Assembly (NCBI RefSeq): GCF_000520975.1
Contig: NZ_JACB01000015.1
Coordinates: 124,001-188,000 of the forward strand
DNA: 64,000 nt
Reading direction: 5' to 3'
Source: Aquimarina megaterium XH134
Lineage (GTDB): Bacteria > Bacteroidota > Bacteroidia > Flavobacteriales > Flavobacteriaceae
Positions within the stretch are counted from its first letter, which is position 1. Every line of letters begins with the position of its first letter. A model generated the notes under the pieces. It saw nothing but the letters and a program-made list of their open reading frames with translations. It was not told the origin of the DNA and did no database searches. The position numbers were made by a program, and so were the translations under genes. This document shows positions 1 through 64,000 of this stretch, piece by piece.

Positions 1-2568
1 ATGTGTGTCAAGTTGATTATTGAGTCGACCGGGTAATTTATGTTTCATTTGATCTATAGCGCCCAATATAACAGTTAAAGGGGTTCTAAACTCATGTGCA
101 ATCTGAGTAAACCATCTTGTTTTCGTTTGTGATAACTCTTTAAAATGTATTTTTTCAGAGACTGCTATTTTTCTTCGTAATTGCAAACCATATCCTGTAA
201 ATAGTAGTATGGCTATACATAATGCATATAATGAGTAGGTTAAATTTGTTTGATACCACGGAGGAATTACCCGAATATGAATTGGGTCATGAACGCTACG
301 CCAACTATCATTAACATCAAATGCTTCTGCTAGTAACTTGTAGGTACCTTTAGGCACATTGGACATAATAATTACTCCGCTTTTTTGAATAGGCAGCCAA
401 TCTTTATGATATCCCTCTAGCTGAAACCGATACCGTACATTTTGGGGTTCTTTGTATGTTAGTGCAGAAAATTGATACGTAATAATTTGATCTTTTGATG
501 TAACCTTAATAGGGTTCTCTTTTGAAGCTCCTTCTGAAGGGAAACGAAAAACTTGTAGTGTATCGGATTGATGTTTGGTATAGGACAACCACTTTAAATT
601 AGGTTTAATTTTAGGCCGTTGTGTGACTTGATCTGGATGAAAATATTGCACCCCACTAGTACTTCCCATCCAAATATATCCTTTTTCATTCTGAAAAACG
701 GAACTTAATAACATAGAATTATCATACAAACCATCTCTTGTAGTATAGGTGCGATATTCATTGTTCTCCGGTTCAAAAGAAGTAATTCCATTACTGACCG
801 TACTTAACCAAAGAGTTCCATTTTTATCACTGGTTACATTTAGAATTTTATCATCTGGCATTTGATCATTTCTTATAAACCGTTGAAACTGTTCTCGCTG
901 AGGATCAAAACAATTTAATCCTCCATCTGTTCCTATCCACAGTTTTCCATCATTACTCTGATGAATGGATTGTATCAAATTAGAGCTTATACTATAAGGG
1001 TCGTCTTTGTCATAAAGAAACTGTTGATATTTAGGGGGTCTGTTTTTATCAAGAGTACTAATATTTGAGATTTTGATAAGCCCTTCACTCATAGTTCCTA
1101 TCCATAAATTATCAATATTATCTATTAGCATATCTATAATACGAAGATCGAGGTCAACACCGTTCTTTTTTAGAGAGACTGCAAAATAATCCTGATCTTT
1201 TAGATCATAGGCCACCATATAATTCCATTCGGCAATCCATAGCCGCTTATTTTTATCTTCTACGATTCGCCAACAGCTAATAGATGGTAATGTTATAGGA
1301 ATCTTCTCAACAGATTTAGTATTTGTATCTATTTTCAGCAATGATATTACCTTAGCACTTTTAGTAGGAATTGCATAAAGAAAATCATCGCTAGTACAGT
1401 GCATCGCTATTATTCTGTCTTTGTAGATCAATTGAGGTTTTTCCATGGTTTCTTTTTTCCATACATATAAACCTTCTGAGGTTGCAAACCAAACTTGCTC
1501 ATTGCACTCCACAATTTCTCGAACCCCTCCTAGAGTTATTCCCAATTTCTCTAACATTGGATGTCTAAAGGTTTTATGTGGAATAAGCTGAAAAACTCCA
1601 AGATTAGTCCCTATCCAGTAATTATCTTCCTTATCCTGAAACATACAATGAGCATTTAACCTATCCGAAAGATTAAAATGTAATAAAGAAGATAGTTCAA
1701 AAGATTCTTGTAATTGAAGGTCATGAGAAAATCTCCATATCCATTGCCCTCCGTTAACCCAAATCTGATCAGCTTTATCCTGAAAGATAAATGGTTTGCT
1801 ATATGTAGTGGGAGCAAATGTGGTTTTAAATGACAAATTCTCTTGATACCATGTATTCTTTATTTCTTTGAGAAGATATAAAGTATGATCTGCAAAAGCG
1901 AGAATACTATCTTTTTGTATCCTGAAAACAGCTGTAACATTTTTATCTTTTAACAGTGGTAATTGATACGTGCTGTCTTTTTCTACAATGAATATTCCTT
2001 TTGGTGTTGTCAGCAAAGGAGTAGCACCGCTAAACACAGAAATATCCGAGACTCTGTATTTATACAACTGTTTTAGGTTTTTAGATTCGGGATTATAACA
2101 AAAAGCACCGCTTGAAGAAGAAATCCAAAGGTTTTCCCCTTCATCTTTAGCTAATTTATTAATAACAACAATTTCTTCTTCGATTTTAGACTGAGGTAAT
2201 GGACTGGAAAACAGTTCTAAATACGGATCCATTTGATTTAAACCATTGCCATGAGTACCTAAAAAGAATTGTTTATTCTTAAGTTGAATGACTGACCTCA
2301 CCCAATTAGCGCCAAGACTCATAGTGTCGCCTGGACGATAGGTATAGGCTGTAAAATCTTCACCGTCAAATCGATTTAATCCGTTCTGAGTAGCACACCA
2401 AATGAAACCATCTTGATCCTGAAAAATTTCTGATATCCAGTTATTCGACAAGCCATTGAAAATATCGTAGTGTCTTACATAGTATGAATTTTGCTCTTGA
2501 GAAAAAACTTCTGAACAATGCATCAAAAAACATACACTAAGTACTAATAATATATTGATCCATTTCAT
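1..2568 (-). CDS. Hybrid two-component sensor, beta-propeller/Y_Y_Y type (3' part outside window)
   Basis: The gene runs off the left edge; about 856 residues are visible. The start MKWINILLV at 2568 opens a Sec-like signal peptide of about 24 residues. It is followed by a long periplasmic series of two-component-regulator propeller repeats with recurring phrases such as FQDQDGFIWCATQNGLNRFDG. A Y_Y_Y-like domain lies near residues 675-760, one membrane helix near 775-797, and then a HisKA H-box, IAHEFRTPLTVILG, near residue 823 with the phospho-accepting His. In Bacteroidota such proteins usually continue into HATPase, receiver and AraC-type HTH domains and sense periplasmic ligands, often glycans. 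Those parts lie outside the window. The ligand is not deducible, and no glycan-use genes are visible nearby. The fold is clear; the specific role is not. Confidence 0.9.
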   Translation of the reverse strand, partial: MKWINILLVLSVCFLMHCSEVFSQEQNSYYVRHYDIFNGLSNNWISEIFQDQDGFIWCATQNGLNRFDGEDFTAYTYRPGDTMSLGANWVRSVIQLKNKQFFLGTHGNGLNQMDPYLELFSSPLPQSKIEEEIVVINKLAKDEGENLWISSSSGAFCYNPESKNLKQLYKYRVSDISVFSGATPLLTTPKGIFIVEKDSTYQLPLLKDKNVTAVFRIQKDSILAFADHTLYLLKEIKNTWYQENLSFKTTFAPTTYSKPFIFQDKADQIWVNGGQWIWRFSHDLQLQESFELSSLLHFNLSDRLNAHCMFQDKEDNYWIGTNLGVFQLIPHKTFRHPMLEKLGITLGGVREIVECNEQVWFATSEGLYVWKKETMEKPQLIYKDRIIAMHCTSDDFLYAIPTKSAKVISLLKIDTNTKSVEKIPITLPSISCWRIVEDKNKRLWIAEWNYMVAYDLKDQDYFAVSLKKNGVDLDLRIIDMLIDNIDNLWIGTMSEGLIKISNISTLDKNRPPKYQQFLYDKDDPYSISSNLIQSIHQSNDGKLWIGTDGGLNCFDPQREQFQRFIRNDQMPDDKILNVTSDKNGTLWLSTVSNGITSFEPENNEYRTYTTRDGLYDNSMLLSSVFQNEKGYIWMGSTSGVQYFHPDQVTQRPKIKPNLKWLSYTKHQSDTLQVFRFPSEGASKENPIKVTSKDQIITYQFSALTYKEPQNVRYRFQLEGYHKDWLPIQKSGVIIMSNVPKGTYKLLAEAFDVNDSWRSVHDPIHIRVIPPWYQTNLTYSLYALCIAILLFTGYGLQLRRKIAVSEKIHFKELSQTKTRWFTQIAHEFRTPLTVILGAIDQMKHKLPGRLNNQLDTH

Positions 2569-2906
2569 TTAGTTTAATTAATTATTAGGTATATACGATA
2601 AACCCGTTAAATGAAGAGAATAACAATAATTAAGTTAATTATTATTTGTTTTATATACAAAACGGTATGAGATCAAATCTAGAAACACTTTTTTTAAATT
2701 ACAAAGGGTAAATACCCCATATTTATGCGCTCTTTGCCTGTTCAAGAAATTGCAACTTGTGGCCGTGATTGTGAAAATGATCGAGTTCAAACTTCTAAAA
2801 CAAATCGTGCAATAATGATACCACGCTCTGTTTTTAAGTATAGAAATGTATCAAAAACAAGAAACCCCTTGCAAACACTAGTATTTACAAGGGACTTTAA
2901 TTAGTA

Positions 2907-2940
2907 GTGACCCCCATAGGGATTAACTAAAGTTGATCCC
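2907..2940. repeat. tRNA-Arg-end-like hairpin repeat, copy 1
   Basis: GTGACCCC is followed by GGGATTAAC-TAAA-GTTGATCCC, a 9-bp stem with a 4-base loop. The same unit recurs at 8501-8533 and 19536-19568 with loop TAGT. The GTGACCCC...GGGATT part matches the 3' end of the tRNA-Arg gene read on the same strand (19706-19722). A stem-loop of the CCCTTG...CAAGGG type lies just upstream at 2871-2894, as it does in the 8.5 kb copy. Downstream, a CTCCTTTGCAA-like string is shared with the 19.5 kb copy, so the unit may reach about 55 bases. It is probably an attachment-site or terminator remnant. Confidence 0.6.
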
Positions 2941-3304
2941 GTTCAGCTCTCCTTTGCAAGCACCAAACCCTGTTAAGCACTCAAATTCAGTAATTTATAC
3001 TAATTTTAAAATCAAAAGCTATATGTCATACTGTTAAATATTTTTAGTACTATTCTAATGAGTGTCATTTCGTTTGGAACGTGTTTCTAAGAACACATAA
3101 TTATCAAGGATCATTCCCAAAAAGTTATGTTTAGGCAAAAACCGGAGTTATGTTAGGCATATCTAATGCTATGTATGACGAAAATAAAATGTGATTAATG
3201 GAAACGAACATTCATACAGAGCAAGAACATAAAAAGACTAAATTCTTAATCATACTAATTTTGAAAAAGTATTTGAGTTTTTTCAGGGGTATGTAATTGA
3301 GTCG

Positions 3305-3329
3305 TCACCCTGAACTTGTTTCAGGGTCT
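3305..3329. repeat. Short intergenic palindromic repeat
   Basis: ACCCTGAA-CTTGT-TTCAGGGT forms an 8-bp stem within TCACCC...GGGTCT. As I recall, this type of small palindrome is scattered between genes of many flavobacteria. Only one copy is seen here and no function is assigned. Confidence 0.5.
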
Positions 3330-3574
3330 TATAAGTTGCTTTTATTCAACAATTCTGAAGCACAGTCTTAGTATAGTTCAAAATAAGAGTTATTTACAAA
3401 TCCTTATGACTTAACTCAAAATCCCGATGTGGATGGTTGGAAAACTCTGGTATATTTCTGCGACAACCATTCTTCAGAGTAGAATTTCGCCCTATATTTC
3501 TTTCTCCTAGACCCTTCTAGTCTAGCCCATTTTTGAATTCCTTTTTGTGAGTATTTATCTCTATGAATTGAGGA

Positions 3575-4378
3575 TTAAGCAATATCCTGCATAAGTATTG
3601 TAACTTCGCTAATAGATGCATTTAGATAAAGTGCTAATAGTGTTAGAGTCTCATTTTCATTCCCACTATTTTGCATAATATTGTGAAGCCCTGATGATAG
3701 AAACACTAAGCTATTTTTTACCCCTGACAATGCGCCTATGCATAACCCAAAACTATCTTGGGTCATTTTAATCTGATCTCGAGATGCTTCTAATCCTTCA
3801 AGCTGCGCCTTACTCTTCGATGCCTTTTTATTAGCATTACTTGCTTTGGTACTCCACGATGTAAAAAGTCCTGTTGCAGTGGCCAAGCCTGCTAATCCAA
3901 AGGGGCCAAGTGCCAAAAAATAATAGCGTTCCTTTTCATATTTTTTTGCCTTATCCTTGGCTTTTTGAGCTTCAACCCTAATTTTAGCATCTTCAATTTC
4001 TAATGCTTTAAAATGCTTATGTAATTCTTGTGAATAAGAAAAAAAATGTTCTTGAATAATGTAATTCTTTTTTAACTCTTCGTTAAGACCATGATTCGCT
4101 TCCAATACCATCTTATCAACTCTGGATAGCAATAACAAACATTTTTCTTTATCGGTATAGACCACTGATAATGCTTGTAACAAATCATTATGTATAGATT
4201 TTGCTTGTTTTTGTAGCAATTTTTGAACATTCTGAATTGAAGAAACGCTTTCATCAATAATAAGTAATGCTTGTTGTTTGATTTTTTCAGATTCAACTGG
4301 TAATGTTTCCCCTTTACTAAGTTGAACTTGATACTCCTTAATTACGTTAACAAGCTGTGATAAATACCCTTTTACCAT
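3575..4378 (-). CDS. Third component of a putative alpha-pore-forming toxin set
   Basis: A 267-residue, mostly helical protein with no signal peptide. Residues 30-150 look like long amphipathic helices with coiled-coil character. A hydrophobic hairpin at about 152-174 (FLALGPFGLAGLATATGLF) is followed by a basic, alanine/lysine-rich helix and a second helical bundle. This layout, long helices around one central hydrophobic hairpin, is that of the ClyA/HBL/NHE and xenorhabdolysin-type toxins. It lacks the N-terminal NGLVLQSYCNSILQQP-like motif shared by the two upstream genes, so it would be a distinct subunit. It lies 102 bases after the second gene, separated by a hairpin (4423-4462) that may lower its expression. 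Family assignment rests on architecture and neighbours, not on a clear signature. It could also be an immunity or accessory protein. Confidence 0.6.
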   Translation of the reverse strand: MVKGYLSQLVNVIKEYQVQLSKGETLPVESEKIKQQALLIIDESVSSIQNVQKLLQKQAKSIHNDLLQALSVVYTDKEKCLLLLSRVDKMVLEANHGLNEELKKNYIIQEHFFSYSQELHKHFKALEIEDAKIRVEAQKAKDKAKKYEKERYYFLALGPFGLAGLATATGLFTSWSTKASNANKKASKSKAQLEGLEASRDQIKMTQDSFGLCIGALSGVKNSLVFLSSGLHNIMQNSGNENETLTLLALYLNASISEVTILMQDIA

Positions 4379-4422
4379 TTTGATTTCTATGAATAAGTTT
4401 AATTATACTAAATTGAGTAAAG

Positions 4423-4462
4423 AGGTTGTCTAACCTATATGAATTATTTAAGTAGACAACCT
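4423..4462 (-). terminator. Possible attenuating hairpin between toxin-like genes 2 and 3
   Basis: AGGTTGTCTA and TAGACAACCT form a perfect 10-bp stem with a 20-base loop, just after the stop of the gene at 4481. In the direction of transcription the stem is followed by CTCTTTAC, a weak U-tract. Partial termination or RNA-end protection would alter the ratio of the third gene to the first two. Confidence 0.5.
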
Positions 4463-4480
4463 TTTTGGATTAAAATATTA

Positions 4481-5551
4481 CTAGCTTACCTTCTCTAGGT
4501 AATCAATAACAGTTTCTCCTTCTGGCAAGGTAATGGTCACAACACCCGCCAATTGTTGGGTAATCGTTGTTATAGTGTCTTGTAAATCCGCTATTTCATT
4601 ATTTGCGCTATTTAAAAAGAAAGTTCTAGCCTCATCAGTACTAGTGATGCCATTTGTTAAATCATTGATCAAACGGTCTAAATTTACTGATACATCCTTC
4701 CAAATAGTCGTCATTCCTTCAGACGCTTCTGCTGCAATTTTAGCTTGATCTGATAGACTGTCCATTACAGATTCGATACCTCCCAATAGCAAGATTTCTT
4801 GTTCCAATGTTGCTTTAGATTGAAATAAACCATTTTTTTGATTGTATAAATCCTTCAATTCTATAATAGAAGCAGCCAGTAAAGCTCCACCTGCAGCTAC
4901 AGTAACAACCCCTCCAGCAATCAGTTCGGCTCCAACCGGCGAAGCAATAGCACCCATACCAATCATCACGGCTCCCCCTGCAATAGCAATCCCTTCACCA
5001 ACAATGGCTGAAATTTGCGCATTGATACTACGATCGATAGACTTAAGTTCATCAGATATATCTGCTAGCTCTCCTTGGTCGCCTGAGATCATTTCATTTG
5101 CTTTTTGTGCTAATTCATTAAATGCAATGGCATCTGCTTTTAGTCGAATACTTAAATCATTTAACCCTTGTACTATGACTTCACTATTTCTAAGGTTATT
5201 CTCAGTGAGGCCTTTAATTACCGTAAGCACAGATAACCATTGATCTACAGTAGCCCCCTCTGGTAAGGTAACAGGTACCACACGATAGACTGTAAAATAA
5301 CTCTTAAGGTCAGATAGCGAGCTGATAATTTTAGGGTTTATATCACTTAAGTAACTGTTGGCACTTTCTTTAGCGTTCTCAATACTATCATTTATACTAT
5401 TCTGTATACCTACTAAATCTTCAGATGAAGAAAAGTCTAAGTTCGGTTGCTGTAAAATAGAATTACAATAACTCTGTAATACAAGACCATTTGTAGTCGT
5501 TTCTTTTTGTGAGGCTTCTATATTTTTTATATGATTTCTTAAAATTTCCAT
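4481..5551 (-). CDS. HBL/NHE-like alpha-pore-forming toxin component
   Basis: 356 residues without a Sec signal peptide. The N-terminal half is helical and contains GLVLQSYCNSILQQP (residues 22-36), shared almost word for word with the gene upstream. A glycine/alanine-rich hydrophobic stretch at about 181-230 (IAGGAVMIGMGAIASP) would be the membrane-inserting tongue. It is followed by further helices ending in the common (Q)QLAGV-type segment. The pattern matches the Bacillus HBL/NHE superfamily and the Gram-negative tripartite toxins of the Ahl/Smh/Mak kind. In those systems soluble subunits assemble in order into a pore in a target membrane. It is a paralogue of the 5581-6669 product and lies 29 bases behind it, so the two are almost surely co-transcribed. 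Family is fairly secure; the target (eukaryotic predator, host or rival bacterium) is unknown. Confidence 0.75.
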   Translation of the reverse strand: MEILRNHIKNIEASQKETTTNGLVLQSYCNSILQQPNLDFSSSEDLVGIQNSINDSIENAKESANSYLSDINPKIISSLSDLKSYFTVYRVVPVTLPEGATVDQWLSVLTVIKGLTENNLRNSEVIVQGLNDLSIRLKADAIAFNELAQKANEMISGDQGELADISDELKSIDRSINAQISAIVGEGIAIAGGAVMIGMGAIASPVGAELIAGGVVTVAAGGALLAASIIELKDLYNQKNGLFQSKATLEQEILLLGGIESVMDSLSDQAKIAAEASEGMTTIWKDVSVNLDRLINDLTNGITSTDEARTFFLNSANNEIADLQDTITTITQQLAGVVTITLPEGETVIDYLEKVS

Positions 5552-5580
5552 AACTGTGTTTTTAGTAATTAAAAAATTCT

Positions 5581-6669
5581 TTAGGCAGCCGTTGCTTGCT
5601 CCGCTAAATGCACAGCATATTCCCCAACATTCATATCTTCAGCACTAACACTTACATTTACACCTGCCATTTGTTGTTTTATCAAACTAACATCTTCAAG
5701 GATGAATGGAATGGTTTCATTTGCGGCTGTTAAAAATAATTGTCTAACGCTATCCGTACTAATAATACCATTTTGAAGATTAAGAGACAGATTATCTAAA
5801 TCACTATTAATCGAAACCCAAGCATTTTTCATTTGGCTGGTAGCTGTCACTGCTTCTGAAGCTCCAAAACCTAAAGAACTATAGCCACTTTTAATCCCTT
5901 CAGCTAAGTTGACCTCACTTGTTAGTGAAGATTTTTGTTGTAACACTGAAGCTTTTGCATCATAGAGGCCTTTAAGCGTAAGAGCACTGGCTACGGTACC
6001 TGCTGTACCTACCAATACAACGGCCACGCCACCAGCAATTAATGGGGTAGACCCTCCTGCAGTAAAAGGGCTACCAATGGCTCCAACACCAATCATAACA
6101 GCACCACCTACAATGGCTAGTCCACTAATAACAGTCCCTGCAATGGTGCCTGCAATTTGTTTATCAAGTCTTTCAATATCTTTATCTAAAGAAGCTAACA
6201 TACCGTCGTTACCACCAACGATAGCGTTAAGGTCATTGATCGTTTTATTAAAAAATGCCACATCTGCATTTATATTCGAATTTAAATTCCCCAAGTCTAT
6301 TATAACAAGATCACTGGCTTCAATAAAGGTATCTGTTTGGCTTTTCATAGCTTGTAAAATACTCAGCCATTGTGCTTCGGTAGCATCAGGTGGAAGGACT
6401 GTAGGTACTGCTGAATACAAATTATAGAAATTAGAAATACTATTAATATTACTAATAATATTATTCTGGATGCCATTAAGGTAGGTTTTCGCATTGTCTT
6501 TAGCGTTTTGCAACCCATCATTTATATTAGTTTGGATCTTTGATAAATTGGTGAATTCTGAAAAATCAACAAAAGGTTGTTGTAAAATGCTATTACAGTA
6601 GCCTTGCAATACAAGACCTTGAGTGGTTTGTGTTTTTGCAGCTTCGATAGTCGGATCTGAAAATGTCAT
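5581..6669 (-). CDS. HBL/NHE-like alpha-pore-forming toxin component (first gene of the operon)
   Basis: 362 residues, no signal peptide. Helical N-terminal region with GLVLQGYCNSILQQP (residues 19-33). A proline-containing linker (VPTVLPPDATEAQWLSIL, about 88-105) is shared with the next gene. A long hydrophobic stretch lies at about 172-232 (VISGLAIVGGAVMIGVGAI, then a second arm), and then come C-terminal helices. The hydrophobic arm pair between long helices is the hallmark of the HBL/NHE/ClyA-like toxins. The gene leads the set 6669 to 3575. Duplication followed by divergence from the 4481-5551 gene is evident. The absence of a signal peptide agrees with related Gram-negative toxins, which leave by unclear routes or lysis. 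The membrane LytTR regulator upstream (6869-7990), on the same strand, is the natural candidate controller. Confidence 0.75.
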   Translation of the reverse strand: MTFSDPTIEAAKTQTTQGLVLQGYCNSILQQPFVDFSEFTNLSKIQTNINDGLQNAKDNAKTYLNGIQNNIISNINSISNFYNLYSAVPTVLPPDATEAQWLSILQAMKSQTDTFIEASDLVIIDLGNLNSNINADVAFFNKTINDLNAIVGGNDGMLASLDKDIERLDKQIAGTIAGTVISGLAIVGGAVMIGVGAIGSPFTAGGSTPLIAGGVAVVLVGTAGTVASALTLKGLYDAKASVLQQKSSLTSEVNLAEGIKSGYSSLGFGASEAVTATSQMKNAWVSINSDLDNLSLNLQNGIISTDSVRQLFLTAANETIPFILEDVSLIKQQMAGVNVSVSAEDMNVGEYAVHLAEQATAA

Positions 6670-6868
6670 ACTAATAAATATTTAAATTTAAAACGAGTTT
6701 AAAATCTTAGAGAAGATTATGTTTATCCCTCTAAGAATTGGTTGCTCAATTTTATGTAAGTTGTTTGTTTTTAGCACCTAAAATCTTCGTGAAAGCGAAA
6801 AAAAAAGGTTGAATAGGAAATATTAAGGCTGAGTTTTTTGAGTTAAGGTTCGTAAAAGGCTATTTATT

Positions 6869-7990
6869 TCAAGCGTTTAACCATTTTTTAAACTCTGCTG
6901 CCTTATTCTTGCTAATAAGAATTTCAATTTCAGAAAAATGAATCAAGATTTTTAACTGGCTATTGCCATATTTGATAATCTTTTTTATAGCTGTAATACG
7001 AACTATAAATTGACGATTGGCTCTAAAAAAAAGGGTGTTATCTATATCATTATAAATCTCATCTAAGCTTAAATTACTTATCGATCTCTTACCATCGGTA
7101 TTTACTACGTATGTTATAGAGTTTTCTGTGTTTATATATGTGATGTCTTTAGTATTGGTAGGAATTAATTCATTTCTTTTAAAAGTGAGTAACCTTTTTT
7201 TATTCGTTTGTTTCAAGTCGGGATTAGTCTTTAAAAAAGATGTTTCAATTTTTCGCTCTTCATCAAAAACTCTTTGCTGATAGTTAAACACTCCTAAATT
7301 TAATTTAGTAAGATTCATAATATCTTTCTCTAAATCAGAATTCTTTGCTTCTAGCTCTTTTTCATAAAAACTACCAATAAAACGAACTGCAAAAAATGAA
7401 ATGATGATAATTAGAATACCCATCAATATAAAAATCGTATACAAACGTCTTTTTAGCTTTGTAATATGTATTAATAGTTTGTTGAGATTTACAACTGAAA
7501 CAATACTAATATTCGTTTGCTTTATTGGTATTTCGTAGAGTATCTCAGAATTTTTAGGCTGATAAACACCGTCAAACTTTTTTTCATAGTCCATTAGTAT
7601 ATCATAAATCTCATTGATACTACTGCTTTGACTAATAGAATGCTTTAAACGTCTACTAGCAATAATTTTTTGATGAATTAGCTCTGGTTTTGGATGAGAT
7701 AAGATTTCACCATTTTTATTGATAGCTACAATAAAGGTAGTTCCGGGCTCTGTTTCGTATAAAGCCTCTTGAATACGATCAATGATATCAACTTCACTTT
7801 CTCCGTTTTTTATTTGTAAATACGATAAGCGTGCTATTTCTTTGACTTCTCTCTTACTAGATTCCAACTGTAAATCAACCAACAGATTAACACAAATCTT
7901 TACACTATAATTAATCCCTAATGAGGCCATGGCTAAGAAGATAAGCGCAATAGAAATAAACGTTAAAAAATACAGCTTATCTTTTCCCAT
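6869..7990 (-). CDS. Membrane-anchored LytTR-domain transcriptional regulator
   Basis: 373 residues. Membrane helix 1 spans about 7-29. An extracytoplasmic segment at 30-182 has a Cache-like look (TFIVAINKNGEILSHP near 85-100). Helix 2 spans about 183-205, then a coiled-coil linker, then a C-terminal LytTR DNA-binding domain at about 267-373 with the family phrase FFRANRQFIVRI. There is no histidine kinase or receiver domain, so signal input and DNA binding sit on one polypeptide. LytTR proteins bind paired direct repeats about 21 bases apart upstream of targets. No clear pair was found by eye in the 199 bases before the toxin-like operon. Its position directly upstream of that operon on the same strand suggests it controls the toxin genes, which is inference. 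Confidence 0.85.
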   Translation of the reverse strand: MGKDKLYFLTFISIALIFLAMASLGINYSVKICVNLLVDLQLESSKREVKEIARLSYLQIKNGESEVDIIDRIQEALYETEPGTTFIVAINKNGEILSHPKPELIHQKIIASRRLKHSISQSSSINEIYDILMDYEKKFDGVYQPKNSEILYEIPIKQTNISIVSVVNLNKLLIHITKLKRRLYTIFILMGILIIIISFFAVRFIGSFYEKELEAKNSDLEKDIMNLTKLNLGVFNYQQRVFDEERKIETSFLKTNPDLKQTNKKRLLTFKRNELIPTNTKDITYINTENSITYVVNTDGKRSISNLSLDEIYNDIDNTLFFRANRQFIVRITAIKKIIKYGNSQLKILIHFSEIEILISKNKAAEFKKWLNA

Positions 7991-8085
7991 TATAGTGCTG
8001 ACTTATTCTGTTAAAAAAGGAAGATTTAAACATTCTTAAAAGTTTAATAAGGAATATCAAAGTAAACGATAACAACTGATTAACA

Positions 8086-8093
8086 CAAAAGTA
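8086..8093 (-). promoter_or_regulatory. Probable -7 element for the LytTR gene
   Basis: On the minus strand TACTTTTG fits the Bacteroidota -7 consensus TAnnTTTG, about 95 bases before the start at 7990. No clear TTTG lies at the -33 position, so this is tentative. Confidence 0.35.
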
Positions 8094-8451
8094 ATATGTC
8101 ATTTTTTGATGTTGTTGTTCTTGTTGAGGATTCGAGACCATTGCAAAAGGTTTCAATTCGTTATGATTGAACTCCTAAGGATCAACATCATGTCCTTCAC
8201 GAAAAAAATCGAATTTTTGTCCCACTAAAAATGAATGAGAAGTTAAGAGTGTAACGAGGCTATTAATAATTTAGAATGGATTCTTATAAATACTTCTAAT
8301 TCAAATAAATTGTCAATAGAATGGTTAGATAGTTCAATCTCTCCTGCTACTAGACTAAAATAAGTTTTTTCTTACATAACCCGAATACAAAGTTCAAACC
8401 TCACACCTCTAAATATCAATAAGTTAATTGTGTTTATGAATTTCGCTATAA

Positions 8452-8490
8452 AAAAATCCCTTGTAAAAATGAGTGTTTACAAGGGATTTT
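8452..8490. terminator. Bidirectional hairpin terminator-like element
   Basis: AAAAATCCCTTGTAAA and TTTACAAGGGATTTT form a long stem round a short loop. A-runs on one side and T-runs on the other allow termination in both directions. It directly precedes the tRNA-Arg-end-like repeat, as does a weaker version at 2871-2894. Confidence 0.65.
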
Positions 8491-8500
8491 AATCTAATTC

Positions 8501-8533
8501 GTGACCCCGGAGGGATTAACTAGTGTTGATCCC
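8501..8533. repeat. tRNA-Arg-end-like hairpin repeat, copy 2
   Basis: GTGACCCCGGAGGGATT is identical to the complement of the tRNA-Arg 3' end (19706-19722). It then diverges into AACTAGTGTTGATCCC, so that GGGATTAAC-TAGT-GTTGATCCC forms a 9-bp hairpin. This is the copy closest to the tRNA in its first 17 bases. Confidence 0.6.
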
Positions 8534-8670
8534 TACAATGTTATGCGCTGAAAACCAAAGAGTTATCAGATTATTTTGAAGTAGCTTAACAAAATTGATA
8601 TGATTTTTTGAAAGGTAATCATATAAAAATCAAGTAGTAATTAAGTCTCTCTCCTACTCCAATCTCGAAC

Positions 8671-8715
8671 CTCTGGACTCATAACCCGAAGGTCACAGGT
8701 TCGAGTCCTGTTTCT
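8671..8715 (+). pseudogene. Decayed 3' half of a tRNA-Met (attachment-site relic)
   Basis: The segment reads as a 3' tRNA half. It has an anticodon loop CTCATAA (anticodon CAT), a variable loop AGGTC and a perfect T-arm, ACAGG-TTCGAGT-CCTGT. The 5' half is missing and the anticodon stem no longer pairs fully, so it cannot be a working tRNA. Integrases that insert into tRNA 3' ends carry such fragments, so this is probably an att remnant. Confidence 0.6.
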
Positions 8716-8872
8716 TTTATTTTAAGCTTCTGATTTTCAGAAAATTACTTATTTATTAAAAAATCAAATTCAGCACGTCAAGCACGATTTTCAAGCACGG
8801 TTGGTGTACTTTTTTTTATAAATATTTGATTTTAATTATTTATAGGTTTAAGATTAATTGCACCCTTAGGGC

Positions 8873-8932
8873 ATAAAATGGATCAAGCTCAATTGTTGTG
8901 TTTAGGCAAATATTCTGGTTAATCTAAATAGG
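8873..8932. repeat. Direct repeat, left copy, flanking the 9.5-14.3 kb operon
   Basis: It shares with 14532-14587 an ATGGAT start, the core AATTGTTGTGTTTA.GCAAA and the end GTTAATCTAAATA, with a few substitutions and small gaps. In the right copy the last part includes the stop codon of a WYL-regulator remnant. The two copies lie in the same orientation about 5.7 kb apart. Confidence 0.6.
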
Positions 8933-9334
8933 AAGAATTCCTTGTTTTTTACATTTTTGGTTTTTTTTCGTTTCATGACTATAGTATTTTTTTATTTTGG
9001 AGAATGAATAATAACATTAGTATAATTAAAGATAACTTGATGATCTCTATCAGAAGCTTTAATATAGTTGAATGTTGAGAAAGTAAAGGTGAGTATAGAC
9101 GTGAATTCAATGTAAGAAAATCATGTCAATTCGATCTGACATAGGATTCAGAATAGTAATTTTTATTCCTAAAAAAGCTATTCTCGATACATTTTTTCTC
9201 CATTTCATTTTGAAAAACCGCTCGAATTGAAGCTTTTATATGCATTCTAGTTTATGTCGTACTCTGGTTATAAAGGTTTCTTTATGTAAAAGGTGTTTTA
9301 CAGAATCAATTATAATTAGTATATTGTAGGAATT

Positions 9335-9383
9335 ACAAATAACCCCTATAGCCATACATTGTATGGCTATAGGGGTTATTTGT
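9335..9383. repeat. 49-base near-perfect palindrome
   Basis: Two perfectly complementary 24-base arms (9335-9358 and 9360-9383) flank a single T. The arm contains AACCCCTATAGCCATACA. The right side continues as TTTAGTTTTT. It ends about 120 bases before the start of the 941-residue gene. It could act as an insulating terminator, a cruciform or protein-binding site, or a transposition scar. No gene reads into it from the left on the plus strand, which makes ordinary termination less obvious. Confidence 0.8.
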
Positions 9384-9504
9384 TTAGTTTTTAATAATCT
9401 GTAATTGTTCTTAGGATATAATTTATCAAAAATGTCGAAAGAAATTTCATATAATTAAAAGCGATAGTAGTAGATTTAACTTACTGGGATTTAAATAATT
9501 TAAT

Positions 9505-12330
9505 ATGGGGGTATCTAATTTTGCTGTGTATATGGCATATTGCACTTTTCCGCATGGAAAAGAAAGTAAGTTCATAGAAGCAAAACGAAAAACTTTTGAT
9601 CAATATATAAAGAAAAATAGTGATTATTTAGTCGAAAATAGAGCTATTGAAGAAGCTTATTACAAACCTTTAATATTTCATTTGTTTGGTAGCTTCGATG
9701 TTGTTTTTATATCACTGATAGATAATTATAAGTTTTGTCAGAAAGTTTTTGATATAGGTGAATCTGAAGATCAAATTTCTGCTAATTATCAAATTATTAC
9801 TGGGTATTATGATAAAAATTACCTTCCAAAAGGTGGGGAAAATTGTTTGAAAGGTTATTTTCCTATTGATAACAAAAAGACAAATAAAGTTTCGAAGCAT
9901 AAATATGTACATATTACAAACTTTAAATTGAATAATGGTCTTTTATTGGGTAATGGAGATCAATTTGTTGATGAAGTGTTAAAACATATTCATTCAGCTT
10001 TAAATGAGTACGAGTTGGATTTTTTATTATTCCGATCATTTAATTGGTCAGAAATAACATTAATACAGTTTGGAGATGATTTAAAGGAGCTACAAAGAAA
10101 AATTATTGATTTTAGAGAATTAAGTCTCTCTGAACTTGCGAATAACGTTGAGAACATTAGTCGAGATTCCTTGTATCATGATTTGTTTACTACTAATGGA
10201 GAAAAAAAAATTGACCATAGCCATGTTTTTGTTGATTCTCATTCATATTCTGGTGTAGATTATTTTGAATTTAATAAAAAATATGATAACAAAGATAACC
10301 CTTATAAAGATGATATGTTTAAATCATCCATTGAACTTCAGGTGAAACCTGGGCACCTTAATCCATTATATAATATCCTTAAGAAAAACTCAGTGTTTGA
10401 TGAATCAAAATTAAAGTTTAAGAATGGTAAAACAGATTACTTAGTAAAAGAAAAAGAATATGAGAGTTTTATTTCAAATTATAATCTTAATAGATTCTAT
10501 CACCATAATGGAGATGAGTTAGCACAACACATAAGAAAGTTAAAAACGAATTACTTATTTGATATTAATGAACTTAATATTGAGTCTAAAGAGGTTAGTG
10601 ATTTAGGAATCACTAATTTTGGAGAAGTGCTATCCGAAAAATGCACTATTGATATATCGGGTATAAAAGAGAAGCTCAAGAAACTTGGGATATCAAGACA
10701 ACTGAGAGAGAAAATATTAAAAGCTTTTTATAATTTCAACAATTTGATTACTGATATAGTCCTCTACGCCGAATTCATAGAATTAAAAGACTATCTATTA
10801 TATCTAGAAAGAGATATAAACAATGAAATTAATAGTCTAGATTCTTTTTTTTTAAATCCTGTGAAAATTGCAGGAGCTAATATAAATGATAAAAATACTT
10901 TTGGAGTAAGAAGAATTGAAGAAAAGTGGAAGACAATACTTGAGATCTATGAAGAAGCGTACCATAATAGAGTACATAACAATTATCTATACGAAGATAT
11001 TAATGAGTTTAGTATTGATTTTAATTGTGCCGTAAATCAAATCAATACAATTCATGACTTTATGGTGAAAACCGTTAATAATTTTTTCTTTCCTAGATTT
11101 AAAGATCAGATTATAGTGACTCAAAATGCGATAGACACAAAATCGAATGTTCTCAATGTCAATTATAATGTATACCATTTTTTAGAACCTTCATTGATAT
11201 TTACTACCTTATTTAAGGAAGTTATTAACGGATTTGAACAAAGAGCAAGCAAACCTGAAAAGAATGAAAAAGGAGAGCTAGTATCTGTACCTTTATATAA
11301 TAAAACGAATCATTTTAATACTTTAAAAAGGAAGGTTTATGAGGATATTGGGCAAAAACTGAATGAAAATGAAACTCAGAGAGTCCATTTTGATAATTTT
11401 GATTTCTTTTATTTTTTTGCAGATATAGCCAAGTTGGGATTTACTTTTTTATTCGATTATCAGTTGTATGAGTATTGGAGTTGGACATATTTTCTTCAGG
11501 ATAGTAGTCACTATCAAAATAATGGTTTGCCTGATGAAGGGTTATTTCAAAAAGAATTATTACGAATTAGTTTAATAAAAAGATTCTTTAATGATGAAGA
11601 TGAAAACTTGGTGCAATCTCCAGTTCCTGAGCTTTTTGATTTATGGCAAGAATCCATTGAGGATATTCATGAACTTGCTAAACAAATAATTGATTGTAAT
11701 CATTTTAAAGAAGATATTAGGTTGTTTTCTGAGTATATATTTATTGATAAATTCAAAATGGATAATTCAAATTATCAAGTAGCAGTAGGTACAATGGAAT
11801 TAGAGATGAGGAATAAACTGCCAGATCAACATGGTAAGATTAATAAAGGAGAAATGAAGTTACTGACAGGTCTTAAAAAACCTTTTCCAGATAATAATTA
11901 TCCGGTTCCGGATGCTTACCTACAATTAAAGTTAATTAACTGGTCTTCTCTTTACATTCAAAGTGAAGATGGTAAAAATGGTTATAGAGGAGAGCTAACA
12001 AAACTTTTTAAACTAGAAAAAGGGGCGTTATATCTTATTTGTAGCATGAGTCATGCTACACTTTCTCTTTTTAAAGAAAAAGGAGGGGCAATTAAGTTAC
12101 TACGAAGAGATTGTAAAAAAGGAAAACCTTTACCCGATTTTACATGTAAGGAAGGTGCTTCGCTTTTTATAGATCCATTTGGTGGTTTTTTTCACAATTC
12201 AGAAGATCTGAAAAACGAATATTTTGCGCTTAAAAACAATATTATTAGTATTCTTTGGCATTTTGCTATGATAGACAAAAAAAGATTATTCACTAAAAAA
12301 CAAAAGAATGAAACGGATACTCTGGCTTAG
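9505..12330 (+). CDS. Large protein of unknown function, first gene of a three-gene operon
   Basis: 941 residues, no signal peptide, no clear membrane helix and no family I recognise. Two hydrophobic-strand patterns resemble each other: residues 57-73 (FHLFGSFDVVFISLID) and 171-190 (LDFLLFRSFNWSEITLIQFG), each followed by a helix. These could be two ferredoxin-like sensor-type domains, which is a guess. The middle (about 380-560) is helical and charged, and the C-terminal third is mixed. No P-loop, nuclease or protease motif stands out. The gene overlaps the phosphoesterase gene by 23 bases, so the two are translated together. Composition is very AT-rich with many AAA, AAT and GAT codons, and no homologue lies in the surrounding core genes. 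It is a candidate sensor or scaffold of a mobile defence-type system, by context only. Confidence 0.85.
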   Translation: MGVSNFAVYMAYCTFPHGKESKFIEAKRKTFDQYIKKNSDYLVENRAIEEAYYKPLIFHLFGSFDVVFISLIDNYKFCQKVFDIGESEDQISANYQIITGYYDKNYLPKGGENCLKGYFPIDNKKTNKVSKHKYVHITNFKLNNGLLLGNGDQFVDEVLKHIHSALNEYELDFLLFRSFNWSEITLIQFGDDLKELQRKIIDFRELSLSELANNVENISRDSLYHDLFTTNGEKKIDHSHVFVDSHSYSGVDYFEFNKKYDNKDNPYKDDMFKSSIELQVKPGHLNPLYNILKKNSVFDESKLKFKNGKTDYLVKEKEYESFISNYNLNRFYHHNGDELAQHIRKLKTNYLFDINELNIESKEVSDLGITNFGEVLSEKCTIDISGIKEKLKKLGISRQLREKILKAFYNFNNLITDIVLYAEFIELKDYLLYLERDINNEINSLDSFFLNPVKIAGANINDKNTFGVRRIEEKWKTILEIYEEAYHNRVHNNYLYEDINEFSIDFNCAVNQINTIHDFMVKTVNNFFFPRFKDQIIVTQNAIDTKSNVLNVNYNVYHFLEPSLIFTTLFKEVINGFEQRASKPEKNEKGELVSVPLYNKTNHFNTLKRKVYEDIGQKLNENETQRVHFDNFDFFYFFADIAKLGFTFLFDYQLYEYWSWTYFLQDSSHYQNNGLPDEGLFQKELLRISLIKRFFNDEDENLVQSPVPELFDLWQESIEDIHELAKQIIDCNHFKEDIRLFSEYIFIDKFKMDNSNYQVAVGTMELEMRNKLPDQHGKINKGEMKLLTGLKKPFPDNNYPVPDAYLQLKLINWSSLYIQSEDGKNGYRGELTKLFKLEKGALYLICSMSHATLSLFKEKGGAIKLLRRDCKKGKPLPDFTCKEGASLFIDPFGGFFHNSEDLKNEYFALKNNIISILWHFAMIDKKRLFTKKQKNETDTLA

Positions 12331-13927
12331 CGATATTCATTTGAATGGGGAAAGCGAAAATAATGACACCAAAAATTTACTTACAGCATTTCAAAGGAAG
12401 TTAAAAAGTATAGGCAATATTGATTATTTAGTTATTAGTGGAGATATTGCTAATACAGGTGATAATGACAAACATTATAAACTCTTTTCAAAAAAAATAA
12501 TAGCACCTATAAAAGATGCTTTTTCGGAAATTAAGATAATATCTGTTCCTGGAAATCACGATGTACATTGGGGGCAAGCTAAAAAAGAAATTCAAAACTT
12601 TTTGATGAAGGGAGGGAGGATGCAAGAAAACAAACTCCAAGAGTTTAAGGAAAAAACAATAAATTCAAATTATTATGACAGCGTTTTTATGAAATATAAT
12701 AAATTTCATAATAATTTTCATAATAATATTTCAAATACTCCAAGTGATACATTCTCAAATAATTATTCCGATGATAATGATAATACTATTGTATTCACGA
12801 ATCTAAATAGCGCCTGGTTATCTATTGGAGTCTCCGCTATGGAAGGAGATAATAACTTTAGAAAAGTTCAAAACACATATTCTAACACCATATATGCTGA
12901 TAAGGATAAAACACAATTGATATTTGAAGAAGTCGGAAATCAATCTTATGGTTTTACACTAAGTAACATCAATAAAGACATTAGTAAATTAGAGAACGAG
13001 CTTATATCTGAATATAAGGATTCTTTCAAGATTTTGGTAGCACATCATCCACCTAATAATTGGCTAAGTTGGGAGGAATTATATAATAGTAGTATTAATG
13101 ATAAAAGTGAATTCAATAAATTTATAAATAAAACGGATATTGACTTGATGCTGGTAGGTCATGAGCACACATCTTTGGTTGAAGGAGAATTGATTTTCGG
13201 TAAAACATTAGTGCTTAAAGCTGGGATGTTTTTGGATCATCATGAAAAAGATCATGATCTTTCTTGGTTTAAAATTTTAGAAATAGAGGAGCAGGAAAAA
13301 ATAGTAAGAGAAAAATGGTACAATTATCATCCAGCTGGCCCCTTTTGGAAGGAAGCCCAGGAATATGGTATGGAGTACAAGAATTGGAAAAGTATTAGTA
13401 GCCCAATTATAAAAGCGAATAATAGAATCAATGATTCTGAGCATAAAGTATCTAAAGCAGATTCATCTAATATTTTAATATCAGATGATGATGAGTTAAA
13501 ATCAAAAATAAATAGTGCCAAATCTTGGAAAAAAGAAGCTCTATTTAAATTAGTAGGATTTCCTGAAAACCTGGAATTTCACACTATTAAGAAAGGTTTA
13601 TTGCTATATTCGTATAAAAAAGAGGAAAAAACCCCTATTTTATTTGTTATTGATAATATCGAAGATGTTTTTTCCAACAACCCCGATGATTTACCAAAAA
13701 ATTCTTATATTGAAGCACTATTGGCTTATTTAAAAGAAAATAATTCTCACTCAGATATATTTATATTTTATATGTATTCGTTTGCTAATAAGGAAGATAA
13801 GGAGAGTCAAAAATATCTTAAACGAATCATTCGTAAAAAATTTGAACATTTTAAATATATCATCTTCAACAATGATCTTTGTAAAAGTAAATTAAAAAAT
13901 GCTAAATTTGCAATACGCATGGTATAA
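12308..13927 (+). CDS. Calcineurin-like metallophosphoesterase with an unassigned C-terminal domain
   Basis: 539 residues. The N-terminal 300 or so carry the complete metallophosphoesterase motif set: D9-x-H11 (WLSDIH), D46 (SGDIAN), N83-H84-D85 (GNHDVHW), H246 (VAHHPP) and G284-H-E-H287. The two-metal active site should therefore work, on a phosphodiester, nucleotide or phosphoprotein that cannot be told from sequence. A polar linker at about 365-400 leads to a C-terminal domain (about 400-539). That domain has alternating strand and helix segments such as PILFVIDNIEDVF and SDIFIFYMYSF, resembling no family I can name. The start lies inside the preceding gene (23-base overlap), and the third gene begins 6 bases after its stop. 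It is the likely effector or signalling enzyme of this operon. No signal peptide, so cytoplasmic. Confidence 0.9.
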   Translation: MKRILWLSDIHLNGESENNDTKNLLTAFQRKLKSIGNIDYLVISGDIANTGDNDKHYKLFSKKIIAPIKDAFSEIKIISVPGNHDVHWGQAKKEIQNFLMKGGRMQENKLQEFKEKTINSNYYDSVFMKYNKFHNNFHNNISNTPSDTFSNNYSDDNDNTIVFTNLNSAWLSIGVSAMEGDNNFRKVQNTYSNTIYADKDKTQLIFEEVGNQSYGFTLSNINKDISKLENELISEYKDSFKILVAHHPPNNWLSWEELYNSSINDKSEFNKFINKTDIDLMLVGHEHTSLVEGELIFGKTLVLKAGMFLDHHEKDHDLSWFKILEIEEQEKIVREKWYNYHPAGPFWKEAQEYGMEYKNWKSISSPIIKANNRINDSEHKVSKADSSNILISDDDELKSKINSAKSWKKEALFKLVGFPENLEFHTIKKGLLLYSYKKEEKTPILFVIDNIEDVFSNNPDDLPKNSYIEALLAYLKENNSHSDIFIFYMYSFANKEDKESQKYLKRIIRKKFEHFKYIIFNNDLCKSKLKNAKFAIRMV

Positions 13928-13933
13928 GATATT

Positions 13934-14338
13934 ATGGAAAAAGATAAAAAAATAACATCTGCTATTAGAGGAATCCTCAATGATTTGTTAGCTTATGCAA
14001 AAGAAGATAGCTACCCTGCTATTTCATTTGAAGATCTTACTTCAATAGTTATTGATAATGATAAGGATAATGTTCTTAATGATATTAATTATATAGAATC
14101 AAGAAAAAAACTAGAAGAATTAATGGTAAGTGATTATAATTTACCACAAGATACGTATAAATCACATTTTATTGAAAACAGTTTTATTAAAGGTGTCTCT
14201 TTAAAACAAGAATTAGAAGAAGACAAGAATGTGATTAAAGTAGATGATGAATCTTTGGATATTACCTTACGTGTTTTGGAAGCAGATGCACTTATATACC
14301 GTCATAACAACGATAAAGAAACTTATATTGCGGGTTAA
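13934..14338 (+). CDS. Small acidic protein of unknown function, third gene of the operon
   Basis: 134 residues, soluble, rich in Asp, Glu and Lys, and predicted mostly helical. The N-terminal part (KKITSAIRGILNDLLAYAKE) is amphipathic. The C-terminal part ends in a strand-like DALIYRHNNDKETYIAG. No motif is recognised. It begins 6 bases after the phosphoesterase stop, so it belongs to the same transcript. In two- or three-gene conflict systems a small last gene can be an adaptor, an inhibitor or an immunity protein. Nothing in the sequence chooses between these. No clear terminator follows before the repeat at 14532. Confidence 0.8.
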   Translation: MEKDKKITSAIRGILNDLLAYAKEDSYPAISFEDLTSIVIDNDKDNVLNDINYIESRKKLEELMVSDYNLPQDTYKSHFIENSFIKGVSLKQELEEDKNVIKVDDESLDITLRVLEADALIYRHNNDKETYIAG

Positions 14339-14531
14339 ATAAAGAAAGTTTTTTTTCAATCCAGCTATTTGATTTGTATTTATATGCTTAATAGATAAAC
14401 CAGACAGGGAAGTTATTTTTCGTTTTGTTCTGTTAATTTATAATTTTTTTCTATATGCATTATTTTTTCTCCTCTACGGTATAGAGTTTTACAAAGTGTA
14501 GATTCATAACAATTACCATTGCCAGTGAACT

Positions 14532-14587
14532 TATAATGGATGATGCCTAATTGTTGTGTTTATGCAAAATTTATGTTAATCTAAATA
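14532..14587. repeat. Direct repeat, right copy, flanking the 9.5-14.3 kb operon
   Basis: This matches 8873-8932 (shared core AATTGTTGTGTTTA.GCAAA and GTTAATCTAAATA). Its right end overlaps the stop codon of the WYL remnant (14576-14578). The repeat may therefore derive from the 3' end and downstream region of that gene. Confidence 0.6.
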
Positions 14588-14787
14588 AAGTTCAGAACCC
14601 TTATTAAGTCTTTCACTAATTCGTTTACGAAGTCGTTTGGGCTGTAATACCTCAATACTCTCCCCAAAACCTAATAACAATCTTTCCAATTCAAAATTAA
14701 TTTTCACTTTGATACTTATTATAATACTGCCATCATCATTTTGCTGTTCGAGTATTTGTGAATGATGTAATGGTTTAGTAATTACAT
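14576..14787 (-). pseudogene. C-terminal remnant of a WYL-domain transcriptional regulator
   Basis: On the minus strand the reading frame gives YVITKPLHHSQ, then FELERLLLGFGESIEVLQP and LRKRISERLN, ending at a stop at 14578-14576. This is the usual C-terminal end of YafY-type WYL regulators, the part after the WYL core. The N-terminal HTH and the WYL core are missing. At about 14785 the frame runs straight into the IS3 transposase fragment on the other strand. WYL regulators are often linked to phage-defence loci in other bacteria, so this one may once have controlled a neighbour. Confidence 0.75.
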
Positions 14788-15609
14788 ATGGAGTTAGTAC
14801 AAGTGGTTATTACAATTGGTTAAAACTAGGTCCATCAAAACGATGGTTAGAAAACGAAGCTATCTCTCTGCAAATAGGCACTATTTTTAAAGAAAGCTTT
14901 GAAAGTTATGGAGCTCCAAGAGTTAAAGTTGAGTTATTAAAACGTGGTTATCGTGTTTCTAGGCCCAGAGTAGCTAGACTGATGAAAGCTAATAAATTAT
15001 TTGCTAGAAGAAGTTGTAGATTTATAGTTACTACAGATGCTAATCATAGCTATCCAATAGCCCCAAATATCTTGAAACAAAATTTTTCAGTTGATAGAGA
15101 AAATCACGTTTGGGTATCTGACATTACTTATATCCAAACCAAACAAGGCTGGGTATATTTGACGGTAATTATAGATTTATTTCATAGAAAAGTGGTAGGA
15201 TGGTCAATGAGTCTAACATTAAATACCAGTGACACTATCATTCCGGCTTGGAATATGGCTGTAACATCAAATACTATCAGTAAGGAACTAATTATTCCAT
15301 TCTGATAGAGGAACTCGATATGCTAGTTATAGATTTACCAATATTATAAAAAGTTATAATGGATTAATAAAACAAAGTATGAGTAAGAAAGGAAATTGTT
15401 GGGATAATGCCGTAGCTGAATCGTTCTTTAAAAGCTTAAAAGTAGAGTGGGTATACAAACACAACTATGGACTTAGATCAGAAGCTGAGCTATCAATCTT
15501 TCAATGGATTGAAACTTGGTATAATAGAAGAAGAATACACTCTAGTTTGGGGTATAAAACTATAGAAGAATTTAAAATAGAAATGTTTAATCAAAAAGTA
15601 GCTGCATGA
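14784..15609 (+). mobile_element. IS3-family transposase (OrfB) fragment, 5'-truncated and frameshifted
   Basis: Frame 1 runs from 14784 (YGVSTSGYYNWLK) through a first catalytic-Asp region, WVSDITYIQTKQGW, to a stop near 15302. Frame 2 picks up at about 15295 with HSDRGTRYAS (second Asp) and continues through WDNAVAESFFKSLK (catalytic Glu) to the stop at 15609. The DDE residues are all present, but split by a frameshift near 15295. The N-terminal start of OrfB and all of OrfA are missing. The right end probably lies shortly after 15622, where TGTCCACTTTTTAGTTGCA occurs. The element is dead. Confidence 0.85.
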
Positions 15610-15759
15610 CTCTTAACTAAATGTCCACTTTTTAGTTGCAAGTCCACAATTTTAGACCCTCTGGTTTTTGGACAACAAACTTATTAAAAAGCAAATAGAT
15701 TTGTTGGTCACAAATGTCAATTTTTTCTCGATAATATTCATAAATTGAAAAACAATCCT

Positions 15760-16130
15760 TTAATAAAAAACTAAATCTTCTTTCCATTCCCCTTCACGAG
15801 ATAAAGCAATCTCTTTCTGACTTTTCTTTACTCGTATATCCGCTAATGAGGCTAGTTTTTTAGGATCTCTTTCTCCATTAATTATTGCTCTTATGATCCT
15901 TTGGCCGGTCTTACCATTAATATCTCTAATAGCAATATCTAACCTAATGTTCATTAAACATAAAGATTTTTGCATTTTATTGGTATACTTTGCACACTGC
16001 TTGATCAAGGTTTGTCTATGATAGTAATAGGTTTTTAGCTGTCTTGTGCATTCATCTGGTAAAAAACTACTTCTCAATAAACCAAGACTATGTAATTTTT
16101 GAATCCATTGACAATCAACACATCAGTCTT
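15760..16130 (-). pseudogene. IS110-family transposase remnant
   Basis: Minus-strand reading gives KTDV, then after a one-base deletion near 16117 DCQWIQKLHSLGLLRSSF, LKTYYYHRQTLIKQCAKY and MNIRLDIAIRDINGKTGQ, ending ...EGEWKEDLVFY. These are the middle segments of IS110/IS116-type transposases. The N-terminal DEDD catalytic part and the C-terminal serine domain are both missing. It is an inactive fragment of about 120 codons and shows that the locus has accepted several elements. Confidence 0.8.
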
Positions 16131-16182
16131 CTTTAATTTTATATTTTTTAATTTGATCTTTTATTGGTGAATTTGGGCTTTT

Positions 16183-16590
16183 TTAATCAATATCTTTAAA
16201 CTTCTTATATAAAAAACCTAATATGGCTACTACAAGAGTTGCAGAAGTAAATCCAGCACCTATATTTTCGGAAAAAGCGAAAAAGACAAAACGAACAAGA
16301 CCAATAGCTACAATTATAATCAATATCTTAATTAAACATCCCCCTGTTTCAAAATCATCATATCCATTCTTTTTAAATCTACGTCTGCCTATCCTTATTA
16401 AAATATAACCAGGCAATATAACAACAATAAAGAAAAAGATAATTAAAACCATAAGTATCTCTGTATCCTTTACAATCAAATCCCCTCCCTTTATATACGT
16501 GTCTATACAGGAAGCTGATACACATATAGAACAGAAAATAATCCATATTAATCCTATAACACTTAACTTATTGTTAAAATATTTTCCCAT
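16183..16590 (-). CDS. Small membrane protein of unknown function
   Basis: 135 residues with four probable membrane helices at about 10-30, 44-66, 85-106 and 113-128. A basic loop (RIGRRRFKKNGYDDFETGG) separates helices 2 and 3. No family is recognised. It lies 70 bases before, and on the same strand as, the tail-fibre-like gene's 5' neighbour region, in an area of insertion debris, so its job is unknown. The ORF is intact and its hydrophobic pattern is regular, which favours a real gene. Confidence 0.6.
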   Translation of the reverse strand: MGKYFNNKLSVIGLIWIIFCSICVSASCIDTYIKGGDLIVKDTEILMVLIIFFFIVVILPGYILIRIGRRRFKKNGYDDFETGGCLIKILIIIVAIGLVRFVFFAFSENIGAGFTSATLVVAILGFLYKKFKDID

Positions 16591-16631
16591 CGATTTATTG
16601 AACTTTATTGATTTTATTTAAATTTTCGTCA

Positions 16632-17365
16632 TCAATTGATTTTAATATAGAAATATACGGTCATGTTCTTTGGTCTTGTTTCATTTTCTCCATTGGGTTC
16701 AGTAGAGAATCCAGTATTAGTTCCTGTATCAATTGATATGAAAGATCTAGGACCACTTGATCCTCCTCCAGCTCGAATGTTATGAGAATGTTTAGAAATG
16801 TATCAGATTGTAGTTTTCCTACAGGAGTATTGCCTGGATTAGCTTGATCGGGTTTAACAGGATATACTCCATCGAACTTGACTTCGTAATCACTAGTATT
16901 CCTTAAAAACAAACCTCTTAAATCAGGAACATCATTAAGTTTAGATCCATATATAGAATTATTAACAATTCTTCCATCACAAGGAGCCCATTTTACAACT
17001 TTCATATCTGATGAATACTCAAGGTTATTTATTGATAAGAAAGTTTCATATCTTAAAACAGAGCTTATGATTGTACCTACTGGTAAATTTTCAACTTTAT
17101 GAATGAAAACTTTCCCGTTAATAGTATCTACTTTACTACCTGTAAACTTTTCTAAAAATTTATCATTCACTTCTTTTCGTATATCTGGTTTTATACCCTC
17201 TGCAAGTAAACCACTAAATTGTGTTATAGCTACTGTTAATATAGAAGCAAAAGCTCCAATAACTGCAATTCGTATTGTCTGTTTAGCTGTGATTTTTGCA
17301 ACCTGTACTTCAGGTTTCTCTTTTTCTTTCTCTTCTGATTGAGTGTTTTCATTTTTAGAATCCAT
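16632..17365 (-). pseudogene. Membrane-anchored tail-fibre-like protein, frameshifted near its C-terminus
   Basis: The gene starts MDSKNENTQSEEKEK, an acidic head. A membrane helix follows at 30-50. From residue 95 the pattern is that of phage tail-collar/fibre ends: LPVGTIISSVL, KWAPCDGRIVNNSIYG, VPDLRGLFLRN, and GKLQSDTF at residue 190. The open frame then ends in unrelated sequence at 16661. In the next frame the expected family ending is present: HSHNIRAGGGSSG, TGTNTGFSTEP and ETRPKNMTVYFYIKIN, with a stop at 16632. One base lost from an A-run near 16790 explains both. The cause could be a true mutation, a sequencing error or slippage. Function is unknown; tail-fibre-like modules without phage genes nearby are unusual. 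Confidence 0.75.
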
Positions 17366-17406
17366 TCCCTCTAAGTTTAAATTGAACTTTTGTTTAAAGC
17401 AAAATA

Positions 17407-17435
17407 CCCCATATCTAAAATCATTAGATACGGGG
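17407..17435 (-). terminator. Hairpin downstream of the 17541-17870 gene
   Basis: On the minus strand CCCCGTATCTAA and TTAGATATGGGG pair fully, with a G-U wobble where the plus strand would have an A-C mismatch. This points to a role in minus-strand RNA. A short T-rich stretch follows. Confidence 0.55.
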
Positions 17436-17540
17436 CAATTCTTTTTCTTAAGTTGCTGTAAAATTACAAAAAAACAAAATAAATTACTGATTGTTAGGTA
17501 TTTGTTTTTTTTGCTAAATCAGTTTATTGAACTTTTAATT

Positions 17541-17870
17541 CTACTTTGTTTTTATAAATAACCTTTCATTAAAATTTGCATTCTCCATAATAAAAGACTC
17601 TGGTTGGTCTTTCATATGGAATCGACAATCAAAACTTGAAAATCTATCTTGTTGTGAATCACCTTCAATTACTATTTCAAAAAAATCATCATTATTTTTT
17701 TTAAAACTTATTTTTCCTTCAGACAAAATTTCACTCTTACCTTGATTATTAATAAGCCACAGTTTAGCTATTCCATGAAACAATGAACTTAAACTTTTAT
17801 TATGATAATGGGAAACATATAATGATACATAAAAATTTTGAAAATGGGGTTGTAACTTCCATAGACACAA
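17541..17870 (-). CDS. Hypothetical protein, start uncertain
   Basis: The open frame gives 109 residues. The C-terminal 80 look genuine, with alternating strand-like segments (ISFKKNNDDFFEIVIEG, FSSFDCRFHM), and a terminator-like hairpin follows. The N-terminal 25 residues are less convincing. In another frame a start at about 17875 reads MLVVSMEVTTPFSKF, so the true start may have been lost by a frameshift. No family is recognised. Confidence 0.4.
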   Translation of the reverse strand: MCLWKLQPHFQNFYVSLYVSHYHNKSLSSLFHGIAKLWLINNQGKSEILSEGKISFKKNNDDFFEIVIEGDSQQDRFSSFDCRFHMKDQPESFIMENANFNERLFIKTK

Positions 17871-17910
17871 CTAACATATCATTAGATTTTTTACTTAAAA
17901 ATTAAATTAT

Positions 17911-18312
17911 ATGGCTTTACAAAGGAATTATTATACAGATAAATTTTTAGATGAAGACTTTGAACAGATCGTGATTTATAAAGAAAATCAGGTTAAAGAA
18001 AAATATAATGAAAAATCATTAAGGGACTTATATTTTGATGACGCTCTTAAAATAAATAAGGCATTGATTTCCGAAGATATCACCAATAGATATTATCGAG
18101 ATATTAATAGGAATAATAGAAGGTTAATGCTTGAATATCTTGATCGCTGTATTAAAGAAGATTTATCTGATTTGTCTTACAAAGAGAAGTTAGAACTTAA
18201 AGCAGTTTACATTAGTGAAGTGTCTTCTCATTTAGGGCGTTTAGGTTTTGAAGTAAATCGTTATTGGGTGTTTTTTATAGCTGCTGGATTGATATTCCCG
18301 GAATACAGGTGA
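17911..18312 (+). CDS. Hypothetical protein whose end is fused to recombinase sequence
   Basis: 133 residues, mainly helical and charged, with DFEQIVIYKENQVKEKYNEK near the N-terminus and SSHLGRLGFEVNRYWVFF near the end. No family is recognised. From about base 18284 the DNA is recombinase-derived, but read in a different frame, so the last ten or so residues (GLIFPEYR) are probably not native. The protein is likely a 3'-truncated gene, joined by the same event that removed the recombinase N-terminus. Confidence 0.5.
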   Translation: MALQRNYYTDKFLDEDFEQIVIYKENQVKEKYNEKSLRDLYFDDALKINKALISEDITNRYYRDINRNNRRLMLEYLDRCIKEDLSDLSYKEKLELKAVYISEVSSHLGRLGFEVNRYWVFFIAAGLIFPEYR

Positions 18313-19471
18313 AGCTTATCAAGTAATAGACTCCCTCAAAAGGATGGGAATTAAGGTGAATTCTATAGAACAGCCTTTGAATCTTGATCAGCCCGACAAT
18401 AAAATTATGCTAGCTATTTACTTAGCTGTACCTGAAGTTGAGAATGACAAAATATCGATACGGACAACGGAAGGTTCTAGGAGAGCAAACAAAGAGGGAT
18501 GCTGGACATCCACCGCTCCAATTGGCTACAAAAACCAAAGAACTTCAGAAGGAAAAGCTTCTCTCGTAAAATCCGAAAAATCCGAATTAGTAAAAGAAGC
18601 ATTTGAGTATATAACAAAAGGGTTTCCTGCTGATGAAGTGAGAAGAATTATGCACAAGAAGGGTTTGAATATTTCTAAGTCTAGGTTTCATTTATTAATA
18701 AAAAACCCTGTTTATAATGGAAAAGTGAAAGTTCCTGCTTACAAAAACGAAGATGAATATTACGCAGAAGGTCTCCATGATGCTATTGTTTCCGATCAAT
18801 TATTCAATCGAGTCCAAGATATTCTTAAAGGTAGAAAAAGAAGTAAAAAGAAATGGTCTACAAAAAATGAAAACTTACCATTGCGAGGTCATATATTATG
18901 TTCAAAATGTGGCAGAATATTAACGGGTAGTGCTTCAACAGGGCGATGGGGAGGGAAATATTATTATTACCACTGCCGATTGGGTTGTAAAGAAAGGTTT
19001 AAGGTAGATCAAGCACATGATATGCTCGACGATTTTTTATCAAAATGTACAATTGACAAAGGGATAAGTGATTTGTATTATGATATTGTTAGTGAACGAT
19101 ATGGAAACAATAAACAGGTCAGATCAACTAAAATGAACAGGATAAATAAAGAAATTAAAGAACTAAAAGAGATCATTAGTAGAGCTGAAGATAATCTTTT
19201 TGAAGGTAAAATTGGTATCGCAACATTTGAAAAAGGAAAGGTAAAGTACCTCAAAAAAATTACTGATTTAGAATTTGATCATTCGGAATTAAAAAATCAC
19301 GGGTTAAATTTTATGACACAGATAAAAACAGCCCTTAAAATCTTTGAAAACCTTAAAAACTTATATAATAACGCCTCATGGGAAGGAAAACAGATGCTAA
19401 TGGGTTCGATTTTTACAGAAAAAATAATTTTTGAAAAAAATAGGTGTCGAACCCTATTAAATATGTTTTAA
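18284..19471 (+). pseudogene. Large serine recombinase lacking its catalytic domain
   Basis: Homology starts at 18284 with L-D-stop-YSRNTGEAYQVIDSLKRMG. This equals the ...DRYSRNT... end of the resolvase catalytic domain, with Arg changed to TGA. It continues as GIKVNSIEQPL, the long E helix, the Recombinase domain (ANKEGCWTSTAPIGYKNQ) and the zinc ribbon (LCSKCGRILTG ... CRLGC), ending in a coiled coil. An ORF from 18344 gives 375 residues. The catalytic serine and most of the N-terminal domain are missing, so it cannot cut DNA. It lies just inside the tRNA-Arg-proximal repeat and was probably the integrase of an island now decaying. Confidence 0.85.
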
Positions 19472-19535
19472 AATACTGATTATCAATTAATAAATAAAAA
19501 AAAGTGGACAAATAAAAAATTACTTACCCACTGTC

Positions 19536-19568
19536 GTGACCCCAGAGGGATTAACTAGTGTTGATCCC
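19536..19568. repeat. tRNA-Arg-end-like hairpin repeat, copy 3
   Basis: GTGACCCCAGAGGGATT is followed by AACTAGTGTTGATCCC, with stem GGGATTAAC/GTTGATCCC. It lies only 138 bases from the real tRNA end. A CTCCCCTTTGCAA string follows, as near copy 1. It is the inner partner of the tRNA end in a possible attachment-site array. Confidence 0.6.
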
Positions 19569-19673
19569 ATTGTGCTCCCCTTTGCAAATAGAAAACCACG
19601 AGCTAGCGCTCTGGCTCTTTATTTTTCTACGAAACCTTGAAGTTTTTGGATTCAGGTTTCTCCAAAAACAAAG

Positions 19674-19694
19674 AACCACGCCGATGGCGTGGTT
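19674..19694 (-). terminator. Terminator of the tRNA-Arg gene
   Basis: On the minus strand AACCACGCC-ATC-GGCGTGGTT forms a 9-bp GC-rich stem, followed by CTTTGTTTTT. It begins about 12 bases after the tRNA 3' end. Confidence 0.8.
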
Positions 19695-19706
19695 TTCTGC
19701 TTGTAG

Positions 19707-19780
19707 TGACCCCGGAGGGATTCAAACCCCCAACCCTCAGAGCCGAAATCTGATGCGCTATTCAGTTGCGCCACGAGGCC
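19707..19780 (-). tRNA. tRNA-Arg (anticodon TCG)
   Basis: This is a 74-base cloverleaf. The acceptor strands GGCCTCG and CGGGGTC pair with one G-U near each end, and the discriminator is A. The anticodon stem TCAGA/TCTGA encloses the loop TTTCGGC (anticodon TCG, codons CGN). The T-arm carries TTTGAAT. No CCA is encoded. Three partial copies of its 3' end lie upstream in the window, so it is a likely integration hot spot. Confidence 0.92.
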
Positions 19781-19792
19781 ATTTTTCTTATA

Positions 19793-20242
19793 TTAAGATA
19801 ATTTACTTTTTACTATTGTAGAAATTGTTTTTCCATCTGCTTTTCCTGTTAACGCAGCATTTGCCATACCCATTACTTTACCCATATCTTTCATTCCCTC
19901 TGCACCAGTCTTAGCAATAATATCCACTACTATTTTTTCGATCTCTGCTTCGTCTAATTGTTCTGGTAAAAACTGCTCAATCACTTTTGCTTGTGCCAGT
20001 TCGGGTGTTGCCAGATCATCTCGTCCTTGTTCTATAAAAATTGCAGCACTATCTTTACGTTGCTTAACTTGTTTTTGCAATAATTTTAATTCCTGATCTT
20101 CGGTAAGTTCTTCTTTTGCTCCACTTTCTGTCTGAGCTAATAGAATAGCTGATTTTACAGCACGCAATGATGTCAATGCATTAGTATCTTTAGCTTTCAT
20201 AGCTTCTTTCATCGCCGTCATTACTTTTTGCTCTAAACTCAT
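19793..20242 (-). CDS. yqeY: GatB/YqeY-domain protein
   Basis: 149 residues, the usual length for stand-alone YqeY proteins, which match the C-terminal tail domain of GatB. It opens MSLEQKVMTAMKEAMKAKD and has the family segments LRAVKSAILLAQTE, EQFLPEQLDE and GMKDMGKVMGMA. Stand-alone YqeY is thought to interact with tRNA or amidotransferase-like complexes; its exact role is unsettled. It lies between the ftsZ terminator and the tRNA-Arg gene and forms its own transcript. This is the first conserved core gene after the variable region. Confidence 0.9.
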   Translation of the reverse strand: MSLEQKVMTAMKEAMKAKDTNALTSLRAVKSAILLAQTESGAKEELTEDQELKLLQKQVKQRKDSAAIFIEQGRDDLATPELAQAKVIEQFLPEQLDEAEIEKIVVDIIAKTGAEGMKDMGKVMGMANAALTGKADGKTISTIVKSKLS

Positions 20243-20281
20243 GATAATCGATTTTTATCTTTGGATTGCGAAGATAAAAAA

Positions 20282-20315
20282 TAAACCGATAATCTAAGAG
20301 TAGATTATCGGTTTA
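20282..20315 (-). terminator. Terminator of the division cluster after ftsZ
   Basis: TAAACCGATAATCTA and TAGATTATCGGTTTA form a perfect 15-bp stem with loop AGAG (CTCT on the minus strand), followed on the minus strand by TTTTTTATC. It lies about 115 bases after the ftsZ stop. Confidence 0.85.
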
Positions 20316-20429
20316 GTTTAAGTATTATGTTTATTTTTTAGATTCTGGCTAAATCCATACTAAGTATAGATGAAGTCCCAGAATTACATATTTATACTTT
20401 ACAATATTAGTATTCTAATTATCATTCAA

Positions 20430-22406
20430 TTAGTCTACATTATCGTGCAAAAAAGAATTGTTTTTGCGCAATTGTATATCATCATTACTATCGGTTCCTA
20501 AAGAAGTTCTTGATAGTCCAGAATCATCTGGTTTAGTATCGACATCGATTCCTGCTCTTTTATAAGCTGGTTCTTTTTCGATATCATCGATATTAGAAGA
20601 GTTATTTCTAAACTTATAATTAAATTCCTTCATCTTAGCTCTACGTTCTGCTGCTCTGGCTTTTAGGGTTTCAGAAATAGGCTGATTAACTGGATCTGCA
20701 TCTTCTACTTTTTCTTCTTCTGGAGTTGGAGCGATCGTTTTCTTTTCTAAAATAACCTCTTCATCTTCTTCTTCCATAACTTCTGCTGGCTGTGCTTCGG
20801 TTAATCGTTTTTCTTCCTCCATATAATCCTCTAAACTATACTTACGCACTCCCTCAGATGTGGTTTCTCCAACAGGAACTACTTCTATTGCATCGTTAAC
20901 CTCTAAATCGAGAATATCATCACTAAGATCAAAAACAATAGGTTGTTCTTCGTCTTCTGCTTTTTGCTCTTCGACAGAAGCAATTGGTACCTTCGTAGGT
21001 TCTTCTTCGTTTCCTCCTACAGGCATATCAAAAGCTAGCGCAAACTGATCTTCTTTTTCTGTTTCGGCGTTTACTTCTTTTTCATCATTAACTTCTATTT
21101 GTTTAATGATATCTTGTGCATTAATAATCACAAAATCATTATCCGAAGAAAAAGAATCTACCACTTCGTAGGATACATCAATATTTTTTAACAGATCTGT
21201 TGTAGGTATCAACAAGGAGTCCTCATCTACTTCTTCATCTTCAATTAGTTCGTGCTTTATAATTGGTGGTTCTTCTACTTCTTTTTTCTTTGGTAAAGGA
21301 GAACGCATAGGAGTAACATTACCTGTAGATTTAGGAGATAAATCTTGTATTGCAGAACGTTGTTCGTCCTCTAGAGTATGAATTATTTTCTTAGTTTCAG
21401 TATTAACAATTTCGTCTTGTTGCTCTACATCAAATCCTGTAGCAATAACAGTTACAGAGATTGCTTCTTCTAGAGATTCATCTTCACCAACTCCCATGAT
21501 AATATTAGCACCATGACCAGCTTCCTGTTGTATATGATCATTAATTTCACCAATCTCATCGATAGTAATCTCTTCTTTACCAGATACGATTAACAGGAGT
21601 ACATTTTTAGCACCGGTAATTTTATTATCATTAAGTAAAGGAGAATCTAATGCTTTAACAATAGCATCATGAGCACGTTTATTACCTGAGGCATTAGCAG
21701 ACCCCATAATAGCTGTACCACTATTGCTTAGTACTGTTTTTGCATCTCGTAAATCTATATTTTGCGTATAGTGATGTGTAATTACTTCTGCTATGCCTCG
21801 AGATGCGGTGGCAAGAACTTCATCTGCCTTAGAGAACCCAGCTTTAAATCCTAAATTACCATAAACCTCTCTTAGTTTATTATTATTAATAACAACCAAA
21901 GAATCTACATGAGCACGAAGTTTCTCTACTCCTAATTGCGCTTGTTCATTACGCATACGGCCCTCGAACTGAAAAGGAATTGTCACAATCCCAACAGTTA
22001 AGATATCCAGCTCCTTTGCCATTTTGGCAATGATCGGAGCAGCTCCTGTACCGGTTCCTCCACCCATACCTGCTGTGATAAAGATCATTTTGGTATTGGT
22101 ATCCAACATTGTTTTTATCTCCTCATAGCTTTCTACGGCAGATTGCTCACCTACTTCTGGGTTCGCTCCTGCACCCAGCCCTTCGGTTAGTGAAACCCCT
22201 AACTGTATTTTATTAGGTATCGGGCTATTTTCTAATGCTTGTGCATCTGTATTACAAATGACAAAATCAACTCCTTTAATTCCTTGCTGGAACATGTGAT
22301 TAATGGCATTACTACCTCCTCCTCCTACTCCAATAACTTTAATTACATTAGATTGATTTTTTGGTAAATCAAACGAAATGTTTTCGAACTCCTCATTTTT
22401 ACTCAT
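20430..22406 (-). CDS. ftsZ: Cell division protein FtsZ
   Basis: 658 residues, much longer than the roughly 380 of E. coli. The N-terminal 330 form the tubulin-like GTPase with VGGGGSNAINHM, the glycine-rich T4 loop GGGTGTGAAP and the synergy-loop region. The remaining 330 form an acidic, Glu/Pro-rich disordered tail ending in QLRKNNSFLHDNVD, probably the peptide that binds FtsA and other partners. Long tails of this kind are common in flavobacteria. FtsZ polymerises into the division ring under the inner membrane. It is the last gene of the dcw cluster, 80 bases after ftsA, and is followed by a strong terminator. Confidence 0.98.
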   Translation of the reverse strand: MSKNEEFENISFDLPKNQSNVIKVIGVGGGGSNAINHMFQQGIKGVDFVICNTDAQALENSPIPNKIQLGVSLTEGLGAGANPEVGEQSAVESYEEIKTMLDTNTKMIFITAGMGGGTGTGAAPIIAKMAKELDILTVGIVTIPFQFEGRMRNEQAQLGVEKLRAHVDSLVVINNNKLREVYGNLGFKAGFSKADEVLATASRGIAEVITHHYTQNIDLRDAKTVLSNSGTAIMGSANASGNKRAHDAIVKALDSPLLNDNKITGAKNVLLLIVSGKEEITIDEIGEINDHIQQEAGHGANIIMGVGEDESLEEAISVTVIATGFDVEQQDEIVNTETKKIIHTLEDEQRSAIQDLSPKSTGNVTPMRSPLPKKKEVEEPPIIKHELIEDEEVDEDSLLIPTTDLLKNIDVSYEVVDSFSSDNDFVIINAQDIIKQIEVNDEKEVNAETEKEDQFALAFDMPVGGNEEEPTKVPIASVEEQKAEDEEQPIVFDLSDDILDLEVNDAIEVVPVGETTSEGVRKYSLEDYMEEEKRLTEAQPAEVMEEEDEEVILEKKTIAPTPEEEKVEDADPVNQPISETLKARAAERRAKMKEFNYKFRNNSSNIDDIEKEPAYKRAGIDVDTKPDDSGLSRTSLGTDSNDDIQLRKNNSFLHDNVD

Positions 22407-22486
22407 AATTGCTAATTTTCTGGTTCTCCTACTGTATTTTATATATTTTCACTGTTCAAAAAAATGAACATTACTTAATCTTCTAA

Positions 22487-23845
22487 CTATTCTGCATTAT
22501 CTAAGAATTCCTTGAATTTCTCTGTCCATTTCTCCAAAATATTCTTTCGCGGTTTTAGATCTACTCTTGGATCTTCTTCTTCAATATTAATATCATTATC
22601 TACAGCTGTTGTCTCGTTTTGTCGTGTTGACTGAACGCTTGCAACTTCTTCTTTTTTACTTATTTTCTTTTGTTTCTTAATATGTATTAATCCATCCATT
22701 ACTAATCCTACAGCAGTTGCATACATAGGACTTGTAGTTTCTGAATCGCTATTTCCTGCCAGGTGTTCATTAGGATATCCAATTCGTGTATCCATACCTG
22801 TGATATATTCGACAAGTTGCTTAAGATGTTTAAGTTGTGATCCCCCTCCTGTTAATACAATTCCTGCAATTAGTTTCTTCTTAGGAGATTCATGTCCATA
22901 ATTTTTGATTTCTAAAAAGACCTGCTCTACAATTTCGACCACTCGTGCATGAATGATTTTAGAGAGGTTTTTTAAAGTGATTTCTTTAGGCTCTCTTCCT
23001 CTTAGTCCGGGAATCGAAACAATCTCATTATCTTTATTTTCACCAGGCCAGGCAGATCCAAATTTTATTTTTAGTAATTCTGCTTGTTTTTCGATGATTG
23101 AGCATCCTTCTTTAATATCTTCGGTAATTACATTACCTCCAAAAGGAATTACTGCTGTATGACGAATAATTCCATCTTTAAAAATGGCTAAATCTGTAGT
23201 ACCTCCCCCGATATCAATTAATGCAACTCCTGCCTCTTTTTCTTCCTGGCTTAGCACTGCATTAGCCGATGCCAATGGCTCTAAAGTCACATCTGATAAT
23301 TCTAATCCTGCGCTTTTAACACATCGCCCTATATTACGAATAGAAGTCACTTGCCCGACTACTACATGAAAATTAGCTTCTAATCTTCCTCCATACATCC
23401 CCACCGGTTCTTTTATTTCGGCTTGCCCATCTACTTTATATTCCTGAGGTAATACATGTAAAATCTCCTCACCAGGTAACATCACTAATTTATGTACCTG
23501 ATTGCATAATTTTTCAATATCATCTTCGTCTATTACGGCATCTGCATTAGGTCTGGTGATATAATCACTATGTTGTAAACTACGAATATGCTGACCTGCA
23601 ATCCCAACCGTTACATCATTAATTTTTAATCCCGAAACACTTTCTGCTTCCTGAATTGCTTGTTGTATTGATTGAATTGTTTGCGTTATGTTATTAACTA
23701 CACCGCGGTGTACCCCCAAACTTTTGGATTTGCCAATTCCCAATACCTCCATCTTTCCGTACTCATTATATTTCCCTACCATGGCAACAATCTTAGTTGT
23801 TCCTATGTCTAGTCCTACCGCTATTTCATTTACTTCTCTTTCCAT
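22487..23845 (-). CDS. ftsA: Cell division protein FtsA
   Basis: 452 residues. Actin-like ATPase with the phosphate-1 motif VGLDIGTTKIVAMVG, the SHS2-containing 1C region, phosphate-2 (ALIDIGGGTTDLAIF) and the adenosine motif (GIVLTGGGSQLKHL). It has a C-terminal linker and an amphipathic end (LEKWTEKFKEFLDN) that would tether it to the membrane. FtsA links FtsZ filaments to the membrane and to later division proteins. It is in the usual place between ftsQ (7-base gap) and ftsZ. Confidence 0.98.
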   Translation of the reverse strand: MEREVNEIAVGLDIGTTKIVAMVGKYNEYGKMEVLGIGKSKSLGVHRGVVNNITQTIQSIQQAIQEAESVSGLKINDVTVGIAGQHIRSLQHSDYITRPNADAVIDEDDIEKLCNQVHKLVMLPGEEILHVLPQEYKVDGQAEIKEPVGMYGGRLEANFHVVVGQVTSIRNIGRCVKSAGLELSDVTLEPLASANAVLSQEEKEAGVALIDIGGGTTDLAIFKDGIIRHTAVIPFGGNVITEDIKEGCSIIEKQAELLKIKFGSAWPGENKDNEIVSIPGLRGREPKEITLKNLSKIIHARVVEIVEQVFLEIKNYGHESPKKKLIAGIVLTGGGSQLKHLKQLVEYITGMDTRIGYPNEHLAGNSDSETTSPMYATAVGLVMDGLIHIKKQKKISKKEEVASVQSTRQNETTAVDNDINIEEEDPRVDLKPRKNILEKWTEKFKEFLDNAE

Positions 23846-23852
23846 ATTGGTA

Positions 23853-24572
23853 TTATTTTATTGTACACACCACTTGATTACTAAATTGCAAACTGACTTT
23901 TTTATATTTTTCAAGGCTTTTATCTCTCAATGCTTTTTGATAAAATGCTTTAAAGTTTCTGATTTTATTATCTAAATTTTCTATTTTTCCAAAAACTAAT
24001 TTAAACGAGTACACTCGCAACTCTAGTTCATAATTTCCTTCAACATTAAGGTAAACCCCTACAACATGTTTTTTTAAAAATTCATCTTCCTGAATTTTTT
24101 TTAATAAAGGGAAAACCTGAATAACTTCTCGTTCTGATACATTATGTACTATTGGCACATGAGCCGAATAACTATCAGACAAAGGCATCGTATTTCCCGT
24201 AACATCAACATAAAAAGGAGTAACCGCATTAACCCTAGCAATTGGGGTGCGTTGCTTGATTCTCGCCCTAAGTTCTCCATTTACAGTAAGATACACATCA
24301 GAATGCTCTATCATTTTATGTGCATCGAGCTTTTGTTCTACAGTATTCAAAACTAAAATTTCTTTACCCACGTTCGTAACTCTGTCCTGATTTTGTATTA
24401 ACAATTTATTAACCGTTACTTCATCTACATAAGGATCTTGTTCTTCAACAAATTCTATGAGGACTTCATTAATCTTTCGTTGCTCATTACGTTTACTGGC
24501 AAAAGCAAAAAGAACCACCATTAAAATGAGCAGACCGCTAAATTTTAAATATGTCAAAACCCTTCTTTTCAT
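23853..24572 (-). CDS. ftsQ: Cell division protein FtsQ
   Basis: 239 residues. A short basic cytoplasmic start is followed by one membrane helix (about 8-26: YLKFSGLLILMVVLFAF), then a periplasmic region with a POTRA-like part and a beta domain. Divergent in sequence like other Bacteroidota FtsQ proteins, it is identified mainly by length, topology and place. It overlaps murC by 4 bases and lies 7 bases before ftsA. It acts in the divisome with FtsL and a FtsB-like protein. Confidence 0.9.
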   Translation of the reverse strand: MKRRVLTYLKFSGLLILMVVLFAFASKRNEQRKINEVLIEFVEEQDPYVDEVTVNKLLIQNQDRVTNVGKEILVLNTVEQKLDAHKMIEHSDVYLTVNGELRARIKQRTPIARVNAVTPFYVDVTGNTMPLSDSYSAHVPIVHNVSEREVIQVFPLLKKIQEDEFLKKHVVGVYLNVEGNYELELRVYSFKLVFGKIENLDNKIRNFKAFYQKALRDKSLEKYKKVSLQFSNQVVCTIK

Positions 24573-25915
24573 ACTAACAAAGCTTCCTTTATACGATATA
24601 CTTCTTCTCCAATATCTCCTGCCCCAATAGTTAACACTACCTCGGCATTACTATCTACTATTGCTTCAATCAAATTATTTTTTTGTATTAGTTTTTTATC
24701 TTTTGCATCTATCATGCTTAATAACCAATCCGAGGTTATACCCTCGATAGGTAATTCTCTTGCTGGATAGATATCTAAAAGCAATAATTGATCAAACTGA
24801 CTGAGGCTCTGCGCAAAATCTGCTGCAAAATCTCTGGTTCTACTATACAAATGCGGTTGAAAAATGGCGAGTATCTTTTTACCAGGATGCATCTCTCTCA
24901 CCGCCTGATGCAACGCATTAATTTCTGTGGGGTGATGTGCGTAATCATCTACATACACCAGGTCATTCGTTTTAATCTGGTAACTAAACCTTCTTTGCAC
25001 GCCTTTAAAAGAAAATAAAGCCTTTGCCAAAGGTCCGGTCGGGGAGCCGTAAAGCATCGCTATAGCAAAGGCTGTAATAGCATTTAACAAGTTGTGTCTA
25101 CCTGGCAGGTTTAAATGCAAATCTTTAATATAATTATGTGGTGTTTTTAAATCAAAAACATAGGTTCCATTATCTATTTTTATATTTTGAGCACAGTAAT
25201 CCGAGTCATCTTCGATTCCAAAAGTGATACCCGAAAGAGGCAACCCATTACGTACCAAAAGATGATCCTTTGCTCTAGAAGAAAATTCAACAAACGACTC
25301 TTCTAATGCATTAGCTTTTTCATAAATATCCAGGTGATCTGCATCCATCGAAGTAATTCCTGCTATATCCGGATATAATTGCAAAAACGATCTATCAAAT
25401 TCGTCTGCCTCTACCACCACCACTTCATTTCCTTCTAATACAAGATTAGAATTATAATTTTCACTTATCCCTCCCAAAAAAGCAGTCACTTTTGCTCCGC
25501 TTTCTTTAAGTAAATGTGCAAGAATAGCTGTTGTTGTAGTCTTTCCGTGTGTTCCTGCCACTGCAAGCGTATATGTATCTTTTGTAATAATTCCTAAAAC
25601 TTCTGCCCTCTTCTTGATCAAAAATCCATTGCTCTGTACATACACATACTCTTTATGATCTTTTGGGATAGCGGGAGTATACACAATTAATGTATTCTCA
25701 GTATTTAAAAATGGCTTAGGAATATGATCAACATTATCTTCAAAATGAATAGGAATTTCTAATGCTGTTAGATCAGAAGTAATCTGACTAGGAGTTTTAT
25801 CATATCCTGCCACATTTTTACCTAGGAATTTAAAATATCGGGCAAGAGCACTCATACCGATACCACCAATACCGATAAAATATATATTTTGTATGTTCTC
25901 TAAACCTTTGTTCAT
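24569..25915 (-). CDS. murC: UDP-N-acetylmuramate-L-alanine ligase MurC
   Basis: 448 residues. N-terminal Rossmann-type domain with FIGIGGIGMSALARYF, central ATPase with the P-loop GTHGKTTTTAILAHLL, and C-terminal ligase domain with DDYAHHPTEI. It adds L-Ala to UDP-MurNAc in the cytoplasm, the first step of the stem peptide. It lies between murG (9-base gap) and ftsQ (4-base overlap). Confidence 0.97.
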   Translation of the reverse strand: MNKGLENIQNIYFIGIGGIGMSALARYFKFLGKNVAGYDKTPSQITSDLTALEIPIHFEDNVDHIPKPFLNTENTLIVYTPAIPKDHKEYVYVQSNGFLIKKRAEVLGIITKDTYTLAVAGTHGKTTTTAILAHLLKESGAKVTAFLGGISENYNSNLVLEGNEVVVVEADEFDRSFLQLYPDIAGITSMDADHLDIYEKANALEESFVEFSSRAKDHLLVRNGLPLSGITFGIEDDSDYCAQNIKIDNGTYVFDLKTPHNYIKDLHLNLPGRHNLLNAITAFAIAMLYGSPTGPLAKALFSFKGVQRRFSYQIKTNDLVYVDDYAHHPTEINALHQAVREMHPGKKILAIFQPHLYSRTRDFAADFAQSLSQFDQLLLLDIYPARELPIEGITSDWLLSMIDAKDKKLIQKNNLIEAIVDSNAEVVLTIGAGDIGEEVYRIKEALLV

Positions 25916-25924
25916 TGTATGCTT

Positions 25925-27037
25925 CTAATTTCTTACTGCTTTATTTTGCATTAATTTTTCAATCTCATCTACTATATCCGAAGTAGCATTAGGTAAGGCT
26001 AATTCTTTTATTCCTTCAGAAAGTTTGGCTTGTACATTTTCTGAATCTAATAATTCTGAAATCGTATACTCAAACTTATTATCGAGTTCGCTCTCCTTTA
26101 ACATTACAGCTCCATTTTTATCGACAATCGCCTTAGCATTTTTGGTTTGATGATCTTCGGCTACATTTGGTGAAGGGATAAATAATGTTGGCTTAGCAAC
26201 AATACATAATTCTGAAACCGAACTTGCACCAGCTCTTGATATAATAACATCTGCAGCTGCGTATGCCAAATCCATAGTGTCTAAAAACTCATGTACCTGC
26301 ACATCTTTTTGATCTGTATATTGCTTATAATCTGAATAGTACAGTTTACCACATTGCCAAAGTAACTGAACCTCTTTTCCTGCAAAAAAATCAAGTTCTT
26401 TTTCGACTAATTGATTAATTCTTCTAGCTCCTAAGCTTCCTCCAATCACCAAAATTGTTTTCTTTTCTGGGTCTAAGGTATATTTTTCAATTGCCTGGTC
26501 TCTCTTTTCGTTGGTATTTAGCAAATCCTGACGAACAGGGTTTCCAGTTTTTATGATTTTATTCTTCGGAAAAAACTTTTCCATATTATCATAAGCAACA
26601 CAAATCTTGCTCGCTCCTTTTGATAACCATTTATTAGTAATTCCCGGAAACGAATTCTGTTCCTGAAGCACGGTTGGAATCTTTCTTGAATTTGCTATTT
26701 TTAATAATGGTCCACTTGCAAATCCCCCAGTTCCTATCACTACATCTGGATTATATTTTTTTATAATTTTTCTGGATTTCCACAAACTACTTAATAGCTT
26801 TATCGGAAATAACAAATTACTCAACGTTAGCTTTCTTTGAATACCACTAATCCACAATCCCTTAATTTCATATCCTGCTTGCGGTACTTTTTGCATCTCC
26901 ATACGATCCTTTGCTCCTACAAACAAAATAGAAGTATCTGGGTATCTGTCACGTATTTCATTAGCAATAGCTATTGCAGGATAGATATGTCCTCCTGTAC
27001 CTCCTCCAGATAATATGATTCTTAGCTTTTTGCTCAT
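25925..27037 (-). CDS. murG: MurG, lipid II-forming N-acetylglucosaminyltransferase
   Basis: 370 residues, GT-B fold. The N-terminal glycine-rich loop is [16 protein letters not shown]. The C-terminal donor-binding half has [10 protein letters not shown] and [12 protein letters not shown]. It transfers GlcNAc from UDP-GlcNAc to lipid I on the inner face of the membrane. It overlaps ftsW by 4 bases. Confidence 0.97.
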
Positions 27038-28239
27038 AAAACTTCACTCAAAACCTCTAAAGGGTCTTCTTCTTTTTCTTTTATTCGTTCTTCTTCTATA
27101 CTAGTTTCTCTTTTACTACTTACACTTAATACAATACCAATTGCCAGGCAGGTCATCCAAATTGATGTTCCTCCGCTACTAATAAGCGGAAGTGTTTGTC
27201 CTGTTACCGGAAACAACTCTACAGCAACCGCCATATTTATGAACGCCTGAAAAACAATAGGTAAGCCAACACCCATCACTAATAGCTTACCAAAAATATC
27301 TGCGCTTTTGTGGGCAACAATCACCAACCTCAATAATAACAATATGTATAATAACATTAGAAAAACTCCTCCAACAAAACCCCATTCTTCAATAATAATT
27401 GCATAAATAAAATCTGATGATGACTGTGGCAAAAAGTTTCTCTGTACACTTTTACCAGGCCCTGTACCAATAACTCCTCCTCTGGCAATTGCAATTTTTG
27501 CACGTTCTATCTGATAATCTTCCTGAGTATCCTTTTTATCTGTAAAATTTTCTATTCTACTTACCCAAGTATCTACCCTATTTGGAAAAACTCCCGGAAA
27601 TGCCTTTGCAAACAAAATGAAAAAAGTAAGTATCAAAAGCCCGGATCCTAAGATCACCGAAATATATTTTAGCGGATACCCTCCTAGAAATACCAAAACA
27701 ATAACCATTGAAAATATGATTGCTGCAGTAGAAAAATTGGCAGGCAAAATCAACATTAGTACCAAAAACACGGGTAACCACAATGGTAGCAATGTTTCCT
27801 TAAAAGTAACAGCTTTATCTTTAATTTTTGAAAGATATCTAGCTACATAAGCCATTAGAACTACTGCTGCTAAAGTAGAAGGCTGAAAACCTACACCTAC
27901 AAATGGTAAACGAATCCATCTACTTGCGTTTGTCCCTCCGCCTGTTGTATTCTGCGCCAATGTGATTAACAACAGTACAATCACCATTGGTATCATGATA
28001 ATAGAAAGCCCTTTAAAATAATGATGAGGTATTTTATGTACACCATACATGATCAAAAATCCCAAAACCAGATGAGCAAAATGTTTAATCAAAAATCTAA
28101 AAGTATCTCCATCACCACCATACAAATATGCCAAATTACTACTAGCGCTATATACAGGTAGGAACGAAAACAGTGCCAACAAAGCTGCTACCGCCCAGAT
28201 CGCCTTATCCCCTTTTATATTTGCTAACACTTTGGTCAT
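27034..28239 (-). CDS. ftsW: SEDS glycan polymerase FtsW
   Basis: 401 residues with about ten membrane helices. SEDS signatures include [18 protein letters not shown] (the conserved Q-PSE/PST region), [19 protein letters not shown], and [10 protein letters not shown] near the end. The acidic C-terminal tail is cytoplasmic. It works with the class B penicillin-binding protein FtsI (32335-34329) to build septal peptidoglycan. The gene lies 26 bases after murD. Confidence 0.96.
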
Positions 28240-28265
28240 TCTACTATTATTTTTCTGTTTTTTTA

Positions 28266-29600
28266 TTACAATTCTCTTACTGCTTCTTTAAACTGCCTCC
28301 CTCTTTCTTCGTAGTTTTTAAATAAATCAAAACTTGCACATGCTGGAGACAACAGTACATTTTCATTTCTCTCAGCTATTTTATACGCCATATTTACAGC
28401 TTCTTTCATCGATTGTGTTTCTATAATATTATCAACACAATTCCCAAATGCATTAATAATCTTGGAGTTGTCTACTCCTAAACAAATAATAGCCTTTACT
28501 TTTTCATTAACCAGTGAATACAATTCTGTATAATCATTTCCTTTGTCTACCCCGCCAACAATCCAAACTGTTGCCGATTTCATAGCATCCAAAGCATAAA
28601 AAGTAGCATTTACGTTTGTCGCTTTAGAATCATTAATGTATTGCACATTATTAATCTTTAATACATCTTCTAATCTATGTTCTACGCCATGAAAGTTTTC
28701 TAGGCACTCTCTAATGGTCGCTTTTCTAATTTTTAACAATTGTGATACTGTAGCGGCGGCCATAGCGTTTTTTACATTGTGATTTCCTTTTAATGCTAAA
28801 TTTGTTGTTGGCATGATTACTTTGTTGTTATCTATTATTATTGTTATATTTTCTTCTTCTAAATATGCTCCATTTTCTACCTTTTTGGTCAATGAAAAAG
28901 GCAGTAACTTTGAACGAACGGGATGTTGTTTTAAATATTCTGTTATTACTGTATCGTCTGCATCATAAATGAAATAATCATTTTCATTTTGGTTCATTGT
29001 AATTCTAAACTTTGATGCGATATAGCTCTCAAACTGATATTCATATCGATCCAAATGATCTGGAGTAATATTTGTAAGAACAGCAATATGAGGAGCAAAA
29101 TCCTCTATTCCATCTAACTGAAAACTACTTAGCTCGAGCACATAAAAAGGAGCATCATTTTCGGCTACTTGTTTTGCAAAACTATCTCCTATATTGCCTG
29201 CTATATTAGCTTTTAACCCCCCGTGCTGAAGCACATAATGCGTAAGCATTGTGGTTGTAGTTTTGCCATTACTCCCAGTAATACCTACAATCTGAGCGGC
29301 TGTGTACTTTGCAGCAAATTCTATCTCAGACACTACAGGAATTCCTTTTTTATTCAGCTTTGCTATTAATGCTACTTTATCAGGAATCCCAGGGCTTTTC
29401 ATAACGATATCTGCATTCAGGATTTTAATTTCTGTATGCTCTTGTTCTTCCCATTCAATTTCAAAATTTCTAAGAACTTCTTTATATTGATCTGTAATTG
29501 TCCCTTTATCCGAAACAAAAACATCGAATCCTTCTTTTTTACCCAGAATAGCAGTTCCTACTCCACTTTCTCCTGCTCCCAGCACTACCAGCCTTTTCAT
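28266..29600 (-). CDS. murD: UDP-N-acetylmuramoyl-L-alanine-D-glutamate ligase MurD
   Basis: 444 residues. It has the N-terminal GAGESGVGTAILGKKEG, the Mur-ligase P-loop GITGSNGKTTTTML and the C-terminal INDSKATNVNATFYAL with the catalytic-site Lys and Asn region. It adds D-Glu to UDP-MurNAc-L-Ala. It begins one base after the mraY stop. Confidence 0.97.
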   Translation of the reverse strand: MKRLVVLGAGESGVGTAILGKKEGFDVFVSDKGTITDQYKEVLRNFEIEWEEQEHTEIKILNADIVMKSPGIPDKVALIAKLNKKGIPVVSEIEFAAKYTAAQIVGITGSNGKTTTTMLTHYVLQHGGLKANIAGNIGDSFAKQVAENDAPFYVLELSSFQLDGIEDFAPHIAVLTNITPDHLDRYEYQFESYIASKFRITMNQNENDYFIYDADDTVITEYLKQHPVRSKLLPFSLTKKVENGAYLEEENITIIIDNNKVIMPTTNLALKGNHNVKNAMAAATVSQLLKIRKATIRECLENFHGVEHRLEDVLKINNVQYINDSKATNVNATFYALDAMKSATVWIVGGVDKGNDYTELYSLVNEKVKAIICLGVDNSKIINAFGNCVDNIIETQSMKEAVNMAYKIAERNENVLLSPACASFDLFKNYEERGRQFKEAVREL

Positions 29601-29601
29601 A

Positions 29602-30834
29602 CTACCTAACTTTTAATGTAATCACTGCTATGATTGCCATAAAAATGCCGACAATCCAGAATCTGGTAACGATCTTACTTTCATGTATTCCTTTTTTTTG
29701 ATAGTGATGATGTAATGGAGACATTAGAAAAATCCTTCTTCCTTCTCCATGTTTCTTTTTGGTATATTTAAACCAACTCACCTGCATCATTACTGATACG
29801 GTTTCAATAAAAAAGATGCCACATAAAATTGGGATCAAAAATTCTTTACGTATTGCAATTGCTATCACTGCTATTATTCCTCCAATAGTAAGACTACCTG
29901 TATCCCCCATAAACACCTGAGCCGGATATGTATTATACCATAGAAATCCTACTAATGCTCCTGCAAATGCAGTAATATAGATGGTCATTTCTCCAGAATT
30001 TGGGATATACATCACATTGAGATAGTCTGAAAAAATAATGTTACCAGACACCCATGCAAAAAGAGCTAATGTTAACACCATTATTGCAGATGAGCCTGCT
30101 GCAAGGCCATCAATCCCATCGGTTAGATTTGCTCCATTTGATACTGCCGTAACAATAAAAATGACAATAGGTATAAAAATTAACCAAGCATATTTTTCCA
30201 TTTCAGGACTAATCCAGGTAATCAAATCTGAATAGTCAAACTCATTATTTTTAAAAAAAGGTATGGTAGTTTTTGTAGATTTTATAGCAGGATTAAAATC
30301 GGACACCTCTTCTCCTGTATTTACAACTTGCTCTGTTTCTGATTTTACTTTTTCTTCTTTGATAGTAATATCATTATGAAAATACATTGTACATCCTACA
30401 ATAAGTCCAAGTCCAACCTGTCCTATTATCTTAAATTTTCCTGCCAGTCCTTCTTTATCTTTTCTTTTTATTTTTAAGTAATCATCTGTAAAGCCAATAA
30501 CTCCCATCCATAATGTAGTAACAATCAATAAGATTACGTATATATTATCAAGCTTAGCAAACAGTAATACAGGTACTAGAGTTGCCAAAATAATAATGAT
30601 CCCTCCCATGGTTGGTGTACCAGCTTTTTCGGCTTGACCATCCAAGCCCAGCTCACGAATGCTTTCTCCCATCTGTTTCTTTCTAAGAAAATTTATGATT
30701 CGTTTACCATAAATTGTAGAGATCAATAGCGACAAAATAATTGCCATTGCTGCCCTAAAAGTGATAAACTGAAACAACGTCGCCCCGGGGAACTGGTATT
30801 CGTTTTCCAAATATTCGAATAGATAGTATAGCAT
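29602..30834 (-). CDS. mraY: MraY, phospho-MurNAc-pentapeptide translocase
   Basis: 410 residues, about 50 longer than E. coli MraY. Polytopic, with the family motifs KAGTPTMGG, the catalytic FTDDYLK (residues 115-121), [12 protein letters not shown] and [11 protein letters not shown], and the C-terminal [10 protein letters not shown]. The extra length is a polar, acidic insert at about 155-215 between two membrane helices. It contains [16 protein letters not shown], and the active-site side is intact. It makes lipid I. murF, often beside mraY elsewhere, is absent here. Confidence 0.97.
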
Positions 30835-30874
30835 AAGTTACTACCTCTAACTCTTTTTTAAGAGAGTAAAGGAT

Positions 30875-32338
30875 TTATTTATTTAGTTTTTTTAGTTCTT
30901 GTTTGACAATTTCAAAATCATTAAAATCGGTTCGTTCTCCATTAATTTCCTGATAGGTTTCATGTCCTTTACCAGCAATAAGAATGATATCATCTTTATT
31001 TGCTAATTGGCATGCAGTTTTAATAGCTTGTTTCCTGTCTGTAATTGATAGTGTTTTTTTATAATCCTGCGGCTCCACCCCTTTCTCAATATCTTCTATA
31101 ATCTGATCTGGATTTTCTGTTCTGGGATTATCACTTGTGAAAATTGTTTTATTACTAAGTCTTGCTGCAATGTTTCCCATCACAGGTCGTTTCATTTTAT
31201 CTCTATCACCACCACATCCTACAACCGTAATCAATGTTTCATTATTAGTTCGAATATCATTAATAGTCTCTAACACATTTTTTAATGCATCGGGTGTATG
31301 AGCATAATCAACTATTGCTGTAATTTTTTCATCAGAGATCAGATATTGAAATCTACCACTTACACTTTGCAAGTCGCTTAATAGTTGAAGGGTTTCTAAG
31401 GTTTCAAGTCCTAATAATTCGGCCGTACCAAAAATTGCCAGTAGATTGTATGCATTAAAACTACCTATTAATTTTGCCCATACTTCATGATCATTCAACT
31501 TTAGCAATAACCCTTCTAGACTACTTTCTAAAATTTGGCCTCTATAATCGGCATAGGATTTTAAAGCATAAGTATGCTGTTTTGCTTTAGTATTTTGAAT
31601 CATAAAACTTCCGTTTTTATCATCTTTATTAACCAATGCAAAAGCGTTTGCCGGCAATTCATCAAAAAATGTTTTCTTTACATCACGATATTCTTTGAAT
31701 GTATTGTGATAATCTAAATGATCATGAGACAGATTCGTAAAGATTCCTCCGGCAAAATCTAATCCTTCTGTACGTTTTTGATGTATCCCATGAGAACTAA
31801 CTTCCATAAAACAGTATTCTACCCCTGCAATATTCATTTCTTTGAGGTAGTAGTTAATAGTTAAAGAATCTGGAGTCGTATGTGTCGCATTATACACCTT
31901 GGTATCTACCACAACTTTTACTGTAGACAACAAGCCTACTTTAAACCCCGCTTTCTTAAAAAGCTGATACAATAAAGTTGCAATTGTTGTTTTACCATTG
32001 GTACCTGTCACTCCAACTAATTTTAGATTTCCGGAAGGAGAGTCATAATAATTAGACGCCATAATTGCCAATGCAGATTGCGTATCTTCGACCTCTACAT
32101 AGGTTACACCACTAACTGCAATATTCGGAACCTTTTCGCAGATCACAACCAGAGCTCCCCGATCAACGGCTTTTTCTATAAAATCGTGACCATCTGAAAC
32201 AGAACCTCTAATAGCTACAAATACATCATCTTGCTCGACTTTTCTTGAGTCGAATTCAATCTTATTAATGCTCATTGTTGTATTACCAACTACGGCATTA
32301 ATCGATACCTTATATAGAATGTCTTTTAACTCTATCAC
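30875..32338 (-). CDS. murE: MurE, UDP-MurNAc-tripeptide synthetase (meso-DAP type)
   Basis: 487 residues. It has the P-loop GVTGTNGKTTIATLLYQL, THTTPDS, and the specificity motif SDNPRTENP. The Asp-Asn-Pro-Arg is typical of ligases that add meso-diaminopimelate, not lysine. It has the Mur-ligase C-terminal VDYAHTPDAL. It overlaps ftsI by 4 bases. Confidence 0.97.
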   Translation of the reverse strand: MIELKDILYKVSINAVVGNTTMSINKIEFDSRKVEQDDVFVAIRGSVSDGHDFIEKAVDRGALVVICEKVPNIAVSGVTYVEVEDTQSALAIMASNYYDSPSGNLKLVGVTGTNGKTTIATLLYQLFKKAGFKVGLLSTVKVVVDTKVYNATHTTPDSLTINYYLKEMNIAGVEYCFMEVSSHGIHQKRTEGLDFAGGIFTNLSHDHLDYHNTFKEYRDVKKTFFDELPANAFALVNKDDKNGSFMIQNTKAKQHTYALKSYADYRGQILESSLEGLLLKLNDHEVWAKLIGSFNAYNLLAIFGTAELLGLETLETLQLLSDLQSVSGRFQYLISDEKITAIVDYAHTPDALKNVLETINDIRTNNETLITVVGCGGDRDKMKRPVMGNIAARLSNKTIFTSDNPRTENPDQIIEDIEKGVEPQDYKKTLSITDRKQAIKTACQLANKDDIILIAGKGHETYQEINGERTDFNDFEIVKQELKKLNK

Positions 32339-34329
32339 GATAATTCTAATCTCACTGTTTGGTTTATCTTTACTTTAGTTCCTGGTTCTATAGATTGTTT
32401 TTTCACTCTTCCTGATCCTTTTAATTCGACTTTCAGTCCCATATTTTCTAAAAGAGAGATCACATCCATGGCTGGCATACCTGTTACATTAGGCATTATA
32501 GTCTTGTATTTTTGAGCATTCTGATAATACTTCTCATAACTATTTACAACTGATTTACTTTCGACAACAGCATAAGATACTTCATCAATTACCGGTATAT
32601 CGTTATATATTTTTGTAGCAATGGTTTTGAACACCGGAGCAGCAACTTCACTACCATAATATCCTTTTTTCTTATTTGGTTTATGCACCACTACAATGCA
32701 AGAATAAATAGGTTTATCAGATGGAAAATAGCCCGCAAAAGATGATATGTATTCACGTTCTTTGTCTTTTCCATAATTTCCCCAACATGTGCCTGTTTTG
32801 CCTGCAATACCAAAATTATTAGTACGGATATTATCTGCTGTTCCTCTCTTAACCACATTCTTCATCATCTCCTGAACAATTTTTGCAGTTTCTTTAGAAC
32901 ATATTGTTGGATTAAGAATTTCTTTATCAAATCTCTCCCTGGTTTTATCCCATGTTTTGACTTCTTTAATAAATCTAGGTTTTACCATTTCGCCATCATT
33001 AGCGATTGCATTATAAAAAACCAATGTTTGTAATGGCGTAATTGCAACACCGTAGCCATGTGCCATCCATGGCAATGTGGTTCCGTACCAATCTTTATCT
33101 CCTGGATAAGGAATTTTGGGTTTTCCTTCTCCTTTAATTGCCAATCCAAGTGTTTCTCCAAGCCCCATATTAATTAACCGATCTACAAACTTCCTGGGAT
33201 TATCTTTATAGTTTTCATTAATCATCTTAGCAAAAGCAGTATTCGATGATAACTCAAATGCTTTTGCCGCAGATATTTTTCCATATCCTCCCCATTTAGA
33301 ATCTTTTACAATTCTATCATAAAACTTAACACGACCATTTTCTGTATCCACCACATAACTCGAATCAATAACTCTGTCCTCTAAAGCAGCAACCATTGTC
33401 ATTAATTTAAATGTAGACCCTGGTTCATGAGATTCTCCAACAGCATAATTAAGTTTCTCATAATATTTCCCTGCATTCGTACGTCCCAGATTGGAGATCG
33501 CTTTTATCTCTCCTGTTTTAGTTTCCATAACTACTACAGTGCCATGCTCTGCTTCAAATGTTTCAAGCTGGGCTAGTAATGCGTGATGTGCTATATCTTG
33601 TATATTTACATCTATGGTAGAAACAACATCATACCCATCTTGTGGCTCTACTTCATTAGCATCCCCTATAGGTTTCCATTGATTTTTTGCTATCTTTTGT
33701 TTTTTTCGTTTTCCTTCTTTCCCTCTTAAAAACGGCCCATAAGCTCCCTCCAAACCTACTCTGGTATAGTACCCTTGCTCATCCCTTCTTTCATATCCAA
33801 CAGTACGCTCAGCTATTTTTCCTATAGGATGTTCTCTTACCGTGCGCTGCTCTACTATTAACCCTCCTCGATTAGCTCCATATTCGAACAAAGGGAACTT
33901 TTTAACTCTCATATACTGAGAATACCCTAAATTTCTTCGTAACAACAAATACCTGTTTCTATTCGCTCTTGCGGTTCTTATAATTTTGTCATAGTATGAA
34001 ACTGGTTTTCCAAATTCTTTAGATAATGCTTCGCAAAGTGGTTTAATATGTGCTCTAAAATCTTTATCATTAACTGCCAATGCATCAAATCGTATATCAT
34101 ATTTAGGAACAGATGTTGCTAAAAGGTTTCCCTTACTATCATACAGGTTACCTCTGTTCGCAGGAATATCAAAGGTTTTAAAAACCCGTTCCTGAGCTTT
34201 CTTACGATACATATCTCCTTCTACAAACTGTATATTTACCAACTTAGCCAATACTGCTATTGCAAAGATGAACATACACGCTGCTATGAAATACAATCGG
34301 TTTAATATGTTTTTTTCTTTTATTGCCAA
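32335..34329 (-). CDS. ftsI: FtsI-type class B penicillin-binding protein with PASTA domain
   Basis: 664 residues. One N-terminal membrane helix at about 13-33 and a dimerisation domain with EHPIGKIAERTVG lead to the transpeptidase. Its active-site motifs are SxxK (GSTFK, near residue 303), SSN (ELSSNTAF) and KTG (AGKTGTCWG, near 511). A single C-terminal PASTA domain at about 608-664 starts MPNVTGMPAMDVISLL. E. coli FtsI lacks PASTA, while Bacteroidota and Gram-positive homologues often have it. It cross-links septal peptidoglycan with FtsW. Confidence 0.96.
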   Translation of the reverse strand: MAIKEKNILNRLYFIAACMFIFAIAVLAKLVNIQFVEGDMYRKKAQERVFKTFDIPANRGNLYDSKGNLLATSVPKYDIRFDALAVNDKDFRAHIKPLCEALSKEFGKPVSYYDKIIRTARANRNRYLLLRRNLGYSQYMRVKKFPLFEYGANRGGLIVEQRTVREHPIGKIAERTVGYERRDEQGYYTRVGLEGAYGPFLRGKEGKRKKQKIAKNQWKPIGDANEVEPQDGYDVVSTIDVNIQDIAHHALLAQLETFEAEHGTVVVMETKTGEIKAISNLGRTNAGKYYEKLNYAVGESHEPGSTFKLMTMVAALEDRVIDSSYVVDTENGRVKFYDRIVKDSKWGGYGKISAAKAFELSSNTAFAKMINENYKDNPRKFVDRLINMGLGETLGLAIKGEGKPKIPYPGDKDWYGTTLPWMAHGYGVAITPLQTLVFYNAIANDGEMVKPRFIKEVKTWDKTRERFDKEILNPTICSKETAKIVQEMMKNVVKRGTADNIRTNNFGIAGKTGTCWGNYGKDKEREYISSFAGYFPSDKPIYSCIVVVHKPNKKKGYYGSEVAAPVFKTIATKIYNDIPVIDEVSYAVVESKSVVNSYEKYYQNAQKYKTIMPNVTGMPAMDVISLLENMGLKVELKGSGRVKKQSIEPGTKVKINQTVRLELS

Positions 34330-34333
34330 CAGC

Positions 34334-34645
34334 TTACTTTTTTACTATTATTTTTCTTGGAGGCCTTTCGGGTCGTTTTAGCCCTTTTTGCGTCATCTTT
34401 TTTATTATTGATGACTCCATCTTCAATCTCATCAATTCGGTTTTTCCATCTACAAAATGTGTCCTTAATTCTCTAACTTCATTATTCAATCTAGCAATCT
34501 CATGCACCTTACTCTCTGCATTATGTGAACTTGCAATCATTATTATTGCCAAAAAAGAAAGAAACAATAACATTCTCCAATTTTTCATTGCATCATCTGC
34601 AATAAGAAACTTACCTTTTAATATGTCATAAATTGTCTGCTTCAA
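34334..34645 (-). CDS. ftsL: FtsL-like cell division protein
   Basis: 103 residues. A short cytoplasmic start is followed by one membrane helix (about 25-42: WRMLLFLSFLAIIMIA) and a periplasmic coiled coil (EIARLNNEVRELRTHFVDG). The tail is basic (RPERPPRKIIVKK). Sequence similarity to other FtsL proteins is low, as usual; topology and place between rsmH (4-base overlap) and ftsI identify it. It should pair with an FtsB-like protein and FtsQ. Confidence 0.9.
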   Translation of the reverse strand: MKQTIYDILKGKFLIADDAMKNWRMLLFLSFLAIIMIASSHNAESKVHEIARLNNEVRELRTHFVDGKTELMRLKMESSIIKKMTQKGLKRPERPPRKIIVKK

Positions 34646-35547
34646 ATTCTTTCGGCTATTCTCAATTTAGCACTTCGTGCTCTATTATTTTCTTTAACTT
34701 CTTCTTCATCTGGAACTATCAATCCACCTACTTTTTTAAAAGGTACGGACACGTTACCATATATATCTTTTTCTGGCTCTCCTTCAAACATCCCGCTACG
34801 TATAAATCTCTTCACCAATCTATCTTCTAAAGAATGATAAGAGATCAGGCTAATTCTTCCTTCGACATCCAAAAGCTCTGTTGTTTGTATCAAAAACTCT
34901 TTAAGAGCTTCAATCTCCTGATTTACTTCGATTCTAATTGCTTGATATATCTGTGCCAGTATCTTATGTTCTTTATGCTTTGGTAAAAACGGCCTAAGCA
35001 CTTCTTTTAATTCTACACTGGTTCTTAAACTCTCTTCTTTTCTGGCTCCAACTATTGCTCTTGCTAGCTTAGGAGCATTTCTCAATTCTCCATATTGCAA
35101 AAACATCATTCTTAAATCAGACTCATCATATTCATTGATTACATGATAAGCCGATATTTCTCTGTTTTGATTCATCCTCATATCCAGATCTGCTTCAAAC
35201 CTAGTAGAAAAGCCCCTATCTGCTACATCAAATTGATGTGAAGAAACCCCAAAATCCCCCAAGATTCCATCTACTTTTCTAACCCCATAGAATCGTAGAA
35301 ATCGTTTAATAAACCTAAAGTTTTCGTTTATTAAGGTAAATCGATCATCATCAATCGCATTCTCTAAAGCATCCTGATCCTGATCAAAAGCAAACAATTT
35401 GCCTTCTGGCCCCAATCGCTTCAGAATTTCACTAGAATGACCTCCTCCCCCAAATGTGACATCGACATAAATCCCATTTGGTTTTACTGCTAATCCATCT
35501 ACCGTTTCTTTAAGTAAAACCGGGTTATGATATTCCATCTCTTTCAT
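34642..35547 (-). CDS. rsmH: RsmH, 16S rRNA m4C1402 methyltransferase
   Basis: 301 residues. The SAM-binding motif is VDVTFGGGGHSSEIL. Family signatures include DLDMRMNQ, the helical insert typical of MraW, and SYHSLEDRLVKRFI near the C-terminus. It methylates N4 of C1402 in 16S rRNA. It is second in the dcw cluster, after mraZ. Confidence 0.97.
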   Translation of the reverse strand: MKEMEYHNPVLLKETVDGLAVKPNGIYVDVTFGGGGHSSEILKRLGPEGKLFAFDQDQDALENAIDDDRFTLINENFRFIKRFLRFYGVRKVDGILGDFGVSSHQFDVADRGFSTRFEADLDMRMNQNREISAYHVINEYDESDLRMMFLQYGELRNAPKLARAIVGARKEESLRTSVELKEVLRPFLPKHKEHKILAQIYQAIRIEVNQEIEALKEFLIQTTELLDVEGRISLISYHSLEDRLVKRFIRSGMFEGEPEKDIYGNVSVPFKKVGGLIVPDEEEVKENNRARSAKLRIAERI

Positions 35548-35638
35548 TTTTTCTTTTCTAGTTTTAATAGTCTAAATAAAAGCTAAACACCTCTACTAAT
35601 CCTTGTCAGAATAAGCGTTTTAACTTCTATCAATTCTA

Positions 35639-36106
35639 TCAATCATGATCTATTTCGTCATCAAAACCCATTACCTCTTCTGCCAAATCTGCAAAATCAA
35701 CAGCTGCATCATCAATTGCCTTTTCATATTGATCTTTGTCCCAAATCTCTATAATATTTACAGCAGATGACAACACCAGATCCTTAGTAATCCCTGCGAA
35801 GCCAACCAGATCTTTTGGAATCAAAAGTCGACCAGCTGCGTCAATTTCAACTACTTTTACACCAGCAGTAAATTTTCTGATGAAATCATTATTTTTCTTT
35901 TTAAAGCGGTTGAGTTTATTAATTTTTTGCATCAAAAGATTCCATTCTGCCATTGGATACAACTCCAAACAAGATTGAAAAACAGCTCTTTTTAATACAA
36001 ATCCATCTTGTAGCACCGGCGAGAGTTGCTTCTTAAAAGCCACAGGCATCATCAGACGTCCCTTAGCGTCTGCCTTACACTCGTATGTGCCGATTAGATT
36101 TACCAC
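35639..36106 (-). CDS. mraZ: MraZ, transcriptional regulator of the dcw cluster
   Basis: 155 residues with two SpoVT/AbrB-like half-domains. Each has the signature pair of this family: DAKGRLMMPVAFKKQL near residue 13 and DAAGRLLIPKDL near residue 93. MraZ forms a ring-shaped oligomer that binds short direct repeats in its own promoter and represses the cluster. Matching repeats lie upstream at 36151-36177. It is the first gene of the cluster. Confidence 0.97.
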   Translation of the reverse strand: MVNLIGTYECKADAKGRLMMPVAFKKQLSPVLQDGFVLKRAVFQSCLELYPMAEWNLLMQKINKLNRFKKKNNDFIRKFTAGVKVVEIDAAGRLLIPKDLVGFAGITKDLVLSSAVNIIEIWDKDQYEKAIDDAAVDFADLAEEVMGFDDEIDHD

Positions 36107-36133
36107 TTTTATTTCCCTAAACGTTTAATTAGT

Positions 36134-36177
36134 CAAATATATTGAAAAAATTACCACTTTTTACCACAATTTACCAC
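36134..36177 (-). promoter_or_regulatory. dcw promoter with MraZ operator repeats
   Basis: On the minus strand TATATTTG (36141-36134) fits the -7 consensus TAnnTTTG, about 27 bases before the mraZ start. Upstream lie three GTGGTAA direct repeats with an exact 10-base period (36151-36157, 36161-36167, 36171-36177). MraZ is known to bind short GTGG/TGGG direct repeats of this spacing. The boxes overlap the -33 region, which would allow direct repression. Confidence 0.75.
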
Positions 36178-36376
36178 ATTGTTAATAAATTGTCTTCTAA
36201 ACAGTAAAGCCACAACTACTAAAAACTTTAAGATTTTGTTTATCAGCACACTACGGCAACACTTGTGAATTCTTGGTTTCACCTAATTTGAGATAGAAAT
36301 AATAGGTCGCAAAAAAAAATATAAAAAATCATTCTGTAGTATTAATAAAAAATCCCAAAACTAATTATGAAAATGC

Positions 36377-36384
36377 TATATTTG
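36377..36384 (+). promoter_or_regulatory. -7 promoter element of the alpha/beta hydrolase gene
   Basis: TATATTTG fits TAnnTTTG and lies 25 bases before the ATG at 36410. It probably also drives engB. Confidence 0.55.
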
Positions 36385-36409
36385 CTTTTAATTCTTGTAA
36401 GAAGTATTA

Positions 36410-37180
36410 ATGAAGCACGAATTAAAAAAAGACGGAAAATTTAGTTATCTAGATTTAGGGGAAGGCACACCAATCATCATTTTACACGGATTGATGGGTG
36501 GTTTGAGTAATTTTGAAGGTGTTAGTTCTTACTTCCCTGAACACGGATATAAGGTACTGATTCCAGAGCTCCCTGTATACACTTTACCATTACTAAAAAC
36601 CAAAGTTAGTACCTATGCCAGGTACCTTAAAGATTTTATAGATCACTTAGGATATGGTGATAAAGAAGTTATACTTCTAGGTAATTCTCTAGGGGGACAC
36701 ATTGCACTTTTATGCACCAAAATGTTTCCCGAAAAAGTAAAAGGTTTGGTCATAACCGGAAGTTCTGGCCTTTATGAAAGTGCTATGGGAGAGAGTTACC
36801 CGAAACGAGGTGACTATGAATACATTAAAGCTAAAGCAGAAAATGTATTCTATGATCCCGAAATTGCTACCAAAGAAATTGTAGATGAAGTATACGCTAC
36901 TGTTAATGATCGAAATAAATTAATTAGAACTCTTGCAATTGCAAAGAGTGCTATTCGACATAACATGGCAAAAGATTTACCAAACATGAATACCCCAACT
37001 TGTATTATTTGGGGGAAAAATGATAATGTTACTCCTCCAGAAGTTGCAGATGATTTTAATCGTTTATTACCTGATTCTGATTTATACTGGATTGACAAAT
37101 GTGGTCATGCTGCTATGATGGAGCATCCCGAAGAATTTAATCGTTTACTATACAATTGGTTACAAGAACGTAACTTCTAA
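36410..37180 (+). CDS. Alpha/beta hydrolase
   Basis: 256 residues, cytoplasmic. It has the HG oxyanion region ILHGLMGGLSNFEG, the nucleophile elbow LLGNSLGGHIALL (G-x-S-x-G with the catalytic Ser), an acid-loop candidate WGKNDNVTPPE, and the catalytic His region CGHAAMMEHPEEF. All triad members are thus present. The substrate is unknown. Resemblance to MenH/BioH-like and dienelactone-type hydrolases is only general. It is followed 19 bases later by engB, and both are probably driven by the TATATTTG promoter. Confidence 0.92.
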   Translation: MKHELKKDGKFSYLDLGEGTPIIILHGLMGGLSNFEGVSSYFPEHGYKVLIPELPVYTLPLLKTKVSTYARYLKDFIDHLGYGDKEVILLGNSLGGHIALLCTKMFPEKVKGLVITGSSGLYESAMGESYPKRGDYEYIKAKAENVFYDPEIATKEIVDEVYATVNDRNKLIRTLAIAKSAIRHNMAKDLPNMNTPTCIIWGKNDNVTPPEVADDFNRLLPDSDLYWIDKCGHAAMMEHPEEFNRLLYNWLQERNF

Positions 37181-37199
37181 TCATAATTGATTTGATACT

Positions 37200-37805
37200 A
37201 TGAAGATTAGTAGCGCTGAATTTGTAATGAGTAATAGCGATGTTGCCAAATGTCCTAAAGATAAACTCCCTGAATACGCATTCATAGGTAGATCTAATGT
37301 TGGCAAGTCCTCATTAATCAACATGCTTACTACTCGCAAAAGTCTTGCTAAAACATCTGGAAGACCGGGAAAAACGCAGTTGATTAATCATTTTATTATC
37401 AATAAGACTTGGTTTTTGGTTGATTTACCAGGATATGGATATGCAAGAGTATCTAAGTCTTCAAAAAAAGTATTTCAGAAATTTATTACTGCGTACTTCT
37501 CTAAACGCATACAATTGGTTAGCGCTTTTGTTTTAGTAGATTGCCGTCATGAACCACAAAAAATAGACCTTGAGTTTATGCAATGGTTGGGCGAAAACCA
37601 AATACCATTTTCTATTATTTTTACAAAAGCCGATAAGCTTTCAAAAAATAAGTTGCCCGCTCAAATAAATGCTTACACTGAAGAAATGCTCAAATATTGG
37701 GAAGAAATGCCTAATTATTTTATCACCTCATCTTCTTCTGGGCTAGGCAAAGAAGATGTTCTTAACTACATAGCAGAAATTAATTCGCAGCTTAAAAAAT
37801 CTTAG
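37200..37805 (+). CDS. engB: Ribosome biogenesis GTPase EngB/YsxC
   Basis: 201 residues. G1 is GRSNVGKSSLIN, G2 lies around GRPGKTQLINHF, G3 is DLPGYGYA, G4 is FTKADKLS and G5 lies near TSSSSGLG. The length and the GRPGKT and PGYGYARVS phrases are typical of EngB, which assists late steps of 50S assembly. It lies behind the hydrolase gene. The convergent gene at 37802 overlaps its end by 4 bases. Confidence 0.97.
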   Translation: MKISSAEFVMSNSDVAKCPKDKLPEYAFIGRSNVGKSSLINMLTTRKSLAKTSGRPGKTQLINHFIINKTWFLVDLPGYGYARVSKSSKKVFQKFITAYFSKRIQLVSAFVLVDCRHEPQKIDLEFMQWLGENQIPFSIIFTKADKLSKNKLPAQINAYTEEMLKYWEEMPNYFITSSSSGLGKEDVLNYIAEINSQLKKS

Positions 37806-38167
37806 CTCATTTTCTTTTTCAGAAATTCTATCAATTCTTCTACAGAGTTTAAAGATGATATCTCTTTTGAATCAAATAGTACATCGATCTTTTCTCCTTG
37901 CTTTTGAAAAATAACAGGAAAACCAAAATTCTTATCTTCTAGATAGGAATACATTCTCAAAAACTCATCTTTATACATAAAAACAAATTTATAATTTGAA
38001 TTTTCTCTAAAACTCTTCCATACCTTTTTTTCAGAAAAATTACCATGAGTAAGACTACAAAGGTCACATGAATATGTAGTCGGACTTATAATTTTATGAA
38101 GGTTATCAAAATATTTATTCCAAATATCTGATTTTGCATTATATACAAAATACAAGTTTTTTTTCAA
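37802..38167 (-). CDS. Conserved-looking hypothetical protein with a CxxC motif
   Basis: 121 residues. It begins MKKNLYFVYNAKSDIWNKYFD and has SCDLCSLTHG at about 33-42, then a thioredoxin-fold-like run of short strands (FVFMYKDEFLRM, GFPVIFQKQG). The pattern of CxxC and a later cis-Pro-like FGFPVIF could suit a small redox or metal-binding protein. This is a guess; no family is recognised. Its end overlaps that of engB by 4 bases, tail to tail. Confidence 0.75.
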   Translation of the reverse strand: MKKNLYFVYNAKSDIWNKYFDNLHKIISPTTYSCDLCSLTHGNFSEKKVWKSFRENSNYKFVFMYKDEFLRMYSYLEDKNFGFPVIFQKQGEKIDVLFDSKEISSLNSVEELIEFLKKKMS

Positions 38168-38226
38168 TGTTTAGATTTTGACATTTAGTCAACATATTTG
38201 ACAAAACATTTCAAAAAAGTACAGTA

Positions 38227-38565
38227 CTATTTTTGCTTAAGATCTAGTTTTTCGGCAAAATAATCGCAAAAATCCTTCATGGTTGCCGACATTTTTTCAT
38301 CTTGTGTAGCTCGATAAAAAGTATCACTCATAGCAACTAATGTTTGATGAAAAAAGATCTTCATTTCATCTACAGGCATATCTTTGGTCCATAAATCAAT
38401 ACGAAGGCTTTCCTTATTTTTACTATTCCATACAGACAGAAGCATTGCTTTGGTTTCTTCGTTCTCTACTCCACCATCTTTTGCCGTCCATTTTAATTTT
38501 TCTGGAATCCTGTTTTCATCTAGCTCTATATCTATTTTTATTTCTGACTTATAATTATTTGCCAT
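38227..38565 (-). CDS. gldC: Gliding motility protein GldC
   Basis: 112 residues, with the GldC phrases LKWTAKDGGVENEETKAM and SLRIDLWTKDMPVDEMK. It is soluble and lacks a signal peptide. It overlaps the gldB stop by one base, the standard gldB-gldC pair of flavobacteria. GldC supports gliding and T9SS function, though its biochemical role is unclear. Confidence 0.95.
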   Translation of the reverse strand: MANNYKSEIKIDIELDENRIPEKLKWTAKDGGVENEETKAMLLSVWNSKNKESLRIDLWTKDMPVDEMKIFFHQTLVAMSDTFYRATQDEKMSATMKDFCDYFAEKLDLKQK

Positions 38566-39584
38566 TATCTTTCGGGTTTATATTTTGATCTGTTAAAAAT
38601 CGTTTCGGCATCTGCCACTATTAATTGCCGCAAAGATACATTGTTATTTTTCATATACGAAGCTACAATTCTCCATCCTATAAATTGTCCTATTCTATCT
38701 GGTGCTTCTTTATCAATTTCTTCTAAATAAAATTTTGAAAAAGGTCCGGGATACAAAAATCTAGGCATGAGAGTGCTGTCCGTACTGTATAATAATTGGC
38801 GATCTACGAAATACCTCCATATTTCCTCTTCATTGGCTTTTGCCCACGCATACTGCTCCTCTGTATACCCTATTTTTCTGGCATCGCTAAAATCTGGTAA
38901 GAGTAAATTTTTAAGATATAGCTCTTTTCCAAAAGAAACAAGATTACCTAAAAACGTTCTATCTCTAATAGGCCCTATCTGGTTTTTAGCATACATAGAC
39001 GCTACCTCTGGCACTATATATTGTCTGTCAAAATGCTGTCTTAAGTATTTTTGTATCCCTTCATAAAAATGATGGTCCTTACCTAAATATGTATCCAAGG
39101 AAATAATAAGCAACCCTTTTGAAAGCACCACTTTATTATGATAATCTACATCATTAGTAATTGTAACCACTCTAGGTTCTTTAATTTCTGGGAAATAATA
39201 TTTAATATGCTGAAAAAGTGAATGCAGTTCATTTTCCTCAGAAGAAAAATCGGGAAAAGCTTTTTCTACTTCTTTGTTTACTTCTAGTTGTATTGTATCT
39301 CGAGACCTTTTGATCCATACACTATCTGCATATTTTTCTGAAAATAAGAAAGGGTATTCTTTTTTTAGATTGGGTAAGTTTTCCTGAGTCATTTCTGCAA
39401 ATAATCGATCAAAACGTTCAATTTTAATATCTACAGGGATTTCAGCAATCTCTTTATCTACTTTATTTTTGCTAGAGCAAGAAAATAATATGCAAAAAAC
39501 AATGGCTAATTTTAAATACTTAATACTATTCATTCCTAAATTATAATATCTCTCTAAATAATTTCTACTATTCCAGAACGCCAT
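38565..39584 (-). CDS. gldB: Gliding motility lipoprotein GldB
   Basis: The open frame gives 339 residues, but the second Met (residue 18, base 39533) is the better start. It begins a lipoprotein signal, MNSIKYLKLAIVFCILFSC, with the lipobox Cys. The first 17 residues are not signal-like. A mature GldB-type domain follows with IERFDRLFAEMTQENLP and IGQFIGWRIVASYMK. GldB is needed for gliding and for a working T9SS. The promoter at 39609-39640 would serve either start. Confidence 0.95.
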   Translation of the reverse strand: MAFWNSRNYLERYYNLGMNSIKYLKLAIVFCILFSCSSKNKVDKEIAEIPVDIKIERFDRLFAEMTQENLPNLKKEYPFLFSEKYADSVWIKRSRDTIQLEVNKEVEKAFPDFSSEENELHSLFQHIKYYFPEIKEPRVVTITNDVDYHNKVVLSKGLLIISLDTYLGKDHHFYEGIQKYLRQHFDRQYIVPEVASMYAKNQIGPIRDRTFLGNLVSFGKELYLKNLLLPDFSDARKIGYTEEQYAWAKANEEEIWRYFVDRQLLYSTDSTLMPRFLYPGPFSKFYLEEIDKEAPDRIGQFIGWRIVASYMKNNNVSLRQLIVADAETIFNRSKYKPER

Positions 39585-39608
39585 CTTTTTTTATTAATTT
39601 TATATTCG

Positions 39609-39640
39609 CAAAGGTAAGATATCAAATTGCCACAGACAAA
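39609..39640 (-). promoter_or_regulatory. gldB promoter
   Basis: The minus strand reads TTTG (39640-39637), 20 bases, then TACCTTTG (39616-39609). This is an excellent match to TTTG-N19/20-TAnnTTTG. Confidence 0.75.
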
Positions 39641-39714
39641 GATCGAAATACGAAGTATAAAATTGAAATACTCATCGTATTCGGATTTAAATTAACACTA
39701 ACAAATAACGAAGA

Positions 39715-40503
39715 ATGCAAACAGAAAAAGTAATTGATCATATCGTAAACTGGTTAAAAGAATACGCTACTAATGCAAACATAGAAGGTTTTGTTATTGG
39801 TGTAAGCGGGGGGATTGATAGTGCTGTTACTTCTTCTTTATGTGCAAAAACAGGATTAAAAACGCTTTGTGTAGAAATGCCTATTCACCAAGCCCAGAGT
39901 CAGGTAACAAGAGCCCAGGAGCATATTGCCCAATTAAAAGAGAGATTTCCTAATGTTTCTGATATGAGAGTTGATCTAACTCCCGTTTTTGAAGAATTTA
40001 AATCTGTTGTTCCGAAGACAGCGCCAAGTGCACAACTTGATCTGTCATTAGCAAATACCAGAGCTCGATTAAGAATGTCTACATTATATTATTTTGCTGG
40101 TTTATATAAATATCTAGTTGCGGGAACAGGTAATAAGGTTGAAGATTTTGGAGTTGGCTTTTACACCAAATATGGAGATGGTGGCGTAGATTTAAGCCCA
40201 ATTGCAAATTTGCTAAAAAGTGAAGTATATGCTATAGGAGAAGCTTTAAAGGTACCAAATTCGATACAAGTTGCTCCTCCAACTGATGGATTATTTGGAG
40301 ATAGTAGAAGTGACGAAGATCAAATTGGTGCAAGTTATGATGAATTAGAATGGGCTATGAAAATGAAAGATGAAGGTAAAAAAATTGATGATTTTAAAGG
40401 ACGAGAACAAGAGGTTTTTAAAATTTTTATCCGTCTAAATACCGTAAACCAACACAAAATGACCCCTATTCCGGTGTGTAAAATACCCGTTAGTCTATTA
40501 TAA
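39715..40503 (+). CDS. nadE: NH3-dependent NAD+ synthetase NadE
   Basis: 262 residues with the PP-loop SGGIDSAVTSSLCAK and GTGNKVEDFGVGFYTKYGDG. It lacks the N-terminal glutaminase domain of longer NadE enzymes, so it uses ammonia directly. It converts deamido-NAD to NAD. It is divergent from gldB and followed by a response-regulator gene on the same strand. Confidence 0.96.
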   Translation: MQTEKVIDHIVNWLKEYATNANIEGFVIGVSGGIDSAVTSSLCAKTGLKTLCVEMPIHQAQSQVTRAQEHIAQLKERFPNVSDMRVDLTPVFEEFKSVVPKTAPSAQLDLSLANTRARLRMSTLYYFAGLYKYLVAGTGNKVEDFGVGFYTKYGDGGVDLSPIANLLKSEVYAIGEALKVPNSIQVAPPTDGLFGDSRSDEDQIGASYDELEWAMKMKDEGKKIDDFKGREQEVFKIFIRLNTVNQHKMTPIPVCKIPVSLL

Positions 40504-40557
40504 TCAACATTTTGTCGATAAATACATAAAAAAAAGTTTACGAGGACTAGTTCTTAG

Positions 40558-40565
40558 TAATTTTG
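40558..40565 (+). promoter_or_regulatory. -7 element before the response-regulator gene
   Basis: TAATTTTG fits TAnnTTTG, 79 bases before the ATG at 40645. The -33 element is not clear. Confidence 0.4.
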
Positions 40566-40644
40566 CACAAAGATTTAAAAATTACCCCTAGCCTAAGATG
40601 TTACACTCTTAAAATTAAACTAACATTAACAATCGTAAACAAGA

Positions 40645-41277
40645 ATGACAACCGTATTAATCGCAGATCATCATCCAATTACAAGGAAGGGGATCGTTTC
40701 CTTATTTCGCAACTCAGAAGATTATGAGATCATTGGCAAAGTAAGTAACGGAAACGAGATGTATGATGTTTTGAAAGCTAATACTCCAGATGTACTCATT
40801 ATGGAGTTAGATTTACCTCAGATCAATGGAATTATGGCATTGAGAACTATTAAAAAAGAATTTCCCAGAATCAAAGTAATTATTTTTAGTTCTCATCCCG
40901 AAGAAATGTATGCTTTAAGTGCTATTAAAGCAGGAGCTTCGGCATACTTATCCAAAACAGTCCCAACAAAAACACTTAAAAAAGCAATCGAACGCGTTGC
41001 AAGGGGTGGTATATATTTAAATGATAACCTTACACAACAATTAGCAAACGGAAATGCTAATGAAAATAATATGGTTGTAAAATATAAAAAACTATCCTCC
41101 AGAGAAATAGAAGTACTCAATCTGTTATCTTCTGGAAAACGCAATAAAGATATAGCTTCTACATTATCTATTAATGAAAAAACGGTAAGCACATATAAGA
41201 CGCGACTGCTAAAAAAATTAAAAGTGGATAATCTCGCAGATTTAATTCATCAATCAAGATTATTGCATATAAGTTAA
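40645..41277 (+). CDS. NarL/LuxR-type regulator with a degenerate receiver domain
   Basis: 210 residues: receiver at about 1-120 and LuxR-type HTH at about 145-208 (LSSREIEVLNLLSSGKRNKDIA). The receiver lacks the phospho-acceptor. Where NarL has D59 in LLDLNMP, this protein has E54 in IMELDLP. One of the acidic pair is His (ADHHP, H9). The switch Lys (K104 in LSK) remains. A Glu at this place may mimic the phosphorylated state. No partner kinase lies nearby. It therefore probably acts without phosphotransfer, controlled by level or partners. Its end overlaps the dnaG stop by 4 bases, tail to tail. Confidence 0.92.
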   Translation: MTTVLIADHHPITRKGIVSLFRNSEDYEIIGKVSNGNEMYDVLKANTPDVLIMELDLPQINGIMALRTIKKEFPRIKVIIFSSHPEEMYALSAIKAGASAYLSKTVPTKTLKKAIERVARGGIYLNDNLTQQLANGNANENNMVVKYKKLSSREIEVLNLLSSGKRNKDIASTLSINEKTVSTYKTRLLKKLKVDNLADLIHQSRLLHIS

Positions 41278-43235
41278 ATCACTCGATTTAGTTTTCTATA
41301 CAATAATTTCTTGAGAGTTTGGTAATCTCGAATATCTTCTAGAATATTCATATTACTTTCAAGATTCTGAGCTTTCACTTCTTGTGAAAGCTCTTTTATC
41401 TTTTGATCGATCAAAAAACCTCTTAAACTTAGAATAATATTATTCACATATTCTGCTACAGAGTCTGTTTTTTGTTTTACATGAATTTCCATATCTACCC
41501 ATCTGTGAAGCTCATAACGTTCTTCTCTCATCATGATTTCTGTAATCTCTGAAGCTATTTCTGGTGGGATTTTATTTATAAAACTATCTATTTTAAACTC
41601 ATCAACCTGATTTAACTCTTCAATCAAAATTGTATATATATCTTTAAAAACCTGATCTGTAAATTCGATTTCATCATCTTGCAGATCCAAATATATTTTT
41701 TCAAAAACTTTTATTTTATGTATTTCTGGCTCTAAAATAAGTTCTCCATCTTCACTTTCTTTCATTATCAAATCTTCAAACTCTTCTTCCTGAACACCAT
41801 ATATCAATAAAGCTTTTATTATATGGCGCTCTAATACATATTGTCTATTTACTTTAGGTTGTTTATGAGCTTCAGTTTTTACAACTTCTAGTGATTTTTG
41901 ATGCTGTTTTTGCTGTTTACGATCTTCTTTTACATCAACATTACGAATTTGTGCTAAAGTATCAAACAATACATCTTCAGAAACGTCCATTATTCGAGAG
42001 CATTCTTTTACATAAATCTCTCGTTTGATCACATCTGGGATTTTAGAAATACTAGTTACCATATCTCTAACCAATTCTGCTCTTTTGATTGGATCATTCT
42101 TAGATTCTTGCTGCAATAGTGATGCTTTAAAGCTAATAAAATCCTGAACATTCTCTTCGAGATATGAGCTTAGTTCTTCTAGCGTATTTTGTTTAGCAAA
42201 ACTATCTGGATCTTCTCCATCGGGAAAACTACAGACTTTTACATTCATTCCCTGTTCAAGAATCAAATCAATCCCTCTTAAAGATGCTCGCATCCCGGCA
42301 GCATCACTATCAAACAATACTGTGATATTCTTAGTTAGTCTACTAATTAAGCGAATTTGATCTGATGTTAATGCTGTACCCGATGAAGAAACTACATTGG
42401 TAACTCCTGTTTGATTAAATTGAATAACATCTGTGTATCCTTCTACAAGGTAGCAGTTATCTTCTTTGGCAATAGCTTGTTTTGCATGATAAATACCATA
42501 AAGCACTTTACTCTTATGGTAGATATCACTTTCTGGAGAGTTAAGGTATTTTGCTGCTTTTTTCTCATTGGTTAAAATTCTCCCTCCAAAGCCCAAAACA
42601 CGGCCAGACATCGATTGAATAGGAAACATTACTCTACCCTTGAAACGGTCAAATTGTTTTTCTTCCTTTACTATAGTAAGACCTGTTTTCTCTAAATAGT
42701 CTAATTGATATCCTTTTTTAATAGCCTCAGCAGTAAATGCATCCCAAACATCAGGAGAATATCCTAGTCCAAACTTTTTTATAGTTTCTTCGGTAAATCC
42801 ACGTTCTTTAAAATAGGTTAACCCAATGGCTTTACCCTGTTCTGTTTTAAGTAAAGAATTCTGAAAAAAAGTATTAGCAAACTCGCTAACCAAATACATA
42901 CTCTCTCTTTCATTTGCTTGTTCTTTTTGCTCATCTGTTTGCTCGGTTTCCTGAAATTCTATATTATATTTCTTAGCCAAATATTTTATGGCTTCAGGAT
43001 ATGTAAAATGCTCATGTTCCATCAAAAAAGCAACTACATTACCTCCTTTTCCGCTAGAAAAATCTTTCCATATCTGCTTTACAGGAGATACCATAAAAGA
43101 AGGTGTTCTTTCATCACTAAAAGGACTTAATCCTTTAAAATTACTCCCTGCCTTTTTTAATAGCACAAAGTCACCTATTACTTCTTCTAACCGAGCAGTT
43201 TCGAATACAGCATCTATAGTGGACTTATGGATCAT
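41274..43235 (-). CDS. dnaG: DNA primase DnaG (zinc ligands lost)
   Basis: 653 residues. The N-terminal zinc-finger region is recognisable (FKGLSPFSDERTPSFMVSP ... SSGKGGNVVAFLM). The four canonical ligands Cys-His-Cys-Cys are replaced by S37, S40, D58 and S61, so it should bind no zinc there. The catalytic core is intact: the TOPRIM region has LVEGYTDVIQF, LFDSDAAG and DGEDPDSF. A C-terminal helicase-binding domain follows. It makes RNA primers at the replication fork. As I recall, zinc-less DnaG is usual in flavobacteria. Confidence 0.96.
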   Translation of the reverse strand: MIHKSTIDAVFETARLEEVIGDFVLLKKAGSNFKGLSPFSDERTPSFMVSPVKQIWKDFSSGKGGNVVAFLMEHEHFTYPEAIKYLAKKYNIEFQETEQTDEQKEQANERESMYLVSEFANTFFQNSLLKTEQGKAIGLTYFKERGFTEETIKKFGLGYSPDVWDAFTAEAIKKGYQLDYLEKTGLTIVKEEKQFDRFKGRVMFPIQSMSGRVLGFGGRILTNEKKAAKYLNSPESDIYHKSKVLYGIYHAKQAIAKEDNCYLVEGYTDVIQFNQTGVTNVVSSSGTALTSDQIRLISRLTKNITVLFDSDAAGMRASLRGIDLILEQGMNVKVCSFPDGEDPDSFAKQNTLEELSSYLEENVQDFISFKASLLQQESKNDPIKRAELVRDMVTSISKIPDVIKREIYVKECSRIMDVSEDVLFDTLAQIRNVDVKEDRKQQKQHQKSLEVVKTEAHKQPKVNRQYVLERHIIKALLIYGVQEEEFEDLIMKESEDGELILEPEIHKIKVFEKIYLDLQDDEIEFTDQVFKDIYTILIEELNQVDEFKIDSFINKIPPEIASEITEIMMREERYELHRWVDMEIHVKQKTDSVAEYVNNIILSLRGFLIDQKIKELSQEVKAQNLESNMNILEDIRDYQTLKKLLYRKLNRVI

Positions 43236-43380
43236 TATCTAGTATTATATAATTAATATGGAGTAGTAAGTATTCTATTGCTATCTTACTTCAAAAGTTT
43301 GTTTTTATCTACATAAACAAGCTCAACGCAAAAATAATATAATTCCTGAGACACTGTCCTCTTCTTGATTTAATAAAAAA

Positions 43381-43410
43381 AAGAGGCTGTCTAAAAAAGA
43401 CAGCCTCTTA
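43381..43410 (-). terminator. Terminator of the secreted-protein gene
   Basis: AAGAGGCTGTCT and AGACAGCCTCTT form a 12-bp stem with a short A-loop. It is followed on the minus strand by TTTTTTTTATT, 27 bases after the stop at 43438. Confidence 0.85.
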
Positions 43411-43437
43411 ATAATTAGTTTTTTATTTCTTCAGAAA

Positions 43438-46400
43438 TTATTTTGCTACAATAAAACTTCTTGTAACAATAGTTTCTTTAGCAGTAATTCTTGCAAAATA
43501 AGTTCCTGCAGTAAGGTTACTTACATCGATTTGCTTAATTCCTTGGTCATCAATGCTACGAACTTTTTGACCAAACATAGAGAAAATCTCTAGTTTCTGG
43601 ATTGGTGTCTTACCAACTGATATATTTAAAATACCTTTAGTTGGGTTTGGATACAACATAAATCGCTTGTCATTTGAGTTGAAATCTGTTAATTCATAAG
43701 TATCTAACCTTACACTTGATCCTTGAGCACAGAATTCTGTAGCATCAGAATTTGTAAACTCTCCTCCTGATGCAATTGTACCTGCACTACTTGATAGTGT
43801 ATAAGAACCATTACCATAAGAACAGCAAATTCCGTCTCCAAAAGAATCAGAAATTGTAAATGTATAACTTCCTGAAGCTAGTGCATTAATAGTTTCTGTA
43901 ACCGTAGACCCATCTGGATTTGCTGTAGAATAGCTTTTTGATGCCACTGTTGTACCTCCTGCATCGGTTAATGTCCAGGAAGTTTCTTCTGGGTAGTTAT
44001 CAAAAGTTATGCTTAAAGTTAAATCACCAGTAGCACAATTTCCTGTAGTATCAGAAGTAAGTGATATTTTATCTATTGCTGCATCTGCTTGCCAGGTATT
44101 CCCTGTTACACGATTAAATCGTAACTGTAGTCCAACCCCTAGATATGCTGCTAGATCTATTGTAGCCGTTTGCCATGAGTTCCCCTGGTTTCCGCTTTTG
44201 CTCCAAATACTTGTCCAGGTAGCCCCATCATCATTACTTGCTTCAACGTCTAGCGATCCAAAATCGGTACCACCATACATATGATAACTAAATGAAAACA
44301 CAGCTGCTGTAGCACCACTAAGGTCAACACATGGAGAATTAAGAATTGCTCTTTTATTTGGGTACCCTGTACCATTTCCAGAGGCTTCAACATAGATATA
44401 CGTTGATCCATCATCTGCGCTTGAAGGCCCTGTATTATTAGAAGGTGTACCACCAGAATCTCTTGTCCAGTCCAGATCATCTCCTGATGCTTGTGTCCAT
44501 CCTCCAAAATCACTTTCAAAACTTTCACTATATGGAACGGCAACTCCATTTAAACATCCTGTTGCAGCTGGAGTAGTTACACTTATTGGCGTACTGGTAG
44601 CTGATTCATTTCCTGCAGCATCTTTAGCTAACACCTTAAACTCATATGTAGTTTCAGGAGAAAGTCCTGCTACTACAGTAGTTGTAGTCGTTACAGTAGC
44701 AACTACTGCTCCATCTTGTAATACATCATATCCTGCAACACCTACATTATCGGTAGATGCATCCCAACTTAAGGTCGTCTGACCTGCTGAAGTGTTAGAT
44801 GCGGTTAAATTTGCAGGAACAGTTGGTGCCTGAGTATCTGGTGCAACTGTAGTAACGGTAAGTGTTGCGCTTGCAGCAGATTCATTTCCTGCGGCATCTT
44901 TTGCTTTTACAGAGAAATCATAAGATGTACTTGCTGTTAATCCAGTAATATCTGCCGTAGTTGTAGCTACAGTTGCTACTACTGTACCATCTTGATATAC
45001 GTCATATGCAGTAACCCCTACATTATCAGTAGATGCGTCCCAGCTTAGTGAAGTAGAAACATCAGTAGTATTAGATGCAGTTAAATTTGCAGGAACTGTA
45101 GGAGCTTCTGTATCCGGAGTATCGGGCTGCAATTTATAAGCCACTACATGATTTTTCCTAAATCCTGCATCAAAATATTCTGCAATATGCCAGAAAGTTG
45201 CATCATCAGATGGATCTACAGTCATTTGCGCATAATCTCCATATCTTGTCGAAGGATTAGATTGAGTTCCATTTACAGCAACCTGTTCTGTCAACGTCAT
45301 TGTTCCAGAAGGATCACTTGCTAATCTTCCTGTATATCTAATAGAAGGAACGATTGAGTTACTAACCACAGTATATCCAAGACCTATATTACCTTGTCCG
45401 TCCATCGCAATAGCACCACAAAATGCGCTATGTCCATCAGGCTGTGTGTATGTACCTTCCTGATGAATTGTCCAAGGCTGACCATCACCTGTCTGTCTAA
45501 GTTCGTACCAGCGAATACCAGCTAAGTCATCATTCCCATTTAAATCTACCACAAAATTTAAAACAACAGAATTATGAGTTGCAAAACGTCTATAATTCGT
45601 CATATACATCATTGTCGCCTGTAATGCATCTATATCACCTCCACTAGGCTGAGGTAAATTAGAAAATGATCCTCCATCAAATACACTATCAAATGGTGAG
45701 GTAGTTACCTCTACTGGTTGAGAAATGGTTGAACTAGACGGGTTAGACCAGTTAACATCTGTTGTCCAAATTTTTAAATGATCTGATGATACTCCAGACC
45801 AGGAATCATCCTGTAGATAAATAAAAGAATTTCCTGTTCCAACTGGTGGCAATGTAGGACCAGTAGCATTAAATCCTGCTGGACTATAAAAACCGCTTGA
45901 AATAGCTCCCGGAAGTGTAAAACCTACAAATCCTGCACTAGCATCTCCTGCAAGCATTTTATCTCTTTCAGCAACATAAACAGTCTCCAAAGTTCCAATT
46001 GCTCCGTTTGGAGCTTTATTAGAAGTTATGTAATACCCATCGCTCCAAATCGATAATTTTTCATAATCAGGAAACTCTCCCGTGTTGAACCTATACGTAT
46101 ACCAGCCATCATTAACAGGATCTGGACCTTTCCCTATCGCAATAAGAATACCATTAGGAGAATTACTAAATTGCATAATAATAAAGCGTTCTGCATAATT
46201 GTCATAAACTACGATCGGATCTCCTAAATCCTCTCCAGGGAATATCGTAGCCAAAGAAGCCTCTGCTAATAATACACTCCCGTTTCGATCTCTAATACCA
46301 AAACCTGAATTAAAAGCATACACATAGTGATTAGGCCCAATTGCACCAGTTGGGTCTGTAGGCGTACTATTACCTTGATGAGCAACAAAATTCGCAACTT

Positions 46401-46692
46401 CGGTAGAAATAGCAGCTTTCATTGATTTTTGCTGATACTTCATTAAAGGATCAGACTCACCAACTTTTGGAAGCCCTTTACCAGGTACGTAATTGTTTTT
46501 TCCCCGTTGTTTTTCTCTCCCATGCTTTATTATTCCTTTAGCAGAAATAATATTCTTCATACTGGAGAGTGCGGGAATTTCCTTCATGTAAACTGCCTGA
46601 CTTGTTAAACTTGCTTTGACAGCTCCTTTTTGAGCTAGCAGCCCGAAGCTGCAGAACATGAATAATGTTAAATAAAAAAATTTAGTTTTCAT
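43438..46692 (-). CDS. T9SS-secreted multidomain protein with FN3 and MAM-like domains
   Basis: 1084 residues. Sec signal peptide at 1-20 (FYLTLFMFCSFGLLAQ). A large N-terminal domain of about 500 residues has a propeller-like look (DPTGAIGPNHYVYAFNSGFG, GNIGLGYTVVSNS). Two fibronectin type III domains follow at about 525-615 and 616-710, near-duplicates of each other (AYDVYQDGTVVATV / GYDVLQDGAVVATV). A MAM-like jelly roll spans about 712-885 (PYSESFESDFGGWTQ) and a second beta domain about 890-985 (FTISDSFGDGICCSYGNG). Last comes a type A T9SS sorting signal at about 1012-1084 (MLYPNPTKGILNIS ... SNLTAGTYFARI). It would be exported by the T9SS and released or surface-anchored. Its enzymatic role, if any, is unclear. 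Confidence 0.92.
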   Translation of the reverse strand: MKTKFFYLTLFMFCSFGLLAQKGAVKASLTSQAVYMKEIPALSSMKNIISAKGIIKHGREKQRGKNNYVPGKGLPKVGESDPLMKYQQKSMKAAISTEVANFVAHQGNSTPTDPTGAIGPNHYVYAFNSGFGIRDRNGSVLLAEASLATIFPGEDLGDPIVVYDNYAERFIIMQFSNSPNGILIAIGKGPDPVNDGWYTYRFNTGEFPDYEKLSIWSDGYYITSNKAPNGAIGTLETVYVAERDKMLAGDASAGFVGFTLPGAISSGFYSPAGFNATGPTLPPVGTGNSFIYLQDDSWSGVSSDHLKIWTTDVNWSNPSSSTISQPVEVTTSPFDSVFDGGSFSNLPQPSGGDIDALQATMMYMTNYRRFATHNSVVLNFVVDLNGNDDLAGIRWYELRQTGDGQPWTIHQEGTYTQPDGHSAFCGAIAMDGQGNIGLGYTVVSNSIVPSIRYTGRLASDPSGTMTLTEQVAVNGTQSNPSTRYGDYAQMTVDPSDDATFWHIAEYFDAGFRKNHVVAYKLQPDTPDTEAPTVPANLTASNTTDVSTSLSWDASTDNVGVTAYDVYQDGTVVATVATTTADITGLTASTSYDFSVKAKDAAGNESAASATLTVTTVAPDTQAPTVPANLTASNTSAGQTTLSWDASTDNVGVAGYDVLQDGAVVATVTTTTTVVAGLSPETTYEFKVLAKDAAGNESATSTPISVTTPAATGCLNGVAVPYSESFESDFGGWTQASGDDLDWTRDSGGTPSNNTGPSSADDGSTYIYVEASGNGTGYPNKRAILNSPCVDLSGATAAVFSFSYHMYGGTDFGSLDVEASNDDGATWTSIWSKSGNQGNSWQTATIDLAAYLGVGLQLRFNRVTGNTWQADAAIDKISLTSDTTGNCATGDLTLSITFDNYPEETSWTLTDAGGTTVASKSYSTANPDGSTVTETINALASGSYTFTISDSFGDGICCSYGNGSYTLSSSAGTIASGGEFTNSDATEFCAQGSSVRLDTYELTDFNSNDKRFMLYPNPTKGILNISVGKTPIQKLEIFSMFGQKVRSIDDQGIKQIDVSNLTAGTYFARITAKETIVTRSFIVAK

Positions 46693-47207
46693 ATGAGTGA
46701 AATTTGGTTAATTGTTCGGTTTTATACCAATTTCAGCATAAGTAGTAACGACTAACATTTTGAGGCAAAAAATGTAGAATCGTTATTAAAATTTTGGAAA
46801 GAATTATTTCAACTATGACTTGGATAAATATAGAATATTTCATCTAGAAACAAAAAAATAAATTGTCATAAAATACTTACATTCAAATAGTTACGTTAAA
46901 ACCATAATTAATTTAAGGGTAATACTTTTATTTATATATTTAACAAATATTCATTATTAGTAAATTATTTAACAAAAAAATATAAATGTTTAGCATATCG
47001 ATTTAATAGGATAGCCATTAAATAAAGGTCTGAGAATCATAACTCAAACAACTTATGAGGTAAAAAAAACAAAAGAGCGATATAGTCATATCACTCTTTT
47101 AAAATAATCATTATTTGCTCCTACTTTATCAACAAAAAACTATTTTATCTATTATAGTCCGTTAATTTTATAAAATATACGGGTAACTGTATCAATTCAT
47201 TTATCGA
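46693..47207. other. Non-coding stretch before the secreted-protein gene
   Basis: 515 bases, very AT-rich, without a convincing ORF. A terminator hairpin lies at 47071-47100. The rest presumably contains the promoter of the secreted-protein gene, but no exact TAnnTTTG could be placed on the minus strand. Confidence 0.6.
47071..47100 (-). terminator. Terminator downstream of the outer-membrane protein gene
   Basis: AAAAGAGCGATAT and ATATCACTCTTTT pair with one wobble or mismatch round AGTC. It is followed on the minus strand by GTTTTTTTTACC. It lies about 110 bases after the stop at 47208. Confidence 0.65.
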
Positions 47208-48251
47208 TTAAAAGTCAAAACGTAATCCTAACGACACATTATTTTGTTCAATCTCTGCATTTCTAAAAATTGGAGACAAATCGTACTTGGCATATATAGA
47301 CATATCTCCAAAACCAATATATCCACTTAATCCATATACCAGATCACTGGTATTATAATCTCTTTTAATCTTATCTTTAATACGGTCGCCATTTTCTTTA
47401 TATTTTAATTTTTGACGAGTACTTATATTTGCTCCGACATATCCTCCCAGACCAATTCTAAATCTATTTGCAATAGAATATCGTATACTTTTTTCTGTTT
47501 CTGTCACTTTTGACGGGCCAAATTCAAAATGTACCGGAACCACAAGGTTATCCATTCTAAATTTGGATTTATCCAATTCTACTCTAAATTCTTCTAATGT
47601 GGTCTGATTACCATTTTCTACAAAATATCTATTATCTGTAGGCTTTAAACCATTAGAAGTATATGAAATCCCGTACTTAATTCTTAGAAAGTTGGTGTTT
47701 TTAAATACTCTTGTTTTCCAGGCCCAACCAATTTCGAAAAACCTACTTCCAGAAATTTTATAATCAGAATCGTCTAATGATTGCCCTTCTACAATTGCAT
47801 TGTTAAGTCCAAAAGCAATTACCAAATTTGATGTTGTACGTCTATCATATGGTATTTCTCTGTCATTATCAGATCCAAAATTAAACCCTAGGAAAGTAAG
47901 ATTGTATTCCAGATCTTTTTCTAAAAATTCAATAGCATCCCCCTCATTGCGTTCCAAAAGTGCTATTTTATTTTCTATAATAGCTATTCTATTTTCAATA
48001 TTAAGAGCATGTATCTTGGCAGCTTCTTCTTTAAGTTTTTGCGCATCTTCTTTGGTTATTTCTTCATTTACCAGTTTTTCATTAATTTCTTCCACTTCCT
48101 TTTTTAATGCTTCTTTTTCAGCATTAATAACACGTTCTTTCTGCTGTTTCAATTTTTCTATTACATTATTATCACTTGCTTCCTGCGCACTTGACAATTG
48201 GGCAAAGAGTGTCATGGCCACAAATGTGGCTATTGTAACTATTGTCTTCAT
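47208..48251 (-). CDS. Outer-membrane beta-barrel protein with an N-terminal coiled coil
   Basis: 347 residues. Signal peptide 1-22 (IVTIATFVAMTLFAQLSSA). A charged, Lys/Glu-rich coiled coil spans about 28-112 (EKLKQQKERVINAEKEALKK). A beta-strand-rich region then ends in LGLRFDF; a terminal Phe is typical of outer-membrane barrels. No ligand motif is seen. It lies directly after the sigma/anti-sigma pair, so it may be a target or sensor part of that regulon. The coiled coil would sit in the periplasm. Confidence 0.75.
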   Translation of the reverse strand: MKTIVTIATFVAMTLFAQLSSAQEASDNNVIEKLKQQKERVINAEKEALKKEVEEINEKLVNEEITKEDAQKLKEEAAKIHALNIENRIAIIENKIALLERNEGDAIEFLEKDLEYNLTFLGFNFGSDNDREIPYDRRTTSNLVIAFGLNNAIVEGQSLDDSDYKISGSRFFEIGWAWKTRVFKNTNFLRIKYGISYTSNGLKPTDNRYFVENGNQTTLEEFRVELDKSKFRMDNLVVPVHFEFGPSKVTETEKSIRYSIANRFRIGLGGYVGANISTRQKLKYKENGDRIKDKIKRDYNTSDLVYGLSGYIGFGDMSIYAKYDLSPIFRNAEIEQNNVSLGLRFDF

Positions 48252-48270
48252 TGTTTTTTGAATTTTATTT

Positions 48271-48301
48271 GCAATCCCTCTGGATACACCAGAGAGATTG
48301 C
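48271..48301 (-). promoter_or_regulatory. Stable hairpin between the anti-sigma-like gene and the outer-membrane protein gene
   Basis: GCAATCCCTCTGG and CCAGAGAGATTGC form a 13-bp stem, with a G-U on the minus strand, round a 5-base loop. No T-run follows in the minus direction, so it is not a classical terminator. It may be a leader structure of the 48251 gene or a processing site. Confidence 0.45.
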
Positions 48302-48325
48302 TGATTATTTGATTGATGAATGATT

Positions 48326-49153
48326 TTAATTATCCCTTTCTACTACTGCTGTCTTAACTTTTTGGAAACCTGTTTTAAGCGCTTCAAAAACACGTTGTTT
48401 AAAAGTTTCATCAAGCTCTGCTTCTACATCTTGCAGAAGGTTTGATGCACTCACTGTACTAGATTTTAATATTTTTGCTGTTGAAATTTCTCTTTGAGCT
48501 TCAAGTAATAATGCATTGATTTCATCATCGGTGACTTGAGCATTGTTTTTTTGAAGCTCCTGAATTTGTGCTACTACTCCTGCTACCTTATCTTCAATAA
48601 TCAAAGAATCTACAGGTAAAACTTTATTTTTAATCCTATTGGTATTTTTGTCATTTTCTGCCAACTCAGTATCATATTCCCTATTTTCTAACATTTTTTT
48701 TGTAGCCTTATCCCTAGGTGTTGCAATTTCCGAAGGAATATTTTTCTTTTTGAGATTTTTATTTTCTTTCTCTGGAGAGGACGTTACAATTCTATCGGTA
48801 GTTGAACTTTCTTCAAAAGCTTTAGAATTATTTTTTTCTATAACTTTTTGTTCTGCATCCTTATTTTCAACTACCTCAGTATTCTCATTTTTTATAACCT
48901 CATCGCTATTATCGACAAATTGGGTATTATTTTGTTCTGAAACCGAATTTTGGTTCATTAATATAGAAGTCAGAATCAAGACTCCAACAAAGATGGCAGC
49001 AATACCGTACCATTGGATTTTTTTATTTTCCTTTTTTTGTTTTTTTGCGCTATCTAATTGCGCTGTTAATCGCTCCCAAGAATCACCAGAAGGCTGTATA
49101 GCGCGCTGTTCTAGCTTGTCTTTCATCTTTTCTTCAAATTTCAATGGCGCCAT
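48326..49153 (-). CDS. Probable anti-sigma factor (single-pass membrane protein)
   Basis: 275 residues. A cytoplasmic head at 1-44 (EKMKDKLEQRAIQPSGDSWERL), one membrane helix at about 46-66 (WYGIAAIFVGVLILTSILM), then a long, acidic, low-complexity periplasmic part. It overlaps the ECF sigma gene by 20 bases, which strongly suggests a sigma/anti-sigma pair. It lacks an obvious zinc-binding HxxxCxxC motif. It belongs to the loosely conserved Bacteroidota type with an SGDSWERLTAQL-like cytoplasmic phrase. Role inferred from topology and operon place. Confidence 0.75.
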   Translation of the reverse strand: MAPLKFEEKMKDKLEQRAIQPSGDSWERLTAQLDSAKKQKKENKKIQWYGIAAIFVGVLILTSILMNQNSVSEQNNTQFVDNSDEVIKNENTEVVENKDAEQKVIEKNNSKAFEESSTTDRIVTSSPEKENKNLKKKNIPSEIATPRDKATKKMLENREYDTELAENDKNTNRIKNKVLPVDSLIIEDKVAGVVAQIQELQKNNAQVTDDEINALLLEAQREISTAKILKSSTVSASNLLQDVEAELDETFKQRVFEALKTGFQKVKTAVVERDN

Positions 49154-49703
49154 TACTTATCTTATTTTGTTGGTTTAACTTTTGTTGCAACGTTTTCCTA
49201 GCTTTAAATAGTTGAGATTTTGAAGTACTTTCAGAAATCTCTAACATTTTAGCTATCTCACTATGCTTGTATCCTTCTATAGCATATAGTACAAATACCA
49301 TTCTATATCCTTCTGGTAAACTATCTATTAATTCCTGAATCTGGTCTATTTCTAATTCTGTATTAATATTGTTCCAGGATTCTTCGGTATAGCTTGTTAT
49401 TTCTTCGGCAAAAAGAACTTGTTTTTTTTTTCTTAAAAAAGAGATCGATTCATTAACCATAATTCTTCGTATCCATCCTTCAAAACTTCCTTCGAACTTA
49501 AACTTATTCAAATTCATAAAAACTTTTAAAAACCCGCCAAGCATTACTTCTTCTGCAAAATGAATATCCTTAATATATCGTCTGCACACACTAAGCATTT
49601 TGGGGGCATACTGATTGTATAGCTGATGCTGTGCATCGCGATATTGCTTTGCTGCCCTTTTAATGAGTTGGGTTTCGCTTTTATAAAATTGAATAACTTT
49701 CAA
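49134..49703 (-). CDS. ECF-type RNA polymerase sigma factor
   Basis: 189 residues with sigma region 2 (YAPKMLSVCRRYIKDIHFAE, FEGSFEGWIRRIMVNES) and region 4 (LPEGYRMVFVLYAIEGYKHS, followed by an HTH with SESTSKSQLFKARKTL). It should direct RNA polymerase to a small envelope-related regulon and be held inactive by the membrane protein encoded by the overlapping downstream gene. The first 20 or so residues (MKVIQFYKSETQLIKRAAK) are shared by other Bacteroidota sigma factors of this group. Confidence 0.93.
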   Translation of the reverse strand: MKVIQFYKSETQLIKRAAKQYRDAQHQLYNQYAPKMLSVCRRYIKDIHFAEEVMLGGFLKVFMNLNKFKFEGSFEGWIRRIMVNESISFLRKKKQVLFAEEITSYTEESWNNINTELEIDQIQELIDSLPEGYRMVFVLYAIEGYKHSEIAKMLEISESTSKSQLFKARKTLQQKLNQQNKISNGAIEI

Positions 49704-49887
49704 TATAAAATCAATTAATTAGATCTTCTATTTACATAGACGAGAATAAAAATAAAAAGGTTGCCTCGTATTTAAAATAATTAGTGTTGTATTATAAACA
49801 TTTAGAGTTAATTTGATGTTTTTTGTTCTTAACAAACTCATTATACGCATATTGCGCACCATTTTTTTAATATCAAAAAGCCTCTAA

Positions 49888-50865
49888 TTATTTTTTTCGG
49901 TCGATAACATAATCAACCATAAGCTCTAAAGAAGATTTGTAATCTGAATCAGGATATTCTGATAAGATGGAAAGTGCATCATTTTTAAATTGATGCATTA
50001 TTTTAATAGCGTACTCTAATCCTCCACTTACTTTTACAAAATCTATAACTTCTTTAACTCTCTTTTTATCTTTATTATGATTTTTTACCGAGTTAATAAG
50101 CCATTTCTTTTTTTCTTTAGTACAGTGATTTAGTGTGTAGATAAGAGGGAGTGTCATTTTTTGCTCTTTAATATCAATCCCGGTGGGTTTTCCTATAGCT
50201 GTATCTCCATAATCAAATAAATCATCTTTAATCTGAAAAGCCATCCCGATAAGTTCTCCAAATTTTCTCATTTTTTCAACATCATCAGAATCCGGAGCTA
50301 CAGAACAAGCTCCCAGGCTACAACATGCTGCTATTAATGTCGCTGTTTTCTGGCGGATGATTTCATAATATATCTCTTCTGTGATATCAAGATTTCTAGC
50401 TTTTTCGATTTGCAGCAGCTCCCCTTCACTCATTTCTCTAACTGCTACCGAAATAATCTTTAAAAGATCAAAATCCCCATAATCAATAGAGAGTAACAAT
50501 CCTTTTGACAACAGATAATCTCCTACCAAAACTGCTATTTTGTTTTTCCATAAGGCATTAATAGAAAAAAAGCCTCGCCTTTGATTAGAGTCATCTACGA
50601 CATCATCATGAACCAAAGTTGCTGTATGAATCAATTCTATTACAGAAGCTCCTCGATATGTTCGTTCGTTTACTTCTCCTCCGGATATCATTTTAGATAC
50701 CAGAAAAACAAACATAGGTCGCATCTGCTTACCTTTTCTATTTACAATATAATGTGTAATTCTATTGAGTAAGGCTACCTTAGAGGTCATTGATTCTGAA
50801 AACTTTTGCTCAAAAAGTTCCATTTCATCAATGATCGGTAATTTTATTTGTTCTACAACTTTCAA
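49888..50865 (-). CDS. Polyprenyl diphosphate synthase (long-chain, trans type)
   Basis: 325 residues. The first aspartate-rich motif is LVHDDVVDDSNQRRG and the second is QIKDDLFDYGD, both intact. KGKQMRPMFVFL matches the FARM-preceding GGKRIRP-type motif. It condenses isopentenyl diphosphate to a long prenyl chain. In flavobacteria this is usually the side chain of menaquinone, so an octaprenyl- or heptaprenyl-like product is likely. It stands alone, 125 bases after rlmN. Confidence 0.94.
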   Translation of the reverse strand: MKVVEQIKLPIIDEMELFEQKFSESMTSKVALLNRITHYIVNRKGKQMRPMFVFLVSKMISGGEVNERTYRGASVIELIHTATLVHDDVVDDSNQRRGFFSINALWKNKIAVLVGDYLLSKGLLLSIDYGDFDLLKIISVAVREMSEGELLQIEKARNLDITEEIYYEIIRQKTATLIAACCSLGACSVAPDSDDVEKMRKFGELIGMAFQIKDDLFDYGDTAIGKPTGIDIKEQKMTLPLIYTLNHCTKEKKKWLINSVKNHNKDKKRVKEVIDFVKVSGGLEYAIKIMHQFKNDALSILSEYPDSDYKSSLELMVDYVIDRKK

Positions 50866-50990
50866 TATGCTGTACTTGATTCTGTTTTCTATAGTAACGC
50901 GAAGATAACGTAAAATAGTTTTTCTTTGAAACCGATATTGTTATATATCAAGAATATTACCTTTAATTTAATAAATATAAGGATATACCT

Positions 50991-52031
50991 CTAGGATTTA
51001 TTAGCTAGCTGGCCACAAGCTGCGTCTATATCTTTTCCACGACTACGACGAACATTGATAACAATACCATGAGATTCTAGTGCATGAATATAATTTTCTA
51101 TTGCTTTGTTTGATGCCTGTTGAAATGCTCCATCATCTATTGGATTATATTCTATTAAATTTACTTTACATGGAACGTAAGAGCAGAACCTTATCAAAGC
51201 TTCTATATCTTCCTTTCTATCATTTATCCCTTTCCAAACCACATACTCATAAGTGATCTTACTTTTTGTTTTTTGGTACCAATATTCTAATGCTTCTTTA
51301 AGGTCTACTAGCGGAAATGTTTCATTAAAAGGCATTATTGATGTTCTTATTTCATCTATTGCAGAATGTAATGAGACTGCTAATTTAAATTTCACCTCAT
51401 CATCTGCCATTTTTTTAATCATTTTGGGCACACCAGAAGTAGATAATGTGATTCTTTTTGGAGACATTGCCAACCCATCGGGAGAAGTAATTTTATCAAT
51501 AGCTTTCAATACGTTATTATAGTTCATTAAAGGCTCTCCCATACCCATAAACACAATATTTGATAAAGGACGATTATGATATAGTCGACTTTCTTTATCA
51601 ATAGCCATTACTTGATCATAAATCTCATCGGGATTAAGATTTCTCATCCTTTTTAATCGAGCTGTTGCACAAAATTTACAATCTAAGCTACATCCTACCT
51701 GAGATGACACACATGCCGTAGTTCTGGTTGGAGTAGGAATTAGTACTGATTCTACAACTAATCCATCATGCAACTTTACTGCATTTTTAATCGTGCCATC
51801 TGTACTTCTTTGCATCTGATCAACCCGAATATGATTGATCACAAAATTTTCCTCTAGTATTTTTCGAGTGGCTTTAGAAATATTGGTCATGTCATTAAAA
51901 CTATGAGCCCCTTTACTCCATAGCCATTCATAAACCTGATTTCCTCTAAAAGATTTATCTCCATTTTCTTCAAAGAAAAGCCGTAACTGATCTTTAGTTA
52001 AGGTTCTTATGTCTTTTTTCTTCACATTCAT
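50991..52031 (-). CDS. rlmN: RlmN, rRNA/tRNA adenine-C2 methyltransferase
   Basis: 346 residues. Radical-SAM cluster motif CSLDCKFCATA (CxxxCxxC), VFMGMGEPLMNYNNV, and the C-terminal cysteine region SRGKDIDAACGQLA with the methyl-carrying Cys. It methylates A2503 of 23S rRNA and A37 of some tRNAs. The start at 52031 lies only 8 bases after a -7-like TACTTTTG, so the leader would be very short. Confidence 0.97.
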   Translation of the reverse strand: MNVKKKDIRTLTKDQLRLFFEENGDKSFRGNQVYEWLWSKGAHSFNDMTNISKATRKILEENFVINHIRVDQMQRSTDGTIKNAVKLHDGLVVESVLIPTPTRTTACVSSQVGCSLDCKFCATARLKRMRNLNPDEIYDQVMAIDKESRLYHNRPLSNIVFMGMGEPLMNYNNVLKAIDKITSPDGLAMSPKRITLSTSGVPKMIKKMADDEVKFKLAVSLHSAIDEIRTSIMPFNETFPLVDLKEALEYWYQKTKSKITYEYVVWKGINDRKEDIEALIRFCSYVPCKVNLIEYNPIDDGAFQQASNKAIENYIHALESHGIVINVRRSRGKDIDAACGQLANKS

Positions 52032-52039
52032 AACTTCTG

Positions 52040-52047
52040 CAAAAGTA
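52040..52047 (-). promoter_or_regulatory. Possible -7 element of rlmN
   Basis: Minus-strand TACTTTTG fits TAnnTTTG but lies 8 bases from the start codon. If real, the mRNA is nearly leaderless or a later start is used. Confidence 0.3.
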
Positions 52048-52097
52048 TAAAGATAAATGGTACTGTAACATACATCTTCTTTCTTTATTATAGCGAT

Positions 52098-52130
52098 TAA
52101 AAAACCCTGGAGAAGTATCCAGGGGTTTTT
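52098..52130 (-). terminator. Terminator of the chalcone-isomerase-like/DUF2147 gene
   Basis: The minus strand reads AAAAACCCCTGG, ATACTTCT, CCAGGGTTTTTT, a GC-rich stem with a T-run. It lies 20 bases after the stop at 52150. Confidence 0.85.
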
Positions 52131-52149
52131 AGTATTATTTTAGATCATC

Positions 52150-53073
52150 TTATTTTTTTATTCTTCTCCATTCATGGACTCCTCCCCCTCCTTTATACTT
52201 CACCTTAAGTATATTTGGTTCGTCCTCATCAATCCATATTTGACATTCTGAAACTCTACCGTTTTTTATATCTGTAAATTTTCCATTTACATATCTATCT
52301 CCTTTTAATCTTAATCCTTTTAAAATTACTAATCCTTCTACATTTTGATTTTTGTCTGCTCCTTCACATTCATAACAAATTGCATCTCTTTCTGATATAC
52401 GCATCATTCTTTGTATGGTACCATACACTTTATTATCTATAATATATAACTGAACGATACTAATAGCTACTCCTGTTTTTTTATCATATGTTTTCCATCT
52501 TCCTAATATAGGGTTAGGTTCATAAGATGCAAGTAAGTCTTCTTTTAATTGTTCATCAATAGGGTTTTCTCCTAACCAAATTTTAAACAAGGCCTTTTTA
52601 AATTCTTTACTATTTATTGTTCCCAGTAATTCCTTGTTCTTATAAAGAGTTAATTTTCCTCCTTTGACATATAAAATTTTATAAATATCGAATTTATCTA
52701 TCTCATTAGGAATAAGGTTAAGAAAATCTCTAATTTGATTTTCTAACAAGTAGCTATTGCCATCTGTAGCTCTTTCTAAACCATTTCTTATAATATTCTT
52801 GAACTCACTATCGGTAATTGAAGAAATAATTTTAATTGTAATAGCCATAGTAACATCTTTTTCTGCTACCATCACCCCATCCTCTACACCATCTACCTCA
52901 AAGTCCAAATATAATGCCATTGCATATAACTTTTCTGTAGATCCAGCACCATTAAGCATTAACTCTGATTTATCAAAAACATCAACATCGTTAAAGCTAA
53001 TGTTACCAACCTTGGTTTGAGCATAAGAAAAAACAGTACTAAAAAATGCTACATAATAAATTACTCTTTTCAT
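52150..53073 (-). CDS. Chalcone-isomerase-like / DUF2147 two-domain exported protein
   Basis: 307 residues. Signal peptide 1-18 (IYYVAFFSTVFSYAQ). Residues about 20-170 resemble the chalcone isomerase-like fold (LNGAGSTEKLYAMALYLDF, NELIGTINSKEFKKALFKIWLG-like ending; the actual text is ELLGTINSKEFKKALFKIWL). Residues about 185-307 match DUF2147-like proteins (GRWKTYDKKTGVAISIVQLY, KVKYKGGGGVHEWRRI). Each occurs alone in many bacteria; here they are fused. Both are thought to bind small hydrophobic ligands or act in the periplasm, but neither has a firm role. Single-gene transcript with its own terminator. Confidence 0.8.
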   Translation of the reverse strand: MKRVIYYVAFFSTVFSYAQTKVGNISFNDVDVFDKSELMLNGAGSTEKLYAMALYLDFEVDGVEDGVMVAEKDVTMAITIKIISSITDSEFKNIIRNGLERATDGNSYLLENQIRDFLNLIPNEIDKFDIYKILYVKGGKLTLYKNKELLGTINSKEFKKALFKIWLGENPIDEQLKEDLLASYEPNPILGRWKTYDKKTGVAISIVQLYIIDNKVYGTIQRMMRISERDAICYECEGADKNQNVEGLVILKGLRLKGDRYVNGKFTDIKNGRVSECQIWIDEDEPNILKVKYKGGGGVHEWRRIKK

Positions 53074-53310
53074 TCTATAATTAGGTTTAGTTCTTTTTTT
53101 TTATAATTGGAACATACAAAAAAAACGGTACAAATTTATAAAAAGTACGTTTATAAGCCTCATCTAGCATGTTTTTCGACAAAAACCGATATTAATCGTT
53201 TTTTGGCGCTTAAAGCTAATTACGGTTTTACCATAATTTTTTAAGGCCTCGAAAATAGCATTTTTTTTGCGAAAAATGCAATTTAATATGCTAATTTCTA
53301 GAAACATACG

Positions 53311-53347
53311 AAAAAACCCTACCAAATTTAGGGTTTAGCAGGGTTTT
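53311..53347 (-). terminator. Terminator of queA
   Basis: On the minus strand AAAAACCCT and AGGGTTTTTT enclose a 19-base loop that holds AAACCCTAAATTTGG. It lies 22 bases after the queA stop. Confidence 0.75.
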
Positions 53348-53368
53348 TAATAATATTCATTTTTATTT

Positions 53369-54418
53369 TTAGATGATTAGCATAGCATCACCATAAGAAT
53401 AAAATTTATATTTTTCTTTTACCGCTTCTTCATATGCTTCTTTAATAAAATCATGTCCTGCAAATGCAGATACCATCATTAATAAAGTAGATTTAGGCGT
53501 ATGAAAATTCGTAATCATACAATTTGCAATACTAAAATCATAAGGAGGGAAAATAAATTTATTAGTCCATCCTCTAAACTCATTTAAAGTTCTCTCTGAT
53601 GATACCGAACTTTCAAGAGCTCTCATTACTGTAGTTCCGACAGCGCAAATCCTTCTTTTATTTGTTATCCCGTTATTAATCGTATTGGCAGCATTAGCAG
53701 TAACATAAGCTTCTTCACTATCCATCTTATGTTTAGATAAATCTTCAACCTCAACTGGGTTAAATGTTCCTAAACCTACATGCAATGTAATTTCTGCAAA
53801 ATCAACTCCTTTGATTTCTAGTCTTTTCATTAAATGCTTAGAAAAATGAAGTCCTGCAGTTGGAGCAGCAACAGCTCCTTCATTTTTAGCATATATAGTT
53901 TGATATCTTTCTTCATCTTCTGGTTCTGCATCTCTTTTAATATACTTAGGCAAAGGTGTTTCCCCTAGGTCATTAAGTTTTTGTCTAAATTCATCATAGG
54001 AACCGTCATACAAAAAACGTAATGTACGTCCTCTAGATGTTGTATTATCTATTACTTCTGCCACTAAACTTTCATCATCTCCAAAATACAGTTTATTACC
54101 AATACGTATTTTTCTAGCTGGATCAACAAGTACATCCCAAAGTCTTGTTTCAGAATTTAATTCACGTAATAAGAATACTTCAATTCTAGCTCCAGTCTTC
54201 TCTTTATTACCGTACAATCTAGCAGGAAAAACTTTAGTATTATTAACAACCATCACATCATTTGGTTCAAAATAATCTATAAGATCTTTAAACTGTTTAT
54301 GCTCTATGGTTTGATCCTTTCTATTAAGAACCATTAGGCGAGATTCATCTCTGTTTTCAGCTGGGTACTCAGCCAATAAATCTTGTGGAAGATTGAAATT
54401 GAAATGTGATAGCTTCAT
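53369..54418 (-). CDS. queA: QueA, SAM:tRNA ribosyltransferase-isomerase
   Basis: 349 residues, with the family start [20 protein letters not shown] and motifs [32 protein letters not shown] and [19 protein letters not shown]. It makes epoxyqueuosine in tRNA anticodons. Its promoter is readable at 54441-54472. It stands alone between the DUF2147 fusion gene and aroA. Confidence 0.97.
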
Positions 54419-54440
54419 TCGTATTTATTTTTTGAAGGTG

Positions 54441-54472
54441 CAAATATACAATCTTGCAATAGGGGTTGTCAA
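54441..54472 (-). promoter_or_regulatory. queA promoter
   Basis: The minus strand reads TTG (54472-54470), 21 bases, then TATATTTG (54448-54441). The -7 element lies 22 bases before the ATG. Good fit to the Bacteroidota consensus. Confidence 0.7.
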
Positions 54473-54581
54473 GTAAATTAGGATATATTTACATATGCAT
54501 AGGTACTGTTTTTAAATTATCACATAAAAACCGCCTTCAAAATAACTAAGTTAGCATCAACTATCCTGCTATAGCTCTCTT

Positions 54582-55808
54582 TTACGCTTCTAAAATTTTA
54601 AATCCTAATTTCTTTAAATCTAACCAAAAATCGGGATAGGATTTAGAAACAACATTAGCATCTTCGACATATAATGATGTTTTAAGCGCAAGAGGTGCAA
54701 ATGCCATAGCCATACGATGATCATGATATGTTGCTATAGTTATATCTTTTTTTATGGATTCTGAAGGCTCTAAACGAAGAGAATTCTCGGTAACATTAAC
54801 TTGCCCGCCTAATTTTTCGATTTCATTTTTTAAAGCTTCCAGACGATCTGTTTCTTTTATTTTTAATGTGTGTAAGCCAGTAAGATAACATCCAATACCT
54901 AATCCAAAACAAGTTACAGCTATTGTTTGAGCAATATCGGGAGAATTAGATAAATCTAATCCATCTTCAAGTTTCTTAAGTTTATCCGATACTTTTTTTA
55001 AGGTAATTGTATTTTGATCAAAAGTAGTTTCTACTCCTAGGCTTTTGTATATTTCTGCAAGTTTAGCATCTCCCTGATAGCTCTGCTTTTTATAACTTCC
55101 AATAGTGACAGATGTATTATCAGAAAGCGCAACAATACTATAAAAATAAGAAGCAGAACTCCAATCTGATTCTACTACAATATTTTTTGGAGAAATTTTG
55201 TCGCAAGGATTAATGGTAATTTTATTGTCTTTAAAAACACCTTTAATACCAGCATCACTTAACAAACTTAATGTCATATTAATATAAGGCACAGAGGTTA
55301 CTTTTCCTTCTAATACGATTTCTAACCCATTGGGTAATGAAGGAGCAATTAACATTAATGCCGAAATATACTGACTACTCACATTTGCTTGTAAAGAGAC
55401 AGAATTTGTTTCGGGTCGCTTTCCTCGAATACGTATCGGAGGGTACCCATGTTCGTTTTCATAACTAATCTCACATCCTAATTGTTCTAATGCTTCGACC
55501 AATATTTTAATCGGCCTTTCTTTCATTCTTTTACTTCCTGTAAGTACAGTCTCTCTATTCTGTTTAACAGCAAAATATGCTGTAAGAAAACGCATTGCTG
55601 TACCTGCATGATGAATATCTACAGTAATTTCATCACTCTTCAATGCTTTTTGCATTAACTCAGAATCATCACTGTTAGATACATTTTCGATACCTATATT
55701 AGGGTATAATGCCTGGAGTATTAGTAACCTATTTGTTTCACTTTTTGATCCCGTAATTTGTAGCGTATTGCCTTCTATATTGGGTATGTGTTCTAATTTC
55801 AAATTCAT
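54582..55808 (-). CDS. aroA: AroA, 5-enolpyruvylshikimate-3-phosphate synthase
   Basis: 408 residues, slightly shorter than the 427 of E. coli. It has ITGSKSETNRLLILQAL, GTAMRFLTAYFA, LTGSKRMKERPIKILVE and DHRMAMAFAPLAL, the usual substrate-binding segments. Sixth step of the shikimate pathway. It is last in a run of close-spaced minus genes beginning with the DUF3857 proteins. The DAHP synthase for the same pathway lies at 62313-63395. Confidence 0.96.
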   Translation of the reverse strand: MNLKLEHIPNIEGNTLQITGSKSETNRLLILQALYPNIGIENVSNSDDSELMQKALKSDEITVDIHHAGTAMRFLTAYFAVKQNRETVLTGSKRMKERPIKILVEALEQLGCEISYENEHGYPPIRIRGKRPETNSVSLQANVSSQYISALMLIAPSLPNGLEIVLEGKVTSVPYINMTLSLLSDAGIKGVFKDNKITINPCDKISPKNIVVESDWSSASYFYSIVALSDNTSVTIGSYKKQSYQGDAKLAEIYKSLGVETTFDQNTITLKKVSDKLKKLEDGLDLSNSPDIAQTIAVTCFGLGIGCYLTGLHTLKIKETDRLEALKNEIEKLGGQVNVTENSLRLEPSESIKKDITIATYHDHRMAMAFAPLALKTSLYVEDANVVSKSYPDFWLDLKKLGFKILEA

Positions 55809-55809
55809 T

Positions 55810-56064
55810 TTATCGATTTGATTTCCTTTTTCTTAATTCAAAATAATATCCCATGATCATCCCATATATTAATCCTCCTACTATTCGAGATATCATATAT
55901 CTAATCCATTGTTGCTGATTGATTCTTTCTTCTACAAAAGTACTCCAAGTAGAACTGCTGTATTGCATGAAATACTCAATAACACTAAAAATAATTATAA
56001 AGCCAAATCCTATAAAGCATACAGAGGACCAGTACTTTTTTGACGAAAGAATTGATGTAAACAT
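55810..56064 (-). CDS. Small two-helix membrane protein of unknown function
   Basis: 84 residues with two membrane segments at about 11-30 (WSSVCFIGFGFIIIFSVIEY) and 51-72 (MISRIVGGLIYGMIMGYYF), and a basic tail. No family is recognised. It overlaps the MazG-like gene by one base and ends one base before aroA starts, so it is clearly part of that transcript. Confidence 0.75.
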   Translation of the reverse strand: MFTSILSSKKYWSSVCFIGFGFIIIFSVIEYFMQYSSSTWSTFVEERINQQQWIRYMISRIVGGLIYGMIMGYYFELRKRKSNR

Positions 56065-56390
56065 TATTTTAATTTTTCGTTGTTATGGTGACGATCGTGA
56101 TCTCTTTTTGTTTTAATATCCAGCTTTTTATCAAAAGCTTCCTGAAGATTAATTCCTGTTTGATTAGCCAAACATAATACCACAAACAAAACATCGGCCA
56201 ATTCTTCTCCTAGATCTTTATTTTTATCACTCTCTTTTTCACTTTGTTCGCCATAACGTCGTGCTATAATTCTGGCAACTTCTCCTACTTCTTCGGTAAG
56301 CTGCGCCATATTGGTTAATTCATTAAAATACCGTACTCCATGATTTTTGATCCAATCATCTACAGCACGTTGGGCATCCTGGATATTCAT
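56064..56390 (-). CDS. MazG-like nucleotide pyrophosphohydrolase
   Basis: 108 residues. It has the all-alpha NTP pyrophosphatase motif with two acidic pairs: LTEEVGEVARIIARR and GEELADVLFVVLCLA (ExxE ... ExxD). A small family member related to MazG and dCTPase-type house-cleaning enzymes. It hydrolyses nucleoside triphosphates to monophosphate and PPi; the preferred base is not known. It starts 2 bases after the stop of the DUF3857 gene. Confidence 0.9.
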   Translation of the reverse strand: MNIQDAQRAVDDWIKNHGVRYFNELTNMAQLTEEVGEVARIIARRYGEQSEKESDKNKDLGEELADVLFVVLCLANQTGINLQEAFDKKLDIKTKRDHDRHHNNEKLK

Positions 56391-56392
56391 AA

Positions 56393-58417
56393 TTATATTT
56401 TTTTAAGCACTATCTGTTCATTTTCTTTTTCAATAACTTGATTATAAAACTCTTTTAATGTCAAATAATAATCTGAAGGAAGAAAAGCAACATTAACAGT
56501 TTCATTAACAACAATTTGTATCATCCCATTGGCTATATTTGACCTAAATGAAAAAGCACCTATGTTTTCTGGCATTTTAAAAGCTCCCGATTTTGGAAGT
56601 TCGGCTACCTCATATCCTTCAGGAATTTTGATACTTACCATATAGGCATTAGTAAACCCATAACCAAAATCTATTGGATATTCTCTATTGTTAGATTTAA
56701 ATACATTTTCTTTATCTCTTAAAAATAACAACGGAGAAAAATACATCTCATTTTCGATAGATTCTACCTGGTCGTAAGATATAAAATTAAAGCTTTCGCT
56801 AACTCCTTTCCCGGCTTCATTTATACCTTTAACAGTATATTCTTCAATTTCGTCTAAGCCAAACCTTTTCTTAAAACGCTTTACTTTACTTTCATCATCT
56901 TTTGCTTCATTTTCTATCCTAAAATCATGTGCAAAATAATCCATATGACGAACATTAAATTTTCCTTTTACAGCACCATCTTTATCAATTTGACATTGTG
57001 CACTATATCTTTTTAAAGAAGGTCTTTTTGGTCTAAAGTTTACTCTTTGTGAAGTACCATTTTTAGAAATTACTCTTCCAGATCCACGAATTACTCGATC
57101 TGGTAAAACATTAGGTAAAGCATATCTATCTGTAGCATCTAAGTACACATGACTACCATCGGCTAATTTTACTCTGGATATCACATAATTAAAGCCATCT
57201 ACAGTAGGAAACAGAGCAATAACTCTGTTACTTGCACTTACTAATACAGGATTAGCATCCAGGCCAACATGAGATAACATAGAAGTAAGCATCAGATTAA
57301 TTTCTGCAGAATTACCTGTCTTTTCTTTATATGCTTTTTTAACTCCCACACTTGTACCCACAGCATACGCATCATTCCATCGCATCCTTTTTTTCACATA
57401 ATTGAATACTTTCATCATTTTGGTTGTCTGATTTTCTGAGCGCGACACTACGGCTTTTAAATCTTCTTCATAATAACTTTTCTTTTTTAATTCTTCGCCA
57501 AAATTACCGCTTTTATAAATTGTTTTCGTAACATCTTCCCAGGTTGTAGAATAGTATTTAACAGGTGTATTTGGCCAATTAACACTAGATAACTCATAAC
57601 TTATACTCGAAATATAATTTTTCACATTTCCAGAAAACGGCTCTATTTTAAAAGCAGGAATATTGGTTGAATTAATTGTATTTTTAATAACCTTAAAATC
57701 AATATTGTTCATTGAAGTTGTTGAACTTAATGCTCCTCTTGACCCTCCTCCTGTTCTGGTCCTCGACATTAACGTAACTTTATCGTTATGTTTAGATTCC
57801 TTAATATCAATTGGAAGATATCCTGATGTAAACTTTTTGAATGTAAAATATTCTGGAGATTCAACTACTACATCGAGTTTTTTAATTGGTATTTCATATT
57901 GCAGATAGATTCTATCCATGTTGTATACAAATGGTGAAATGATCTTATATTTATACTCAATTATTGATCCTTCTTGTAAAGAGGGCATTGTAAATTTTAT
58001 TTGATCGTAATATTTAGAATATTCGTTTTTAAAAATTCCATCTTTTTTAAGTTTGGTTTCTACAATTTTATTATCAACCAAACTATAGGTAACCCCTTTT
58101 AAGCTCATTATTTTTTCATCCTCGCCATTTTTATGATATAAAAACACCTCATCTGTTGCATAATCAAATCCATCTTTTTTGTATAACTTGATTCTTTTAT
58201 ATACCTCGGTAATCAATTGAAAACCCTGAGATTGATTATAATTCATATGTACATGTTTCTTTTCATAAAGAACAGCAGCATGAGCCGTACTATCCATAGG
58301 ATAAGATTGCTCTGCCAATTCTTCTTTAGATACTTTTCCGTATTTATACTCCTGTGCAAAACCGCTTGCAGAAACTATAAAAAAGAAACCAAATAGTAAT
58401 GTATTTATATTTTTCAT
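56393..58417 (-). CDS. DUF3857 / transglutaminase-like exported protein (copy 2)
   Basis: 674 residues. Signal peptide 1-21 (LFGFFFIVSASGFA). DUF3857 spans about 60-230. A transglutaminase-like region lies near 300-420 (MRWNDAYAVGTSVGVKKAYKEKTGNSAEINLMLTSML in shortened form; key part KTGNSAEINLML). The position where active enzymes have Cys is Ser here, in GNSAEINLM. A C-terminal beta domain (DUF3858-like) follows. It probably lacks enzyme activity and may be a periplasmic binding or scaffold protein. Paralogue of the next gene upstream, 12 bases apart. Confidence 0.85.
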   Translation of the reverse strand: MKNINTLLFGFFFIVSASGFAQEYKYGKVSKEELAEQSYPMDSTAHAAVLYEKKHVHMNYNQSQGFQLITEVYKRIKLYKKDGFDYATDEVFLYHKNGEDEKIMSLKGVTYSLVDNKIVETKLKKDGIFKNEYSKYYDQIKFTMPSLQEGSIIEYKYKIISPFVYNMDRIYLQYEIPIKKLDVVVESPEYFTFKKFTSGYLPIDIKESKHNDKVTLMSRTRTGGGSRGALSSTTSMNNIDFKVIKNTINSTNIPAFKIEPFSGNVKNYISSISYELSSVNWPNTPVKYYSTTWEDVTKTIYKSGNFGEELKKKSYYEEDLKAVVSRSENQTTKMMKVFNYVKKRMRWNDAYAVGTSVGVKKAYKEKTGNSAEINLMLTSMLSHVGLDANPVLVSASNRVIALFPTVDGFNYVISRVKLADGSHVYLDATDRYALPNVLPDRVIRGSGRVISKNGTSQRVNFRPKRPSLKRYSAQCQIDKDGAVKGKFNVRHMDYFAHDFRIENEAKDDESKVKRFKKRFGLDEIEEYTVKGINEAGKGVSESFNFISYDQVESIENEMYFSPLLFLRDKENVFKSNNREYPIDFGYGFTNAYMVSIKIPEGYEVAELPKSGAFKMPENIGAFSFRSNIANGMIQIVVNETVNVAFLPSDYYLTLKEFYNQVIEKENEQIVLKKI

Positions 58418-58429
58418 TGCGATGGTTAT

Positions 58430-60343
58430 TTATTGTTGTTTTAATGCTATTCTTGATTTATCTATTTTCTTAATTTCGGATCTAAACCTTCTATATTCAT
58501 CATATTTTTCTTTCGGAAATGTACCGTCAACTATTTTTAAAAATCGTTTGAATTTGAGTTGCTTATCATCAATCTTTTCGAGTTCATAACTATAACTACC
58601 AAATACGGTTTCAATAGATTTTTTTTCGGGTAAATTCCCCATCATATATCCATCAGGTAAATTAATAATGTATTCATCTGTATTTACATACCCTCTTGAT
58701 ATTACCAAAGGGGTTTTTCTCGTATCATATTTAGGTAGATTAATCTGATCTCGACTAAAAAGATTAGGAGATATTAATAAACGGCTTCCTACTTTTTTAG
58801 CATAAGAAACACAAGAGATTTCTATGTCCTCTGTAAATTTGATATTGTCTTTATTATCATTAAGATTTATCTTACCGATTTCCAGATTATTGATATATCC
58901 CCAAAATTCTTTATAATATAATTTTTGATCTTTTGGTGTTTCAAACTGAATATTATAATTCCAGTCATATTCAAGTCCCTGCGATACTCTTTTTACAGTT
59001 GCAGACATGGATCTATCTACTTCAAGATTAACTGTAGCCGTAGTATGAAGTATATTTTCTTCAGGTTCATATTTCTTAGTTCTTTTAATGGTTCCTCCTT
59101 CAGGAGTAATTACCAGTACATCTCTATTATCAGTAAAATCACCTATAAAATTAAATGGGGTGGTTTGACTGGTACATTCAAGCCAGAGATCTTCTTCTTC
59201 ATCTGGTATATTAAGTATCACATGATTTCCTTGCATTGATGCAAATTCTGAGTCAATATCTCTTCTCTCATCAGCATAAACGACTGTATAATAAGAATTT
59301 ACACCCTGACTATCTAATAAAGATTTAGTATAGTTTGTTAGCGCTTTACAATCTCCATATCCTAATCGATCTACGTCTTCTGCCAAAAATGGGACCCAAC
59401 CTCCAATACCTAATTGTACACTTATATACCTGGTTTTATCCTGTACATATTCATAAATTAACTTAGCTTTCTCTTTTTTTGTTTTTGCATTCGCAACCAG
59501 TTTGCTTATCTTTTCGGTAGTCTCAGAAGGTAATTTACCTCTACCAGATATTAGTTTATTGTATTTCCATTTTCCAAAAGATTTCCAGTCTGTAGCTGCA
59601 CCCTTAACTCCTTCTAATGAGAATTCGTTTAATGCCACCTTTACCATCGGCGTCATATCATTTAGAGAAGGACTATATACTTCGGGTAATCGTGCTGGGA
59701 TATTAGAAATTGAATACGAAGTTTCCAGGTCGGTCTTATTTGTTTCGACCGGATAATCATCAAAATTTGTTTCTCTATATCTAATCGAGATTTTTGATGA
59801 ATTTAAAATCTTATAGTTAGATTTTTCAATACTTAATCTATATGCCAAAATTGGTTTCCAATATTTTATAAATGCTGTAGTTGAGCTTTCTACCTCACTT
59901 TCAAATGCAAGTGTATAAGGGTAATTTAAAGGGGTGTATTCAAAATATTTTATTCTATTATCATTCATTAATGAGATCCCATCAGAAACACTTCTATCTT
60001 TAAAATCCTTCTTTTTATATTTTTTAATTTCTTTACCAAAAGAATCATAAACTATAGCTTCTAGTCTTTTAATTTTTGTAGATGGGCTATACCCTTCATA
60101 AGAATCAGCATATCCGTTTCCATATTTATTAAGTACAGTAACAATTCTTTTGGTTTTTACAACAACAGAATTTATTGACTTTATCTCAATAGTAACTTCC
60201 TCGGATCTTACAATAGCATTAGCATTTTTAGTAAGTGTAGAATCTAAGAGTACAGCTTGTAGCCTTAAATCATCCTGAGCAGAGATTTGCCCAATACAGA
60301 ATAACATAAGCACAACTGAAACCAGTAGTATTTTTTGTAACAT
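58430..60343 (-). CDS. DUF3857 / transglutaminase-like exported protein (copy 1)
   Basis: 637 residues. Signal peptide 1-22 (LLVSVVLMLFCIGQISA). DUF3857 lies at about 50-230. The transglutaminase core (about 275-390) has YEYVQDKTRYISVQLG and RLGYGDCKALTNYTKSLL. This one keeps the catalytic Cys of the GDCKAL motif, and a His follows in GNHVILNI. A C-terminal DUF3858-like beta domain follows. It is likely an active periplasmic or secreted cysteine hydrolase or transamidase of unknown substrate. The adjacent downstream paralogue has lost the Cys, so the two may form an active/inactive pair. Confidence 0.88.
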   Translation of the reverse strand: MLQKILLVSVVLMLFCIGQISAQDDLRLQAVLLDSTLTKNANAIVRSEEVTIEIKSINSVVVKTKRIVTVLNKYGNGYADSYEGYSPSTKIKRLEAIVYDSFGKEIKKYKKKDFKDRSVSDGISLMNDNRIKYFEYTPLNYPYTLAFESEVESSTTAFIKYWKPILAYRLSIEKSNYKILNSSKISIRYRETNFDDYPVETNKTDLETSYSISNIPARLPEVYSPSLNDMTPMVKVALNEFSLEGVKGAATDWKSFGKWKYNKLISGRGKLPSETTEKISKLVANAKTKKEKAKLIYEYVQDKTRYISVQLGIGGWVPFLAEDVDRLGYGDCKALTNYTKSLLDSQGVNSYYTVVYADERRDIDSEFASMQGNHVILNIPDEEEDLWLECTSQTTPFNFIGDFTDNRDVLVITPEGGTIKRTKKYEPEENILHTTATVNLEVDRSMSATVKRVSQGLEYDWNYNIQFETPKDQKLYYKEFWGYINNLEIGKINLNDNKDNIKFTEDIEISCVSYAKKVGSRLLISPNLFSRDQINLPKYDTRKTPLVISRGYVNTDEYIINLPDGYMMGNLPEKKSIETVFGSYSYELEKIDDKQLKFKRFLKIVDGTFPKEKYDEYRRFRSEIKKIDKSRIALKQQ

Positions 60344-60365
60344 AAAAATTATTTTAGGGGGTGGT

Positions 60366-60818
60366 TTATTCTTTGTTTTTTGTGTCTACAGTTATAGTAA
60401 CAGGCCCATCATTAAGTAGTGATATTTTCATATCAGCTCCAAATACACCTGTACCTATTTTCTTTCCTAAATCCAACTCTAATCGTTGTACAAAATTCTT
60501 ATAGAGAGGAATTGCTATCTCTGGTTTTGCCGCTTTAATATAACTGGGTCTATTGCCTTTTTTGATACTGGCATGTAGTGTAAATTGACTTACTACTATA
60601 GCATCTCCATCTATATCCAATACACTTTTGTTCATTACACCGGCTTCATCTTCAAATATCCTAAGGCGAGATATTTTTCCTGATAACCAATCTATATCCT
60701 CTTGCGAATCCTTTTCTTCTATTCCTATTAGAATAAGTAATCCTTGATTTATATTTGAAACAATTTTTCCTTCGACACATACGGATGCCTCAGAAACTCT
60801 TTGAATTACGGCCCTCAT
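60366..60818 (-). CDS. dtd: D-aminoacyl-tRNA deacylase Dtd
   Basis: 150 residues. It begins MRAVIQRVSEASVCVEG and has the active-site motif SQFTLHASIKKGNRPSY plus the cross-subunit Gly-cisPro motif NDGPVTITVDT. It removes D-amino acids and glycine mischarged onto tRNAs. It lies 22 bases before the DUF3857 pair on the same strand and could be co-transcribed. Confidence 0.96.
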   Translation of the reverse strand: MRAVIQRVSEASVCVEGKIVSNINQGLLILIGIEEKDSQEDIDWLSGKISRLRIFEDEAGVMNKSVLDIDGDAIVVSQFTLHASIKKGNRPSYIKAAKPEIAIPLYKNFVQRLELDLGKKIGTGVFGADMKISLLNDGPVTITVDTKNKE

Positions 60819-61081
60819 TTATTTACCATTGATTTTAAAAAACAAAAGCTTTTTTATTACCCTACTTATCTGATATAGAACAACATGTTTTGTTTGCGTG
60901 TTTTTCATTCAATTATTACATTAAATAATTCCAAAAGTCATTTTAATTAACAACTTTATGGCACAAGTATACAGTGTTTGAGTTTCATTTTTCGGAACTG
61001 AGAATTTTTTTTTATTTTCTTATCAACTGATTTAGCACAACTTAGAAATTTAATCTGTTTTGCTGCCGTGGATTGCGAAAA

Positions 61082-62032
61082 TTATTCGTCGTCGTAATTA
61101 TTTTTTCTGTAGTGTTCTTCTTCTCCTTCAAGAATTTGTAAATAGCTTTTATATCTAGACCAGGCAATTTCTTCGTTATCTAATGCTTCTTTAACAGCAC
61201 ATTTTGGTTCATTAATATGCAAACAGTTATTAAACTTACAGCCTGATTTTAACTCAAAGAATTCGGGAAAATAATCTCCCAGTTCTTCTTTATCCATATC
61301 AACAACTCCAAAACCTTTTATCCCAGGTGTATCGATAATCTTGGCATCAAAATTAAGATCAAACATTTCTGCAAAAGTAGTCGTATGTAAACCTTGTTGG
61401 TGTTGATCGCTTATTTCGGCTGTTTTTAACGACAAATCGGGAGCAATTGTGTTAACTAAAGTAGATTTTCCTACCCCACTATGACCAGAAAACATACTTA
61501 CTTTATTTTTCATTATTGCTTTTACTTTGTCTACATTTTTACCATTCTTTGCAGATATTCCTATACATTCATATCCAATTTTTCTATATATCGCTGCCAG
61601 ATATTTAATCTCCAAAAGCTCATCTTCACTATATGTATCTATTTTATTAAAAAGCAAGATTGCTTTAATACCATATGCCTCTGCTGTAACTAAAAATCGA
61701 TCTATAAATGTTGTAAATGTTGTTGGATTATTTAAGGTTATTAATAAAAAGACCACATCTACATTTGAAGCAATGATGTGTGTCTGCTTTGACAGGTTTA
61801 CTGATTTTCTAATAATGTAATTATGCCTTTCGTGAATATATTCGATAACTCCCGTTTCCTGATCATTATTAGTTTCTAATTTAAAATCCACTAGATCTCC
61901 TACCGCCACAGGATTAGTACTTTTGATGCCTTTAATCCTAAATTTTCCTTTTATACGACATTCGTATACTTTTCCGTTATTAGTTTTTACGGTATACCAA
62001 CTTCCTGTAGATTTATAAACGGTACCTGTCAT
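61082..62032 (-). CDS. rsgA: RsgA, small ribosomal subunit biogenesis GTPase
   Basis: 316 residues. N-terminal OB fold, then a circularly permuted GTPase: G4 (LFNKIDTY), G5, then G1 (FSGHSGVGKSTLVN) and G3 (IDTPGIKGFG). A C-terminal zinc-binding domain follows (CKFNNCLHINEPKCAV). It helps the last steps of 30S maturation. Stand-alone gene. Confidence 0.97.
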   Translation of the reverse strand: MTGTVYKSTGSWYTVKTNNGKVYECRIKGKFRIKGIKSTNPVAVGDLVDFKLETNNDQETGVIEYIHERHNYIIRKSVNLSKQTHIIASNVDVVFLLITLNNPTTFTTFIDRFLVTAEAYGIKAILLFNKIDTYSEDELLEIKYLAAIYRKIGYECIGISAKNGKNVDKVKAIMKNKVSMFSGHSGVGKSTLVNTIAPDLSLKTAEISDQHQQGLHTTTFAEMFDLNFDAKIIDTPGIKGFGVVDMDKEELGDYFPEFFELKSGCKFNNCLHINEPKCAVKEALDNEEIAWSRYKSYLQILEGEEEHYRKNNYDDE

Positions 62033-62270
62033 AAATACAAAGATGCAAATATTAATATTTGTAGAGGCCCTATTTCTTTTCTTAATTAAAAAAACATAAA
62101 ATCCTACAAAGCAATTTCTTTACACAATTATTGTTCTTCTCTAAGATATTATACCAAAAATTTGGTAAAAAAATTGGCATAATGCATCATAGAAATATTA
62201 TTATATCAAAGTAAGCTTTTTTGACGATAAAATTTAATCGCAATACACTATCTTGTTTAAAAGAAAACAT

Positions 62271-62308
62271 AAACCCCACTCGTTATGAATCGCAGCGAAT
62301 GGGGTTTT
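62271..62308 (-). terminator. Terminator of the aromatic biosynthesis genes
   Basis: On the minus strand AAAACCCCATTCG and CGAGTGGGGTTT pair with one wobble round a 13-base loop. It starts 5 bases after the DAHP synthase stop. Confidence 0.8.
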
Positions 62309-62312
62309 TATA

Positions 62313-63395
62313 TTATCCTCTTGCCACTTTTTTCTGATGATTTATTGATTCCTGGTGAATTGCTTTATAAATACGAAGTATAAATTCTTCACTCAATCCA
62401 TTTTCTTCTCCTTCAAGAATCATTCTTCCCAATATTTCATTCCATCGTTTAGATTGTAAAATAGCAACATTTTGCTTGGCTTTTACTTTTCCTATATCAT
62501 CAGAAATTTTCATTCTCTTAGATAAAACTTCTAACAATTGATTATCTGCGATATCAATCTTAGCACGTAATTCGCTAAGTGCTTTTTGATATGCTTCATC
62601 TTCTCCAATCTCTTTACGAATTTTTAAATCTTTCATATATTGAATCAATGTTTCTGGCGTAATTTGTTGTTTGGCATCACTCCATGCATTATCGGGATCA
62701 TAATGTGTTTCTACTATAAGTCCATCAAAATTAAGATCCAAAGCTGTTTGAGACAGGTCAAAAATCAAATCTCTTCTTCCTGCAATGTGAGAAGGATCTA
62801 AGATCAATGGCAAATCTGGGAAACGATTTTGTAAATCGATCGGAATCTGCCACTCTGGGATATTACGATATTTTGTTTTCTCATATGTCGAAAACCCTCT
62901 ATGAATTACTCCTAGGTTCTTAACATCTGCAGTATAAAAACGTTCTACAGCACCCAACCAAAGAGATAAATCTGGGTTAATTGGGTTTTTTATTAAGACC
63001 GGATTATCGATTCCTTTACAGGCATCTGCAATATCCTGAACAATAAAAGGAGATACTGTACTTCTTGCTCCTATCCATAAAACATCAACTCCATGTTCTA
63101 AAGCTAATTCTACATGATGCGGATTTGCTACTTCTGTAGCGATCTTCATCCCAGTTTCTTCTTTAGCTCTTTGCAACCACTTTAACCCCAAAGCTCCTAC
63201 TCCTTCAAAGTTTCCAGGTCTTGTTCTTGGTTTCCAGATTCCTGCACGCAATACTGTGGCATCAGAATCTTTAAGTTGATGTGCTATTTTTACTACCTGG
63301 TCTTCTGTTTCGGCACTGCAAGGCCCTCCGATTACCAATGGATGATCCAGATTGTAATCATCTAACCAGTTTCTAAGTTCTTTTTTATTCTCCAT
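62313..63395 (-). CDS. Bifunctional DAHP synthase / chorismate mutase
   Basis: 360 residues. The N-terminal 265 form a class I beta-type DAHP synthase with VIGGPCSAET, VLRAGIWKPRTRPG and LDPSHIAGRRDL. The C-terminal 95 or so form an AroQ-type chorismate mutase (ELRAKIDIADNQLLEVLSKR ... KVKAKQNVAILQSKRW). In this fusion type the mutase domain often also acts as the allosteric sensor for prephenate. It lies 47 bases after tyrA, so one transcript encodes entry to the shikimate path and the chorismate-to-prephenate step. Confidence 0.95.
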   Translation of the reverse strand: MENKKELRNWLDDYNLDHPLVIGGPCSAETEDQVVKIAHQLKDSDATVLRAGIWKPRTRPGNFEGVGALGLKWLQRAKEETGMKIATEVANPHHVELALEHGVDVLWIGARSTVSPFIVQDIADACKGIDNPVLIKNPINPDLSLWLGAVERFYTADVKNLGVIHRGFSTYEKTKYRNIPEWQIPIDLQNRFPDLPLILDPSHIAGRRDLIFDLSQTALDLNFDGLIVETHYDPDNAWSDAKQQITPETLIQYMKDLKIRKEIGEDEAYQKALSELRAKIDIADNQLLEVLSKRMKISDDIGKVKAKQNVAILQSKRWNEILGRMILEGEENGLSEEFILRIYKAIHQESINHQKKVARG

Positions 63396-63442
63396 TTTTA
63401 TTTTTTATTCTTATTTATTAAAGTTTGTATTGGTTCTATAGC

Positions 63443-64000
63443 TTAAGCAATTCCTTTTAAAATTGTCTTTATATGATTTGTATCTTCCATTTCTCTATAT
63501 ACAGCTAAAAAATCATCATTTTCAATCAACTCTTTAAATTGAGCAAGATTAGCAATATATTCTTCTAATGTCTCTATTATATTTTCTTTATTATGCTTAA
63601 AAATTGGTGCCCACATAGCGGGAGAACTTTTTGCTAATCGAACAGTCGAAGCAAAACCACTACCTGCCATATCAAAAATATCTCTTTCGTTTTTCTCTTT
63701 CTCGATTACAGTTTTACCTAACATAAAAGAACTAATGTGTGATAAGTGCGAAACATAAGCAATATGCTTATCATGAGAAGAGGGATCCATATAACGAATT
63801 CGCATACCTAATCTAGAAAAAATCTCCATCCCCTTTTCTTGTAATTTAAATGCTGTTTTTTCTACCTCACAGATAATATTCGTTTTTCCTCTATATAAAT
63901 TTGCAATTGCTGCTTGTGGCCCAGAAAACTCTGTACCTGCAATTGGATGTACTGCCAAATAATTCCTTCTTTTGTCATGATTCTCTACAGCATTACATAA
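63443..64000 (-). CDS. tyrA: Prephenate dehydrogenase TyrA (5' end outside window)
   Basis: The C-terminal 185 or so residues are visible. The frame stays open to the window edge (NAVENHDKRRNYLAVHPIAG), so the apparent TTG start at 63958 is not the real one. AVHPIAGTEFSGP and HDKHIAYVSHLSHISSFML are the active-site segments of prephenate dehydrogenases. GFASTVRLAKSSPAMW is also typical. The NAD-binding Rossmann part lies outside. It makes 4-hydroxyphenylpyruvate for tyrosine and leads into the DAHP synthase-mutase gene. Confidence 0.92.
   Translation of the reverse strand, partial: LCNAVENHDKRRNYLAVHPIAGTEFSGPQAAIANLYRGKTNIICEVEKTAFKLQEKGMEIFSRLGMRIRYMDPSSHDKHIAYVSHLSHISSFMLGKTVIEKEKNERDIFDMAGSGFASTVRLAKSSPAMWAPIFKHNKENIIETLEEYIANLAQFKELIENDDFLAVYREMEDTNHIKTILKGIA

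Follow-up and report, generated by a model that had tools for sequence, protein, structure and literature searches.

A three-gene operon built around a metallophosphoesterase in Aquimarina megaterium: a candidate conflict system on a putative tRNA-linked island

Results

Layout of the operon

The window (the whole 64,000-nucleotide stretch of the Aquimarina megaterium XH134 genome that was analysed) contains three consecutive genes on its forward strand, here termed A, B and C (Table 1). All three reading frames are complete, and the operon is genuine. A and B overlap by 23 bases and a gap of 6 bases separates B from C; these values, together with the three-gene layout and the protein lengths, had been given in an earlier reading made from the letters alone (hereafter the sequence-only reading), and all match the coordinates of the open reading frames. 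GC-content over the operon is 0.27–0.29 (calculated in 2-kb segments), compared to 0.28–0.41, mostly above 0.30, for the rest of the window. The operon is thus strongly AT-rich, as that reading had remarked, and lies at the low end of the range; it is, however, not unique in a window whose values extend from 0.27 to 0.41.

Upstream of A is a perfect inverted repeat that, judged by its form, may be terminator-like or operator-like; the 180-base region containing it has a fold z-score of -7.1. No second copy of the 18-base core with fewer than three mismatches was found in the genome, and no inverted repeat of 24-bp size is present upstream of the other copies of the operon (see below). The strongest hydrophobic stretch is weaker than a typical membrane helix in all 11 A, B and C proteins for which it was computed (the highest 19-residue Kyte-Doolittle mean, 1.62, is that of A in the window), and the three proteins are on this account probably cytosolic.

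Table 1. Features of the operon and its surroundings (positions in the window)
Feature	Position	Strand	Remarks
Inverted repeat, perfect	9335-9383		24 bp arms around a 1-nt centre; gene A starts 121 bp further on
Gene A	9505-12330	+	941 aa; ORF list
Gene B	12308-13927	+	539 aa; ORF list
Gene C	13934-14338	+	134 aa; ORF list
WCX relic of WYL regulator	14579-14806	-	76-aa open stretch; PF25583, E 1.4e-13; close to a transposase fragment, downstream of C
Serine recombinase	18344-19471	+	Resolvase match begins at profile position 93 of 145; start of catalytic domain missing
tRNA-Arg 3'-end copy	8501-8517		17/17 bases; att-like, possible left edge of island
tRNA-Arg 3'-end copy	19532-19552		90% over 21; att-like
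tRNA-Arg(tcg), intact	19706-19780	-	tRNA 3' end marks the start of DNA identity to three congeners

The operon recurs in other Bacteroidota

A profile built from two A sequences, compared with genome contigs, recovered three further loci in the Bacteroidota: L003 (also L005) in a Flavobacteriaceae MAG (JANQNQ010000008.1, taken as genome G096), L006 in Flagellimonas pacifica DSM 25885 and L007 in a Lac Pavin Bacteroidetes MAG. An earlier contig scan with A of the window alone found no homologue; since the contig scan relies on short exact peptide patterns, more copies may exist. The order A-B-C is the same in all three loci, with C encoding 138–147 amino acids. Identity to the window copy is 32% (L003), 31% (L006) and 35% and 28% (two pieces of an interrupted gene in L007) for A; 26%, 26% and 24% for B; and 24%, 21% and 20% for C (same order of loci). 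A is therefore not only the largest protein of the unit, but also the best conserved (28–35%, versus 24–26% for B). In each of the four loci A and B overlap or are at most 4 bases apart, which suggests that the two are translationally coupled and that their products form a fixed complex; in L007, C starts 271 bases past B. The interruption of A in L007 (11626-11785) consists of about 150 bases without a match to A and is possibly an assembly join.

Copies are sparsely distributed. In scans of the genus (66 genomes), the order (395) and the phylum (395), A turned up in the own genome alone; in two overlapping draws of the family, of 299 and 397 genomes, it turned up in two each, the own genome and G096. 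At E ≤ 1e-10, B was likewise limited to the own genome among 395 of the phylum. These searches begin with a loose first look, which distant copies may escape. Neither A nor B (at E ≤ 1e-10) was seen without its partners in the genomes scanned. The sequence-only reading had counted solitary homologues, or a lack of co-occurrence outside the strain, as evidence against its proposal; what we found instead is that the three genes are conserved together, as a unit. Among plasmids, tblastn with A and B of both the window and L006 returned no homologue of the unit (seven records matched only 9–16% of the query, corresponding to a generic metallophosphoesterase stretch); a search of phages with B of L006 returned no homologue, and no viral contig was found with the A1 or A5 query.

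B is a metallophosphoesterase with specific affinity to antiphage families

B is a calcineurin-like metallophosphoesterase (PF00149, Metallophos; E 2.2e-17, 64.6 bits against a cut-off of 21.5). The metallophosphoesterase part occupies residues 1 to about 345 and is followed by a C-terminal region with no assigned family, of which residues 390 to 539 or thereabouts lie beyond the part covered by at least a fifth of the structural matches. Read against what we take to be the calcineurin-type set, the metal motifs are D9-x-H11, G45-D46, G82-N83-H84-D85, H246 and G284-H285-x-H287. All are present, as the sequence-only reading had noted, and an alignment shows the metal ligands to be invariant in four of four homologous B proteins.

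The best NCBIfam model for B is DS8_antiphage (6.3e-26), with residues 7-172 matching profile positions 2-165 at 90.4 bits, a score below the cut-off of 790; the second is DS9_1_antiphage (1.5e-13), and in PADLOC the protein matches candidate PDC-S60 at 1.3e-21. As a control we took ten of the 15 Metallophos matches that the genome has besides B. At a threshold of 0.01 none of the ten matches DS8 and one matches DS9 (at 0.005), while several match other named families (LpxH, YfcE, YaeI, ApaH). By this control the affinity of B to DS-8 and DS-9 is specific, yet B stands outside both equivalogs. The affinity is weaker in B of the other loci: across the four B proteins, DS8 is matched by three and DS9 by all at E ≤ 0.01, and in PADLOC the L007 protein matches PDC-S60 (4e-15), with PDC-S10 matched by those of L006 (6e-4) and L003 (2e-3), both weakly.

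A fold search with the model of B placed the predicted fold nearest to YydB and SMPDL3A, and grouped it also with Rv0805. Rv0805 is joined at a similar score by acid sphingomyelinase (19.3) and purple acid phosphatase (18.0), and the fold alone is therefore no proof of a nucleotide substrate.

A and C belong to no recognised family

Pfam, PADLOC and NCBIfam contain no match to A at E ≤ 1, in keeping with its earlier description as a 941-residue protein of no recognised family, and PDB sequences contain none at E ≤ 5; a single PHROG match at 0.054 is at the level of noise. The structural model is poor (pLDDT 48) and indicates, with low confidence, an N-terminal part with ferredoxin-like beta-alpha-beta-beta-alpha units and a mostly helical remainder. 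A fold search with this model gave no hit at E ≤ 0.001; the top hits are largely ferredoxin-like (YgiN, Lrp, ABM-like) at E 0.1–0.4, and serve as a lead only. Profile comparison of segments of A detected no internal repeats, so that tandem units are unsupported at the sequence level. Towards the C-terminus there is a conserved stretch, LLRR...G...P...FID...GGFF. None of the three proteins matches an ATPase or NTPase family in Pfam at E ≤ 1, and searches of Pfam and NCBIfam gave no HAD phosphatase match for either A or C.

C is acidic (pI 4.5), as the sequence-only reading had it, and matches no family. The bodies of the four C proteins are variable and barely align, and profile comparison recovered the tail alone. 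What the four share is the motif Y-x-(G/H)-N-x-D near the C-terminus, within a 12-residue stretch that ends 4–12 residues before the last. In a leave-one-out analysis the number of shuffles (of 5000) that reached the observed score was 0 for L003 and 0 for L006, which are the closest pair among the four, and 7 for L007 and 8 for the window, values that are optimistic because the tails were chosen by eye.

The operon lies on a putative tRNA-linked island

To the right of the operon, identity to other genomes of the genus begins at the 3' end of tRNA-Arg(tcg), at 19704-19706, and amounts to 97% for G740, 95% for G687 and 80–82% for G697. To the left, positions 3389-8352 are 95% identical to G687, where the matching DNA is on another contig. 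The intervening 8353-19703 (approximately 11 kb, with the operon inside) is absent beside both matching places in G687, a sister genome. The exception is a 158-base piece (15491-15646) that matches, at 78% identity, a sequence close to the tRNA-Arg gene of G687; some of the stretch thus has a counterpart in the sister genome. Besides the two att-like copies of the tRNA-Arg 3' end in Table 1 there is a weak copy at 2904 (86% of 21), and the arrangement suggests that more than one island is stacked at the single tRNA-Arg gene. From these comparisons the operon appears to be part of a tRNA-linked island and to have been horizontally acquired.

The tRNA relics, broken transposases and dead recombinase that the sequence-only reading saw around the operon can be recognised as tRNA-Arg fragments, an rve fragment (9.4e-12) within the operon's stretch together with a weak IS110-like fragment (0.0014, below its cut-off), and a truncated serine recombinase that is possibly the former mobility gene of the island. 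The nearby WYL regulator of the same reading, in contrast, is no intact gene: there is just the WCX relic downstream of C, which is probably the source of the call. The WYL core (PF13280) occurs at three places in the genome and at none on this contig, and tblastn with the relic found no copy in the other loci examined. Also inside the island, a reverse-strand gene (16661-17365) encodes 234 amino acids that weakly match the phage tail collar domain (E 0.18).

The left flank contains three genes in a row on the reverse strand (3575-6669), of which two match the Bacillus HBL family PF05791 (7e-25 and 2e-27); they adjoin a LytTR regulator gene and have a 95% copy on another contig of G687. The LytTR gene (6869-7990) was considered as a fourth part of the unit and rejected: it has a 96% copy in G687, which is without A, and full-length relatives (at least 43%) in 10 of the 21 other genomes of the genus searched, whereas A occurs in 0 of 65 others. 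Some LytTR match is present in all 22 genomes, the best often covering the C-terminal part alone. In L003 the operon comes immediately after a LytTR gene of the same strand (9867-10985; 40% identical to that of the window), about 120–150 bases behind it. This may be chance, or may reflect a shared site or integration preference.

Genes preceding the operon

In L007 the gene before A encodes a type III Res (PADLOC, 4.9e-163). Further ahead are genes for a type III Mod (1e-159), for a PLD-like protein, which has weak matches only, and for a helicase of the DrmD-like kind (3e-209). With an SDH-type serine protease these genes form a row before the operon (71-9525) reminiscent of a mixed type III restriction/DISARM-like cluster. 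The L006 gene just ahead of A encodes a DUF2971 protein, which matches candidate PDC-S31 at 6.1e-60. Ten further neighbours were compared with PADLOC at a threshold of 0.01. Nine of them, five of L003 and four of the window copy, gave no match; the tenth, a downstream gene of L006 whose sequence reads as response-regulator-like, has a match to PDC-M60C (4e-5) that we regard as too weak to be counted. Two of the three other copies therefore follow known or candidate defence genes, and the window copy and L003 have none among the neighbours scanned.

For comparison, 1 of 107 ORFs from eight control loci has a PADLOC match at E ≤ 1e-30 (107 of 137 listed ORFs, the 30 of the window being left out; one control genus). 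The gene before A has such a match in two of four loci versus 1 of 107 (p 0.003), a post hoc contrast that is thin, given four loci and one control genus.

Discussion

Several characterised systems resemble the unit in part. The closest predicted fold to B is that of YydB in YydB-YydD (PDB 9a6c, an integrative model, presumably of the Bacillus subtilis proteins), in which the phosphoesterase is modelled with a partner protein. YydD we take to be a Rad50-like ATPase, whereas A is, at the sequence level, without an ATPase family match. The catalytic part of B shares its predicted fold with phosphodiesterases of the SMPDL3A/Rv0805 class; these are, to our knowledge, single enzymes, never three-gene island-borne units. 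The absence from A of any match to an SMC/Rad50-like ABC ATPase likewise separates the operon, at the sequence level, from the ABC-3C type, a name that appears in PMC10586767. DS-8 (NF053861) has an N-terminal metallophosphatase that provides the best NCBIfam match of B, and both have been compared with SMPDL3A by fold; DS-8, however, is one protein with a NACHT NTPase (MPP-NACHT), while B is separate, has no NTPase match and is encoded together with A and C. DS-9 (NF053862) is multi-gene and requires a related metallophosphatase for defence; its partner is a HAD phosphatase, which neither A nor C matches. The DefensePredictor study (PMC13092281) places metallophosphatase among the domains without earlier defence validation and reports that both DS-8 and DS-9 require it, without deciding on its substrates. 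No description of the three-gene unit was found in open-licence PMC papers, queried by means other than protein sequence. We would place the operon among the phosphoesterase-effector conflict systems, as a putative member whose architecture we did not find described.

The sequence-only reading proposed a defence role, by analogy with systems composed of a large sensor, a hydrolase effector, a small partner and a WYL regulator. The scheme of sensor, effector and partner fits the operon, the designation of A as sensor being one by analogy. A role in conflict is supported by the island context, the patchy spread, the known or candidate defence genes preceding two of the three other copies and the specific match to the phage-tested phosphoesterases of DS-8 and DS-9; unsupported are the WYL component, reduced to a relic, and the vicinity of the window copy, where no scanned neighbour matches PADLOC. 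Also to be set against a defence module are the DS8 score of B (90 bits, far under 790) and the want of either a NACHT or a HAD partner. On balance, that the operon is a horizontally acquired three-protein module directed against phages (or other parasites) seems to us plausible, if short of probable.

The role in defence is our inference, as are what triggers the unit, what B cleaves and the parts played by A and C; they can be pictured as follows. B would be the effector, held bound and inactive at rest on the large scaffold A, probably together with C, whose conserved Y-x-G-N-x-D tail would dock on A or B. A molecule or structure made by the phage would be sensed by A, and B set free. Free B would then hydrolyse a nucleotide or nucleotide signal (nucleic acid being less likely), and the infected cell would halt growth ahead of progeny production. 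A narrower version, which we consider rather unlikely, is an immune system free of any NTPase: A would represent a new sensor-scaffold family with tandem ferredoxin-like (RAM/dimeric alpha+beta barrel-like) units that read an infection cue, the tail of C would be a latch, and the SMPDL3A-like B would destroy a nucleotide or nucleotide signal.

Other explanations of the same data deserve weight. C is small, acidic and fast-evolving, has a single conserved tail motif and follows B; such a protein on an island could be the antitoxin of a toxic phosphohydrolase, with A as an accessory and stabilisation of the island, rather than action against phages, as the main effect. A simple pair of this kind has no need of A, however, which is the largest and best conserved of the three, and the distance of C from B in L007 fits it poorly; we regard the toxin-antitoxin explanation as unlikely. 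We give a similarly low standing to the idea that the operon is cargo unrelated to defence, a regulatory or metabolic phosphodiesterase operon carried by islands by chance. In two of the four loci no scanned neighbour matches PADLOC, and the L003 copy sits close behind a LytTR gene on the same strand, both as such cargo might; yet full-length LytTR relatives are present in genomes of the genus that lack A, and the occurrence of A in one of 66 genomes, the tRNA-linked island and the specific match to DS-8 and DS-9 fit conflict better.

That B cuts DNA ends in the manner of SbcCD or Mre11, with A as the DNA-handling partner, we judge distinctly improbable: B scores 24.4 bits against the NCBIfam sbcd cut-off of 77.65, its predicted fold is nearer to SMPDL3A and Rv0805, and A has no SMC/ABC ATPase or SbcC-like match in Pfam (a statement at the sequence level, the model of A being too poor to settle its fold). 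The presence of a small protein with a conserved tail next to a large, enzyme-sized one also calls to mind peptide modification, with C as a substrate whose tail is processed by A and B. Modified peptides usually have a leader/core layout that is the reverse of the variable body and conserved tail of C, and no maturase or peptide exporter was recognised on inspection of the ORF lists beside the operon; we consider this last explanation very unlikely.

Should the operon be a phosphoesterase-effector conflict system, it would be an independent architecture that combines the same class of effector as DS-8 and DS-9 with a partner from outside the known families and a small third protein, and the metallophosphatase effector would be a reusable module. 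The compactness of the A-B-C cassette would, moreover, allow substrate, trigger and inhibition to be told apart by removal of single genes. If the NTPase-free version is true, then the cGAMP-cleaving phosphodiesterase fold of human immunity would be a bacterial effector that operates under several unrelated sensors: NACHT in DS-8, and A here.
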